Positions 1-64,000 of a stretch of 64,000 nt of DNA are shown one piece after another. This stretch comes from Sthenelais limicola (Eukaryota; Annelida; Polychaeta; Phyllodocida; Sigalionidae): assembly GCA_942159475.1 (NCBI GenBank), contig OW804095.1:53038773-53102772 (forward strand). Direction: 5' to 3'. The notes below the pieces were generated by a model. That model was not told the origin of the DNA. It saw only the letters and a program-made list of their open reading frames with translations, and searched no databases. Position 1 is the stretch's first letter, and each line of letters opens with the position of its first letter. Both the position numbers and the translations under genes were made by a program.

Positions 1-13
1 AACAATTCCTTAG

Positions 14-3000
14 TACAAAAAAGCTTCTATGCTGGAACTACTGACTACAGAAATGGAATGTCCACTTGTGTACGCTGATGTTGAGACAGTAAGGCTTTCC
101 AATTTACACTCAATCGTAGTTCCTCCTTCCTTAACTTCATTTCTACTTATAATCCTTTCAAGTTATTCATTAGAGTTAAAACAGTTAATTCAAACTAATT
201 CTCTCCAAATATGTATTGATTAAAGACATTTTTGCTATTGAATGTTTGAGAGAAACATAACTGTTTGATTTACGTTGTGTATTACATCCCGTGTTTGAAA
301 AACCGGACATTTCAGACCAGATACATGTCTCTTGTTTTGCCAAGTTTGTGATATATAAAGAAACATGTAGCCATTTTGGGCATCGAATAAAGAATTCATT
401 CATCCGTACGTTTTCAGTTGACTGCCTGCAAGATGATCGAGCGTCACAAATTCAGCATCCTGGAGATACATGAAAGTTATGAAACTTATCTCCTAAGGAA
501 GGAGCAAGCAAATGAGGTATGGACAGTTGACTTTTAGGGTCATTATGCTAGAAAATCGGTTCAGTTAAAGGTCAAGTATAATGGGGAAAAAATAAATCAG
601 GATAAGGACTGTTTTTCATCTGTTGTGGTGGTACTAATGGCCTCTGATGTTTAAAGCTGACATTGAACAAGGTCATGAGTAACTTCTTTCGCTATTGCAG
701 TGTCTGGATGGATTAAAGTCATCGGTGAAACTTCAGTCGCTCGGCGAAAGTATGCCCGATTTCTGCGGTGATGAACAGGTCTGTGTTTACTCCCAAATAG
801 AATCTTGATTATCTCTTTATTTGCAATACTATGCGAGTGCAGTTTTTTATTCTGCAATAAACGGGAGCTTTATTCTTGATAGTGTTTGACTAATGGCCAT
901 GCTGGTCCTATAATGCATGAAAATAGCTTATAGGTCTGTGTTTACTCCCAAATAGAATCTTGATTATCTCTTTATTTGCAATACTATGCGAGTGCAGTTT
1001 TTTATTCTGCAATAAACGGGAGCTTTATTCTTGATAGTGTTTGACTAATGGCCATGCTGGTCCTATAATGCATGAAAATAGCTTATAGGTTTAGTAAACA
1101 CTTATCACTGCGTAATAAACTGAACCACCCTCAGAAAACTTGTATCAGGTATAAATTGTATTTGCTCCATCCATTATAGACCGTCCAATGCCTTAATACC
1201 ACTAGAAATTAAGATTATTTACTAGGCTTTTGAAATATTACTCTGTATGGACCCTCGCATTTTATCATAAATGTAATGAATTTTTATTATGTAATGATAA
1301 ACATACTAATAGAGCGTCTATTTTCCTCTTGTCCCCAGAAAGTGGAGTTGTGTCGGTGCCTGTACAAGCTCCATTTCCAGTTGCTGCAGCTTTTTGAGGG
1401 ATACTCAAAGCTTATAAACAGTCTAGCACAGGCTGAGAAGCCCCCACAGGTATTATCAACCTTAATTATGTCTGGTTAAGAAAGAAATGCGCGGTGTTAC
1501 ACCCAAGTTTTTGCTTTTTGGCCAGCAAGACTCACATTTGATAATATATTAGAACAATAAGGGACAACGTCAAAATAGTTTCGTAATGGGCGCGACCATG
1601 GTTGTGTCCAGAATGGGTTTTTCTTAACTCTGTGACCAGTACATATTTCAGAACCACTCATTTGGGAAGCTTGGTCAGAGAAAAAGTGATAAAATGATCG
1701 TAACCTCCGCGAACCTATTTTTACGTCACCCCTAAATTTGTGAAGAGATTATTTGATTAAGTTATTAAACATATTTTTTTCAGATTGATGATTTGTCAGG
1801 GGAGGTGATGTCATTAAGGGCAGACCTGCAGAAAGCTCAAGAGGAGGTAGATGCTGATCAGGAGCCCATCTCCTACATTGTGGATGTAAACACCCTCTCA
1901 CGAGAAGATGCAGAGAAACTGCTTATCGATTATATGAACAGCCAACAGTTTGTGAAATCTGTGGTAGCCATGAGGAATCTCAGGTATGCTTTAATGCAGA
2001 GATGTCAGTTTTCAGGGAATTTCAGGTTTTCAGGTTTTCTCCAAAATGATTATTTTTTTCAAAATTGTCCTTATTTCATATTTGAGCATTTGGGAAGGGC
2101 CTGGTCCCCGCATACAGAGCCCAGAGGCCGGCCCTCTCTCCCCATTTCTGACGGCCCCTGCTCTGTTTGTGTGGGTCACTCTATTTCATAGGGCTGCAGC
2201 CTCCGGTTTTATAAGGAATCCTCCCATATACAACAGCACCAGGGCTCCTGGAGTTTCAGGTTTTATAAGGAAGGGGTATATAGTGAGTAACTCCTGCCAC
2301 TAAGCATGTACACCCTCAGTGCATGGTGACTAACTAGGTCACTAGGTGAGTCATAGTGTCAGTGGTATCTTGACATACACAGAGCACACACACAGAGCCT
2401 ATGTACTCAGTTAAATATAGTGATAATCTGATTATCAGTCATTATGGAGTTAAAAAGAGGACAGCAACTTGGTAATGAATCGTTTCTGAGGAATAAGTTT
2501 CAATGGGACTGGCTTGAGGAAAGTGACTGCAATGGAGACCAACTTTCAATGTATATTGTGCATTCTTGATAGAGCTGGTATTGGCTAAGTGCACATGTGT
2601 ACCTCATGTTAGGTATGTGATCATTATTATTTTATTTTCCCCTTCATAAACATTGGGCTCAATGCATGCATTGAAAATTGAAGCAGTACTTGTTTTCCAT
2701 TGTTGCATATTTTTCATTTTTATGATATCTCTGGTATAAATAATTGCTTCAGTTTCTTAGGTAAAACATCACAACAATACATCCAGTCAAAAGTATAATT
2801 ATTCATCTCAAACGCACCAGAATGTACCATTATTGATATGTTTCCAATTTTTTTTCCTGTGCAAGAACCCACCCCCACCCTCACAGACCCCCTTGAGCAG
2901 GCCTATGGCACTTGCTGACTTGAGAACTCTCTGCAGTATATATATAGGCTTAACATTAGAAAAGAATATATCTAAAAAGTACAGTTTCAATGCTCTCATA

Positions 3001-4193
3001 ATTCTGAAAGCTGGTGCAAAAATGCCCACAGAATGCATCATTTGACTCATACTTTTGAAAATTTTCCTGGGGGGGCATGCCCCCAGACCCCCATAGGAGG
3101 GCTTCACACCTATGGTGCTCGCATCAGCGGCTATGCCGCTGTCCTTTATGACACAACTTGCAGTTCAGGTTTTTTTAAAGGAACCAACTGGCATCCCTGT
3201 AATGTGAATATTATTTTAATGCATTTTATTGTCAAGCTATGTTATTCAATTGTCAATTTACAATGTGTTCTCTAATCGTAATACGGTATACATTTTCCCA
3301 GGCCGCTGTTCCCAGGTGACATGTTCGGAGTGAACCCTTCAGATGAAGTCGAGGGATTACTCTTCATTAATTGCAAACACCAAGCTGAGGCCAAACCAGG
3401 TAAATTTTATCCCTCTTATGTCCCCCCCCCCCCCCCCCCCCCCTTTAATTATGTTGATGGATATTTAAAACAATGGCGATAATGCAAATATACTAATTCT
3501 TGTTACGCCCGGAATTTCAAGGAAAGCCATTCCTCTCTGCATAGTTATGTTGGGCACCGAATAAGTGTAGCATGAAACAAGCTTCCATATTGATTGATTA
3601 AATTTGTCATCAAAAGCCATGTCTAACTAATTTTATAAAAATGCCTTATAGGCTTTTGAATGCCTGTATGATGTTGCTTGTCTGAAGTGAAAATATGTTA
3701 GCCAGTCATGAACCATCGTGTTAAGGTGTCAATGCTATAAGTTGTCTTCGAATTTATTGGGAGGCGAATGAATGATCTGGAATCATGAAGTGCCTGTTGA
3801 AATTTGTTTTTGTTTGTGGGACTAGTAGCAGTAAGAGAAAGTAGAGAAAGAAGAGTGAAAAATTAGTACATAGTGGGACGGGGGGCACTAGCAATGTGAT
3901 ATGTCCGCATAGACCTAGGTCATTATCGCAAATTGTATAACAGTATTATTTATTTCCGACTTGAATTACATGTCAGTCTCTATAATTGATATATGCACAT
4001 ACTATTTAATCTTCTAGGTGTTGTTGCTATTACCAAGTCGGATCACGATTTGTCCGAAGTGTGTACGCGTCTCATGGACATCAAAGTGCAGCTGTCGGTG
4101 GTCATCGCACAGATTGAGCAGCAGGCCATCACACCCACAGCCAAGATCGAGCACGAGACTTTACTAAAACTGCCAGAGTCAAGCACACTTTAA
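14..4193 (+). CDS. FRY: Furry-like protein, C-terminal exons (5' part outside window)
   Basis: Seven exons can be read: 14-88 (probable), 418-516, 701-778, 1339-1449, 1784-1983, 3302-3399 and 4018-4193, stop TAA at 4191-4193. Every junction has AG/GT borders and the phases agree (0,0,0,0,2,1), giving 278 residues open at the 5' end. The protein is mostly charged helix, likely coiled coil, with stretches such as RHKFSILEIHESYE, KVELCRCLYKLHFQLLQL and FPGDMFGVNPSDEVEGL. These resemble the extreme C-terminus of furry proteins, very large HEAT/armadillo-like scaffolds that work with NDR/LATS-type kinases in cell shape and spindle control. The assignment is from memory of the family and no domain signature decides it. 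Intron 5 (1984-3301) is the longest and repeat-rich. Exon 14-88 follows a weak acceptor, and an in-frame TAG at 11-13 bars extension. Confidence 0.62.
777..1086 (+). repeat. Exact 155-bp tandem duplication over a splice donor
   Basis: Bases 777-931 and 932-1086 appear identical by eye. The unit begins with the last two bases of exon 701-778 and its donor (AGGTCTGTG), so the donor context is present twice, 155 bp apart, but only the first is preceded by the coding exon. Complete identity in an intron points to a very recent duplication. Confidence 0.9.
1984..3301 (+). other. Long intron with repeat debris
   Basis: This is the intron between the fourth and fifth well-supported furry-like exons. 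It holds several short CAGGTTTT-like repeats (2022-2280 and 3165-3175), a C-rich patch at 2868-2892, and a GC block at 3068-3100 in which a G run, GCATGCCCCC and AGACCCCC follow each other. Such blocks are typical of degraded transposons in invertebrate genomes, but I see no clear terminal repeats. No coding potential was seen. Confidence 0.4.
3422..3443 (+). repeat. Poly-C run of 22
   Basis: An uninterrupted C homopolymer lies 22 bases after the donor at 3400. The printed length may be affected by sequencing error. Similar G or C runs occur at about 26382-26396, 35497-35513, 40937-40950 and 42421-42440. Confidence 0.9.
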
Positions 4194-4195
4194 AC

Positions 4196-4201
4196 AATAA
4201 A
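4196..4201 (+). terminator. Poly(A) signal of the furry-like gene
   Basis: AATAAA begins three bases after the TAA stop, implying an extremely short 3' UTR if used. No better signal is seen within the next 150 bases. Confidence 0.6.
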
Positions 4202-6081
4202 GTCAGCGATTTACGTAGTGATGTCCCCTCTTTCTTTAGAAGCTTTTATGTATCTGAAACATTCTGTGTAATTAGAATTTTTTGTATATGTGTGTAAAAA
4301 TTGCGATGTGAATAGGACAATCTTTATCTCCTTGCCATTCATATTTATCAATGGATTGGTTGTTTTGCACGGGGATCCCTCTACTTTTAAATCGATTTAT
4401 GTAAATATAAGGTAAACGTGACAGATGAAACTGTAATCGCATATTATTGATTGATATTTTATTATTTGCATATATATAGAAACATGGCGAATAAATGGCA
4501 TCTGCAAAATTGTTTCTTCCCGCTCTTACTATATAGGAGGTTGAAGCAAAACAATGAACTGGATATGTGTTTAATGTTTACATCAGTACAGACATATTCT
4601 GGTCATAAAATCTGGTCAATAACATTACAAGTGTCTTCTAGTTATTTATTTTTTTGCTCGTTATCGACTTTACTTTGTACATACGGTCGGTACTGATAAT
4701 ACTATATTGACTCTTTCAAGCCCAGCTTCCCCAGGAAATTTTGGGTTAATTTTTAATTATTCCTATGCCTTTATCTTAATCAAAACTACAATTTGACACT
4801 GATTTTAGACATAAAAGCTATATATCACCTTAAAGCATTTTGGCTGGAGGTTCCAATTTTGAAACAGTGATGTATGAATTGTTGGTTACCATGGCAACAC
4901 ACTGTTTTTTCAAATTTATTTTAATTTTTTGTTTTCAAATAAATATGAAGATTAATATTTGATATATCATCTAAATAGGTATTGATCAAGATTGGTCTTG
5001 TCATTTGGAACATTTTGATACCAAACACTACAGGTGTTTCATACATGTTTATAGCTCTGAGCACCTCTGTTGGATTTATTTAGATACCAATATGCAGAAA
5101 ATTGGGAACAGATACCCCTGTATTGAATACTAGAATATGAATATTTAAATTTGATCCTTACTTTTTTCTTATGTGGAAGTCAGTTTTAATGGTTCAACGT
5201 TTAAATTAGATGAGTCTTACATGATTTCATGAGGTTGTTACCATAGTAACCAAATGGAAAAGCATGACTAGTGAAATTGAAGTTATTTTAGATTTTTGGT
5301 TGCCATGGTAACAATTCTGGCCCAATTTATATTTCTGAGTTCTCCTCATTTTCAGCTTTCACCTGATATCACACATGACTATATCAGATCATTTTTAAAA
5401 AATCATTTTTTTGCTAGGATCCTCAATAAATGTTATATACCCTAACCTGTTGCCATGGTTACCCCTCTTGGATACAGGGGAAAAAATGATTCATACTACT
5501 AATTTCGGTCTGTTGGGCGAGAATTGAAAGTATAATGATATGAGGGTGAATGGTTCAGCAGAAAATCTTATGATTCATTCCAGTCCAAAAATGATGTAAT
5601 TGATTAAAAATCGGTTACCATGGAAACAGTTATTGCAGTAAAACAGATTTTTTTATTGAAAAATATTAAGGTGTCCAAGTACTTGAAATCTAGTGGTTTT
5701 GTAAGGAAGAATTAGTCAATTTCCTAAATACAAAGAGGAAAACTGACAAAAATAAGCCCTAAATTGTTACCTTGTTTCCATGGTTACCATTCTATTCCTT
5801 ATCTGTTACCATGGAAATAAATACTAGAATATTAATTGTCATGTTGTATGCTTTTAGATGATACCACATACACTATGTTTTGTTATAACACAAAATCTCC
5901 ATAGATATCCAAAATGTGCCATAGTTGCCCAAATGGGCAACAATTGGCCACATGGCTCCAGCAACAATTGTTGCCCACAGGCCCGAAGGTCATATTTTAC
6001 AATATTTAGAATTAAGCAGTTCTTGATATTTTTTAGGCACAAGGAATAGATGAGCCAAAGAAGGGTCTACGAAGTACAGTG
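4202..6081. other. Gene-free stretch between convergent furry-like and RFC3 genes
   Basis: No coding exon was recognised. The stretch is AT-rich and its main content is the palindrome cluster listed separately. Around 5920-5985 there is a local inverted repeat built from TTGCCCAAATGGGCAA and CAACAATTGTTG. Confidence 0.6.
4885..5817. promoter_or_regulatory. Cluster of seven RFX/X-box-like palindromes
   Basis: Seven 14-mers match or nearly match GTTNCCATGGNAAC. They are at 4885 (GTTACCATGGCAAC), 5237 (GTTACCATAGTAAC), 5299 (GTTGCCATGGTAAC), 5449 (GTTGCCATGGTTAC), 5614 (GTTACCATGGAAAC), 5774 (GTTTCCATGGTTAC) and 5804 (GTTACCATGGAAAT). The form is that of the X-box bound by RFX transcription factors. 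The sites could be regulatory, or the decayed core of an old repeat family. A perfect single site, GTTGCCATGGCAAC, also lies at 32444. Confidence 0.5.
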
Positions 6082-6087
6082 TTTATT
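6082..6087 (-). terminator. Candidate poly(A) signal of RFC3
   Basis: TTTATT on the + strand reads AATAAA on the - strand, about 365 bases downstream of the RFC3 stop codon. Use of this site is inferred from position only. Confidence 0.4.
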
Positions 6088-6451
6088 CCGTATAACAGCA
6101 CATTATTATAGAAAACAGTTACAAGCACTGGCGAATGGTCAAATCGTTCAAGACTTTAACAACTATGGTTAGGGTGGGGTAGAAGGGGTGACGGTCTTCA
6201 AAATGTGTGTGTCATTCATTTCTTCCATTTCACACATTTCTTCAGCTTTCATTCCTGCCTGTCAACACATTTTATAAATAAGAGGATGACGCCGTCCTCA
6301 ATCGGGGAAAGTCATTGATATATTTTCCAAATTCAGGAATTAGTAAGAAAACACTATAACACAGAATAGGATATGTTTTACGAATCAGTTTGAATATAAA
6401 TCTTGGTAATTCTACGGTAGCAACCATGAAGGTATGTCCATGTTCTTTATA

Positions 6452-9400
6452 TTAGAAAAAGTCCGCCATTCCTTCTTCCAAAAATCGCTTGTAGATGGAC
6501 ATGAATTTTGCAACAAAGGCTTCCAGATGATAAATTTGCTTCTGGCCCAGTTGAAGGCGGTGTTCATAGTATGCAGCTACTTGGGTGACTTCCGATTTCA
6601 ATTGGCCATCACAGTTGGCCACTATCTCTTGCAGAAGGCCCTTAATATGGATGGAGAAACAGAATGAATATATAATATAATTAGTAAGTGAGAGAGCGTA
6701 AGATATTGCGAAAAATATATTGAAACCGCTGCAAATCATCATTCTACAAGAATGTCCACCCCTACATTAATCCAAAGTCAAGAAATCCGTCTGTATTATC
6801 ATTGTGAATATTTGGTCTAAAGCTTTCAGCAAAGCTGGGGAAAAGCTTTAACTTGGAGTAGAATTTGACAAAGTAATGTGTCTCGCACCTTCATTATGAT
6901 GTCAGCAGGGATACAGTGTGTGAGAAGCTCGTAAATTCGTCCTCGGATCTCAAGTAAACTGAAATAGATATATGCAAGAACATGATTAAACAGTGCTAGA
7001 TCATCACTTAAGTCGGAGATTGGGACGAAACTATTAACTTCAGATGAGCATTATCCATTTGTCAACATCTACATATATAGCGCATGGAGGCCAATTTAAT
7101 CTCTGTAACATAACACTATTATGCACCTACGGTATGGAATGGATTCACACCCATCTAGCCCTCCCCAATAACCCTCTATAATATAATCTACTCACGGAAA
7201 AGGGGGGTCTCATACTTTAGTCTAATTAAGTCAATTAACCATTCATTCCATATCTTCCGTTAACAAACAGTTAGAAAACTTTAAAAACAGTTAACAAATT
7301 TAAAATGGTACGAACCGCTGAGGACTTTGCTGTTGAACAATCATACTTGCTGTTTCTCTGAGAAAGATTTCCCAATCAGGTTCAGTCACTTCTTGGTTTG
7401 GAGTGAATGGATATCTAAAGGCGAAAACAAATACTGTACTTCCTCGTATTTTATTTTAGTGCCTTGGCTTCTCACGCCCAACTTTATACACAGGATTACA
7501 AACGAACCAGGCTTAGATTCACAGTTGAGAACTACCGTAAAATCTACTACTTAAAAACGGATGCGAGTCGGGTATGGCAAAACAATCTGAAGTTTTTCTG
7601 AGGTCCAAACGGAGGTATACACACCCGAAATCATTAATAAAGGACTCAATAAAACAGTGAATACAAAGACTGAAAGAGGCAGATGCATAGTCAAGCCGAC
7701 GATGAGCTATGTTTAAAAACCAGTATATATGATCTTGAATTATACAGGTCTAACCTCAGAGAATTGACGAACTCCTCAAAAGGATGTATGTTTAGGATAT
7801 TAAGAAGTGCATTCACTTCCTATACAGACATTCCCTCTGTGGACATTTCTTCATATCATTAAAACAACGTTATAGAAAAGCAAGAACGATTTCGTTTACT
7901 TACTGTTGGACTTTACAAGCCTCTGTCATTAGAAGGGCACGTCGCAAATTACGTCCACTCTTGGTGGCGATTCTTTTGGCTAATTCAGGAGGTAAACTGA
8001 GACTTTCCTTCTTACATATTTGTATAAGAATAGATGTTATCTGTAAGAGAGATGGGTATTTATGTTAAGATTTCCCCCAAATACCTACAGGCGGATATTG
8101 CGGTGTAAACCAATTTTGTAGGATAAGGGCCTTGGATTCAATCATATCTTAAGACTTTATTAAATTGAACGGTGTGTCCGCTATGACGTGCTACCACAAA
8201 GTGAGTCAAACGCTCGTACGACGTGACGTCAATAATTCTATGACGTAACTGAAACACCTCAAATTAAGGATTTTGATTGGATTATGCTCATTTGGTTGCT
8301 AATCTCAGTCCCTATACCTGGTTACCTGTTGTTTGTCAACAGACGGTTGGGTATGGTGGCTTAAGAGTTTTAAAACTGAATAAAGCCAATGACTGAACCA
8401 TCAAACCGATTTAAAGATTTCTTTTTGGCTGGGAGTTAGTAGTTTAATAATCTCAATATTTTAGATATACAAGATTAGATTAAAGTTTTTATTTCAATTT
8501 TGCCAATTTGAAAAGGACCGAATTTCCAGAGTTACTAGTGATTTTAGGGGGACTATAGTTTTATTTATTCTGGGGAAAAAAATTAAGACTTTATTAAAAT
8601 GTGCATTTCGTTATTTGGTCTTTCCTATTAATGTTTCAATTAGGGCATGGACAATTGTTTAACCATCACGAATGATTTATGTGGTTAGAATTAAGCCAAC
8701 CACCAAACCCGATTTAATGCATCTGAGATGAACATTTATAAAATATAGAAATAAACGGGAGAACACCATATATATTTAAGAACACTGAAACACGCCTTTT
8801 AGGAATCACTAGCTTTAATAGTGACCATAGGATTACAAGTGCAGAGATACGTACTTCTTCTTCTGAAGGAGCTGCAACACGAACACCCAAACAACGAGAC
8901 CTGATTGCAGGGATTACTTTACTCGTGGAGTTACAGCAGAGAATAAGACGACAAGTGGATGTATATTTCTCCATGGTGCGACGCAGTGCATGCTGAGCAT
9001 CTTTGGTTAATCGGTCAACTTCGGACAGAATCACCACTGAAAGAATATGAAGTATTTCGTTAAACTTGATAACCAGTCATACATATATTAGATAACAGTT
9101 ATAATTAATTATATTAGGTGTAGAGACAACGCAGACGAATGCTTTGGCTGTGGTTGTTTTACGCCCTCAGCAACCGTCAGTCATATCGACGGGCCGGGAG
9201 GGGGATATATTTGATTTTACTGATTTCTCCCCAATGGTGGAAATGACCATGTTTGTATGTGAGCATATTAGACAATTCTTGGTGTAGGCTTTAAGTTTAC
9301 TGTATTTTGAACTGGAACTGTAATACAAACTGCGCTTGTATTACATAACTTGAGAAGTTATGATACCACAGTAACTTGTGCCACACCGATTTTAGGAAGT

Positions 9401-11805
9401 GGGAAGAACTGGACATGAAATACGTATTAAATGAGTTTCACTTACGTTCCACGCATTTAGTAAAAAATACATAAAACTACCTTTGAATTCTTTTTGCGAA
9501 GATGTCTCTAGCTGGTGGGATTGAGCCGTGGTTTTTAAAAGTTCCTGTATCACAAAGCGATCATGGATGCCAGCATCACTATTTTAAAAAAAATATAAAC
9601 AATATAAGTACATTGTGCAATGTGTCAATCAAGGTATACGTATAAGAAACTGGATTAAAAATAAAGAGTTGTGGATCTCTATTACCACTCGATATTGTAA
9701 AAGTTTCCTTTATCTTATTTTAATTCCTCTTGAGACTTTCTATGATTATCTGCAAGGTGAACTACAAAAAGAAGTAATTGAATATATTAGAAGTTTGTGA
9801 CAATTTGTTCCTGAATTTTTAATTGCTGAAAGTTAAAATTGGACTCATTCCTTCCCAATATTGCTTTGTTTTTTTCTCATTGATCGAAAGGTTACTGCAC
9901 CAGTTCATCGCTAAATAATCCCTAGAGTGAGTGAATGAGTAATGGTTGCTTAATGCTGCGACGACCTAAAGATTTGCTACGTTCATTTATGTCAATAGTT
10001 AGTTGTTCCAGCAGTATTTTTTACTTAGGTTTAGAATTTGAGAAATAATGAATTTATTACCAATTAGTTTCATTGCTTTATTCTTGAGTAGCGTACTTTT
10101 AGTTATTTAACCTATTATAGATAGTACCACAATAATGAATAAAGCCAGCTTTGTCCATTATTCATTCCACTCTTAGATCTAAAATATCTTGTGGATTGGG
10201 GGTACGGTGTCACACTAATGATTTAACCCAGTTGGTCGGTTGGTTTTTATTTCCAGTAAAGACTAAAGTTTTTGTTTCAGACTTGTTACGAACCATTTCT
10301 TCCGGGGTTTTGGATACATAAAGAATTATATTATAAAATAGTTATAAGATGAATCAGACCTAAAAATAGTCGTATACGTCATGATATCGTATATAGTTGA
10401 TATAGTGCTGAAAGAAGGCTTTATAAATGCTTGTATTACTCAGATATGATGCTGAAACATGTTTATGCAGAATAGAGCTGCTGCTTGGAGTGTATTGGCA
10501 TGAGATTAAGACGCAAATAGCCTATTCGGCCGGTGGTTCTTACAAAGGGGAGACATGCCTTCCTCGTTATCTCAATACGAGCTGGCCTGAATTAAGCCAA
10601 CGGTCGACGGTAACAATATAACACCGTACCTTGGGTTGACTTCAATGTGGTAGTTGCTTCCAATGGTGGATATTTCAATTTTTTTCTTTGATGGCATAGT
10701 GAATGTATGATGTTCAATTCTAAGTTTCTCTATACCAGGTCCATAGAGTTCTCGAAGGAGACAGGTTATCCGAGTTTTTTTCCCGGCGCCTGAAGGCCCA
10801 TAAACTAATAGATGTGGAAAATCACCACTGTTGATCTGGAAAGACATAAGTGTACATCAACTATATTTTGGGTGAATGTAGATGGTCAAAGAAATAATAC
10901 AACTTTTCCCATACAAAAACAATTCCCCCCACCCCCACCCCAAGTCGTAGTTTACAGATGTAGAGCTAAGTTATGTCGTCATGCACCCATGCCATGGTGC
11001 TTTAAAACTATAAATCGTCAATTGAAATAAAATGGGGAAAACAAACAAGAGCAAGACATCTTTTGTTTGAACCTTAGAATAATGCCATGGTCACATTTGA
11101 TTTGTCAAATAGAAACTTCAATGTCTTTTTCAATTGATTTCCTGAATCCTGTCTATACATACATATATATGTTACATTGTATATCATATGTATCGTCAAA
11201 TTAAATGAGAAGACAAAATGATTGAAAAAGATAAATGACTCAAATTAGACTTATATACCAAATTTTGTTCATATTTAAAATAAAAATTTCCATATTTTAA
11301 ATTATCGGTTGTGTCACATAGAGACTTCATTGGTTAAATCCTATCATTAATACTATCAATCTGTCACCATTCCTGACGTCGTCGTCAGTGACAGTGTCAG
11401 TGACTGACGAGTGACGATCGACCCTCTCTACTCTAGGTCAAGAGCGGTATCATGATTGAATCATGGTTACATAATGGTCAATATGACAATAAGGTCTAGT
11501 CAGCCCCTGCAGCTTTTTCACCAGGGAGTGTAACCAGCGCTATATAGCCCTCTGAGCTGCCTAGTGGGGCCTAGGGCTAGCCAAATCAGTACTTCGTAAA
11601 AGTCTGGGACTTAGAAGTTAGAGCGCGAACCAAATAACCACTCCATTATCGCCTATAGGCTAGCTCCCCAGCTAAGACACACTATAATCCGATTGATTAG
11701 CAGAGATTTTAAACATACCAATTTTTTTAGATGCGCTCCTTGATCCTTGTGATAATCTAATTTCGACAGAGAGGTCGGACGATGCTTGTCAACCCACAAA
11801 CTCAT
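6452..11805 (-). CDS. RFC3: Replication factor C subunit 3 (clamp loader ATPase)
   Basis: Eight exons, in order on the - strand: 11805-11719, 10835-10630, 9578-9481, 9036-8855, 8040-7904, 7414-7316, 6958-6889 and 6640-6452. All have AG/GT borders and matching phases. They total 1068 nt, or 355 residues plus TAA, almost exactly the length of animal RFC3. The start [10 protein letters not shown] matches the family N-terminus. Walker A is GPSGAGKKT at residues 42-50. The Walker B-like SEVDRL and the sensor-1 stretch [10 protein letters not shown] lie in exon 4, followed by the SRC motif IRSRC. The C-terminal collar ends [21 protein letters not shown] and then VAKF. RFC3 works in the nuclear RFC1-5 complex, which opens PCNA and loads it on primed DNA, and in the alternative clamp loaders. 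No damage is seen, so this looks like a functional gene. Introns 1-3 exceed 400 bp and hold no recognised genes. Confidence 0.97.
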
Positions 11806-12606
11806 CGTGATAATTTTGAGACGAACAAAACAAAACACTTCGCGCCAAGTAAGCCGAAGGAAATGGCGTTTCGGAGGTGAGAAAAAAGGTAAAAAGTGTA
11901 GGCCACACTTGGTTGCAACGCGTATTGTCCAATCAGAAGCCGTGCCTCATAATCGCAAGACGACGTTTGACAGGGCTATTTTGCCGTTCCTTCACTTTAT
12001 AAATACTCGTTGTTCCAGAGCTATGATTATTTAGACCAGTGAGGTATAAACTAAAATGTAACTCCCTGTTCTGACTAAGAAAGGTGGTAAGGTTATTAGC
12101 AATTCTAGGCCTATTTTTTGTGTTAAGGGGCTGTTCATTTTTAATCACTGACACTGCAGGAGGGGGGAGGGATTTTCAGGCGGGGAGGGGGCATCTTTTT
12201 TTTAACTGAGTCTGAAGGGGTGGGGGTACACCTTTTTTTGCACAAACTCTGAAGGGGGATGGTCATCCTTTTTTGGACTCTGAAAGTGGGGGAGGCGCCT
12301 TTTTTCTTCTTTTTTTTACTTAAAGCTGCTCTCCCAGCTATTTTCTATACGAATCTCAAATTTCACTTGTTTAGCTCACAAATAGCCTAGGCCTACCCTG
12401 CTCCACCTTGTCCCAAGCATTTGGGTCTCTTTCTTAATTAATGTTGGAGTTTAATATTTGAAAAAAAATATACTCCTCCGATCTGGTGTACACCCTTACC
12501 GGTAGGTCTACTGGTCCTGTCTGTTAGGTTGCGACCTGCATAGCCTCGTTGCACTCCCATAGTCTTAGGATCTTTACGAAAGCACAAAAAAGTTTCATAT
12601 ATAACC
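11806..12606. other. RFC3 upstream region and G/T-rich repeat block
   Basis: The first 350 bases should hold the RFC3 promoter. A candidate inverted CCAAT box (attgtccaatcag, 11925-11937) is visible, but no TATA box. Bases 12150-12320 contain about three degenerate copies of a 40-50-bp unit in which CTCTGAAGGGGG is followed by a T run. A related piece (TTTTTTTGCACCAACTCTGA) recurs at about 26398-26417 beside a G run, so this is a dispersed repeat. From about 12430 the sequence is probably the 5' UTR of the following element. Confidence 0.45.
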
Positions 12607-14310
12607 ATGGAATCTCCTGGTATATTCGAAAGATTGAAGGTTGCTGTTTTGGGAGAAAAATTCGCAAAAGAAAATTCACCGCAGCGGACGACTGGGAATA
12701 ACGGCCATGAGGACGTCCATGAAGAAGGCGACTCAGCGGATTGTATTTCGGTCGAAAATTTGCTAGATTCGGTAAAGAGGATAGGAATTACCATAGATAA
12801 TGCACTAGAGGTAGCAGAAGAAAACGAATTATCTATTGAAAGCAAATTCGAAGATATAAGGATAAATCTGTCCGTTGAGTCAGAAAAATCAGAGATTCAA
12901 GAAGTTATGGAAAGCTCCGCAGTTTCATCAATGGAGGTGGGTGGAAAAATTCCGAAAATATGGGAAGACCTGAATAAGAAGATTGATTTAGTAGAAAATG
13001 GTTTTGCAACTTTCATAAGGAAAGTAAAATCAGATATATTTTGCATGGAAAGAGATTTCGGCGAATATGCCTGGGGTAATTCCAACTCTATAGAAGAGTT
13101 CAGTAGGAGAATACGTATGCTTGAACACGACGTGGCTACTCTCAGGGAGGTTGGAAAATATCCGCAGAAGTTAGATCAATCTCAGAAGATAAATCATGAA
13201 ATAAAGAAGGGGAAAATAGTCTCAGAAAATGATCCAGATATATCAAATGAAAAAGCAAGGAAAAACATGAAAAAAGAGGGTAGAGAAAAAGTCAGAAATA
13301 GCTCAACGCAGGACAAATATTTAATCGTCGAAGGGGTACCAGAGGAGTGGGAAAAATTCAACTTAAAATCCCAGGCAGATCTTCTAGCTATCAGCGCACG
13401 TAGCGACAAAAATGAAAATTTGAAGGGAAAAGCAGTAGAAATATTTCAAATTACTGACTCATCTCTAAAAGAGGAAAATATCGTAACAGCTTACAGAATA
13501 GGGAAACCTATTTTGGGAAGGAAAAGAGCGATTTATATTGAGTTGGATACATTGGAAATCAGACTGAAAATGATCAAAGTTAGCCGTAGAATCAGAATGA
13601 ATAAAGAATATCGAAAGGTATGGTTGAATAAATTCAACAAAGTGACGAATGGGTACCAGCTAAAGCTATTGGGAAACACAATGAAACTTCTGTCGTTGAA
13701 CAAGATTGAGGCACAGCTTGTCGTTAATCATATCAGAATCAGTGGGGAAACGTTCGCAATACAAGATCTACATTTTTTGCCCGATGGATGCAAGCCAGAG
13801 AACATATTTCACGTGAAAGTAGGGGAGGAAGGCATAGGCTTCAAGGGTGAATTCAGTTATTTGTCGAACTTTTACCCAGTAAGATTTGAATATGATTCCC
13901 GTATGTTTTATTCGGTCGAGCACTGCTTCCAAGCCGTCAAGGCGGCAAGGAACGGTAATTCCAAAATGGCGGAGTTGATAGCAACCGCACAACACCCAGC
14001 GGTTGCTAAGCATCTAGGTCGCAAAATCCAAACGGATAAAAATTGGAGGGAGACCGAAATAGACATTCTAGAGGAAATCGTATTCCAAAAGTTCAAACAA
14101 ACAGATGATATTAGATTGAAATTATTAGCAAATGGCCAGAAAAACTTTTACGAACTTACAACATCCCGTAAATGGGCGGCCGGCATAGTACATACAGAAG
14201 TGAAAATCAAAGATGGCGCATGGATACATGTCGATGAAGAAAAGGTCGTAGGAGACAACGAGTTTGGTAAAATATTGAAGAGAGTACAGGCCAAACTAAT
14301 GAAATTATAG
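12607..14310 (+). CDS. Retroelement-like ORF1: coiled coil, RRM-like region and NADAR domain
   Basis: A single intact 567-codon ORF. Residues about 40-230 are acidic or basic helix with likely coiled coil. Residues about 236-390 run DKYLIVEGVPEEW, then ENIVTAYRIGKPILGRKRAI, then a basic helix. This is the layout of the RRM and C-terminal domain of L1-type ORF1 RNA-binding proteins. Residues about 411-540 are a NADAR (YbiA/DUF1768) domain: FSYLSNFYPVRFEYDSRMFY, then YSVEHCFQAVKAAR with the conserved Glu near residue 438, then SRKWAAGI with Trp 523. NADAR enzymes are N-glycosidases acting on riboflavin intermediates or ADP-ribose adducts. Here the usual WG after the late Trp reads WA, so activity is uncertain. 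The ORF ends 24 bases before the SGNH ORF, suggesting one transcript. The link to a mobile element is inference. Confidence 0.8.
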   Translation: MESPGIFERLKVAVLGEKFAKENSPQRTTGNNGHEDVHEEGDSADCISVENLLDSVKRIGITIDNALEVAEENELSIESKFEDIRINLSVESEKSEIQEVMESSAVSSMEVGGKIPKIWEDLNKKIDLVENGFATFIRKVKSDIFCMERDFGEYAWGNSNSIEEFSRRIRMLEHDVATLREVGKYPQKLDQSQKINHEIKKGKIVSENDPDISNEKARKNMKKEGREKVRNSSTQDKYLIVEGVPEEWEKFNLKSQADLLAISARSDKNENLKGKAVEIFQITDSSLKEENIVTAYRIGKPILGRKRAIYIELDTLEIRLKMIKVSRRIRMNKEYRKVWLNKFNKVTNGYQLKLLGNTMKLLSLNKIEAQLVVNHIRISGETFAIQDLHFLPDGCKPENIFHVKVGEEGIGFKGEFSYLSNFYPVRFEYDSRMFYSVEHCFQAVKAARNGNSKMAELIATAQHPAVAKHLGRKIQTDKNWRETEIDILEEIVFQKFKQTDDIRLKLLANGQKNFYELTTSRKWAAGIVHTEVKIKDGAWIHVDEEKVVGDNEFGKILKRVQAKLMKL

Positions 14311-15109
14311 ACTCAAACTGTATTATAGATCAACATGGATTTACTGATTGTGATGGATTCGAGAGGGATTGGCATGGGAAGGAGAATTCAAGACAAAATG
14401 CCAGGGTTACGAACGAAGGTCATAGCGATAAAGGGGGCTACAATCGAAAGACTGGTGACTGAGTCCAAACCTATAATTCAATTACGGAGACCCAGATATG
14501 TATACATCGTGGCAGGAATATGTAATATTACGGTAAGATCATATGTGAACCCTGGAGAACAGATACAACTCAGACACACGTCAAATGCATTATTTGAAGA
14601 CGAGATCAGTAGAATCATGGATAATGCGGTACAGGGGATAAAAGATGCTGCTATAGGAACACATCAACCGAAGGTAGCAATAGCAACAATGGCTGGTGTT
14701 GATCTACGTAAATACAATGTTCTTCTTGCTAATAACAAAGGAATTCTCTACCCTCGACAAAACCACTATGGGGAAATGCAACAAGCATTAAACGAACGTG
14801 TGACAATTTTTTCACAGCTAGCAAAAAAGAAAAATGCAGAGGAGGGGGTACCTACTCCCTTTGTGGCCCAGTCCATACATCGCTGCAAGGCAGGTAACAA
14901 GAAAAACAAAGATGGGAAGTCAAAATATTCAGCATTTTACTCAAGATTACCCAGGTAACAAGTAACGTTAAGTGAACGTTGGCTAACGTTTCTTTAAGGT
15001 GGATATTGCCAACGTTGGGAAATAAACATTTTATTATCATTTTTTCAACGATGATTTTCAAACTGTTTTTAACCCAACGTTTATTCAACCTCAAGTTAAC
15101 GTCAGAAAA

Positions 15110-15760
15110 TTTAACGTTTTTTCAAAACGTTAAAAAAACATTAAAAACACGATGGATAAATGGATCCCTTTTTACAGACGTTGAATCAACATCTGAAATA
15201 TTAACGTTTTTTCATAGAGATTAAATGTCTGTGAAATAAACGTCGGTAGAATCAACATCTTTTCCCCAAACGTTGTATTAACGATAGCAAAATGAATGTA
15301 ATGAGCCAGACGTTTGATTAACGTCTGAAATATCAACGTCTTTCTATAAACGTTAAATGTCTGTGAAAAAAATTTGCTAGAATCAACATTTTCCTTCCAA
15401 GCGTTGTGTCAACGTTAGCAAAATGAATGCAATAAGCCAGGCGTTTGATTAACGTCTGAAATATCAACGTCTTTCTATAAATGTTAAATGTCTGTGAAAA
15501 AAATTTGGTAGAATCAACATTTTCCCTCCAAGCGTTGTATTAATGTTAGCAAAATGAATGCAATAAGCCAGGCGTTTGATTAACGTCTGAAATATCAATG
15601 TCTTTCTATAAACGTGAAATGTCTGTGAAATAAACTGTGTCTGAATAATCTTCTTTCTCCAAACGTTGTATTAATGTTAGCAAAATTAATTCAATAATAG
15701 AGACGTTTGTTTAACATACATTATCAATGTTTTCCTGCAGATATTAAAAAAATGTCATAT
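15110..15760 (+). repeat. 131-bp tandem repeat, about four copies
   Basis: The marker GAATCAACAT recurs at 15249, 15380 and 15511, and degenerately (GAATAATC) near 15643, a period of 131-132 bp. Units carry GTTTGATTAACGTCTGAAAT and several AACGTT boxes. The array lies just inside the left end of the 7-kb element. Confidence 0.85.
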
Positions 15761-15842
15761 AAAGGTTGGTTGAATAGGCCTAATCATCTTTTTCGGTCAA
15801 GTATCCCTCAATTTATATATATGTAATAGTCAACCCCAGGTA

Positions 15843-17242
15843 TACCATGCATATGCCTAGACGTTCTCTTCTCAATCCTTTAATTATGACAAAGGTTGTT
15901 TAGGCGAATATACATATTCATACAATAGAAGAACTACTCTAGATTTAAAAGAAACCAGAAAAAAATTCCTATCGACTGCCATTTTCTGTTTATCAATGAA
16001 AGAGTAAAGAGACATATCCTATAGTGAACTTTTCTGCATACCATGCATATGCATCTTACATATCCATATCTCAGCAAGTTACCATATTTAACTATGAACA
16101 TTTATTCACAAGTTGGGCGCTTATTCAAGGTTATAAACAAGATAGCTCCCGTTTATGTTGTCAAAACACATTTAAAATAATTAAGATTGTTAGAAACATG
16201 CCATGCGTATGCCTATACCATATAAAGGAGAAATAAGAAATATCAGACAAATGTACATCATATTCTAATCAAATGTAACTATAAATGCTATGGCATCCTA
16301 GCCACTTTAAGTGATGACAGAAGTTATGACAGTCAGACCTTACGTAAGTGGTCTATTTTTCTATTTAATCTCACCCAGATATAAGTTTAATATTCTATAG
16401 TGCTACCAATGATAATCCTAGATTATCTGAGTAGGCAAAGAATAATAATGATAACGAATAATAGGGCCTAACAATCTCAATTGCTGAGGTGTAATGATAT
16501 AGTATAGGGGTAGAATTTACAATTATAGGCTATGTTGATAAGGCCAACTATCACTGATTATATAATAATGCAATATAAAACAATAAATCACCAATGAATA
16601 TTCAATACCCAAGTATCTAATGCACTTGTCAATTGCAACCCCCACTCTGCCCTGCCCCCCGCCACACCACCCCTGAGGATGTGGGGGAATGTCCTTGGCC
16701 TTTGGGAAATTGTATGAAATCCCCGACCCCCAGGGCAATAAATTCTTGTAAATGCCCGACCCCCCTGGGGCACATTTTTCGGTGGACATAAACTATTATT
16801 GCAAAAATATAAGGGCCATTCTCAGAAGTCTTGCAAATGGTGTTTTTGGTCGAAATATATTTTTTAATTTTCATTAATCAGATGAATGAATTCTAAACAT
16901 TCAAAACATCTGTCACAGAATATAAATGCTAATATCATATTATATATAACATTATATATAACTCAACTACACAATATAGGAAGGGAATACTTATTTGTCA
17001 TTGATATGGAGAGGTTAATCACGACTTAACATATACTTAAAATACAATGATTGCCACAAGGAAACACCCTCATTTCGAATCCATAGTTATTATTTAAAAT
17101 CAATTTAATCAAATATATGTTTATCTGGGACAATGATGCATATATATGTTTATCATATAATGAAAAAGAAATCAAGATTAGAGTAGACTGATTTACTAAA
17201 ATTAGCAAAAATTAGAATAAATCACATGGCATATGCATGGTA
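15843..17242. mobile_element. 1.4-kb nested TA-flanked element
   Basis: The ends TACCATGCATATGCC (15843) and GGCATATGCATGGTA (to 17242) are perfect 15-bp inverted repeats. Each is bordered by TA (15841-15842 and 17243-17244). TACCATGCATATGC recurs internally at 16038. A GC-rich block with repeated CCCCGACCCC-like pieces lies at 16640-16785. No transposase was recognised. Confidence 0.6.
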
Positions 17243-18934
17243 TACTGACAATGGGCTTCATTTGGCCCATCTCCTATAGCTCAGTAAATACCCAGAGATA
17301 ACCTTATCAATTTATGCACAAAAACCCCTCAAAACTTCTAGTTTCCTGATGTAACAATTGTTTCTGATTCAGATCTATTTGAAAAATAACTTGATGTTTA
17401 ATTTCTAGCCAATGTTCATGAATGTCTGCACAAGTCAAAATCGATCCCCAGATCTCTCATCATTGAACATTGTCTATTTCGTATATTCTCATCAATCCAA
17501 AAAGTCATCATTAATCAAACATCTATTAGAAATCTTAAATTAGGTATCCATAGAAAAACCCCATTGAAGACCCATTGAAGACTAAAAATTATCTTAAATA
17601 TGGATATTGTATACTGAATGTTTCATTATGAAAAAAATAGACATATTAAATCTGCATTCACAGCTTCTATTATATCATTTATCAGTTTATACAAGAATCT
17701 GAAGTCAAATAAGCCAAGAGAAGGCACTCACTGAACTAGGATATAACATTATCCCAGTTGTACTCAATGACTGGAGGTTGGTTCTAGGAAATGGTAGGAA
17801 CTGCAGACAAGTTTTAGCCCCTTCACTCTACATAGACTTGCCCAAGGTCCTGATCTTAGTTGTGCAGATTAATCATATATATGACCGATTTTCATGAAAA
17901 TTGGTAGGTAGCTTGAAAACTGTTTGAAGATACATAAAAAATAGAATAGAAAAATAGAATGATATATATTGCTATTCTTTTCTGAACATAGTACAGCATT
18001 TTCCCTATGTTGTGGCACAAATATTCAGTCAAAATTATCATAAACTCCTGCATTTCTTAAGATCACATTTTCATGTTTTTTACACTTCACCAAACAAATT
18101 GTTTTTCCAGTTATTTTTCATCTGGATTATAAAGTTTGAAATGACATGAGTTAATTATTATAAGGCGAATATTAGTTGATAATTTGAAATATGCTCAATC
18201 TGATTTCTTATAACCAGTTTTTAGACACTGATAATGGTATTAATTATTTCAACCTTTTTTTGTTCTCAAAATTAAAAACATTCCATTGTGAGAAATTCGA
18301 GAAATAAAACTATTGGAGAAAAGAAATGATAACTTAATTACTATCAAAGAGCAAGTGATTTAATTTTATGTATATTGTAGATATTATAACCTTAACTACC
18401 TATAACCTTAATAAAGCAAGGTAACCTGGATGTACCTAGTAAAGATAATTTATATTTGTAGTTTCATGTAGTTTAGTTTCTTGTTCTCTCATTTTGTTGA
18501 CAAAGCTTGCTTGAAGCATAAAGGGTATCTTAAGTTTAACAGTTACTTTCCATTGATCGGAATGTAAATAGTTAAGTTTCCATAATGAACTGAGCCAACA
18601 GGCTCCTAAAACGAATAATCTTTGAGACATGTGCCAAGTCTACACTCCTTCTAACACTTCCACCCACACCACTACCTGTGGTCCATGACCATATCCTGTA
18701 GGACCCTCCCCTGCCTCCACTCCACAAGTGGTCATGGCAGGGGCTGGTCTACTCTTTAGTTGCTACTGACTCCCAGATATTTACATATTATCCCAGCCAG
18801 AGGCATCTTCTCTGTCCCAGCATGGTAAGTATTTATAAGTATTACTTTGATTTTAATTGCTTTCAAATTATATGAAGTTTATGAATTCATTTAAAGTACT
18901 TACTTATATAATGTAATATATTGTAAATTAATAC
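17243..18934. other. AT-rich interior of the 7-kb element
   Basis: No coding sequence was recognised. A small GC-richer patch at 18640-18830 ends with a strong donor-like string (CATGGTAAGTAT at 18823-18834), which may be chance or a captured gene fragment. The rest is featureless AT-rich sequence. Confidence 0.4.
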
Positions 18935-21085
18935 TGTCTCTCTCTTTCTCTCCCTTCCTCTCCCTCTTTCTCTTTCCCTCTTTCCTTTCTTTTCCCTTCT
19001 CTCTCACTTTCACACTCTCTCTTTCTCTCTCTTCTCTCTCACTCTCTCTTCTCTTCTCTCCACCTCTCTCTCCTCTCTTTCAGCTTCCTCTATCTCTCTT
19101 TCCCTCCCTCTCACTTTCATAGTCTCTCCTCTCTCTCCCTTCGTCCCTCCTCTCTCTCTCTCTACTCTCTCCTTGCTCTCTCTATCTCTCTTTCTCTCCC
19201 TTCTTCCCCTCTCTCCTTCTTTGTTCTCTCTGTCTCTTCTCTCCTTCTTTCATTCTCTCCCCTCTCTCTCCCTTTCTCTCTCCTCCTCTCTTTTCCCTTC
19301 TCTCTCACTTACACACACTCTCTCTCTCTATTCTCTCTCACTCTCTCTCCTCTTCATGATCATCTCTCTCTCCTCTCTTTCAGCTTCCTCTTTCTCTCTT
19401 CCCCTCCCTCTCACTTTCATAGTCTCTCCTCTCTGTCTCTCTCTCTCTTTATCCCTCCTCTCTCTCTCTTTATCCCTTCTCTCTCTCTCTCTTTTCTCCT
19501 TCTTTCATTCTCTCATCTCCCTCCTTCGCTCTCCTTGCTCTCTTTCTCTGTCTATCTCTCTTTCTCTCCCCTCTCTCTGTCTCCTGCCTCCCCTCTCTCT
19601 TTCTCTATCTCTCTCTTTCACTCTCTCCCTGTCTCCTTCCTCTTCCCCTCTCTCTCACTTTCGTACTCTCTTTCTTTCTGTCTCTTCTCTGTTCTCTCTG
19701 TCTCCTAACTCCCTCCCTCCCCTCTCTCTTTCTCTCTCTGTGCCTCTTTCTCAATATCACACACACTCTATCTCCCTCCTTTCTAAATGTCTCCCCTCTC
19801 ACTCTCTTTCTCCCTCCCTCTTTCTCTCCTCTACTGAGAGGGCAGCTTTAGGACAAGGGGGATTAAATGTTTTAAAAGAATTGGCTCAAGGTGTGAACCA
19901 AGCTGACATACATGCCAAGTTAGTACACCTGTTGTCACTGATTGACCTGGTATACACCAGGATGTGGTCTTAGTGGTCTTATAATGGGTGGGAAGAGGAA
20001 CCTCAGGAAGTGATTCACCATACTGCAGACAAGCTCCCTCTGCTGTCTTCATGCCTCTCTCTCCCATTTTCTCTTCCCTCAATTCCCTCCCTGTTTGGCT
20101 CTCTTCTCCTCTCTCCCCTCTTCTTTGCCTCTCCCCTCCCTTTCTTTTTCCTCCTCCCTCTCCCTCCCCTCTCCCCCTGTCTGCCTCTCTCTCCTTCCTC
20201 CCCTCTCCTCCCCTCATTCTGTGCTCCTGCCCCTCTCCCCCTGTCTCGCTCCCTCTCTCTCAGTTTCCCACCTTCCCTCAGTTTCCCCTCCCCATTGTCC
20301 CTCCCCCTGTCTGCCTCTCACTCCCAACTTCACCTTTCCCCTCTCCTTCCCCAGTCTGCTACTCTGCTACCCTCTTTCCCTCACTCTGTGCCTCTCTGCC
20401 CCTCTATCTCCTTTCCCTATGTCTCCCTCCCTCTTTCTTTGTTTCCCTTGCCCTCTCTTTTTCTCCCTCTCTCCCTCCCCTCTCTTCCTCTACTGTATCC
20501 CCCTCTCTCTGTTTCCTGCCCTCCCCCTCTGCTCAGCCCCCCTCTCTCCTCCCTTCCCATTTCCTCCCCTCTTTCTGTGGCTCTCCATCCCCCTCTTTCT
20601 ATTTCCTGCCCTCTATGTCTGCCTCTCTCTCCCAAGCTCTCTCTTCGTCTCTCTCTTCCTCCCCTTCCCTCTCCCCCTGTCTGCCTCTCTCCTTCCCTCT
20701 TCCCTTCTCACTGTGTCTCTCTGCCCTTCTCCTTTCCTCTCTATCTCCCTCTCTCTCTGTGATTCCTCAATCCTCACAGTCTCTTTCCTCCACTCTCTTC
20801 ATGCTTCTTTCTCCCCTCTCTCAAATACACACATTATATCTTTCTCACTTCCCTCCCTCTAACTTGACCCTCTTACTATCATTCTCTCCCCCAGCTTTCT
20901 GTCTCCATTTTACTCCCTCCCATTCTTTCCTTCTGTTGTTTATTTCTTTCTACCCGTCCTCTTTCTCTTGCCCTCTCTCTTATTTCTACCCTCTGTCTGC
21001 CTCTCTCCTCCCATCTTTTCACCTCTCTGTGCCTGTCTGCCCCTGTCTCTCCTCCCCTCAGTCTCTCCCTCTTTTCCCCTTCCTC
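18935..21085 (+). repeat. About 2.1 kb of polypyrimidine (CT-rich) sequence
   Basis: The + strand is almost all C and T in (CTCT)n, (CCCT)n and (TTCT)n variants from 18935 to 19830 and from 20040 to 21085. It is broken by a mixed-sequence island at 19835-20040. At 21090-21182 the bias flips to purines (GAGAGACAGGCAG repeats). Long open frames here are products of codon bias in simple repeats, not genes. Tracts of this type can form triplex (H-DNA) structures. Confidence 0.95.
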
Positions 21086-22092
21086 GTTGGATAGACATGT
21101 GGGAGAAGGGAGAGACAGGGGAGTAAAGTGAGAGACAGGCAGGGAGAGAGACAGACATGTGAGAGACAGGCAGTGAGAGAGACTTTAATACTGATTTTAA
21201 TACATGTATATAATCTTTTATATTATATAGGTGGTGTATGATCGTTCAACAAGAAGGATCCTGTTGCTTAATTCAAGGCAGCCATATGGAAAACAAAAGC
21301 TTTGAGGAGGCAAATAACATCCCATGAAATGGAATATATATTGGAAAAGAATTGATGAAAAATGATGTTTACCCAACATTAATAAAACGTTTATATGCCC
21401 CTTGCTTTAACGTTAATTTATGGTCTAAAGTAAAAATGAGAAATAATCAATTTGATGTAGATGCAATGTTTATTCAACAAAGAAAATAACGTTCTGAAAT
21501 AAAGACTATTTAATATTATTTTAACGCTTATACCAAACATTATTTTAATAGATTCTGAACGTTTTTATAACGTTATTTTGAGGTAAATTTGTAAACTGGG
21601 AAACGTTTATTCAATGGTTTTCTTAACGTGGGTTTTACATCAATTTCAAAATCTAAATTATAATGGTAAAAACGTTTTGATAACGTTGTCTTGAGTCCAC
21701 GCCATTTAACATCAAAATAACCATCAATCTGAATGTTATTTTGATGGAGTCCAAACGTTGATTTGATGAAGAATCAACATCAATCTTTATGTTATCTTAG
21801 CGTGGGTTTCACATCAGTTTTAAAATATTAGATTACAAACGTTGAAATAACCTTGTTTTAACATCTTAAAAAACGTTAAGAAAAACGTTAGTAAAACGTT
21901 GTATTGAGTCCACGCCATTTCACGTCAAAAAAACCATCAAAACTAATGTTATTTTGATTAATTCCAAACGTTGATTTGATGAAGAATTCACGTCATTTTG
22001 TTACCTGGGTAGCTGATGATGGATGCCATCTATCGGAGATGATGAAGGAGGAATATGCTGTGCAAATTGCCAAAGCGTATCAGAAAAGTTAA

Positions 22093-22670
22093 AAATCTAA
22101 AAATGAAATATCTACTATCAAATTCGGGCTGTATGCTATTTTGCTGGTAAATACTGAACTCAGTAGAACTATCTCAGTTCAGTCAAATATATAATAATTA
22201 TGAGAATTACCTCGATATTATATGCATTATATTATAACAAGTAAAATAACCTGTGATATTATATGCATTATATTATAACAAGTAAAATAACTTGCTGCCT
22301 CGCCTATAAAAAGTGCTCACTCATTTGTATTTGATTTTACCCACATGTTTACTTAATAGCTAAGACCACTGCCTAGCGTGTTCTTTAGCCTTATTGCTAT
22401 AAGCTGTGATCCTCGATCACTTGTTAACTCTCGATAATGTCAGTTGATTTCTCACTTAATTAATACTTCATCATGTCCATTAATGTAATTACTCATTTCA
22501 TAAACTACTATGTTAGCGTTAAGTTTCACGCGTTTTTATTGTAACAACATTCAAAGACCATACGTCGGCAGTCATAGGAAGACCTGACTTTTTTGCCTCA
22601 GAATTGACCGACCCATTGTAGCAACATCCACAATAAAGAATTTTTGAATTTGAATTTGAATTTGAAGTTC
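22093..22670 (+). mobile_element. Probable 3' UTR and tail of the NADAR/SGNH element
   Basis: Downstream of the SGNH stop the sequence contains AATAAA (22633-22638), followed directly by a (TTTGAA)n microsatellite to about 22667. CR1/L2-like LINEs end in exactly this way, with a signal then a short tandem tail and no poly(A). If this is the end of the element, it carries no reverse transcriptase and is about 3.2 kb without the insertion. The link to the upstream ORFs is inferred from order and strand only. Confidence 0.4.
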
Positions 22671-22952
22671 TAAGTCGAGCTAGATCATATTCAACCATAT
22701 GGTCAATTATAGACTTAGAAATAATATGAATACAAGGGGATAGCTTCCTGTGATCCTGCACCCGGATTATTATAGTTTCCTGGAATTTGTATAAGAAGGG
22801 TGTAAGGTGAACATCAGAAGCTTATTCCACAGATTTATGTACGACTAGTCACTTTACTTGTCACCTTAAAAAGCCTATAACATCTGGACTATCTTAGTTT
22901 CCTGGAATTTTGATAGAAAAGATGAAAAAGGGTGGCTTAAGGATGAATGATA

Positions 22953-23174
22953 ATAAGATTATTTATGTTGGAAGACATAAGAGACAAGTGTTATGACAAT
23001 ACAGTTTTCAAGATTAAAATATTACTTCGGTAACGACTTAATCTATGAACAGTGAATATTTACATAAGATTATCTATGTTGGAAGACATAAGAGACAAGT
23101 TTTATGACAATACAGTTTTCAGGATTAAAATATTTCTTCAGTAATAACTTAATCTATGAACAGTGAATATTTAC
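22953..23174 (+). repeat. 111-bp tandem duplication
   Basis: ATAAGATTAT followed by TATGTTGGAAGACATAAGAG begins at 22953 and again at 23064. The two copies differ at a handful of positions, so this duplication is older than the one at 777. Confidence 0.88.
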
Positions 23175-23678
23175 ATCGTGCAAGTGCAAGAACTATGAAT
23201 GACAGCCGAATCTGATCACTTTTACCTGGACTTGAAGGATTATCATAGATAATCAAATTATAAATATAAAAGTAGTATCATAATTATTGTTATTATATGT
23301 TATGAACAGAGGAGAAGTGTCGTTTGATGTCGGTAGATAGGAAGAGTGAAGAAATGAAGAGAATGAAGACAGTGGGATCGCATCACCATATATATATTAT
23401 GTGATATTATATGATTTACTTAAAAATGTTGATCTAAAAATTAATATTATAATGCTATAATCCTGTTGTATTATGTAGTAAAAATGATGTCAATGTAGGT
23501 AAATGGATAAAATGTATATAATAGAAACGAAGGTTGTGCTTAGAAAATATATAAATATATTATATGTTAATTATAATTAGTAAAAGATCCTATGGGGAAA
23601 TATGAGTTTAATTCAATATATATTGAATTGGACTTATATTTTTACCATATTGTCACCCAGAAGGGTTATTAATAATTA

Positions 23679-24831
23679 TTGAGTTTCTCAAGAGCTTTAC
23701 TAGCCATGTGTACAGTAAATGAAAAGGATGTAGGTTTGTTCAAAGGTGTATCACTAATTTCCTGGAACATAAGAAGCTTAAGACCAAAAATATTTGGAGT
23801 TACTTCTATGGTTTATAATACTAAACCAACAGTAGTAGCTATACAGGAAACATGGTTAAATAATAACACTGCAGATTCTCTTATAGAGATACCAGGTTAT
23901 CAAATATTTAGAAAGGATAGAAAAGGGAAGAAGAAAGGGGGAGGGCTTGCTATGTATATTCAGAAAGATGTTAGGATAGACGACAAGGAATATAGTAGTT
24001 TTAACACCTCAAACAAAGATGTAGAAATACAAGTAATATCTATAAACCCTGGTAAAGGGAAGAAAATAATTGCTGTCAATGGGTATAGACCCCCAAATGG
24101 GACACTAGAGAATTGTAATAAGCATCTGAAACTGGTGTTGGAAAATCTAGATAAGAAATGTGAAATTATAATATTGGGAGACTTTAATTGTGATTTTAAT
24201 GAGATGAAAAACGCAAGTAGTACTTCTCAGATGGGAGAGCTACTCGGGATTTTTATACAATGTGGAGTTACTCAGCATATTAAGAGCAATACACGGATAA
24301 CAAGCAAGTCCTCAAAAACAATTGATTTAATTTTAAGTAATAGCAATAAAGTAGATAAAAATGGAGTGATAAATAATAATTTGAGTGATCACATGCCAGG
24401 TTTTATTGTATTGAAAAAGGAACGAACAAGGTATCAAAAAGTGAGTTTTGAAGCAAGAGACACAAGGTACTATGATGAGAAAATATTGAAGGAAATATTA
24501 GAAAATGAGGATTGGACACAGTTTTATCAGACCAGGGATGTAGATATGGCCTGGGATTTGTTATTTGGGAAAATAAATCACTTCTTAAATAGAATGTGTC
24601 CGGTTAAAAGTTTCAAAAAACGAGGAAAATTTAGATAAAAGAGAAATTAACTTAAGATTCTTAAATGGAGGTAAGAAATTGAAAACCATAACTCCCAAGA
24701 CAGAGATGATTAAAAGGTCATTTCTATGTACAGTTCCTCAATTATGGAATGAACTTGCCCCAGAGCAGCAAAATATAGAGGGAATTAAGGAGTTTAAAAT
24801 GTTTCTAAAACACAACTATCAACCTGTGTAG
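23679..24831 (+). pseudogene. LINE endonuclease joined to RT C-terminus by internal deletion
   Basis: The ORF 23679-24638 (319 codons) is an AP-like endonuclease: SLISWNIRSLRPKI, VVAIQETWL, GGLAMYI, IILGDFN, then TIDLILSN and LSDHMPG. These include the Glu, Asp-Asn and His residues of the fold. It is followed by the usual linker up to CPVKSFKKRGK. Instead of fingers and palm, the next bases (24639-24831, +1 frame) encode only the far C-terminal end, including SFLCTVPQLWNELAPEQQN, with stop TAG at 24829-24831. About 500 codons of reverse transcriptase are missing, so this copy cannot move itself. The type is CR1/Jockey-like. The start codon is uncertain because coding sequence may begin upstream. 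Confidence 0.85.
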
Positions 24832-25440
24832 TATGTTCTTGTATTAAAATATATGTAATACTTAATAATTATCAAATATACATGGTAACTAATGTATATG
24901 TGATAATAATATGATTGTAATATGTAATGTAATGTAATGTGAATTTGTAAAAACATCAATTTGGGATGTTCCAGTTCATACATATTATAAACACTTTGTA
25001 ATATGTTATCTATATTGCCATAATGTGAAATGGTAAAAACTTCAAATTTAGGATGTTCCAGTTCATAACATCTATATAAACACCTAAATTATTGGTGTAT
25101 AACAAAACAAAAAACAAAAAATGTTCACAGCATCTAGTATAGGATGTTGTTGATCATATTGTATACAAAAAAAATGATTGGCAACACTTCTGCCAAAATT
25201 CTCAAAAAAATGTAATATAATAATAATATTATGAAGCATTTTGTAAACATAATAAATCAGCTGTATGTTAAGATTAAGATTATATTTGATTTTGTTAGTT
25301 TAAGGGTACCTGGGAAGATCAGGATCTATTGGAGATGCTGAGAGGACCACCCTATTTCATAATATCGTATTGTAATGTAAAACTAAACTGTAAATGAAGT
25401 GTAAATGTACAATGAAATAAAGTTATTTATATATATATAG
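24832..25440 (+). other. 3' UTR of the deleted LINE
   Basis: AT-rich, with an imperfect tandem repeat sharing GGATGTTCCAGTTCATA (about 24963 and 25051). It ends with AATAAA at about 25416 and a short TA tail near 25440. No genes were seen. Confidence 0.5.
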
Positions 25441-26679
25441 TCACCTTGCACATATGCACAGAGGGAGAGTTATAGTGTGTAGCCTAGAGAGAGAGAAACA
25501 TTGGGCTTGGCCTGGTACAGTGGTGCCACCATGTGTTGATTCAGTGCATCCAGGAGAGTATCCGCACAAGAATTTGTGTACGGTAACTGCTTGGCTGGTT
25601 AGTTTAGTAGAATATTTTCATCCCTCTGTATTTGTTATATCGTTGGTAATAATCAAAGCTTTTAAAATTATGGTTTCGGCGACTGCAGAGCCGGGGGGAC
25701 ACAAGGGTTGTCTGGACTCGGTGTTTTGCTTGACGAAGTCTGCAGGCGTTCTTATGGCAGCGCCATAATACACCTGCAGACATTTATATTTCTTTTATTA
25801 TCAATGGAATAAATTATAATCCTAGAGTTTGTACCAGCAGTGCTTCGATGTTTTTCTGATCGAGAGGCTTCCCCAGGCCTAAGGTATGACGTCATTGCTA
25901 GTAGTCACATCTGATTGGCTAAGAGCGGCCGAGGCTGTTCCAATCTCCTTCCCTACTGGCTCTTCCATCAACCTTCTGTTTTGGCAGCCATTTTGAATTC
26001 TCCTCGATTCGAATGCGCGGTTAGCGAGAACTTTTTAATTATTGCTCATATCGAAAATGTTTTCACACCATTCTGATCTCCTATATGCAAGCCAGCTTTT
26101 GAGACTACTTAAGGAGGTTCGTCCTATGAAAAATGTGGAATTTAACGCCAGCAGGTAGGGGAGCCCCTATATAGGATCGACCCTTAATGGCGGCGTGACA
26201 GACCTTAGATTTCGTGGAAGCCTTTGGCTTTTTTTTCCAAAAAAGCGCGGGGGTCACATTTTGTCTAGAAAACTGCAATCATGGCGTCAACGCTCATTCC
26301 TGTATCTCCCTGATTGTAAAATCACTGAAACCACTTAATTGATCTTAATACGGTACCATACCTGGGAAGACAGCTTTAAAGCGGGGGGGGGGGGGGCACT
26401 TTTTTTGCACCAACTCTGAAGAGCAGCACCATTTATACTTGCGTAAACCTTGGTGAAACCTGTGTCATGAAAGAATATTCATGTATCTCAATCATAAAAT
26501 TCTCTGGTATTTGGACATCTTTATCTTAATTCTATCCATCAAGCAGACTGTTCTCTAAGGCAGTCAACAAGCATCTGACCTGTGGTGGTCTGAAAGCATG
26601 GGAGAGTTGTGGTTTGTAGCACATAGTGTAGCTGTAGCCTTCCCGAGGACCCTCCCACAGTCAGAGCCGTAGCATGGTA
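25441..26679. other. Unique-looking region with possible promoter
   Basis: Bases 25880-26060 contain a full cyclic-AMP response element (TGACGTCA, 25888-25895) and a CCAAT-type ATTGGCT (25914), followed by a CpG-bearing stretch. This fits a promoter for the candidate exon at 26057. A G run plus TTTTTTTGCACCAACTCTGA at 26382-26417 is a dispersed repeat. The 104-codon frame at 25454-25768 shows no family features and is not called. Confidence 0.4.
26057..26154 (+). CDS. Possible orphan first coding exon
   Basis: An ATG at 26057 opens a 98-nt exon-like segment, MFSHHSDLLYASQLLRLLKE followed by VRPMKNVEFNAS, which ends at a donor (AGCAG/GTAGGG) in phase 2. CRE and CCAAT elements lie 140-170 bases upstream. 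The peptide looks like normal protein rather than translated intron. I do not recognise the family and found no following exon, which may lie beyond the transposon insertions or may be lost. An unspliced reading ends at TAG after 33 codons. Confidence 0.3.
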
Positions 26680-28571
26680 CCCTACAGACACGGCAACGCT
26701 TAATAAACACTTATTAAGCACTGCAGGCAGTGCTTAATAAGCGTTTTTTGACTATCGAAAATGATACAGTTATTAAGCACTGCATTGGCAACGCTTATTA
26801 AGAACTGCATTGGCAACGCTTATTAAGCACTGCATTGGCAACGCTTATTAAGCACTGCATTGGCAACGCTTATTAAGTACTGCATTGGAAACGCTTATTA
26901 AGTACTGCATTGGAAACGTTTATTAAGCACTGCATTGGAAATGTTTATTAAGCTATGCATAGGGCCTAAATAACGTTTATTAAGCACTGCATTGGCAACG
27001 TTTATTAATTGCTGCATAAGCAACATTTAATAATCCCTGCAATATCAAAGTTTATTAATCGCTGTAATAGAATTATACGTTTTATAGGGGCTGTAATTGA
27101 TGTAGTTAATGGGAAAATGGCTTTATTTATTCAATCATCATTTTGGTTTTTTCATCCATAGTCATATGACATAATTAACTGGTTGTCTTTGGCAGATTCC
27201 ATGTCATTGAAGTTTGAGCCAATTCCTAGGTAGTTTTTCCAAAGGTTTCTGAAGCATCTGGAGTGGAAGAAACACTTAATATAAACTTAAACTGAAAAAA
27301 TGTATAAAGAAATTTACTAAGAATCTAAGAATCTAAGAATACAATAATTAAAGAGGATGACACATAGATAAAGGATAGCTGCAGCATAGAGAAATGTAAA
27401 CCAAAAGAATTGTTAATTTTAAATACTTACTAAACGAGGGCCCTATAGCTGCTCTCATGTGATGAACATCTACAGGCCTGTGTACACCACAGCCTGGCAT
27501 CAATGGCATCCAACGAAATTCTGAATCTTGAGATTACAGATAAACAATAAAAGAATACAGATAACAGTAAAAAATATATAACACACTATATACAATACAG
27601 TTCATATGTTTCCCTGCCTATAATATTTGATCATCCTGTCTTAGTATCATCAGCACAGACCTATATCTAGTGTGTCTGATTATCTGAGGAGTATGTGCGT
27701 CCCCATTTGCTGCGTGGAGGAGAATGTGCATGCACTGAGAGGGTGGTCAGTGGTCACAGAAGTGACCATGAACCATTTCTCCCACCAGGGGAACGTGCAG
27801 CAGCACTGGTGCTATGAATGCCTATAGCCTAGTGCATGGGGCAACACTCGGGAGGGACCTCGGGGAGGCATGTACTCAGTGACCATCCATCTATCTGTGT
27901 ACTGACTTTCACATATAATGTTTTTCACCTATATATTATATATGCATCTACATTAGGGTAACTTGAAACATTTTTAAGTTATACTTACATTGTTGCTCAC
28001 TAGCTGTCCATATTTGAATGATGGCTGAATAAATGGTGTACTTGCATATTGTAGGCTTCAAAACTGTAGGCCTATCTTCCAAAACGTTTTGAGGGACAAA
28101 GCTAAAAAATCAATGCCCCATATTGTTTACAAGCTATTACTGTCGAAATATGAACTTACATTAACAATACAGTGTCTGATTAAATGTCTCTATGTATACC
28201 CAACTGAGTGTTAGGTGAACACTGCATCAAGCAGTGGTGAGCAACGCTTCAAAAGTGGATAAAATAAGGTAAAATAAGGGCTGCTGCTAAGGCGTTGACT
28301 TAGCAGTAGATTGTACCCTTATTTCCTTGTTATTAGACCAATGTGTCCAGCAGAGTCTGAGAGCCTCCCAATGCTGTGGAGATAAAGTCTCGCTGACATG
28401 GTACTACCAAATAAAGTACAACAAACAAACAAACAAACAATTTACGCTGCAAATGCAGCCCTTCAGCGCAGTGGTCACCAGTGCTTATTGAGTAACTTTT
28501 GAGCGTCGGCAGCGCTGGCAGGGGTAATTAAGCGCCCAGCAGCGCTTATTAGCCACTGTGTGTCCGTAGGG
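26680..28571. mobile_element. 1.9-kb TA-flanked TIR element with minisatellite
   Basis: Ends CCCTACAGACAC (26680) and GTGTCCGTAGGG (to 28571) are 12-bp inverted repeats with one mismatch, flanked by TA at 26678-26679 and 28572-28573. The GCTTATTAAGCACTGC motif of the internal array recurs degenerately near the right end (28473-28556). On the - strand, 27530-27450 reads DSEFRWMPLMPGCGVHRPVD up to a donor-like site, which could be a residual exon. No transposase domain could be named. Confidence 0.65.
26690..27075 (+). repeat. 25-bp minisatellite, about 13 degenerate copies
   Basis: The unit GCTTATTAAGCACTGCATTG plus GCAAC repeats every 25 bp (for example TATTA at 26821, 26846 and 26871), drifting toward the right end. 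The first unit is joined to an inverted unit (AAGCACTGCAGGCAGTGCTT), making a perfect hairpin at about 26717-26736. Confidence 0.9.
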
Positions 28572-29029
28572 TAGAGTGTAGCTGGTGGTCTATGCTAGAT
28601 GAAAGGAAGCAGGCAGAAAGAGTGCAAATCTTATTCATCACTTGAGCTATTTCTGGGTCCCTTGCCCGCCTCTTATTTTTTTTTAAAGAAATGTTATTGA
28701 GTACATTTCCATGATAACAGAGTAATCTCATGCTGCTCAATTGGAAAAACTTTTAACATACAGTAGCAAAAATAAATCATTTTAACTCTTTTAAATGATG
28801 ATGATTATGTTTATACATATAGTATAATATAATATAATAAGGTCGCACGACGACGCTTACAATATTAGAAATTTAATCAACAGTAGGGCATATGGCCAAT
28901 ATCATTTCCTAGACTCATAGTTCGTCACATACCTTTTTTTGGATTTTTTCTCTAATAATGATAGAAAATTAATAAAAACAACCTTATCGAGTAAATAAAA
29001 ACAGTAGATTACTTCAAGACATTTCTCTT

Positions 29030-29960
29030 TGGACTAGACTAGACGGAAGAATGTTGCTATAACCACCAGTTCTCAGTAAGTTTAAGAAATCTCTTCATGG
29101 TGTTCCAGTCACTGTTTCTGATATGTGGGGTAAACTATTCCATGTTTTGGGTCCTGTATAATGTGGACTCTTTCTAATTTTAAGTCGTGATAACATCAAA
29201 ACCAGACACTTAGCATTTTTTCATGAGGTTGTAGTTTATTTGTTGTATAGATTGAAGTGGTTGATTCCTACGTTTCGATCACTAGGCGGATCTTCTTCAG
29301 GGAATATTTTTATACAGAGATGAATAGGGGGTTATATTAAAAATGTGTAACATATGTTTCCATAGTAACGTGTCAACAGGTAAAAAGCAGCGCTCTGATT
29401 GGTTGAGATTCAACAGGCTATATCTTATTTAGTTTTTATAGTAGAGACATCTAATAAGGACTGATCAATGTAGAATTATATTAAGTGTTCAGGTACTCAT
29501 GTTCTATATGAGATTAACGTTGATGAATCATTAACAAAATTTTTGTCATATATAATATGAATTCTAATGAACATTGATAACTATAAGTCTTGGTATCTGG
29601 AACAGTCTTTCTAATTTTTTCTGAGGTGGGACGACCAGTGTTTAATACAACACCTTCCTGCAGTCTTGTGATTCTTTCTCTATCGTCGCTCTAAAGCTGC
29701 CCCACAAGTAAGGATATCTTAGACCTTTTCTTTAATTTACTTATTTTACACAATCGACTCAGGGTATCGATATCTCTATAGTCGTATTGGTAAATAATTT
29801 GTATTGCACTGTTTAATATACGTTGCAACTTCTGCCTTGCATTGGAAGTAGCCATGTCAAAAAAGACCAGACCGTATTCAAATATTGATGAAAGATATGG
29901 CTGTTGTGTTATCAGAATAGACCATTACTCGTCTATCTTTCAGGGCTGGGCTAAAAAGAT
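29030..29960 (-). pseudogene. LINE reverse transcriptase C-terminal remnant with internal insert
   Basis: Reading the - strand, about 29950-29690 gives IFEYGLVFFDMATSNARQKL, then QRILNSAIQIIYQYDYRDI and a basic helix. About 29170-29040 gives SPHYTGPKTWNSLPHISET. Both are hallmarks of the region after the RT thumb in CR1/Jockey LINEs (GP-WNSLP). Between them, 29195-29650 is unrelated sequence, probably a later insertion. It includes GAAGATCCGCCTAGTGATCG on the - strand, a string of a type seen near the ends of other retroelements. No intact frame remains. Confidence 0.65.
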
Positions 29961-29981
29961 GGCAGGTTGGCTCAAGAATTG

Positions 29982-31210
29982 CTACCTTTTTGTATATGAT
30001 ATAGGCCTACTCGTCTGTGATATCTGGCCACCCTGCCCATGAGACATACACCCACTCCCCATCATACACAAATCCCCTGCTGCCCCACAAGCATCCAATA
30101 CCACCAGGGTCTGAATTCTTGAGTCAATTATTGGTAAGGAGCCATTGAACTTGCCACTGTAATCTATCCACCAAAGCATGTCAGATTTCAGGCCAGCCAT
30201 TAATCTGCACCTGTGATTAGCTCGCTTGAGGATTCTAATACAGTTATATAAATTGTCCATGAAGTAGCGTCTGAGTGGACCACTCTGCAAGCCCAATGAG
30301 AATTGCCTGCAACCTGGTGCAGCTGTCTCTTTGAAAAGCTTTGCCACATGCTTGCTCAACATGTCCACTGTGCTGATGACTTTATATAAGGGTAATGCCA
30401 AGGTTCTGGTTCTGGTGTTTATTTCCATCCCCAGGAAGGTTTTGACCTGGGCAGGGCCAATGATCTTGTTGTAATTAATACTGAGTCCAAGCCACCTATA
30501 TAACCTCCAAAGGGCATAGGGTCCAAAGGGACTGTATCCATGCACTACCTTTTTGGTGAATCAAGCGCCATAAAGTTGTGGCAATAAGAATAAATTCCAC
30601 TATAGCCCATTGATTGCATGATCACCACTACTGCTTATTGAAAATACCTGGGGCTGGCCATACTCCATTCATCCATCAACATAATCTTCATCTCCCTTCC
30701 ATTAATTGTATTGCATGATTGGCTCCTAGAATGATGGTATAACCTTTTCCCTGACTTTCTGAGCCAGTCTGCCTGCTATGTCCTCTGACACAAACTTGGA
30801 CACTTTACCAGCCTTTTTTGCATCCTAGCCTCCCTGATGAGGGTTGGTTGTTGCCTTGACCTTCCTTTTATTTGGCACCAGGCCTAGCTAGAAGTCATCT
30901 GCCTCATCCTCAATGGCGGCAGGGATTCCCTAATTTCTTAATTACATTGTAGTACCTCCATATGGTCAACTTCCTGCAAGCTGTTCTTTCCTGCTTTTGC
31001 ACCTTCTGGAGGTTTGGTGATGGCTGCTGCCTCCATGCGAGGGAAATAGGCATGGACCTGCGGGCCTCTGTCCATGTTACCCAGGTTGTGGAGGGCCTTA
31101 TTCCTGAGATTAATTCCATGAGCTATATTTACATAATTAACTAGAGCTACTACTAGAGCCGGATACAACAACCAGTTCTGACGAGTTCCATCAGGGGGTG
31201 ACACCACATC
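29982..31210 (-). pseudogene. DIRS-type RT/RNase H remnant with gag-like fragment
   Basis: The frame 30545-29982 reads YRWLGLSINYNKIIGP, then VKTFLGMEINTRTRTLALPL, and later DMLWWIDYSGKFNGS and TLVVLDACGAAGDLC. This matches the end of reverse transcriptase (FLG-EI box) and the start of RNase H in DIRS-like elements, and resembles the layout of the intact DIRS at 57417-62736. Further 5' on this strand, 31207-30938 is a gag-like basic and polar segment. No tyrosine recombinase was found and the palm motif is missing. Confidence 0.6.
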
Positions 31211-33765
31211 ATTGTGAGGTCTCTACTGCAGGCACCCACTGATGGATGGTATACATATAGGCAGAGCATACAACTAGCTCCGCAAGGGGATCAGGTCTTC
31301 ACTTAACACAACGGACTCATGCATTTATACATATATAGGCCTATGACAACTGTAAGTAGGATATGAAAAGTAGACTAAAAGCATGGCATTACATGCATAT
31401 GCATATGCATATCGATCAGATATATCAAGGAGATTAGGGCCTACTACGTTATGGCCGGGTTAAAGTGAGGGCAAAATACAGAAGTTATGGCCAGAATACT
31501 CCTGGCAAAATTTTGGGTAGTTTTATTGCTGTTGGGGAGGAGAAGCAATAACAACCAAAACAAGTCTAGATTATATTTACTCTGTTTGATGGCAATAGCA
31601 GCAGACGATGTTATAAAAAGGATCACACAACCCAAAGGGTGTGGAATTGATTTAAAGAAGTATAACATTAAGGGAAGTAGAGATAATGTATGGCATTACA
31701 TATTTATGTTAATGTCCTGTCAACCGTTTGCCTCATGAGTTGCAATCGACCATGACAATGACAGAGACAGAGCTATATAAAACAGCTGCATGAAATATGT
31801 ATGTATACACAGATTATTGCAAAGACTGACACAAGGCTGCTGACAGGACATAACCAGAAATAGTATTAAATTTTCATTGTGTGTTACTGCTGGCACTTTG
31901 TGCCACACCAATACTGAAGGTGGCTTTGCTCAATCTTCCATTTAAGAGACACACAAGCGCCTTCGGCACTTGAGCCGCCCACAGAGAGAAGGAGAGAGAG
32001 ACAGAAGGAGAGGGGTGTAAAAGCTACTGAGGGTTACATTTATATAAGCCTATGGTAGAGATTGGTGAGAGGAGCGAAATCCTGCACAGCACGGTCTATT
32101 AATAGACTTATCTCCACACACGCACTTAGTTAGAAATTGGTTAAAGGACCTTGAAAACCCTTTTTTCAGAAAATTGTTACCTTTCTGAGCAGTCTCAAAT
32201 AAAGAATTCTTTCAATTCAATTTAATTTAATTCTCACCCACATTAGTGCTAGGGGTTGATAACCCTTATATCGGGTCGATTTGTTTAACTGTTCAATTCA
32301 ATTCAATTCAAGACATTTTTTATTTGCATAAATGGTGACTACACAAAGGAAGGTCCAGTTTTCATCAATTTTTCATAAAATGGGAGAGATTTGATTGCCG
32401 CAAGGTCCTTATTTTTTTACAATTTCAAATTTTTTCAGAAACGGTTGCCATGGCAACTTGACAATCAAACATAATTTCTAAGAAGTGACAGTTGTGCCAA
32501 ACTGTTCCCCACATTGTAAGCTCTGATAATATGTATACTTTTTACAGAACTCGTATAAAAAACTAAAAAAAACTATAAAGGTTCATTTGGAGGGGTGTCT
32601 GGAAACAATGTTTATGGGCCTTAATTATTTAGCGGCTCGGGCTATAGGCCAAGTGACCGTTCTGGACCATTCATCCACCTTCAATGGGGTACATAATGAT
32701 TGTTACATTACATTGTTGATTGTCAATCAATTACATTGTTGGTTGGCAATAACTCATTGATTTGTTATTGGAAGTATCCATCAACATAGAGTAGGGAATG
32801 CACACATGAGGGTGGGGGCCAGGTCTTTGGTGGAGTCCCAACCGCCTCCTTTATGTGAAATCCCCTAGTGTTTTTCCGAATAATATGCGAATGCTTGCAG
32901 AAGTATGTGCGATTCCATTTGAAATCTTGCGATCTTGCGATCTGGCACACCATGAAATCGCACGAGAGTTTGCAAGTGTGTATAGGGCAATTTTTGCATC
33001 TGCGATTAGTCTTTGATTCTGAGAGTCGTCGCAGCTGTCCCTACACAGGTGCGATTTAGAAAAAAAAATTGTATGTGAATTCGTGTGAACTTGCACGAGT
33101 TGCGGCAAGGGCCAATTCGCAGCTGTGTATATGGATGGGGCATTAATTGTTGATGTGTAGGGAATACTACGATTTATCGTAGACTCCTATAATTAGGTAT
33201 ACAATTTCTCGTGGGTGGTTCTATGATTTTTCGATCATAATCGATACTCGCAGGTGTACCCACGATTTGGCAATACAGAAGAATGGAATTAGTTATAATT
33301 ATTTTACTTTTTTCTCTTTTATAATGTAGAGTTATCCTTCTGCACATGCCGACATTACGTCTCCTTCTTCTCATATTTTATTTTATTCGACAATTAACAA
33401 AAGGGGAAACTAATTGAAATAGTGATGTGTCACAGGAAAATGAGTAACTTTATCAATTTTTTTTTTACATTTTTTTTACTTTCTTCTTTGCTTCTATAGG
33501 GTCGTTTGATTCTTTTAAACAATTTTCTCAGCTCTATATATATCGGAATCCCAGACAAAATATTGACGGCCAAACCACCCACGATTTCACTTTTTTTCCA
33601 AATCGTGCATGTCTAGGTCAAAAAATAGGTACGGTTTCGGGTTTTGTACCCCAAACAAGCACCCACGTACGATTACTCTCTACTAGAGCCGGACACTTGA
33701 ATTCCAGCCAGTTCTGACAAGGGGATCCGGTCTTCGCTTGAAACTACGGACTCGTGCCACTCACG
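31150..33765. repeat. Pair of related terminal-like blocks around the DIRS remnant
   Basis: TACTAGAGCCGGA with CCAGTTCTGAC occurs at 31152-31182 and again at 33683-33716. AAGGGGATC followed by GGTCTTC occurs at 31277-31294 and 33718-33736. The first set is split by about 90 bp relative to the second. Both sets probably come from termini of one element family. Confidence 0.5.
32190..32336. repeat. Two LINE-like tails facing each other
   Basis: AATAAAGAATTC followed by (TCAATT/TTAATT)n at 32198-32235 is a + strand tail. (CAATT)n followed by TTTTTTATTTGC at 32296-32328 is the same kind of tail on the - strand. Neither is attached to a recognisable reading frame. Confidence 0.45.
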
Positions 33766-34278
33766 GACCGAGATACTTCTCTTGTTCAAATCAAGTTCTA
33801 CCACTTGTTGCATTTAAACAGTGATACTCTGAGTTAAATAAAACTCGGTGCAAACGAATACATTTCGTCTGGTTATCTTTTCACAACGTTACACTTCGAC
33901 GTGTGACCCCCACGAATCTGCGGTTCACTATACGTATGTATTCGGGGCTTTATTTATACGCCCACTGGCAGTGTAAGACTTTATAGCAAATAAGGATGGA
34001 GGTTTCCTAAAACTCATTTCAACATATAACATTCATACAGTATTCAGTAAGAAAGTCCATTATTATATCACCCCGTGATGGCCAACCTGCCATTTAGTCA
34101 ATCAATAATTGATCAATAGGGCAATGCATACATAGCTATACATGTGTACATATTATGGCTGTTATCGATAGTAGCATCTGTTAACCCTGGCTCAAACCCT
34201 TCCTGACATCGCACTCGACCATTTAATTGTTCAAAATCAAAGGGAAAGCTGTCACTACAAAATGAATATTAAATAGCG
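32337..34278. other. Gene-free AT-rich region
   Basis: One perfect X-box-like palindrome lies at 32444-32457. Bases 32860-33130 contain many variants of GCGATTTCG/CGCACGAG, perhaps an old repeat. Bases 33790-34000 have an LTR-like look (AATAAA at 33837, then a possible end at CAACGTTACA), but no partner copy is present. No genes were seen. Confidence 0.4.
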
Positions 34279-36328
34279 TATCCACTTACACGTCCAATTG
34301 GTACTACCGTCGACCGCCGACCGTCCGCCCTTGGCCACCGTCCGACGGTGGCTAGAGCGGACGGTGGCTATGGACGGTCCCCGGTATCTACTTACACGTC
34401 CAAATATGCTAGATGCTGACTGTCCAGATCGTGTATTAAATATATCTATGCCCTTCGGACCTAATCCTATAGAATATATTTAGCTACTTTACTAGTAATT
34501 ATCCACCCAGAGCTCGAGATATTAGTAAAATTATATTCTCAAAAATAAAAATATTAAATTTAAGATATATAAGTACTTATGTGTTGTATTAATGTTTACT
34601 TTCATTAGAATCTGCTTGATCTCATCTTTTCAAATATGATGATATCTCAGAATTCATTTTTTGCGACGTGACACATTTTTCCGGAACACATCACATGTAT
34701 ATTTTTTTAAAGAATTCTATTTTCACATTCAACAGAAAAATTGCAGACAAAGACTTCGCCCAAAAATTATTTCAGGTGATTTTCAAGGCAACCTGCCGTG
34801 ATCCATATTGGCAAAATTACACATATACTTGAAAAATGACTTGCATATTTAAGAACAATTTAGGACGACCTAGTGGCCGAGGTTTCAAATTGAAATTACA
34901 TACATTGTGGTATATGGATTGACTGCATAAATATGAGAAAATGAGAAAAATAGACAATAATGAAGGATGAAAAGAAATATTTCCTTACTATATAAATGAA
35001 ACAATTCTAGAGGGCGGAGAGAGAGAGGCCAAGCAAGCAGATTATTGATTTTTTATCTAAATTATTTATTTCTTTTTTAAATTGTTCATGGTCTTGCAAA
35101 TTTCGAATTCCAAGAGGTAAATCAGATTTGAAATGGTAGTTGAAAGTAAAAAAAAAATCATATGAATTAATCTACATCAATTCCAAACGAATAATAAACT
35201 CACCAATAATGCCTACACTGCAGTACTTCTAAATATTTTTTTAATTTCTAATTTGGTATACCATATTTCACCGATAAAGCACTTATTTTATTCAAGCCAT
35301 CCTTGCCCCCCGGCCCTTATTTTGTTTTAAAGAAATGGATACAGATGCAGAAATACATCTTTGATAAAAATAACAGTGTCTTTTGTATTCTTATAAGAGC
35401 CATCCTCCTGAAGGGGCTGGCACCCATACCTTTTGCCTTGGAATATAATTCTTAACTAGCAAACAGAGCCAGCTCATGAAAATATCCTTATCACCTCCCC
35501 CCCCCCCCCCCCCAACCACAAACCTGATTATTACTTTGCGTTTGTTGAAGTCACTTGCATTAATTCTCGGCAATATTCCACTATTTTGAACCCAAACGAT
35601 CCAGGTGGTTGTCCCTGGTCCCTGATCTTGCAAGACTGCGGTCATTTTGCTAACCCTATGTTCATTATTTTAGAATATAGAGGAGAATATAGCCTATATT
35701 TTCAGGAAATATAACCCCCAAACCTCTCATCTTAATTTCACTTTCTGTCTGACACGAATTATTCTTTAGCTCTTGTCATTGATATTTCATTAGCAGTCAT
35801 ATAATATCAATCTATAGATTAAACATTTAGACAAAAGAATCCTAAAAATAATTATAATTTAGAAAAATATATCGCCAAAGTAAAATTCTTATTAAAACCA
35901 GTCTTAAAATTTGGCACAGTGCACATTCGGCACAATTATATACCACAGATTTGAAATGGTAGTTGAAAGTAAAAAAAAAATCATATGAATTAATATACAT
36001 CAATTCTAAACGAATAATCATTGTATCAAGGTACTCCAAAGTACTTCAACACGTCAAGATAATGTACTCTGACCATAAGAACACTTTTAATGGCCAAAAA
36101 AAAAGAAAGACCAAAACGATTTTTTGGGTGGGGTCCCGTCGGACGGTGACCCTCCCGTCCAAATCTAAATTTTTAGATATGGACGGGAGGGTGTCCCGTC
36201 GAGGGACCGTCGGACGGGAGCACCCGACCGCTCGACGGTGGCTGTGGTATCCACTTGCACGTCGAGCGGTCGCTAGGGTAACCGTCCGACGGTGACCGCT
36301 CATCGGACGGTCGACGTGTATGTGGATA
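34279..36328. mobile_element. 2.05-kb GC-island TIR element, copy A
   Basis: The left end TATCCACTTACACGTC (34279-34294) and right end GACGTGTATGTGGATA (36313-36328) are 15/16 inverted repeats. Both ends run into GC-rich islands (34305-34400 and 36120-36325) packed with ACCGTCCGACGGT-like palindromes, while the interior is AT-rich. The right island includes a hairpin of GACCCTCCCGTCC against GGACGGGAGGGTGTC. No transposase was seen, and no target duplication is evident. Confidence 0.6.
35123..36018 (+). repeat. 73-bp direct repeat inside copy A
   Basis: Bases 35123-35195 and 35946-36018 are nearly identical (CAGATTTGAAATGGTAGTTG onward, two or three differences), 823 bp apart. They could mark the borders of an internal duplication or a nested insertion. 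Confidence 0.85.
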
Positions 36329-36838
36329 TCGTGCTGTACCTTCATATGAACAGATGGTCGAGTGTGAGTACCACCCGTACACTCAGCTTATATATGTAAG
36401 GATTCAGGAAGGATTTGAGATCAATCTGAGAAGGTCTCATGGTCCAGTCTCCATTTCGACTTGGGCATACATTTTTAACAATGCGTGACGATTTTCAAAA
36501 CCAGAATCGTACGTATCAACTACAACTAGTACAAGACAGTAACTAACACTGACACATACTAACCTTAGATATATACGAGGTAAGGAAGCAAGAGTAATAC
36601 GCCAAAAGCAAAGGTGAGATAGCGTAATAAAACTATTGTCCTTTTTCAGGTGGAAGCTTGTTTCCTCCTATTGATCCACGATATTTTCGATTGCAGTTAG
36701 TTTATTTACTACAAATAAATTTAAACTTTCAGGGAAGTGCGACTGAATATCGTCTAGGGGCAAGAACACACATGTCCAGCAAACATTTTCACAAACAAAA
36801 ACGCAGGCTGCAGGGGGAAGACCCAATAATTTCCCAGA

Positions 36839-38599
36839 ATGGCAAACAACGAGGGAGCCTCCAAAAACCTATTTAATTTCCGGTTTCTGATGTGGACCAT
36901 TTTCCTAACAACAGCAGCTTGCATTGTTATTGTTATCACATTTTCTAATAAAGATTTCTCACGGTGGAACCAACCAGAATTTAGAAATGTTCAACTTGAG
37001 AACAGCAGTATCAGCAAAGTTTTGAAAGTCTTGAAAGCAGTGCATAGATTGGTCACTAAGGAAACAAGGACGACATCTGGCTTGTCAAAAGAAGGAACAG
37101 CTCAGTTGCTGGAGCTGATCAACCCAGTCCTGGAAACATACTTTCCAGGGATTTCAAAAAGAGTCACTGCTTCCACTAAAAGCAAGAACTACACCCTGTC
37201 TAATGTAACAATCCTCTTAGATTTCACTAGACATGCAATGCCAACTCGTATTGAAGGTGCCATACAACAAATTAAGAAACTCTATCCAAATACAACAACA
37301 ATTATTGCAGTCAACACTTCAAAAGAGATCAACAAAATCATAGGAGATTCTAAAACCATCCATAGTGTCGAAATATCAAATCCATCACCTGCATTGAAAT
37401 GGAAGAAGCTTCTTTCGATGACAAATACCTCTGTTGTTCTCATCGGTAGGGAAATCATGTATGTGGACAATGAGACACAATTGCAAAATTCCCTATCTCG
37501 TCTTGTATCTATGAATGTTCCTGTAGTTGGTGGGGCATACAGGTTTGCTAATGGCTACTGGTTCATGGGTTGCCAACAGAGCACATTGAGAAACTATACC
37601 CTCATCTACACCTCAGGATATCACAAATCTACATCGAGCTGCCTCTACTGCGAACATGTGGACGGACCATTTCTCATAGTCACCCAACTATTGAGAGACA
37701 TGAAACTTGATGATGGACTGTTGAAGGAGGACTCCCTATTCAGAGATCTTTTTCTTAGACTCAAGTTAAAAGGATTAACGCCTGCTGTGTGTCCATTTTC
37801 TATGTTCCATGTCAATGACCGACCCACGGCCTTTTCTGTGGATTCTTGGATTAACCTTGCCAAGAAATGGGTGCTGCATTCTGTAAGAATCGACTCAACG
37901 GCTATTCATATACCCTGCAATATATACAAATACTCATGCGGAGGATCTGGAAGCGGTAAAAGCCTACACCCTTGCTGCATGGAAGACCTTTCTCAACAAA
38001 TCAAATTCCTAATTAAGACCTCACAGCAGAATGGGATAACTAGTGCTCTATATGCAGGTACGTTATTAGGTGCCATGAAGTACAGCGGAATCATACCGTG
38101 GGAATTAGATGCTGACATCTTATTCTACAACCCTCCATCCAATATGACCAGCTACAATACGGCTAAGACACTCGGGCCAATATTTAGCAAGGCTGGATAT
38201 AAGTTAATAGATACAAGTGGAACTTATAAATCATTCGCTTTGCACAAAAAAGGCTCAAACTGGAAGGTGGAATGGTTTGGGGGTTTTCATTTTAGAGATA
38301 TTGGGTGGGAGGAGCGCAACCCTCGCTATTCCTCTCTTCAGCTAGAACCAACCAAAGTAAACCTTGATGGAGAATGGTTAAGAACTACTGCAAATCCAGG
38401 CTTTTCCATGTGGTTGCATTACAAACCCAGCATCTACAAACATTCTCAGCATAACAATAACTACGGCCTGGGTTATGCAGCCAAGTACAAGCCTCGATCA
38501 TGGGTTCCATGTAAACAGCCAATATTAGGCCAACATAACTGTTTGGTGCAATATTCAACTGATGGGAATATACAATTTCAAGATGACCTTTTTCACTGA
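36839..38599 (+). CDS. FKRP: FKRP-like LicD-family ribitol-phosphate transferase, type II membrane protein
   Basis: A single-exon ORF of 586 codons. Residues about 16-35 (FLMWTIFLTTAACIVIVITF) form a signal-anchor, giving a Golgi type II topology. A stem and N-terminal domain follow, with several N-glycosylation sequons (NYT, NVT, NTT, NTS, NET). A zinc loop with C360, C367, C379 and C380 matches the C-x6-C plus CC layout of fukutin-related protein. The LicD/nucleotidyltransferase core begins at residue 407 (GTLLGAMKYSGIIPWELDAD), with acidic residues E422, D424 and D426. FKRP adds the second ribitol-5-phosphate to the matriglycan core of dystroglycan. Whether this is the strict orthologue or a paralogue is open, since it is longer than vertebrate FKRP (495 residues). 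The ATG at 36839 is the first in frame. Acceptor-like sites at 36650 and 36732 suggest a spliced 5' UTR. The stop overlaps a LINE target duplication. Confidence 0.85.
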   Translation: MANNEGASKNLFNFRFLMWTIFLTTAACIVIVITFSNKDFSRWNQPEFRNVQLENSSISKVLKVLKAVHRLVTKETRTTSGLSKEGTAQLLELINPVLETYFPGISKRVTASTKSKNYTLSNVTILLDFTRHAMPTRIEGAIQQIKKLYPNTTTIIAVNTSKEINKIIGDSKTIHSVEISNPSPALKWKKLLSMTNTSVVLIGREIMYVDNETQLQNSLSRLVSMNVPVVGGAYRFANGYWFMGCQQSTLRNYTLIYTSGYHKSTSSCLYCEHVDGPFLIVTQLLRDMKLDDGLLKEDSLFRDLFLRLKLKGLTPAVCPFSMFHVNDRPTAFSVDSWINLAKKWVLHSVRIDSTAIHIPCNIYKYSCGGSGSGKSLHPCCMEDLSQQIKFLIKTSQQNGITSALYAGTLLGAMKYSGIIPWELDADILFYNPPSNMTSYNTAKTLGPIFSKAGYKLIDTSGTYKSFALHKKGSNWKVEWFGGFHFRDIGWEERNPRYSSLQLEPTKVNLDGEWLRTTANPGFSMWLHYKPSIYKHSQHNNNYGLGYAAKYKPRSWVPCKQPILGQHNCLVQYSTDGNIQFQDDLFH

Positions 38600-38602
38600 A
38601 TT

Positions 38603-39862
38603 GTTTTGTTTTTGTTTTTACACAACGATTTTATTCAAGGTATCCTGCCTTCTGGGCTTCTACAATGCTAATGAATACGAAGTTGCTGGAAAGGAAACAT
38701 CTGATTGACCTGAGTGTACGCTAGGAAGAGCAAGAAGCTTCGAGGGGGGCAGGGCAGGGTCACGAGCGAAAATGATAATGCCTTGGAATATGAGGCCTCT
38801 GAAACTAAGAGTTACTTTTTGGAAGGGGGATCACTGTTTTAGTCTGGTTATGAATTCTTCTAAGTCTTCATACACCCTCTTCCACGTATTCCTCACGTCC
38901 TTGGACACATCCTGAACTCTAAAAGTATACAGTTGCACTTTACATCTCATTCTTAGTTCGTAAATTGCTCACAGGGTGTCTACTCTACCCTCCCCGAACA
39001 GTTTCTGCCTATGTATGAAGGCCTTAACAATTAACATGATCCAGTTTATTATTTTGGAATTGGTGTTTGTCACTGTTATACCGAACATAATGGACAAAAC
39101 GTTAATGTCTATGCGGTTATGGACTCTGTGTACAAGCATGTTAAATTGCCCCTAGCATCGTTATTTAAGTGACCGCTTTCATATATCCAGGTCAACACCT
39201 CTCTCCACAAAAACTCTGTTCTTCTACACTCAACGAAGAAGTGTACAATATCGTCCCTGTTGTTACAATAGCTACATTTAGTGTTGGCCCTAATTTGCTT
39301 GCATTTAAGGAACTCATTACAAGTTATGGCGTTGTGCAATAACCTATATTGCAGCACATGTATTCTTGCCTCCATGCACACCTTATAAGGTAAAGAGAAA
39401 TGATATTTCCAGTCTATCAAATCAAATTGTGAGTCGCTTAGTTTCAATAATCCCTGCCATTTATCGAATTTCTCCCATTTGGGTTTTTTCTTTGACACTA
39501 TTACCATGGTGTATTTGTTTCGATGTACAACCTAGTAAATCAACAATTGCTCCACCAATAGAGATATCAACTTCACCTATTTCTAGGAAGGGATCGGTAC
39601 CCTTTATCAATTGTATCCATTCAGGGGGGATAGCAGCTCTGAGGTGTTTACGTTGAGCGTATGGCGGATAAAACTTATAGTTAGTTAGAATTTCCTTGTA
39701 CGACATTAAATACCCTCTCTCGTTAAAAAGGTCTCCAATGGCAGTAATGCCATGCTCTTCCCACAACTCCCAGTGCAGCATCTGACCTTTGTGCCTGATG
39801 AACTTGTTAAAAGAACACTCTCTCGTGTAGTATTTGGTTAACCGACGTCGGACAGATCCTAT
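38603..39862 (-). mobile_element. 5'-truncated L1/Tx1-like LINE in the FKRP-like 3' UTR
   Basis: The insertion is bounded by 14-bp target duplications TTTTTCACTGAATT at 38589-38602 and 39863-39876. Its 3' tail (TAAAAACAAAAACAAAAC on the - strand) touches the left copy. The - strand encodes the LINE C-terminal end: LHWELWEEHGITAIGDLF, AAIPPEWIQLIKG, the zinc-knuckle TKCSYCNNRDDIVHFFVEC, and the terminal helix region seen also at 43692-44140. A premature stop lies near 39110. The host ORF stop TGA (38597-38599) lies inside the left duplication, so the coding sequence is untouched but its own 3' UTR resumes only at 39877. Confidence 0.93.
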
Positions 39863-39985
39863 TTTTTCACTGAATTATCTATGTAAATATTTTTAGGTGG
39901 ATTCTTGATATTGTTATGACTGGTGTAACATAAATGGTAACGAATTATATGAGTTTGAAGATGGTCTTTATTCCTTCTAAAGCTC

Positions 39986-41468
39986 GGCTTCCACTTACAC
40001 GTCGGTCGGTACCACGCGGTCACTGTCGAACGGTGCCATGGCGCTTTTTGACCGACGTGCAAGTGGATACCGAGGGGATGGTCGGACGGTCGCATGGGAC
40101 CGTTTGACCGTCCATGGCTCCCGTTCCACGGTCCATGCTCCGGTCAAAGATGTCAGGGTGTACTTCTTTGACCGGAGGGGCAGCTGTCAAGGGACGGTCA
40201 AAAGTGACCAAGGCAAAAAAAAAAATTCTTTTTTTAGGTATTTATGGTAATACCGAAGTTTGTCATTATCTCTGATACCTCTGGTTGGCACATGTGAATA
40301 TTTTGCAGTACATTTGTACGTTTATTTTAAGTTTATTTTTATCGTTTCACTTAATTTTTTATTAATTTAGGGCCATTTTAGGCATATTTTACTACCTATT
40401 TCGATATGTGGGTGTTTTCCTGGTGGCGAATATGCTTATGACCATTTTGGTGAATGGTTTGGAGTTCATCTGTATATTTATTATTATCATTTCTATTGAT
40501 TTATGATTAATTATAGGTATTTTTAGTGATTATTTCGACTATTTTGACTTAAAAAGTGGAAATATGTATGAGTATTTGTTAGTATTAAGTAATATTTTTA
40601 CTCTGAGCATTGTATTACTCTCACCTGTGGCGACGATATAATAATAATGTCTGAGAATTGACTATAATTATTAAATAAGTTTTCTAGTGCTGAGTAAATA
40701 TTCATTGCAATATCGGCAGAGATTCTGGCATAAGAACTTTGAAAATATGGTTTCCACAGCCTCATTTTTGCCAAGGAATTCGAATAAAGTGGTATTATTT
40801 CTCTCTTACTTCCCTTTTACCAGCAGCGAGTTTTCACTTTTAAATACTTCTATGAACATTTCCACTAGTTGGCTGTGACGGCCGCTCTTTGTCTGAAAGT
40901 GCTAAAAACGATGAGTTTCTGAAAAGGTAATATAGGGTGGGGGGGGGGGGGTGTCTGGTAGGTCTGAGAAGCAACAATTTTGATTTTCTCCACGAGATCT
41001 TAATATAGAATGTAATGAGAGCCGTGTCTAGGAGCCTGTATACGATGCCCACCAGTTTTTACAGACCTCAGTATCTCTCGAGAGGCCGCTAGGCCTCGAG
41101 AGAGATACTGAAATGAAAAAAAATAAATCGAAATGAAAAAAAATAAATCTACATATCAACGCCAAAATATTCACCAAAATCAGGGACCAGAAAATAGAAA
41201 ATATGACCAGAAATGTCCGTACCCTAATGAATCAAATGTCTGGTGGTCCCTAGGGGACCGTCCGACGTACAAGTGGATACCATGGACCGTCGAGCGGTGC
41301 CGCCTAGTGGACCGTCCAACGGTGACCATGGTGGGCTCTTTTTGACGTGCATGTGAGTACCGAGGACGGTCAACAGCGACGGTCAAAAATGGCCATCGGT
41401 GGTCACCGTTCGACCGTCGCCACTGGCCACTCTTGACGGTGGTCACGTTTGACGTGTAAGTGGAAGCC
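39986..41468. mobile_element. 1.48-kb GC-island TIR element, copy B
   Basis: GGCTTCCACTTACACGTC (39986-40003) and GACGTGTAAGTGGAAGCC (41451-41468) are perfect 18-bp inverted repeats, related to the ends of copy A. GC islands at both ends (39986-40210 and 41255-41468) are full of GACGGT/ACCGTC motifs around an AT-rich interior without coding sequence. Internal copies of GACGTGCAAGTGGATACC-like strings lie at about 40059 and 41265. Confidence 0.7.
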
Positions 41469-43614
41469 CTATTTAATATGATATTATAACCTAGTTGGAA
41501 TTTGGTAGGCAACTACCTAACCCTGGTCCGTTGCACCTGTTAAGTAGTCTACCATGAGGTAATTAAGCCTCTGCTCTTGATTGGCAGGTGCAATGCGACC
41601 AATGAGAGAAGAATAATGAAACATTACTGAGCTAGCCTCCGAACAGGTAGGAGCTAGGGTAGAGCTATATAGAAGAAATGAATATTTAGTAAGCTATAGT
41701 ATAGGTATATGTTTATATGACACAATGATGTATAACAATATGACAATGCTGTAATTAACATGGTTGCTCAGGGTGAGAGGCCAGTGTACCTGTCTGGTGC
41801 TACCATTATATAAGTGGAATTTCTGTCACAGGTTTCGTTAAGTTCTGCTACGGTCTTAATACTCAAGACTAGAATGTGTAGAATTCGTGAAGATTGAATA
41901 TCTTAAGAGGAAACAACACTAATTAAATTAAGACATCTGCTCCCGGTAAGATGCAGGTGGGTATATATATGGCTAGCACCGTCATATAATATTGTGAGGA
42001 CTATTATCTGTATAAGAGATGGTTTACCCGAATAAAAAGAAAATTGAGTAATTACAATATATAAAAAGTATATAAAAAGTATTAACAAAATTCGTTTCAC
42101 TTGTACTGACATGGGTATGTGGCTCACTAAGCATACTGAATACTCATTAATATACTGTGTATAGCTGATCGAAGGATCTCCGTTAAAGATGCATTGATCG
42201 ACATGATGTTATATGGCCGGTGGCTGCCGGAGGAACATAACTATTGTTGTTTTTCAACTCATGGTCGATGTTTAAAAAAAATAATCGACAAAATTAATAC
42301 CAACATCATAGAAACAGCAGTTGCAATAGTTTTTGTTAAAATTCAGGGACACAATAACATCAGCTGTCGTTCATTCTGAAACATTTATATGAAAGAAAAT
42401 TTCAGTTGAGTCACAGTTCGTGGGGGGGGGGGGGGGGGGGAGAGGTATTATATAGGCCTATATAGAGAGAATGGGACGAGCCCGCAATAATCGAAAATTT
42501 ATTGGACGAGATTCGTCCATATAAGCACGATGCCGTAGGCAGAGTGCTTATGTGGACGAATCAAGTCCAATAAATTTTTCGATTATTGCTGGCGAGTTCG
42601 ATTCTATATTTATTATATGTGCATAAAATTTGATCATATGTTATCAGATATCACAGGAAAAAATGTTAAAAAAGTCTCAGAGAGCCCCACTGCCCCACTG
42701 ACAGCCCCAGTGACAGCCCCGCTGACAGCCCCGTTAGTAGGCCTCAACAGAGCCTACTGTGTGCTACTGAAATTGTTGAATTAAAACGTTCATATCGCGG
42801 CCATTTCTTGAGCCTACATTAATAAAACTTATATCATTCAATAGAGAATTTAATGCTCTATTTAATGATTTAATTTAATGCTCTATTAGCATTGGAGAGC
42901 CAAAGCTCCGCGAAGCATATCAACAGAGCTATTTTTAGACAACTACATTTTTATAGGACGCGTCCTATATGAATATTTTTATAGCACCCCACTTATAGCA
43001 CCTCTCATATAGCATGCGCATATAATAAAAAGCTCTTTGTTTACACTATATCTTATAAATTATGTGTATCACCATATATATTCTGTGTTTCCAAAGGAAA
43101 CAAATTCTCCATATCAACTATTTGTGCGCAATGTCAAGTCATAGTTTCAGAACTTTAAATTTTGCTCAACTGAAAATGCATAATATTTAATTAAAAGTGC
43201 TTATATTTAATTATATGTGTAAATTTTGTAATAATAATATTATATGGTTTTATTGTCCTAGATATATTTAAACGTACGCAGTGCTCCCACCTGCGGGAAT
43301 GCAATAAACATATTTATAAAAAAACATGCCACTAGATATATTTAAACATACTGTTAATATGGTCGGTGGTGAATTGAACATGTTAAATATGGCATGTTTA
43401 GGGTTAAGGAAATGGGTTAATGTATGCAGACTACAGAAGGCACACACATGCACGGGTGTCCTCTCTAAATGGGTGTCCTCTCTAAAGCTATACAGTGGCC
43501 TTCATGGATTTACTGCAGTGAAGGTAGCAAGTTGTCAATCAAACAAGGAAGGTTTTAAGTTTATAGGTTGAGAACGTTTATTTTTGATTAATCGACTCAA
43601 GTCTTCAGTAAAAC
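41469..43614. other. Gene-free region with small foldbacks
   Basis: No coding sequence was recognised. It holds a G run at 42421-42440, the 106-bp foldback at 42484-42589, and a short minisatellite at 42690-42735 (four copies of TGACAGCCCC with changes). A 41-bp block at 43506-43546 is repeated at 45169-45209. Confidence 0.5.
42484..42589. mobile_element. 106-bp foldback (miniature element)
   Basis: GCAATAATCGAAAATTTATT at the left is mirrored by AATAAATTTTTCGATTATTGC at the right. The pairing continues through GGACGA-ATTCGTCC and ATAAGCAC/GTGCTTAT to a loop of about 16 bases, giving nearly full self-complementarity. Confidence 0.8.
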
Positions 43615-43619
43615 TGAAG

Positions 43620-44262
43620 CAAAAAGTTGAAAAAAAACTTTGTCGAAAAAAAGTTGGTCGAAAAAATAGTTGGTCGAAAAAAAAAAGTTGGATGGATCAT
43701 GTTAATTGTTAAGGCCTTCATACATAGGCAGAAACTGTTCGGGGAGGGTAGAGTAGACACCCTGTCAGCAATTTACGAACTAAGAATGAGAAGTAAGGTG
43801 CAACTGTATGCTTTTAGAGTTCAGGATGTGTCCAAGGACGTGAGGAACGCGTGGAAGAGCGTGTATGAAGACTTAGAAGAATTCATAACCAGACTAAAAC
43901 AGTGATCCCCTTCCAAAAAGTAACTTAGTTTCAGAGGCCTCATATTCCAAGGCATTATCATTTTCGCTCGTGACCCCGCCCTCCCCCCCTCAAAGCTTCT
44001 TGCTCTTCCTAGCGTACACTCAGGTCAATCAGATGTTTCCTTTCCAGCAACTTCGTATTCATTAGCATTGTAGAAGCCCAGAAGGCAGGATACCTTGAAT
44101 AAAATCATTGTGTAAAAACAAAAACAAAAAAACAAAAAAAGTTGGTCGAAAAAATAGTTGGTCGAAAAAAAAGTTGGTTAAAAAAAAGTTGTTCGAAAAA
44201 GAAGTTGGGTCGAAAAAAAAGTTGGCCGAAAAAAGAAGTTGGGTTGAAAGAAAAAAGTGATT
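43620..44262 (+). repeat. GTTGGTCGAAAAAA minisatellite interrupted by a LINE
   Basis: Units of about 14-17 bp, GTTGGTCGAAAAAA with variable A length and substitutions, occur at 43620-43691 and resume at 44141-44262. The two halves were one array before the LINE inserted. Confidence 0.88.
43692..44140 (+). mobile_element. LINE 3' end inserted in a minisatellite
   Basis: The + strand encodes the last part of the same LINE family as 38603-39862: IVKAFIHRQKLFGEGRVDTL, then YELRMRSKVQLYAFR, stop at 43903-43905. A closely similar 3' UTR follows, with a tail of A runs broken by C. It is truncated on its 5' side. The C-rich segment after the stop (43975-44010) is almost the same as 38735-38765 in the inverted copy. 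Confidence 0.9.
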
Positions 44263-44598
44263 ATTACCTTTGTGGTTGGGAGCAATTAAATGACTTAGTT
44301 CAGATTCATGAACTTTAACAAAAATGCTCAACAATGAGTTCTTGTCACTATAGTCTGTCTAAAAAGTAGTTGAATCGTGATTCCTTAGCCCTTTAAGGGG
44401 AGGGAAAAGTGGGAGATTTTGTATTTCTATTTATGAAGTTCATAATGATGACAAGGACTTAATTGTCAACACTTTGACCATCAAGTCGCCCATTGCAATC
44501 AACCATGGAGAAACAGGGCCAGTATAATCAGCTCTTCCTTCCATCTAAGCAAAACAACAGCTGCTGCATATCTAACAGAGGCAGCGCAATACAATACA

Positions 44599-45045
44599 GG
44601 GGCCCGTTGCATGAGGTATCGTTAAGTAAAAATCGTGTCCTTAAAATATCCTTAACACCTTACTGTTGCACCAGCCAATATTGTGTCCTTAAGTCATGTT
44701 ACGTGTCCTTAAATGGCAGTTTTTAACGACGTGCCTTTGAGCATGGGATATCCTTATCGTAGCGCTAAATGATTTCCATTGTCTGTTATACAATACTGTG
44801 AGTATTTACAAAAGTATTTTTTCTCAGAAATGGTGATGATACATATGAATAGTGGATTTCATGATTTAAAATAATTTTCTTATGTACAAAAATGACAAAA
44901 TGTATGGGTATGTTCCTACCAGACTGGTTACGGATACGACAGGGCTCATGCAACACTGGCAAAATCGTATTGTTAATATATCCTTAACGTATCCTTAATA
45001 TAATGTTAACGCTACAATATCACCAAAAGTGGTGCAACGGGCCCC
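44599..45045. mobile_element. 447-bp MITE with GGGGCCCGTTGCA ends
   Basis: GGGGCCCGTTGCA (44599-44611) and TGCAACGGGCCCC (45033-45045) are perfect 13-bp inverted repeats. Both flanks inside carry repeated TCCTTAAC/GTTAAG motifs. No ORF was seen. Confidence 0.75.
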
Positions 45046-45339
45046 AGGAGGAGGCCTGTCATAGTCCTTCACCTCCTCACCAATAGTGGCTCAGTTTGAC
45101 CAATGGGGGAGAGGATGATTTTGATTGACAGGTGGAAGAGGTGGTGGGAGGGGTGTCATAAACTTCAGGGATTTACTGCAGGGAAGGTAGCAAGTTGTCA
45201 ATCAAACAATCCTTGTACATAGGTGCAAGGTTAGGAGTGGTTGTGTGAATTAGATATCAGAGATGGGTATCGAGATATCCTCCCAGATAAGGCTCCACAC
45301 TCCTCCACACTAACACCTAACACAACGCCACAATCTATA

Positions 45340-45563
45340 ACACAAACTTGCTGTTTTGGATGATTGACAGAATGGTACACCAATCATTATCATTCTCCGT
45401 TTGTAACGGAGAATGTAAAAAGGAGAGTATTAGAAGAAGCAATATTGCAAGAATAAAAAGTTTATGGAATTTACTACCTATAAATGTAAGACAAATATTA
45501 GATAAAAAAGTGTTCTCTGTGGCCACAAAGAAAATACTTAGAGAGTTTTTTTGTTTTTTTTAA
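45340..45563 (+). pseudogene. LINE reverse transcriptase C-terminal fragment
   Basis: The frame includes RSNIARIKSLWNLLPINVRQ and SVATKKILREFF before a stop at 45561-45563. This is the SLWN-LP signature and terminal helix of CR1/Jockey RT C-termini. The upstream part is missing and the frame ends in a T-rich stretch. Confidence 0.55.
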
Positions 45564-45585
45564 AAGGTTTCATTCAACATAATAT

Positions 45586-45834
45586 CGGAACTCCACTATA
45601 GGTAAAAAACGGCGCCAACAGGCAAAAACGGCTGCGACGAATTTTTTGCGGCGAAATATCTAATCAAGTTAGATATTTTGCAATTGTTGGCAACAAATAA
45701 ATGTGTTGCCAACAACCTATTTTACCCCCTCATCTACTAGTATTTTTAGTCATGTCGAATTTTTCCGAATTTTTAGAAATGTCGGCGACGAATTTTGCCT
45801 GTTGGCGCCGTTTTTTACCTATAGTGGAGTTCCG
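45586..45834. mobile_element. 249-bp MITE with perfect inverted repeats of about 42 bp
   Basis: The left arm starts CGGAACTCCACTATAGG and runs through AAAAAACGGCGCCAACAGGC. The right arm is its exact reverse complement, ending GTGGAGTTCCG at 45834. The centre is AT-rich and also holds CGACGAATTTT in both orientations. Confidence 0.88.
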
Positions 45835-45897
45835 CTATAATGCTGCCATCTGGGCTCATACAATTCTAAGTATCATTAATGCCGCGTCACTTGTAGA

Positions 45898-48800
45898 TTT
45901 TTTTTTTTTTTTGTTTTTTTTTTACATTTTCTTTCACTCATCATCAATGATTTGATATCTCAGTTGTTTATCATTTGTACAATAACGACTTGGTTCTGAC
46001 TTACTGACTTCTTCACCTTACAAATTCGAGAAATAAATTTTGGACTATCTCTTACATTATGCGAGATGTTTATTCGTCCCCTTCTAACTCACTCAAGATT
46101 TTATTCCAATCATTTTCTTTGGGTTTTCTTCTCCCCAGAATACTATTATTATATTCCCTCACTCTTATATTCATTCTCAATTCGTTGGCAAATGCTTTGA
46201 AGTTTATTTTGTTGTTGTCAAAGATCCTCTGTCGATGGATATAAACCTTAGCTGCCAGAATTATCCTATTCATTGTATTTTTTCTCTTATTTTGACCACT
46301 GTATCCCAACAGAATACTTGTGTTATTTAACTCACCTTCCTTAAACCCTGTTAGAATTTTACTGTTTTTGACCCACTTTCTTATCTTTTCCCACAACATA
46401 CTTGGCTACGTAAAGACCAAGGAAAAAATGATCAATCAAGTCGATCTTGTCACGGTATTCACAGTATGGAGATGACTTTATCGTTTTCTGTTTAAGGTAT
46501 TCGTTACAACCAATCGTCCTATGGAGGACTCTGTAATGTAGAGCTTGCCACTTGGCAATTTTACAACATTCGAATGATATAATGAATTTTTTTTTCCACA
46601 ATTCCAATGACCCAGAGAAACTTTTCATAATCTGGTTTGGAGAGTTTCACCAGCTCCTCATATACCTCTCTGTTCTTAAAATCATAAATACTTAGTATCT
46701 TTTCATTTACATGGAACATTATGTTTTTCTTTTTGGCTATAACAAAAATATCTGAGGCAACCTGACGAAGCCACTCCCTTGGTATAGCAGAGATTAGTTT
46801 AAGTCTATCAGTTACTTCACAATTGATATTGTATTTTGCAATAAGCTCTCCTGTAGACATGATTTTCTTTTCACCATTCAATAAATCACCAATAATTTCG
46901 ATACCATTTGCCTTCCAATCAATGTTTCTGAGTTGTTTTCCGTCTTTCTTAACCCACTGGTTCTCCCATATTCTTTCAAGGTACATTTTATTCCATTCCT
47001 TTAACATCTCAGTGTAAAAGCAACTTAGTGACTTTTGTGGCATGTTTTTGTTCGTCAATACATTCTCGATCTTATTCAGATAAAACGCTTCTAATACCCC
47101 TGCCCATTTGGAATGCGGTTCATTCAACAATCTTTGAATCCATTTAACTCTGTTGGTTATAACGATTTCTTCTACACACCTCACCTTCATGCCACCGTTT
47201 TCGTAACTTTGTTTTAAAAAGTCAAAACTGATCTTCACCCCCCTCGATCCCCACATCATCTTCTTTGTGAGAGATTTTATTTCTTTTCTAACATTTTCAT
47301 CGTGTTGGACGCACGATAAAACATGTTGTACAATGGGTAATATTAGTGTGTTATTTATGGTAGCCTTTCCTCTCAATGACAAGTTTCTATTACCTTTCTC
47401 ATTTTAGACAAAGCTGTATCATAATTCGCTTTAGCCTCATTCCCTCTGTTGTAAGGGTTGAATATGTGGATTCCCAAGATTTTTACTGAATTCTCCCACT
47501 GAAATCCATCTTCCACTTTGACATTATTTCTTAGAGATTTTCTAACTATTATTCCCTTCGTTTTCTTAATATTTAATTTTAAACCAGAGGCTTCTCCAAA
47601 CAATTTGATGTTAGCCATTGCTTTGAGCATAGAAACATTGTCTTCTGTCAGAATTGTGGTGTCGTCTGCATATTGAGGACGGGGGCAGTTTACACATAAT
47701 TTGCCTGGCTGACGGGGGCCCTTTCCCCCCTTTTTGGGCTTCAGGACAGGTGTTTAATATGAGGTTTATGGTATAAAAACACTTTAAGAATATTTTCTTC
47801 AAATAATATGTGTCATATGTACATCGTTTAATAGGTGTAAACAGTTATTGATCATATTTTTTCATAATTTCTAGAATTTGGTCTTCAATAATTAAAATAA
47901 TGGGTCTCAATTGGGTGCAATATGGCGGCAACCTTGCTCCAAATTCACTTTCCAGCATTTATGTATGTTAGTTATGACGTCATCATTATTGTCTCCATGA
48001 CAACATACCTATAAAGATATTTCTAGTGTGTTTGTATACATATATTTTAAATTTCATCAAAATCTGTTTATTTTTTATTAAGTTATGCCCCCTTCAATTT
48101 ATATAAAAAATTGCTGCCTGCAGGCAGCATCCCGTCCTTAATGGAGAGGATGTCATGCTGCCTGCAGGCAGCATCCCGTCCCCAATGCCATTTTGAAAAT
48201 GCTGCCTTGAGGCAGCATCCCGTCCTCAATGAGATAATCTTATGATCAATTCCACCAGTCTTCATACCTCTTATATTTTCTGCTTTCCTTATACTATTAG
48301 ACATATATTCGACAATAATTGTGAATAAAAATGGCGATATGGGGTCACCTTGCTTTACCCCTTTCTGTATATCAAAGTATTGAGGAAAATAACCATTGAC
48401 CGTGAAGCACGCTCTTGATCCCTTCAAAAATATTTTGATCCACTCAATAATATACTCAGGAAAGTTAAAAACTTCCAGACCCTTAAAAAGAAACTCCCAA
48501 CTGATTGTATCATAAGCTTTTTGAAAATCTACTGTAACCATCCTTCCTTCCTTTTTGGAAGCTCAGAATGTCATGCAACCTTCGAATTGCTACACCTATA
48601 TAACGCTTATTCATGAAACCGTATTGATCTTCATTAATAATATTGTTTAATACACATTTCATTCTCTCAGCTATAAGTTTTGACATGATTTTATAATCGA
48701 CATCTAACAATGTGATTGGTCTCCAGTTATGTATATAGCGCAAATCAGCCTCTTTTTTGGGAATTACAGAAACGACCCCTTGGTATTGGTCCCAGAACAT

Positions 48801-48920
48801 TTTACCACTAGCCTTTACATCATCAATCATGTTACAAAACAATGTCTTAATATCATGCCAGAAAAATTTATAGAATTCGACGGTCAAGAGAGTTATTTTG
48901 TAATACACAAGAAGTCTGGT
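45898..48920 (-). mobile_element. L1/Tx1-like LINE, 5' truncated, frame-broken
   Basis: A poly(T) run at 45898-45912 is the tail. The - strand reads, 5' to 3': LTVEFYKFFWHDI and VSVIPKKE with NWRPITLLDVDYKI (48905-48545), DFQKAYDTISWEF and GVKQGDPISPFLF (48541-48240), the active-site YADDT (about 47670), the thumb and connection region (47640-46561) and a zinc-knuckle-like PYCEYRDKIDLIDHFF near 46450. It ends with the same terminal region (RIILAAKVYIHRQRIF) as the other L1-like copies, stop at 46070. Frameshifts lie near 48530, 47380 and 46390, and a MITE separates the palm motifs. This copy is dead. Confidence 0.9.
47673..48229. mobile_element. 557-bp MITE inside the RT palm, before the YADD box
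   Basis: TTGAGGACGGG (47673) and CCCGTCCTCAA (to 48229) form 11-bp inverted repeats. The sequence GCAGCATCCCGTCC occurs three times at the right end (48122, 48170 and 48212), two of them preceded by the palindrome CTGCCTGCAGGCAG. On the - strand the LINE frame stops matching just after HKIIS and resumes at YADDT on the other side. Confidence 0.82.
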
Positions 48921-51477
48921 CGATAAATGAGCAGGAGTTAGCAAATTAATCTGAGTTAACGATTGATTATTGGATTATTGGATTTAATAGTAGCCAATGA
49001 CCCACTTGCCTGTATGTATACTATCTTGTTTTCTGGACTGCATGTATTAAGTGTAACTATTGAATAGCAAACCCAAGCGGACTGTTTTGAGAAAGAAATG
49101 CGTCGGTGACAGTTTTTAAAAATATGTATTATTCTTAAACTGAATTGTTCTCTGTATAATTCTTTGATTAGCTATGATTTTCTTTGTCTAATTGGTAACA
49201 TAAATTTGTGTCATACAATCGTAGGAATTATTAGTGTCAGTGACGGCTGAGATATAATGTACTTGTTACATAATGTTTTGCGCTGAATAAAAATATTTAA
49301 ATACAAATAAACAAATCACATGAATAATGATTATAAGGTAGTAGCACACACATACACAGCAGTTTCAAGGTAAAGGAGGTAATATCATATTTTTTATTGT
49401 AAGTTTAAAGTGTCAGTAAACCCCAAAATATTATGAGCAAATCCATTTCCTTGCTATTATTGAAATGTAACCACCCCGGTTTTACTTAATTCAACTTATT
49501 ATTTAGTGAGTTTTACCCATCTAAAGGAGTGAAAATATAGTTCCACAGTTTAACACTCCATTCAAGGCACCACTGTTTGCCTACATCATAAAGGTTCACC
49601 AATCTTGAAATGTACATGCAATGAACATAATAAACAACTCTCATAATTGCTGCTAGAAAGAAGGAGGGTGGGGTGGGCAGAAGGAGATTGAACAACACAG
49701 GTGTGCAGACCAAAACAAACTGTTTCAATTGCTGGGAGATTGGAGGGGGAAGGTAGAGATATTATGTTCATTTCTGGCGCACCTTTATGATGTCACACAG
49801 CACTCTCAGTGCCCTCTTGTGCTAAACAGACTTTTTCAACTAGGATTTCTCAATTTATGCCTGTAAGTGACTATAACTTAGACATAAATGGAAGTAAAAA
49901 AATCGAGACTTGGGTGTTGTATTTATGGCTCCATGAAGTTTATTGTCCTAAAAGTGACCATGAACCAGTTAACTGACCCTTTAAAGTTTTTGAACAACTC
50001 AATCGATCCGAAGGCTACATTTAAATTGTTCAGTTCAGTACCTTATTATATTATAATAGAATGATTGTTATTTTGAGTCAATGACTCGAAATAAAGGATT
50101 GATGCAGAAAGTTGATCTGGCTAAACTGCCATATTTCAGATATGATCCTAATCTGTGTGAAGTCATGGGGCGAAGGTGTTGGAGAGAGATCCAATCTGTT
50201 GACATGTTTGTGTCAATCAAAACAAGCATGCCCAAACGTCCGTGACCTGTGCCATTTTTAACAGTCTTGGTGCAAATTAAGGACTAGAGCATGTCAGTTT
50301 GAAACAGCAACATAATTAAGTAGGAGCATAATAGTCCATTAAAGGAATCTAGAAAAGCCTTGGAGTTATCATGAAAATAAAGCCTAAATATCATTGAAAC
50401 GCTCCAAGCCGCAAATGTCACTAAAATTCCATTAGGACGGATTTTTTTTTTCACATGCCTTACAATAGTACATTTTTGTGTTTTCAGGCAATTGCCTATG
50501 GAGAAGATTAACTTTATTATGATTCAATTGCCTAGGGCGATAATATCAGGATTTGAAGCAACAAATTTATTATTTTTGAAATAATACAAATCAAGCTGGA
50601 AAATCGCTCAGATTCGTCTGAAATAAATCAAGACGAAAATAATAAAAATCAGACCACAAAGCTCCCTCTCCCTCTCTCTCTCTCACTCTCTCCCTCTCTA
50701 TCTCGCTCTCTTTCTCTTCATCTCTCGTCTTCTCTTCTCACACTCTCTCTCTCCCTCTCTCCCTCTCCAGTCCCCTTCTCTTTCGATCGATTATTTCAAC
50801 TTTACGATTGACTTTTCTGACCTTACAATCAACTATTTTGACTTTACGATCGACTATTTTGACTTTATGATTGACGAAAAAACGTTTCCCTTGTAAACGG
50901 AAATTAGTTACATTATGTTCACACTAATTGTGGTAGCCATTAGCCACCCAACGCCACTCCAGGGTGAGTCACCTGTGGACATAGCATTAACATATGCTGA
51001 CATCATCTTCTTCCACGTGGCAGTGTCAGCCACACCCGGAGGAATGACGTAGCGTTTGGGTTGGTAGAAAAGACACAAACTATCGCGCCTTCGGGGTTCT
51101 CTCGATACATTTTGGACGAACAAGTGATATAGTTGACAGGCAGGGAGAGAGCATTGAAAAGAAGGTGAAACTGGACTTAGTGGGTTTACGGGAAGGCCAT
51201 GTGTGACTTATCCCAACTTCAAAGGACTATATTGACTAATTGCTCTCACCCAGTGATAGGCCAGTGTAAAGACTCTCCATTCGAAAGGCCTATGCCTGCA
51301 GCTATTGTTGAGAGAGAGCCTAAGGGCAATTACCCAGATGGGAATCAAGTGTGTAATGTTAACCAGAGACTTGTACCTTTAATTCTGAGTATTGTGCTGC
51401 ACCTCTTCATTCAAGGACTTCTTTATTGTAATAAATATACTTGTACCGCATTGAAAGCTACTGATTATCTTGAGTAC
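48921..51477. other. Gene-free region
   Basis: No exon or element was recognised apart from simple repeats at 50663-50880. The 71-codon - strand frame at 50908-51123 and the 104-codon + frame at 51199-51513 show no family features. AATAAA at 51439-51444 may end an old element. Confidence 0.5.
50663..50880 (+). repeat. CT-rich tract followed by a 22-bp minisatellite
   Basis: Bases 50663-50783 are (CTCTCTCC)n-like. Bases 50785-50876 hold four imperfect copies of a 22-23-bp unit around TTTTGACTTTACGATCGACT. Confidence 0.85.
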
Positions 51478-52755
51478 TTTTTTTTTTTTTTTTTATATAA
51501 AGGTTTATTATGAGTATACAATTAATATTTGACTGCTTATAGATAGATCCCTCGTTGCTTCGAGGAAGATCTTTGACAATATGGAAAAATAGTACACAAA
51601 ATATTTGACTACTCACAAGAGGCATGATACCTCAGCTCAAGGGCAAGCCTTTTGCTGGTCTACTGACAAAATGCCTTTACAGTTCAATTTAATAATTAGA
51701 CATAAAGCAGAGTGTGTACATATAATGCAGGATAAAACGGTAAAACATTAAATTACATGAACAATGAGTAATACTAGCAAATGATTTTGAAAGAGATGAG
51801 GGTGAGAAATGAGAGATGGAAGACAGGATTACCCCGGTAGGGTGTCAATCGATTTGGTGGACATTGAAGTTAATAAAAGTTATCATGAATTGTAGATTGG
51901 AATAAGGGATTCCTGTTTGGTGATTTTTTTGTATGCCTGATAAGTTTCAATATTTCTAACATCAGCAGCGGTATTGTTCCATAGAGAGGCTGATCTAAAT
52001 TGTATGCTGTTTTTATAGGATGTTAACTTTGGTTTTTTGATTTTTAATACAGGAGCATTCCATTGTCTCGTTCTGCCCCCTCTTTGGTCTTCTATCACAT
52101 AATAATGGCACATTTATGAGTCTATGAATTAACATTGTTGGGGTTCTCATATGAACCTTCAGTGTTACCTTGATACATTTGTTTTGGATAACTTGCAGTC
52201 TATCCAAATTCTTCACAGTACAAGTGTTGTATAGTAGGTCACCATAATCAAAAACCGGCAAAACATAGACCTTGAACACCCTCTGCAGGACAGGGGACGG
52301 AAGGAATTTTGAAATTCTTCTTAAAAGATATAATTTGTGTGAGGTATTTTTTATGGTATACAATGTTTGATCTTTGAAAGTCAGATTTCTATCGAGTATA
52401 ATGCCTAGGTATTTATAATTTTGAACATTTTCAATGTTTTGATTATTTAAAGATATTCTCATTTCCGTTTCTTTACTGTAGAATAACATTGTCTTAGTTT
52501 TTCCTACATTAAGGCACAGTTTGTTCTTGGTGCACCAAGAAAGAAAATTTGTGCAATCCTGCTGTAACTGTTCATTTATGGTGTTTGTATTTTTACCCGA
52601 CACATAAATGACAGTATCATCTGCAAAAAGTTTAACCTTACAATGTTCAAGGCAGGCAGTCATGTCATTGACATATATCAGAAAGAGTAATGGGCCCAGT
52701 ATAGACCCTTGTGGTACTCCGCAATTTATATCATGTGATGCTGATTGCAAATACT
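51478..52755 (-). pseudogene. CR1-like LINE, 3' third: end of RT and tail
   Basis: The frame 52750-52013 begins just before the palm: INCGVPQGSILGPLLFLIYV, then KLFADDTVIYVSG with the catalytic FADD, then YLGIILDRNLTF and the thumb. The frame shifts near 52060-52110 and continues (52113-51883) through IQFRSASLWNNTAADVRN to a stop. A 17-bp T run at 51478-51494 is its poly(A) tail. The other pieces of the same LINE are at 55953-57416 and 62737-63117. Confidence 0.92.
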
Positions 52756-52893
52756 TTTTTTTTTTTTTTTAAAACAGCTTTATTCAATATGTCAACAAAT
52801 CCTGATTCTCTGGGTCGATAACACATAAGATATACATCGAACCCTTTTCCACTCCGTAGGTAAACCATATTCAATACGATGAGAGTGAACCTA

Positions 52894-55391
52894 TATGGGT
52901 GGGGCTCCCGAAAATGTCCATTTTGCCAAAATCACCGATTTTAATTTCATTATTTATTCGGATTTCATTCCACATTTGCAATTCTTCAGTATTTTGTACC
53001 TTTCCAAGTGTCTAATGAGGATATATGGAAAAATATATGGAAAAATTCATTTTAATGCAAAAAACACCATATCTTATGTTGGAAAATGTCACCAAATGCA
53101 TGTCCCTGAGTTTAAATCCTTTTTCGTTTCATTGAAAAATTATGTAAACCTGATTATTTTGTTATTTGTCTTCAATTCTCCATCAAGCATATGTAAGAAC
53201 CTCCTTCAGAGTTTATTTTTAACATTTATTTTATTTCATTTATGTGATTTTTTTCTGTTCTTTCATTCAAATCTATCGAAATAGCCTATGAAGATCATTG
53301 ATAAGTTTGATAAATTGATAAATTCAACAATAAATCTTCTACCTAGGAAATGTTTTGCATCCGGCCTTGTGTTCTTCAGGTAGTCTCATATCACATAAAA
53401 CTTTAATTTTTTTATTTTTTTCAATTTTGACCATACTCATAATTCCATAAAGTTGAGGCATAGAAATTCCGAGTTTGAGCGCCTTTTCTTCTCACATTGA
53501 TAAAGTTCATTTTTATTCAAATATTCCTGAAAATACATTTGTGATTATGCACATTTATTTGATATTTACCCATCTTATATGTTGACTTTGAATATATTAG
53601 CAGAAAACCCACCTTCTGAGTATGTGTTGTGTTCGGGGAGAGGGGTGTTGTGTTCGGGGAGAGGGGTGTTGTGTTCGGGGAAACAGAGATTATGACCAAA
53701 ATATAATGAAATTGAAAAGTAATGCAAAAATCGACAAAACCCTTCATTTATGCATGCAAGTTTCTATATAACCCATTGGTTATATTTCCATTGACTTCTT
53801 ATCTTCCCTTAGAAAAAGGGGTTGTTGTGTTCGGGGAAGGGGTGGGGTGTTGTGTTCGGGGACTGGGGTGTTGTGTTCGGGTCACAGAAACAATTAGGAA
53901 AAAAGATAAAATTGAATAAGAAATCTTATAGAATTCATTTGTGTATGCAATTTTATGCATAAATTATTGGTTATATTGCCATTACATGCTCAGTTTCACA
54001 TAGAAAAGGGGGTTGTTGTGTTCGGGGACAGGGTGGGGTGTTGTGTTCGGGGACAGGGTGGGGTGTTGTGTTCGGGGACAGGAGTGTTATGTTTGGGTAC
54101 AAATATGCTATGATGAAAAAATGATAAAATTAAAAACTAAAGTATTCGATTTGATTGTGTATATAATTCTGAACATAAATATTTGGTTATATTCCAAATG
54201 ACTACTTTCTTTCCCTTAAATTACGGGGGTGTTGTGTTCGGGGACAGGGTGGGGTGTTGTGTTCGGGGACAGGGGTGTTGTGTTCGGGGACAGGGGTGTT
54301 GTGTTCGGGGACAGGGGTGTTGTGTTCGGGTACAAATACACTATGACCAAAAAACGATAAAATTGAATAATAATGAAAAAGTAAACTATTCTAATCATAT
54401 CTCTCTGTAATTCTGCACATAAATCTTTGGTTATATTCCCATTTACTGCTTGGCTTTTATCTTATAAATGGGGTGTTGTGTTCGGGGACAGGGGCCTTTA
54501 AGCAGCATGAGTAAATTGGTAATTAAAGGGAAAATATGAATAATAGAATCAAAATTAATCCGAAATAAGATACCCCTATGGGTATCAGATGAATACAGAC
54601 ATAGATAATGGCAATATAATAGGTATTTACAGGTATTTTTGCAATATTTGTGTGTCTGTTGTGTTCGGGGACAACCCAGAAAATACAATATTTATTATAA
54701 AATGGTAAAAAAATATAAATATAGGCCTGAGTTTTATCAAGTTAAATCGATATATGTAGTATGAAAGCAGAAATAAAAGTTAAATTCCATAAAAATTGAC
54801 ATGTGTTGTGTTCGGGGACTGGGATAGCATAGTGTTCTTCCTTGGTCCAATATATTCATATTTTTTAATGAGATATTAATAAAAATAGGTAGAAGTGGGT
54901 AGAAAACTCCTCCAAATTCGGAGTTATCCTTTAAAAAAGCAGAAAACATAAGATATTTAATTTTACATCAGTTAGCAGGGAAAACTTTGGAATAGAATTG
55001 GCAGTGAAGCAATAGTGGTTGAAGGAACAGGAAATAGAAATGAATAAATAGATGAAATATTATATAAATTATTTATTTCTTAACTAAATACAACAGAACT
55101 CATGTAAATCTAAATGGACGAGGAGTAATAACAACAATGTAATGCTATTTTCTTTTTTTATTCCTTTTTGTTCATTTCCTCCCCGAACACAACAGGCACT
55201 GTGGCCAAAAATGGACACTTTTTGGATACACTTCGTAGGAAATCAGAAAAAGATCAGAAAAATTCATAATTTAAGTATGTTTAAGCTTGTACCATTGGGT
55301 ATGGACAGGAGAAGGCTCAGATAAATTAAAAGAAAAGAAAATTTTGACTTTATTTTTTTGAAAGTGGACATTTTCGGGAGCCCCGCCCATA
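52894..55391. mobile_element. 2.5-kb TIR element with TA duplication and satellite interior
   Basis: The left end TATGGGTGGGGCTCCCGAAA is matched by the reverse complement at the right end (TTTCGGGAGCCCCGCCCATA). The pairing extends through AATGTCCA, about 27 bp with one difference. TA lies outside at 52892-52893 and 55392-55393. The interior is AT-rich with the GTGTTCGGGG array. AATGGACACTTTTT at 55210 echoes the inner end of the TIR. No transposase was seen. Confidence 0.85.
53623..54495 (+). repeat. Higher-order minisatellite: TGTTGTGTTCGGGG clusters in 190-245-bp units
   Basis: Clusters of the 19-21-bp unit GGGTGTTGTGTTCGGGGACA lie at 53623-53681, 53819-53881, 54008-54100, 54221-54331 and 54468-54495, with two, three, four, five and one copies. 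Spacers of 123-137 bp resemble one another: each has a TATGACCAAAA/GATAAAATTGAA-like start and a TTGGTTATATT core. Single copies follow at 54656 and 54803, and an inverted one (CCCCGAACACAACA) at 55182. Frames reading VFGDRVGCCVRGQ or PNTTPLSPNTTPL are translations of the repeat. Confidence 0.93.
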
Positions 55392-55952
55392 TACATATTA
55401 GGTTTTTTGATGGGGAGTTTGTTAATACAATATTTTCATAGGTAATGGTGGAAGGATATTAACCGTTTTGTTCTTTTAAACTACTTATATCAGCGTGGAC
55501 CTTTCTCCAGGCCTTTTTCCACTCATTCGAAGTATTTGCTATTTTATTTTGATATAACACACTTCTACACCTGCTATCTAGATCAGCAATAAGGTGATTA
55601 AACACAAGGTCACCGTTGTAAAACAATTTCTGCCTGTGAATAAAAGATTTTACTTGCAGTATGATCCAGTTGACTATTTTTTCTCTGATGTTGTTAGAGC
55701 TCATACCGAAGAGGATATCCTCTGATTTTATGATTACGTTGTTATTCTGTATTTGGAACATTGGCTTGTCATTTCTTACAGAGTTAAGATGAGACATTGA
55801 GCATATACATTGGATTATGTTTTCCCATAGCCTTTTAGTTTTGGGACAATCTACTAGAAAGTGGCGAATGTCATCTCTCTTGTTGCAAAAAGAACATGTA
55901 TTTTCATCGATAATCCTTTTGTTTTTCAAGAACTCGTTACACGTGATTGTTC

Positions 55953-57416
55953 TTGCAAATACTAATTTGTTTCCTGTTTGTTAGGTAATTCTCCAATAAA
56001 GAGAGGAGGGAGCCATTTACTCCATATATATTCAGCTTATCTATTATAATCTTATGATTGACCGTATCGAAGGCTTTTTTTAAATCAAAAAAGACTGAGG
56101 CTGTTGAAAAGCCACAATTTTTACTAATTCGAATATCATCTGTAAGATCAGATATAGTATCCATGGTGGATCTATTTGTTCTATAACCATTTTGATTTTG
56201 AGACAGAAGGTTATTGTTCTCAAAATAGTTTATTAGTCTGTTGTGAATAACTTTCTCCAGTAATTTAGCTTGTATTGGTAATTGTGTGATTGGTCTGTAA
56301 TTGGTGATTTGTGAGGGGTCACCTCCTTTGAAAAGAGGTGTAACACTGCCAATCTTCCAGTTGTCAGGAATCTTACTGCTTTGAAATATAGAATTTAGAA
56401 TGTGGGATAAGAGCTCAGGTAGCTCTAGAAAAGCATCCTTGATTACAGAGGTTTTGATGTCTTTCAGGTTACTGCTTTTATTACAATCAATCAGTTAAAC
56501 AAATTTTAGCACCTCCCCTGTATTTGTGGCAATTTCGCCAATTGATGAACCTGGCTGATTTCTGTAGAATTGCCAGGCGTCATTCAAAGTGGATGCCAGT
56601 TTTTCTCCTATGGTCGAAAAAATAAGTGTTAAAGTAGTCAGCTGTTCTGTCTTTATCGATCGGGCGGGCAGTGGTGTTGTCAATTATGTTTATCTCATTA
56701 CCAGTATTACTTTTGACCTATTTCTAAGACTTCTGGCGTTAATTAAGTCATCTTTATTTTTTGATTTTTTTTGCTTTCTTCAGGGCTTTATCTTTTTGAT
56801 CAATTAATTGCAATAGCTCAGGAGTCATCCATTTTTCTTTAGGTATACTAATTCTTCTTCTTAATATCGGACATTGTTTATCTAGTTCAGTCATAATGCC
56901 AGATAATAAGTGTTCCCAAGCCGTACTTGGGCACATTGTCTCTGTCACCATCGACCAGTCCTTATTTTGAAGATTTTCTGTAAAGTTAGCTTTTTTATAA
57001 TTCTTGTAAGACCTGTAAGTTATAAAGCGTTTCTTGCCTGATGGTACTTTCAGTTTTTTTATTACGCAGTAAATCATTAGGTGATCAGCTATCCATAGAT
57101 CAGCCACACCTGACTCAGTATTGAGGTTACAGCGACTAAATATTAGATCGATGCAAGTCTCTTGAATCACGTCTCTATCCGTCCTGATATCAAATCTAGT
57201 AGTTTCACTGATTTGTTGTTCTAAACCAAAAGAATGACAGACAGTTATAAGATCATTGTTTTGGGCATTATTTTTGTCTAGCATATTCATATTGAAGTCA
57301 CCCAATAATTGTATGTTATCATTGTTTTTAATTGAATGGTCTCCTAGAATGTTATTTATCGATTCAATGAATAAAGCTTTGTCACCCTGAGGAGGCCTGG
57401 AGATTACACCGATATT
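55953..57416 (-). pseudogene. CR1-like LINE, middle third: endonuclease end and start of RT
   Basis: Reading 57416 downward: SNIGVISRPPQGDKALFIES, LLGDFNMNML, CIDLIFSRCN and ADLWIADHLMIY give the second half of the AP-like endonuclease. About 56350-56200 gives GSVTPLFKGGDPSQITNYRP, and 56164-55964 gives SVFFDLKKAFDTVNHKI up to ENYLTNRKQ. Frames are broken in at least two places (near 56490 and 56700). The next RT motif, GVPQGS, lies across the L1-like insertion. Confidence 0.9.
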
Positions 57417-57797
57417 TGAAAGATATACTAACCTTACTTTGTTCGGTGAAGTATATCTGTGATTATTGGAGGAGCAGCCGTTAGGTGGGGTGGACACAGG
57501 AGACGCGGAGCGCAGTAGCCAGTCCTTTAAACCGGGTGAGCGACTTGAGAAATATTTTGACACTGGAAATAGTGATTATAGGAGAAAAACACAGATAAAA
57601 TATATGAACACAGAACATATATCAAACAGAGCAGCCGTAAAAGACACAGAGGGTAAGGGTGGGAGGGCCTGTGTCCCCCCCACCTAACGGCTGCTCCTCC
57701 AATAATCACAGATATACTTCACCGAACAAAGTAAGGTTAGTATATCTTTCAATTATTGTCCGTCGCCGCCTCTAGGTGGCGGCAGGACACAGGAGAC
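57417..57797. repeat. DIRS internal complementary region and 3' inverted repeat
   Basis: Bases 57755-57797 (ATTGTCCGTCGCCGCC onward) are the exact inverse of the element's 5' terminus at 62694-62736. The adjacent 57677-57751 are the inverse of its 3' terminus at 57417-57490. Placing the complements of both ends side by side is the defining internal complementary region of DIRS elements, thought to template the circular intermediate. Between the two lie three extra bases, ATT. Confidence 0.88.
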
Positions 57798-57842
57798 TTT
57801 AACGTCTAAAATTTCTCAAGCAACATATCATCATCTCACCTA

Positions 57843-58997
57843 TTAATGCCTCCGGGACGTACTCGCTGTATGGTCAGCGAGAAGAGTCTCCGTAGAAGAT
57901 TGGGTGACGTTAATGGGCTTTTGGTAAAACTTTCTAAAAGTATTTTCGTCACGCCATAATGCTCTCTGCATGATAGTCTGGATAGGCACGTGAAGAGAAG
58001 CAAGCTTTGAAGTAGTCGCACTTCTAACCGAATGAGCCTTAAAGGTAGAAGTGTCCAGGCCACTGGCCTTCATAGTACAACGAATATACTTAGCAATAGT
58101 GGCGTTACCCACAGGCTTGTGTGGAGCCGCAAAACTTATAAATAAAGGTCCAGAAACTGAACCTTGAGCATCCTTAGGACGATATCTTGCTGTTCTCTCA
58201 AGATAATAGCGAAGACAGGAAATAATACACAACTTCTTGTTCTGGTGATAAGCTTCCAAAGCAATCGACCCAAGAGAACGACCCACACGTGAGGTCTTTA
58301 TCATTTCGGAAAGTAAAATTGTAGCCTTATTCCTAGAGAAAACAATGTTCTCGCACTTAATTGTCTGTAAGGTCTGAACTCGCTGACTTGTAACTAACAT
58401 AAGTAAAGTCGCGGTCCTGTGTGTCAATTCAACCAAAGATAAGTTTGATAGAGGGAACAGCGTCTCTATGTGTGACAAAACAATATTCGGATCCCAGGTC
58501 TCTGAATATCTAGTCTTAGGAGGACGGACTCGAAACATTCCGTCCACCACACGACGGACAACTTCCAAAGTTCCAAAGGTGTTGTCACCAAACTTTCCAA
58601 AAATAATAGAGAGTGCACACCTGGCACTTCCAATGGCCGCAAAAGAGTGACCATCGTCAAACAAATCACAAAGAAACTCAATGCCATGGTTTATGTCCTT
58701 GGTCGTATCGCTGATGTTATTAATGTAACAATACATCCTCCACTTCCGGAGATAAGTCTTATAAGAACGGCGGGTATTCAACGCCCAGCTATTTCTGACG
58801 TGCTTCCTAGCACGGGAAGAAACGTTAAGACTTCGAATATGGCGTTCTAGAAGAGAACAGCGAGAAGTGGTATTCTTTCCATCTTTGGATCCTGAAGCTT
58901 CTCCTTGTGGGGGATAAGATTTCTTGGACGACGCCTGAACTTCAGGAGCGCCCTGCTTTCCGCTATTACTTGGGAGTACCATGGTTGACCCTCCCAA
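57843..58997 (-). CDS. DIRS tyrosine recombinase
   Basis: An intact 384-codon ORF, the integrase of the DIRS element, expected to insert the circular DNA intermediate. Residues about 65-150 form the SAM-like core-binding domain (NTRRSYKTYLRKWRMYCY). The catalytic domain has Arg206 in TSQRVQTLQ, His322 and Arg325 in AHSVRSATTSKL, and the nucleophile Tyr358 in TFRKFYQKP. The first 50 residues overlap the end of the RT/RNase H frame (58997-58847), as is common in DIRS elements. The start at 58997 is the first ATG and the true start could be internal. All key residues are present. Confidence 0.92.
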   Translation of the reverse strand: MGGSTMVLPSNSGKQGAPEVQASSKKSYPPQGEASGSKDGKNTTSRCSLLERHIRSLNVSSRARKHVRNSWALNTRRSYKTYLRKWRMYCYINNISDTTKDINHGIEFLCDLFDDGHSFAAIGSARCALSIIFGKFGDNTFGTLEVVRRVVDGMFRVRPPKTRYSETWDPNIVLSHIETLFPLSNLSLVELTHRTATLLMLVTSQRVQTLQTIKCENIVFSRNKATILLSEMIKTSRVGRSLGSIALEAYHQNKKLCIISCLRYYLERTARYRPKDAQGSVSGPLFISFAAPHKPVGNATIAKYIRCTMKASGLDTSTFKAHSVRSATTSKLASLHVPIQTIMQRALWRDENTFRKFYQKPINVTQSSTETLLADHTASTSRRH

Positions 58998-60839
58998 TCC
59001 GGAACCACAAGAATAGCTGCTGCCTTCTCCATCTGAATCTTCTGAAGACAGCGGCCCACCAGTCTAAAAGGTGGGAAAATATAAGGAAGATCAAACATAT
59101 TCCAATCCAAAGTGAAAGCATTCACAAAAGAAGATAATGGATCAGGGAACCAACTGGCGAACTGATCCACCTGATAGTTGTGCCTGGATGCAAACAGGTC
59201 AATGTCTGGAGTACCTAAACCTTCAACAATGCGCTGAAAAAATGATCGGATTCAACTGCCACTCCGTATCATCAGAAAGATGTCTGCTAGCAATATCTGC
59301 TAAATCATTCTCAACTCCAGCTATATGAGCTGCGGACAGCCAGTTATTCTGCTGCTCCGCCCAGCTCCAAATCTCTCTTGCTACCATATCACATTCCTTG
59401 GACTTCGACCCACCAAACTTGTTGATATAGGCCACCGTAGTGACATTGTCACTCCTAATTAAGATATGTGTATCAGACACATCTCTTAAAAGAGATAACA
59501 CACCATACTGAACAGCAAGAGTCTCTTTCACATTGATATGATGGAGTTCTTCTACATCAGTCCACAGGCCTTTAGCGGTTTGGGTGTCAAGAACCGCTCC
59601 CCAGCCAGTATCACAAGCATCGGTAAACAAGGTGATTGTAGGAGAGAAGGTACGAATATTCCTGACTCTCCAAGGCAAATTCTCTGCCCACCACAGAAGA
59701 TCATCAAACGCCCTTGAGGATAATTTCATCTTTGCCGAGAAATCTCCAGAGTTCCAAGTAAGAGCGGAAGTCTTGTCACGCTCCAAAAACCTGTAGTGAG
59801 CCATGCCGTAGTCAATGCCCTTGCACAAATCCACAAGAGTACCTATTAGGGAGGCAACCGCTTGAATAGTATGTAACTTTCCTTGATTGTCCAAGAAGAA
59901 AAGAACATTGCGAAGAGCTGATTGTCTTTTATCCTCTGGAGGATAAACTTCCATTCTAGCTGAGTCCAGGATATAACCCAGAAACTTCATCTGTTTCTGA
60001 GGAACTAAAGAAGATTTCAACGGATGAACGAAGAAACCAAGTTCATGAAATAGTTCTAACACAATCTGCAAGGAGTTGAGGCAGTCATCAGTAGACTGGC
60101 CCCAAATAAAACTGTCATCAATGTAAGAGAAGGCATGGCCCCCTCGAGCATGAACTTCTGAAAACACTGGGTGAAGAATCTTTGTGAAGATATAGGGAGC
60201 TGAAGTAAGGCCGAAAGGCATACAGTTAAACTTGTAAAACCTCTCCTTCCAAGGAAAGGTAATGAATCTCTTAGCATCATCACGAAGAGCCAAAGAGAAA
60301 TAAGCTTCCAGCAAGTCCAGTGAGCACATAAAAGAATGAGGGCGAAGCATCTCCACGGCAGTCTGAAGACTATACATCTTGAAGTGTAGCTTTTGATGAA
60401 ACTTGTTCAGTTCAGTCAAATCAATGATCAAGCGCCACTTATCATTGGGTTTAGGTACTACAAACACATTCGAAAGGAAGGAAATCTCCTTCTCCTGAAT
60501 CACATCCACCACTCCCTTGTCAATTAACTTTTGAACTTCAGAGTCCACTGCCTGTTGGCGAATGGGGCCAAAATTATATTGACCTTGACGATAAACTTGC
60601 ACAGGTGGCTTTACAAAATTTAGTGACACTCCAGACACTAAAGAAATGATTTCAGGATCAGATGTAACAGTAAGCCAGTTGGTAATATAATGTTGAATAT
60701 TCCCAGGCACAAAACGAAGAGGAACGACCCCCGAGGGAGTCAAGGTGCCTTGAGAACTAACAGAAGAGGAAGTCTGTTGACTAACTACCTCTAATATCGT
60801 CGGTTGTCGGACCTCCGGTCGTACCGACTGTCCCTCCAA
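58847..60839 (-). pseudogene. DIRS reverse transcriptase-RNase H, one frameshift
   Basis: The frame 60839-59223 (538 codons) holds the RT with KWRLIIDLTELNKF, FMCSLDLLEAYFSLAL and MPFGLTSAPYIF, and the catalytic YIDD at residues 239-242. RNase H follows with TLFTDACDTGWGAVL, then INVKETLA and ADIASRHLSD. It stops at HC right after a TTTTTT run (59237-59242). In the -1 frame the protein continues as QRIVEGLGTPDIDLFASRHN to 58847, the conserved C-terminal block of DIRS RT proteins. So the stop reflects a one-base change in the run, or frameshifting. The start overlaps the gag end by 49 nt. Confidence 0.88.
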
Positions 60840-62360
60840 TCGTAGTAGCTGTCCCGACGGTCGTAATCGTCGCGGCGTCTGCGGGCCTGGTAACGGTACC
60901 CCTGTCCTCGTTGACGGCCCCTTCCACGAGAAGGGTTGGAGTTTTTTGCTCCTCCACCCTTCTGTTGTCCAGAGTTGTTGCTATTATTAGAAGAGCCCTT
61001 CTGTTGACCCTTATTAGCAGACTTAGCACCCTTCTGAGCAGACGTAGTAACAGAAGTATCCACAACCACAGACAGCTTCTTACTCTGGTCCATGGACTTA
61101 ATGTTCTGTTCAAGATCAGGACCAAACAGATGAATAGGCGTCGAAGGAAAACGCTTAGTATTGGTCGCCATTTCCTTGTAGGCCTCCTTGATGAATGGGG
61201 ACAAGGCTGTGCGCCTAGACTTGGTGAGAATATGATGTGAGTAGAACCCAAGCAGACTCACCCCATCAGCAGCTACAAATGCAGTGGCCTCAGCAGAAGC
61301 TTGAACAGAAGCAGTAAACGCTTCAGTTTTCTTCAAAAGTGCCTTAAGGTGGGCAGCATCTTCTTCCTCTGCCTGGCAAAGAAGCGGAAAAAGGGTAGAG
61401 AGCTCCTTTAGCAGGTCTGCCTGCGCCATGGCTAAATCACGAATAGTCATCAAATTGTCACCACACTGCACAAAAGCGATATTGGCTGAGAGAACAGTTC
61501 CTTGCAACTTTTGAAGGCCATTGTCATCATTTTGCGCGTTTCTGTTCAAAGCACCCCAAACTTCAGTTGGAATAGAAGGGATACGCAACTCCTCAACATT
61601 GGATGGACGTTTGTACTTAGCTTTCATCTCGTCAAGTACTTTACCCGTGGGCGGTGCGTTGAGAATACCAGAAACAAAGGTGCGAAACTCATCATTGTGG
61701 ACAGCCACACCCACTGAATCATCAAGGGAAAGTTGGAGAATCCGACCCCCTGAACAGGCTTGGCTTGGGCGGAGGGTCTACCACTTCTCCGTCCTCGAGG
61801 ACCTTGTCCTTGTTTACATCAGGAACGGAAGCGGAAGCAGTGACAGTAGCTGAAGGCTTCCCAGAAGACTTAGGAGCTTCCGCCTTGTCCGAGGATTTTA
61901 ATGGCGGACTTGGTGACCTACTTATATCATGAATCCCACGTGCGCGTGAGCGATAAAGGGGGGACCTCGACCTAGACCTAGAACGATATCTTCTAGGGCT
62001 CCTAGATCGGAAACGATGACGATCAAAGTCCTCCTTATCATAAAGAGAGTACTCACAGTTGCGAAAATAGTCATAATCCCGAGACCCCGGGAACCCACGA
62101 GGTGGCATGGGAGAGCTAGGCTCACATCGACCAAGCTGTTGAGAGAGCATCCAACGATCCATGTCGGCAACTCTGGCAGCCAAATCAGTAGAAAACTTGT
62201 TATTCTGGTCGAGAGAGACCTGAATAGACCTCAGGCTCTCTAAGAAAGTGGACATGTCCATAGAGTTCTTACTATTCGCAGGTTGAGCACAAGTAATATC
62301 CTCTCCAGAAGTGATGGCAGTCGGCGGAGGAGTCGACGGAACTGTCTGAGAAGCATCCAT
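60791..62360 (-). pseudogene. DIRS gag-like protein, one frameshift
   Basis: The first frame, 62360-61722 (212 codons), starts MDASQTVPSTPPPT and has an RS-rich stretch (RSPRRYRSRSRSRSPLYRSR). The second frame continues from about 61750 as RILQLSLDDSVGVAVHNDEF to 60791, ending in a Gly/Arg/Tyr-rich nucleic-acid-binding tail (RGRGRQRGQGYRYQARRRR). The break falls at a five-base G run (61746-61750 as C on the + strand). One G fewer would join the frames into about 520 codons. It is likely a structural or RNA-binding protein of the particle. Confidence 0.82.
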
Positions 62361-62736
62361 GTCTAGAAGTTAAATCCAATGAAGCACAACGAAGAAAGTC
62401 AAAGTCAGTATGAGAACTAGCCTTCGCAAGAAGAACTAGGTCAAGTCTGAAGCCACGAGGCTGAGGTTGACAGGGGCTAGGAGAAAAGTATTTCCTTCAA
62501 AAGGACAGAATACTACTCCACCAAGAATTAGGAGGATAAATTTCCACTCCTAAGAAAAGGCTTAGCACAAAATGTCGAAATTCTAGAAGAAAGTTGACTT
62601 GAAAACGCTAAAAAAGCGAAAAAGGTGAGGAGTTCACACTGTAAAGGACCGAACGCATGAATGCAATCCGGTTGACTGGCTACTGCGCTCCGCGTCTCCT
62701 GTGTCCTGCCGCCACCTAGAGGCGGCGACGGACAAT

Positions 62737-63117
62737 AAGTAAATCTTTTTGATGTGCGAATATAATTTTTAACATTAAAATTTCAATGTTTTCATTGGAA
62801 AATGAGAGATCTTTATTGACAACATATGTAAGGCCATTTTTCACGTAGCAACACACACCACCACCCCCTTTTTCCTTACCAGTAACTACATCTAGAACTT
62901 CTCTGTCATTTCTGACTATGTTATTATAGCCTTGTAATTTGAAGTCTATATCCCTGTCTTGTTCGTGTAAAAATGTTTCTGAGCATGTTAGTACTTCAGG
63001 TGTTAATTTGCTAAAGGTATTCTTAAAGTTAGACCAATTAGCTTTTAAGCTTCTAACATTGCAATGAACCATGCTGAATCCTCTGGCTATAGTCTTCTTG
63101 ATTTCACTATACATGGT
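62737..63117 (-). pseudogene. CR1-like LINE, 5' third: start of endonuclease
   Basis: Reading 63114 downward: GFSMVHCNVRSLKANW, VLTCSETFLHEQDRD, GGGGVCCYVKNGL, then FAHQKDLLIV at the DIRS junction. These are the Asn and Glu motifs of the AP-like endonuclease, the half missing from 57416 downward. Any ORF1 of this LINE would lie upstream (beyond 63117), and I recognise none there. Confidence 0.9.
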
Positions 63118-64000
63118 TCTTTGAGGTTTTTATGCTTGTCATTCGAGCTACAGGACATCCCGTCTCACAAGACCACAATTCATAAGCCTTAGTTCCTGCC
63201 GAAAATGATGTGAAAAGATAATGGAGATGATGATGAGGGTGATTAAATCTCATGGTTTGAGCTATCACTTACAATAAGATGTGTGCGTAAGAGTAGATCG
63301 GAATGAGTCTGGTTATTAATCACTATCCACAACAATACGTGATAAGGAGATCAGGGTGATCGAGTTGAAATCTCTAAGCATCTCTAAGCATCTCTAAGCA
63401 TCTCTAAGCATGCACTAGGAAAACTGAATATTTATATTTAATCAGTAATCAGTTCGACGGGGTAGTAGTCTATGACTACTTCTGGGACATAATTATTAAG
63501 ATAAAAGGGCTAAGCTAGGATCAATGGACTGCAATTAGTATGTAATGCATCTGACCTATTTTAAGCTGCATTTTTCTGTTAAAATGACTTGTTCAGTTGA
63601 ACAATTGTATGTAGGTCATCCGGTATATAACTCTCAGATGGATACATGCAAGACTTTGACTTAGGTATAGATTCGAGTAACAACCTTCAGCTACATATGA
63701 ATGTATCTGACCTGTTTTAAAGCTGCATTTTTTGTTTAAAATGACTTGTTCGGCTGAACAATTGTATGTAGGTCATCCGGTATATAACTCTCAGATGGAC
63801 ACATATGAGAATTGACTTAGGTATAGATTCGAGTAACAACCCTCAGGCACATAAGACAGTATACAAGGCAAGATGTCCTGTGTATAAATATTCATGTGTT
63901 AACACCACAATATTGACTGAGTAAGTGACAGTGAATGACAGTCCGGTATACAATATTCACAGACTAGTATCATGTAACAATACAAGCCTTCAATTTGCAT
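63118..64000. other. Region upstream of the CR1-like LINE, tandem repeats only
   Basis: No coding sequence was recognised. It may be LINE 5' UTR or flanking DNA. It holds four exact copies of TCTCTAAGCA at 63371-63410 and the 156-bp tandem repeat listed next. Confidence 0.5.
63545..63855 (+). repeat. 156-bp tandem duplication
   Basis: Copies at 63545-63700 and 63701-63855 share CAATTGTATGTAGGTCATCC, GGTATATAACTCTCAGATGG and TAGGTATAGATTCGAGTAAC, with scattered differences. The tandem layout in front of a LINE endonuclease resembles promoter monomers of some LINE 5' UTRs. Confidence 0.88.

Follow-up and report, generated by a model that had tools for sequence, protein, structure and literature searches.

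Proteins of the NADAR superfamily are the only hydrolases found able to take ADP-ribose off guanosine in RNA; the C7, T4 and E. coli YbiA enzymes are all active on such RNA, C7 NADAR being the most active and YbiA weaker than C7 (PMC11833690, in the sections available). What NADARs do in eukaryotes, among them animals, is stated to be unclear (PMC11125620, likewise in part). Within the open-access literature on NADAR or YbiA with retrotransposons, one relevant report was found, which describes a YbiA-family NADAR on ORF1 of several Tx1 LINEs of Crassostrea gigas in Repbase and, further, NADAR on Gypsy elements of the brown alga Ectocarpus (PMC12477816). The main text of a survey of 448 Jockey-superfamily ORF1 proteins, in its available part, contains no occurrence of either name (PMC4120745).

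The window analyzed here is a stretch of 64,000 nt from the annelid Sthenelais limicola (G000:C2:53038773-53102772; genome of 1.13 Gb in 161 contigs). It holds a NADAR-bearing ORF1, the first of the three ORFs of a LINE retrotransposon present in many copies. New, with respect to the open-access literature, is the combination of an L1-like, NADAR-bearing ORF1 with a separate SGNH ORF in one LINE; NADAR on a LINE ORF1 was already known from C. gigas (PMC12477816), contrary to the lack of precedent implied by the first-pass annotation.

Like the oyster Tx1 elements, the S. limicola LINE carries a YbiA-family NADAR on its ORF1 in an aquatic invertebrate; compared by description only, it differs in that the oyster elements are assigned to Tx1 and no SGNH ORF is named for them in the accessible part of that report (PMC12477816), whereas the reverse transcriptase (RT) here carries GVPQGTALGPLLF and the element terminates in an AT-rich repeat. 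The Ectocarpus elements share the presence of NADAR on a retroelement, but are LTR elements with the domain at the N-terminus of Pol (PMC12477816). With human LINE-1 ORF1p, a type II ORF1, the S. limicola protein shares a coiled coil with an RhxxhE motif followed by an L1-type RRM, both predicted here, whereas L1 ORF1p is without NADAR and Transposase_22 is unmatched here. The SGNH esterase of CR1/L2/RTEX elements (ZfL2-1) agrees with the ORF2 product described here in its fold, in the S, G, N and DxxH blocks and in a G-N spacing of 30; however, as far as described, it lies inside an ORF1 devoid of a structural RNA-binding domain (PMC3905857), whereas here it forms a separate ORF beside an RRM-bearing ORF1. 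The fold and the catalytic residues are also those of the DarT1-linked NADAR antitoxin and of YbiA, but these are stand-alone bacterial proteins, while here the domain is part of a retrotransposon fusion and has the YbiA-type Glu.

ORF1 and its NADAR domain

The first-pass annotation had read ORF1 by eye as an L1-like fold followed by NADAR, on a mobile retroelement, which is borne out by Pfam for the NADAR domain, by modelling for coiled coil and RRM, and by the genome for the multi-copy element. In a Pfam scan of the ORF1 protein NADAR (PF08719) is the sole domain (E 3.9e-22; 79.7 bits against a cut-off of 35.1); the profile also matches all 14 rows of an ORF1 set consisting of 13 of 25 ORF1 proteins (<96% identity) and the database relative P0002. 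The predicted structure of the window domain has the NADAR fold, and sequence comparison with solved structures gave two relatives only, the NADAR 8bau at E 8.8e-15 and YbiA of E. coli (2b3w) at E 6.7e-5. Chance, or an artefact of reading by eye, was rejected as a source of this ORF by the Pfam match and the genome copies.

The active site was mapped through the 8bau alignment, with residue roles taken from section 12 of PMC11543638, the part of that paper used; accordingly, E43, K50 and E125 of 8bau (E88, K95 and D171 of C7) correspond to E438, K445 and E516 of the LINE protein. E438 is conserved in 14/14 rows, K445 is K in 12 and R in two, and E516 is always E, that is, the YbiA-type Glu in the last strand and not Asp or His. 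The ADP-ribose pocket (K468, G471, W480, W523) is kept in all 14 rows; the residue matching the phosphate contact R79 of 8BAU is R in just one of them, and that matching R93 in none. In the WA that the first pass had noted in place of WG, the second position is A in eight rows and G in six. When other lineages were added (alignment A3, 11 rows), E438, K468, G471, W480, E516 and W523 remained invariant and K445 conserved in at least 90%. Between the window copy and copy L002, dN/dS is lowest in the RRM (0.12), close to this in NADAR (0.14) and higher in the N-terminal part (0.23), with dS at about 0.53–0.60; 12 pairs were run, several of which have too few changes or too saturated a dS to be of use. 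Judged by its sequence, the domain is a member of the YbiA family of the NADAR superfamily, for which ADP-ribosyl hydrolase activity is predicted.

The RhxxhE trimerization motif (residues 168–173) lies inside the predicted helix of the window copy and occupies this one alignment column in 13/13 host rows; an RhxxhE-type motif occurs anywhere in 8% of shuffled N-terminal parts. An L1-type RRM, as in type II (L1-like) LINE ORF1 proteins, is present in the predicted fold, the RRM having been modelled for the window protein only. For the region behind the RRM, VIA rows for L1 aligned only up to residue 344, and Foldseek spanned about 205 columns at high rmsd. RNA packaging by ORF1 rests on the predicted fold, because the Transposase_22 profile, whose search the first pass had proposed alongside that for NADAR, matched 0/14 ORF1 members at E ≤ 0.01, the match to the L1 C-terminal domain is inconclusive, and RhxxhE is not present in P0002.

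A three-ORF LINE and its copy in the window

A search of the host genome with the ORF1 protein gave at least 79 matching rows (77 of 5143 first-look candidates scored), and 36 loci examined represent 32 distinct copies, the multiplicity that the first-pass annotation had suggested looking for; a single-copy host gene with introns is rejected by this search. By a motif-based count, ORF1 is open over more than 450 codons in at least 21 of the 32 copies; at least 21 have a frame with the ORF2 start, 19 of these also with the DGCH block. The RT ORF of L035 retrieved at least 47 rows (46 of 29903 candidates scored), 45 of them spanning at least 926 of 984 residues at 54–100% identity. Comparison of 48 of the 79 ORF1 rows with these 45 ORF3 rows placed the two ORFs less than 5 kb apart, on one strand and in the right order, at 24 places, at 21 of which both matches are stop-free.

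For six copies (L031–L036) stretches of 10 kb were compared; they form pairs with unrelated flanks, L031/L032 being 99.6% identical over 6655 nt, L033/L034 99.2 and 99.4% in two blocks, and L035/L036 99.5% over 7131 nt. All three ORFs are complete in L032, L035 and L036; the end of ORF3 is altered in L031 and L034, and L033 runs beyond its stretch. The element measures 7,331 bp in L032 (2407–9737) and 7,222 bp in L035 (from 2877 to the point equal to 10098, its 3′ end being located in L043). The order is NADAR ORF1, ORF2 of about 234 codons, a spacer of about 1.1 kb, and ORF3 of about 980 codons; ORF1 and ORF2 are separated by 21–39 nt in L031, L033, L035, L037 and the window, and by about 260 nt in L005 and L008. 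Their 3′ ends consist of AATAAA plus a short repeat of ATA or TA and have no long poly-A. None of the candidate target-site duplications is convincing: that of L032 is 8 nt long, the L009 flank is repeat-rich and ambiguous, L035 offers no more than 7 nt, and L036 has none. Several diverged families (L009, L013, L014, L016, L019, L020, L028, L029, L037 and others) carry GCGGGAAA at their 5′ end or close to it, possibly as a shared promoter start.

ORF2 is, on modelling, a protein of the SGNH-hydrolase fold with predicted catalytic residues; the assignment was settled by the fold search alone, as a Pfam scan of four ORF2 proteins for SGNH gave E 0.067 in one and nothing else, a PDB profile search gave nothing useful, and a protein-database search gave no relative. 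S9, G34 and N64 are present in 10/10 copies and D209/H212 in nine, the exception being the window copy, which is cut by an insertion.

Complete ORF3 encodes an AP endonuclease and RT (RVT_1 8.4e-38 and 7.7e-38; Exo_endo_phos_2 9.2e-12); with both activities predicted in the last ORF, and with common ends in unrelated flanks, the element is an APE-type LINE. Among solved structures, human L1 ORF2p ranks first as a relative of its RT (E 1.5e-19), followed by 8gh6 (3.4e-11), which we take to be R2, and by entries named R2 (best 1.5e-7); this ranking of L1 above R2 does not separate LINE clades, L1 and R2 being the only named LINE RTs compared. The RT motifs are GVPQGTALGPLLF and FADD, and these, together with the AT-rich repeat tails, presumably fit CR1/L2/Jockey better than L1/Tx1.

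Table 1. Parts of the NADAR LINE copy in the window and the sequences inserted into it
Feature	Position	Strand	Remarks
Whole LINE copy	12567..25439	+	lacks about 87 nt at the 5′ end; holds two insertions; RT deleted
ORF1	12607..14310	+	567 codons, open frame: predicted coiled coil, L1-like RRM, NADAR
Predicted long coiled-coil helix, residues 117-199	12955..13203	+	modelled helix, pLDDT about 45-68
L1-type RRM (predicted) and following C-terminal region, residues 236-391	13312..13779	+	
NADAR domain, residues 415-564	13849..14298	+	
ORF2, first part: predicted SGNH-hydrolase fold with Ser, Gly, Asn blocks	14335..14949	+	
Insertion splitting ORF2, 7,060 bp, not part of the LINE	14950..22009	.	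inverted ends, TA duplication
ORF2, last part: DGCH block (predicted catalytic Asp, His)	22010..22092	+	tblastn of L031/L034/L035 ORF2, and reading
Second insertion, about 461 bp, ORF2-ORF3 spacer	22211..22671	.	gap in L002/L012 alignments
ORF3, 5′ part: AP-type endonuclease	23706..24638	+	Pfam Exo_endo_phos_2 5.4e-15, Exo_endo_phos 7.3e-13
ORF3, C-terminal remnant	24628..24828	+	tblastn residues 909-956 of L031, 911-987 of L035

In the window (Table 1) the 5′ edge is where homology to L002 and L012 starts, these two sharing 87 nt more upstream; the 3′ edge, AATAAA followed by (TA)n as in the tails of other copies, was set by resemblance only. ORF2 starts 24 nt behind ORF1 and is cut by the larger insertion, which has perfect 10-bp inverted ends (CCCAGGTAAC/GTTACCTGGG) and a TA duplication; L002 and L012 lack it and run continuously across 14949/22010 with a 2-base overlap. 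No coding frame was recognized in this insertion; it contains a 131-bp minisatellite (15175–15715) and TC-rich tracts, and a CCCAGGTAAC-like start also stands directly behind ORF2 in L011. The smaller insertion, which ends in a short repeated TTTGAA-like tail, is perhaps a SINE. The reading of ORF1 given in the first pass stands, but the element is larger than the ORF1 reported there: it includes the SGNH-fold ORF2 and, nine kilobases downstream of ORF1, the 319-codon endonuclease ORF at 23679–24638, whose endonuclease part is 52–55% identical to ORF3 of L031, L034 and L035. The RT domain between it and the C-terminal remnant is deleted.

Elsewhere in the window, an RT with weak RNase H matches (59226–60839) adjoins a phage-integrase-type recombinase (57846–58997) on the minus strand (57846–61714), presumably the layout of a DIRS/Ngaro-like element. 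Several broken EN/RT pieces at 48296–63117 (−), 26–38% identical to ORF3 of the NADAR LINE, are other LINE remains; exon-like pieces at 8714–9037 and 10572–10847 (−) resemble, by eye, replication factor C subunit 3, and an intact 586-codon frame at 36839–38599 (+) has a weak LicD match (E 1.7e-5).

NADAR LINE lineages and their relatives

A genome search with the Pfam NADAR profile found at least 150 places over the cut-off (150/150 scored; 5561 first-look candidates), the window's own locus not being among the best 150 rows. An EN-RT ORF lies behind the NADAR ORF in all ten stretches that were long enough (L031–L040, chosen and not random). L037, taken from the matches to the ORF1 protein, has the same three ORFs as the window family, with ORF3 in broken frames; in L039 the NADAR ORF1 is long-tailed, ORF2 matches the SGNH ORF at E 4.5e-13, and an EN-RT ORF is present as well; in the stretches of L038 and L040, NADAR ORF1 is followed by EN-RT and a match to the SGNH ORF is absent. 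ORF1 is about 600–690 codons long in L038, L039 and L040. Three places with a NADAR frame of just 162 codons (G000:C1:94855254, C1:89380390, C1:66983187) may represent a NADAR family that stands alone.

Across seven elements, the identity of the RT is positively correlated with that of NADAR (Spearman 0.73; 21 non-independent pairs). In a tree with 27 viral NADARs (from 80 loci 28 were chosen, one being dropped for lack of the motif), the 18 LINE NADARs, among them P0002, group together with a support of 0.94. Within this sampling, one capture of NADAR followed by inheritance would fit. That the ORF belongs to a viral element was rejected: the best 80 of 192 IMG/VR relatives match the NADAR region only (80/80, from query residue 375 onward), and tblastn gave no match to ORF2 or ORF3 among these 80. 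A protein-database search with P0001 yielded at least one relative, P0002 (7995 candidates scored); one with alignment A3 yielded none, an uninformative null given that A3 contains P0002.

What NADAR may do on a LINE

The function favored here, at about an even chance, is clearance of ADP-ribose by the LINE NADAR from guanosines of the RNA or newly made cDNA of its own element, which would keep ADP-ribosylation from blocking retrotransposition. ORF1 protein would trimerize and coat the LINE RNA as L1 ORF1p does, thereby concentrating NADAR locally on its substrate, where it may strip ADP-ribose put on RNA or cDNA guanosines by host or other enzymes; the ORF2 SGNH protein might assist in the handling of membranes or RNPs, a role proposed for the L2 esterase, and ORF3 would nick the target and reverse-transcribe. 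The active site is conserved; interference with host ADP-ribosylation, as suggested in the first-pass annotation, may occur. Against the favored function, two phosphate contacts of 8BAU are lost, YbiA is weaker than C7 NADAR on RNA (PMC11833690), and a host-genome search for a Scabin-like guanine ADP-ribosyltransferase gave no match, the control being equally silent. NADAR activity need not equal protection, because some NADARs that hydrolyze guanosine-ADPr in vitro did not rescue cells from DarT1 (PMC11125620, in the part available).

It is unlikely that the domain acts instead on a small molecule or on free ADP-ribose or an NAD metabolite, its location on ORF1 being incidental or tuning local metabolites. 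The residue set is indeed of the YbiA type (E516 in 14/14), not of the DarT1-linked type, the two phosphate-contact arginines of 8BAU are lost, YbiA has been proposed to act in riboflavin synthesis, and N-glycosidase roles of some NADARs are mentioned (PMC11125620, for the latter); yet E. coli YbiA itself clears ADP-ribose from guanosine RNA (PMC11833690), and an RNA-binding-like region immediately precedes NADAR in the lineages compared (RRM modelled for the window protein only). The domain might also bind ADP-ribose, or ADP-ribosylated protein or RNA, without cleavage, acting as a reader or as a tether to, for instance, RNP granules rich in PARP. ADP-ribose-binding modules do exist among macrodomains, and the pocket residues K468, G471, W480 and W523 are kept throughout (14/14), but the catalytic residues are kept as strictly (E438 and E516 in 14/14, K445 as K/R in 14/14) and binding alone needs none of them, which makes a mere reader improbable. 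A similarly small chance is given to removal of ADP-ribose mainly from insertion-site DNA or DNA-repair targets during target-primed reverse transcription, not from element RNA: LINE insertion nicks recruit ADP-ribosylating repair enzymes, but L1-type ORF1 proteins bind element RNA, and the DNA step belongs to the EN-RT protein. Activity of NADARs on guanosine-ADPr DNA, which would suit such a role, is described in the available parts of two papers (PMC11543638, PMC11125620).

Very improbable is that the window ORF1 was taken over as a host gene, as might be thought from its open frame beside a split ORF2 and an RT-deleted ORF3 and from its low dN/dS to L002: active LINE lineages are expected to give low dN/dS as well, a stop-free ORF1 match is followed by a stop-free ORF3 match at no fewer than 21 other places, L032, L035 and L036 have all three ORFs complete, and in the window ORF3, too, retains an open endonuclease part.

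Returning to the removal of ADP-ribose from element RNA or cDNA, a wider scenario, rather doubtful at present, is that guanosine ADP-ribosylation of RNA or cDNA constitutes an unrecognized invertebrate defense against retroelements, which the LINE radiation would answer with a particle-borne ADP-ribose eraser. If true, this would be the first known anti-ADP-ribosylation armor of a retrotransposon.

Complete copies are available for a direct test of the NADAR LINE. In animals, proteins with a NADAR or YbiA annotation may stem from LINE ORF1 and not be host enzymes; and the presence of at least 150 NADAR places in this genome, with linkage to EN-RT in 10/10 chosen stretches, points to removal of ADP-ribose from nucleic acids as a trait selected in retroelements.
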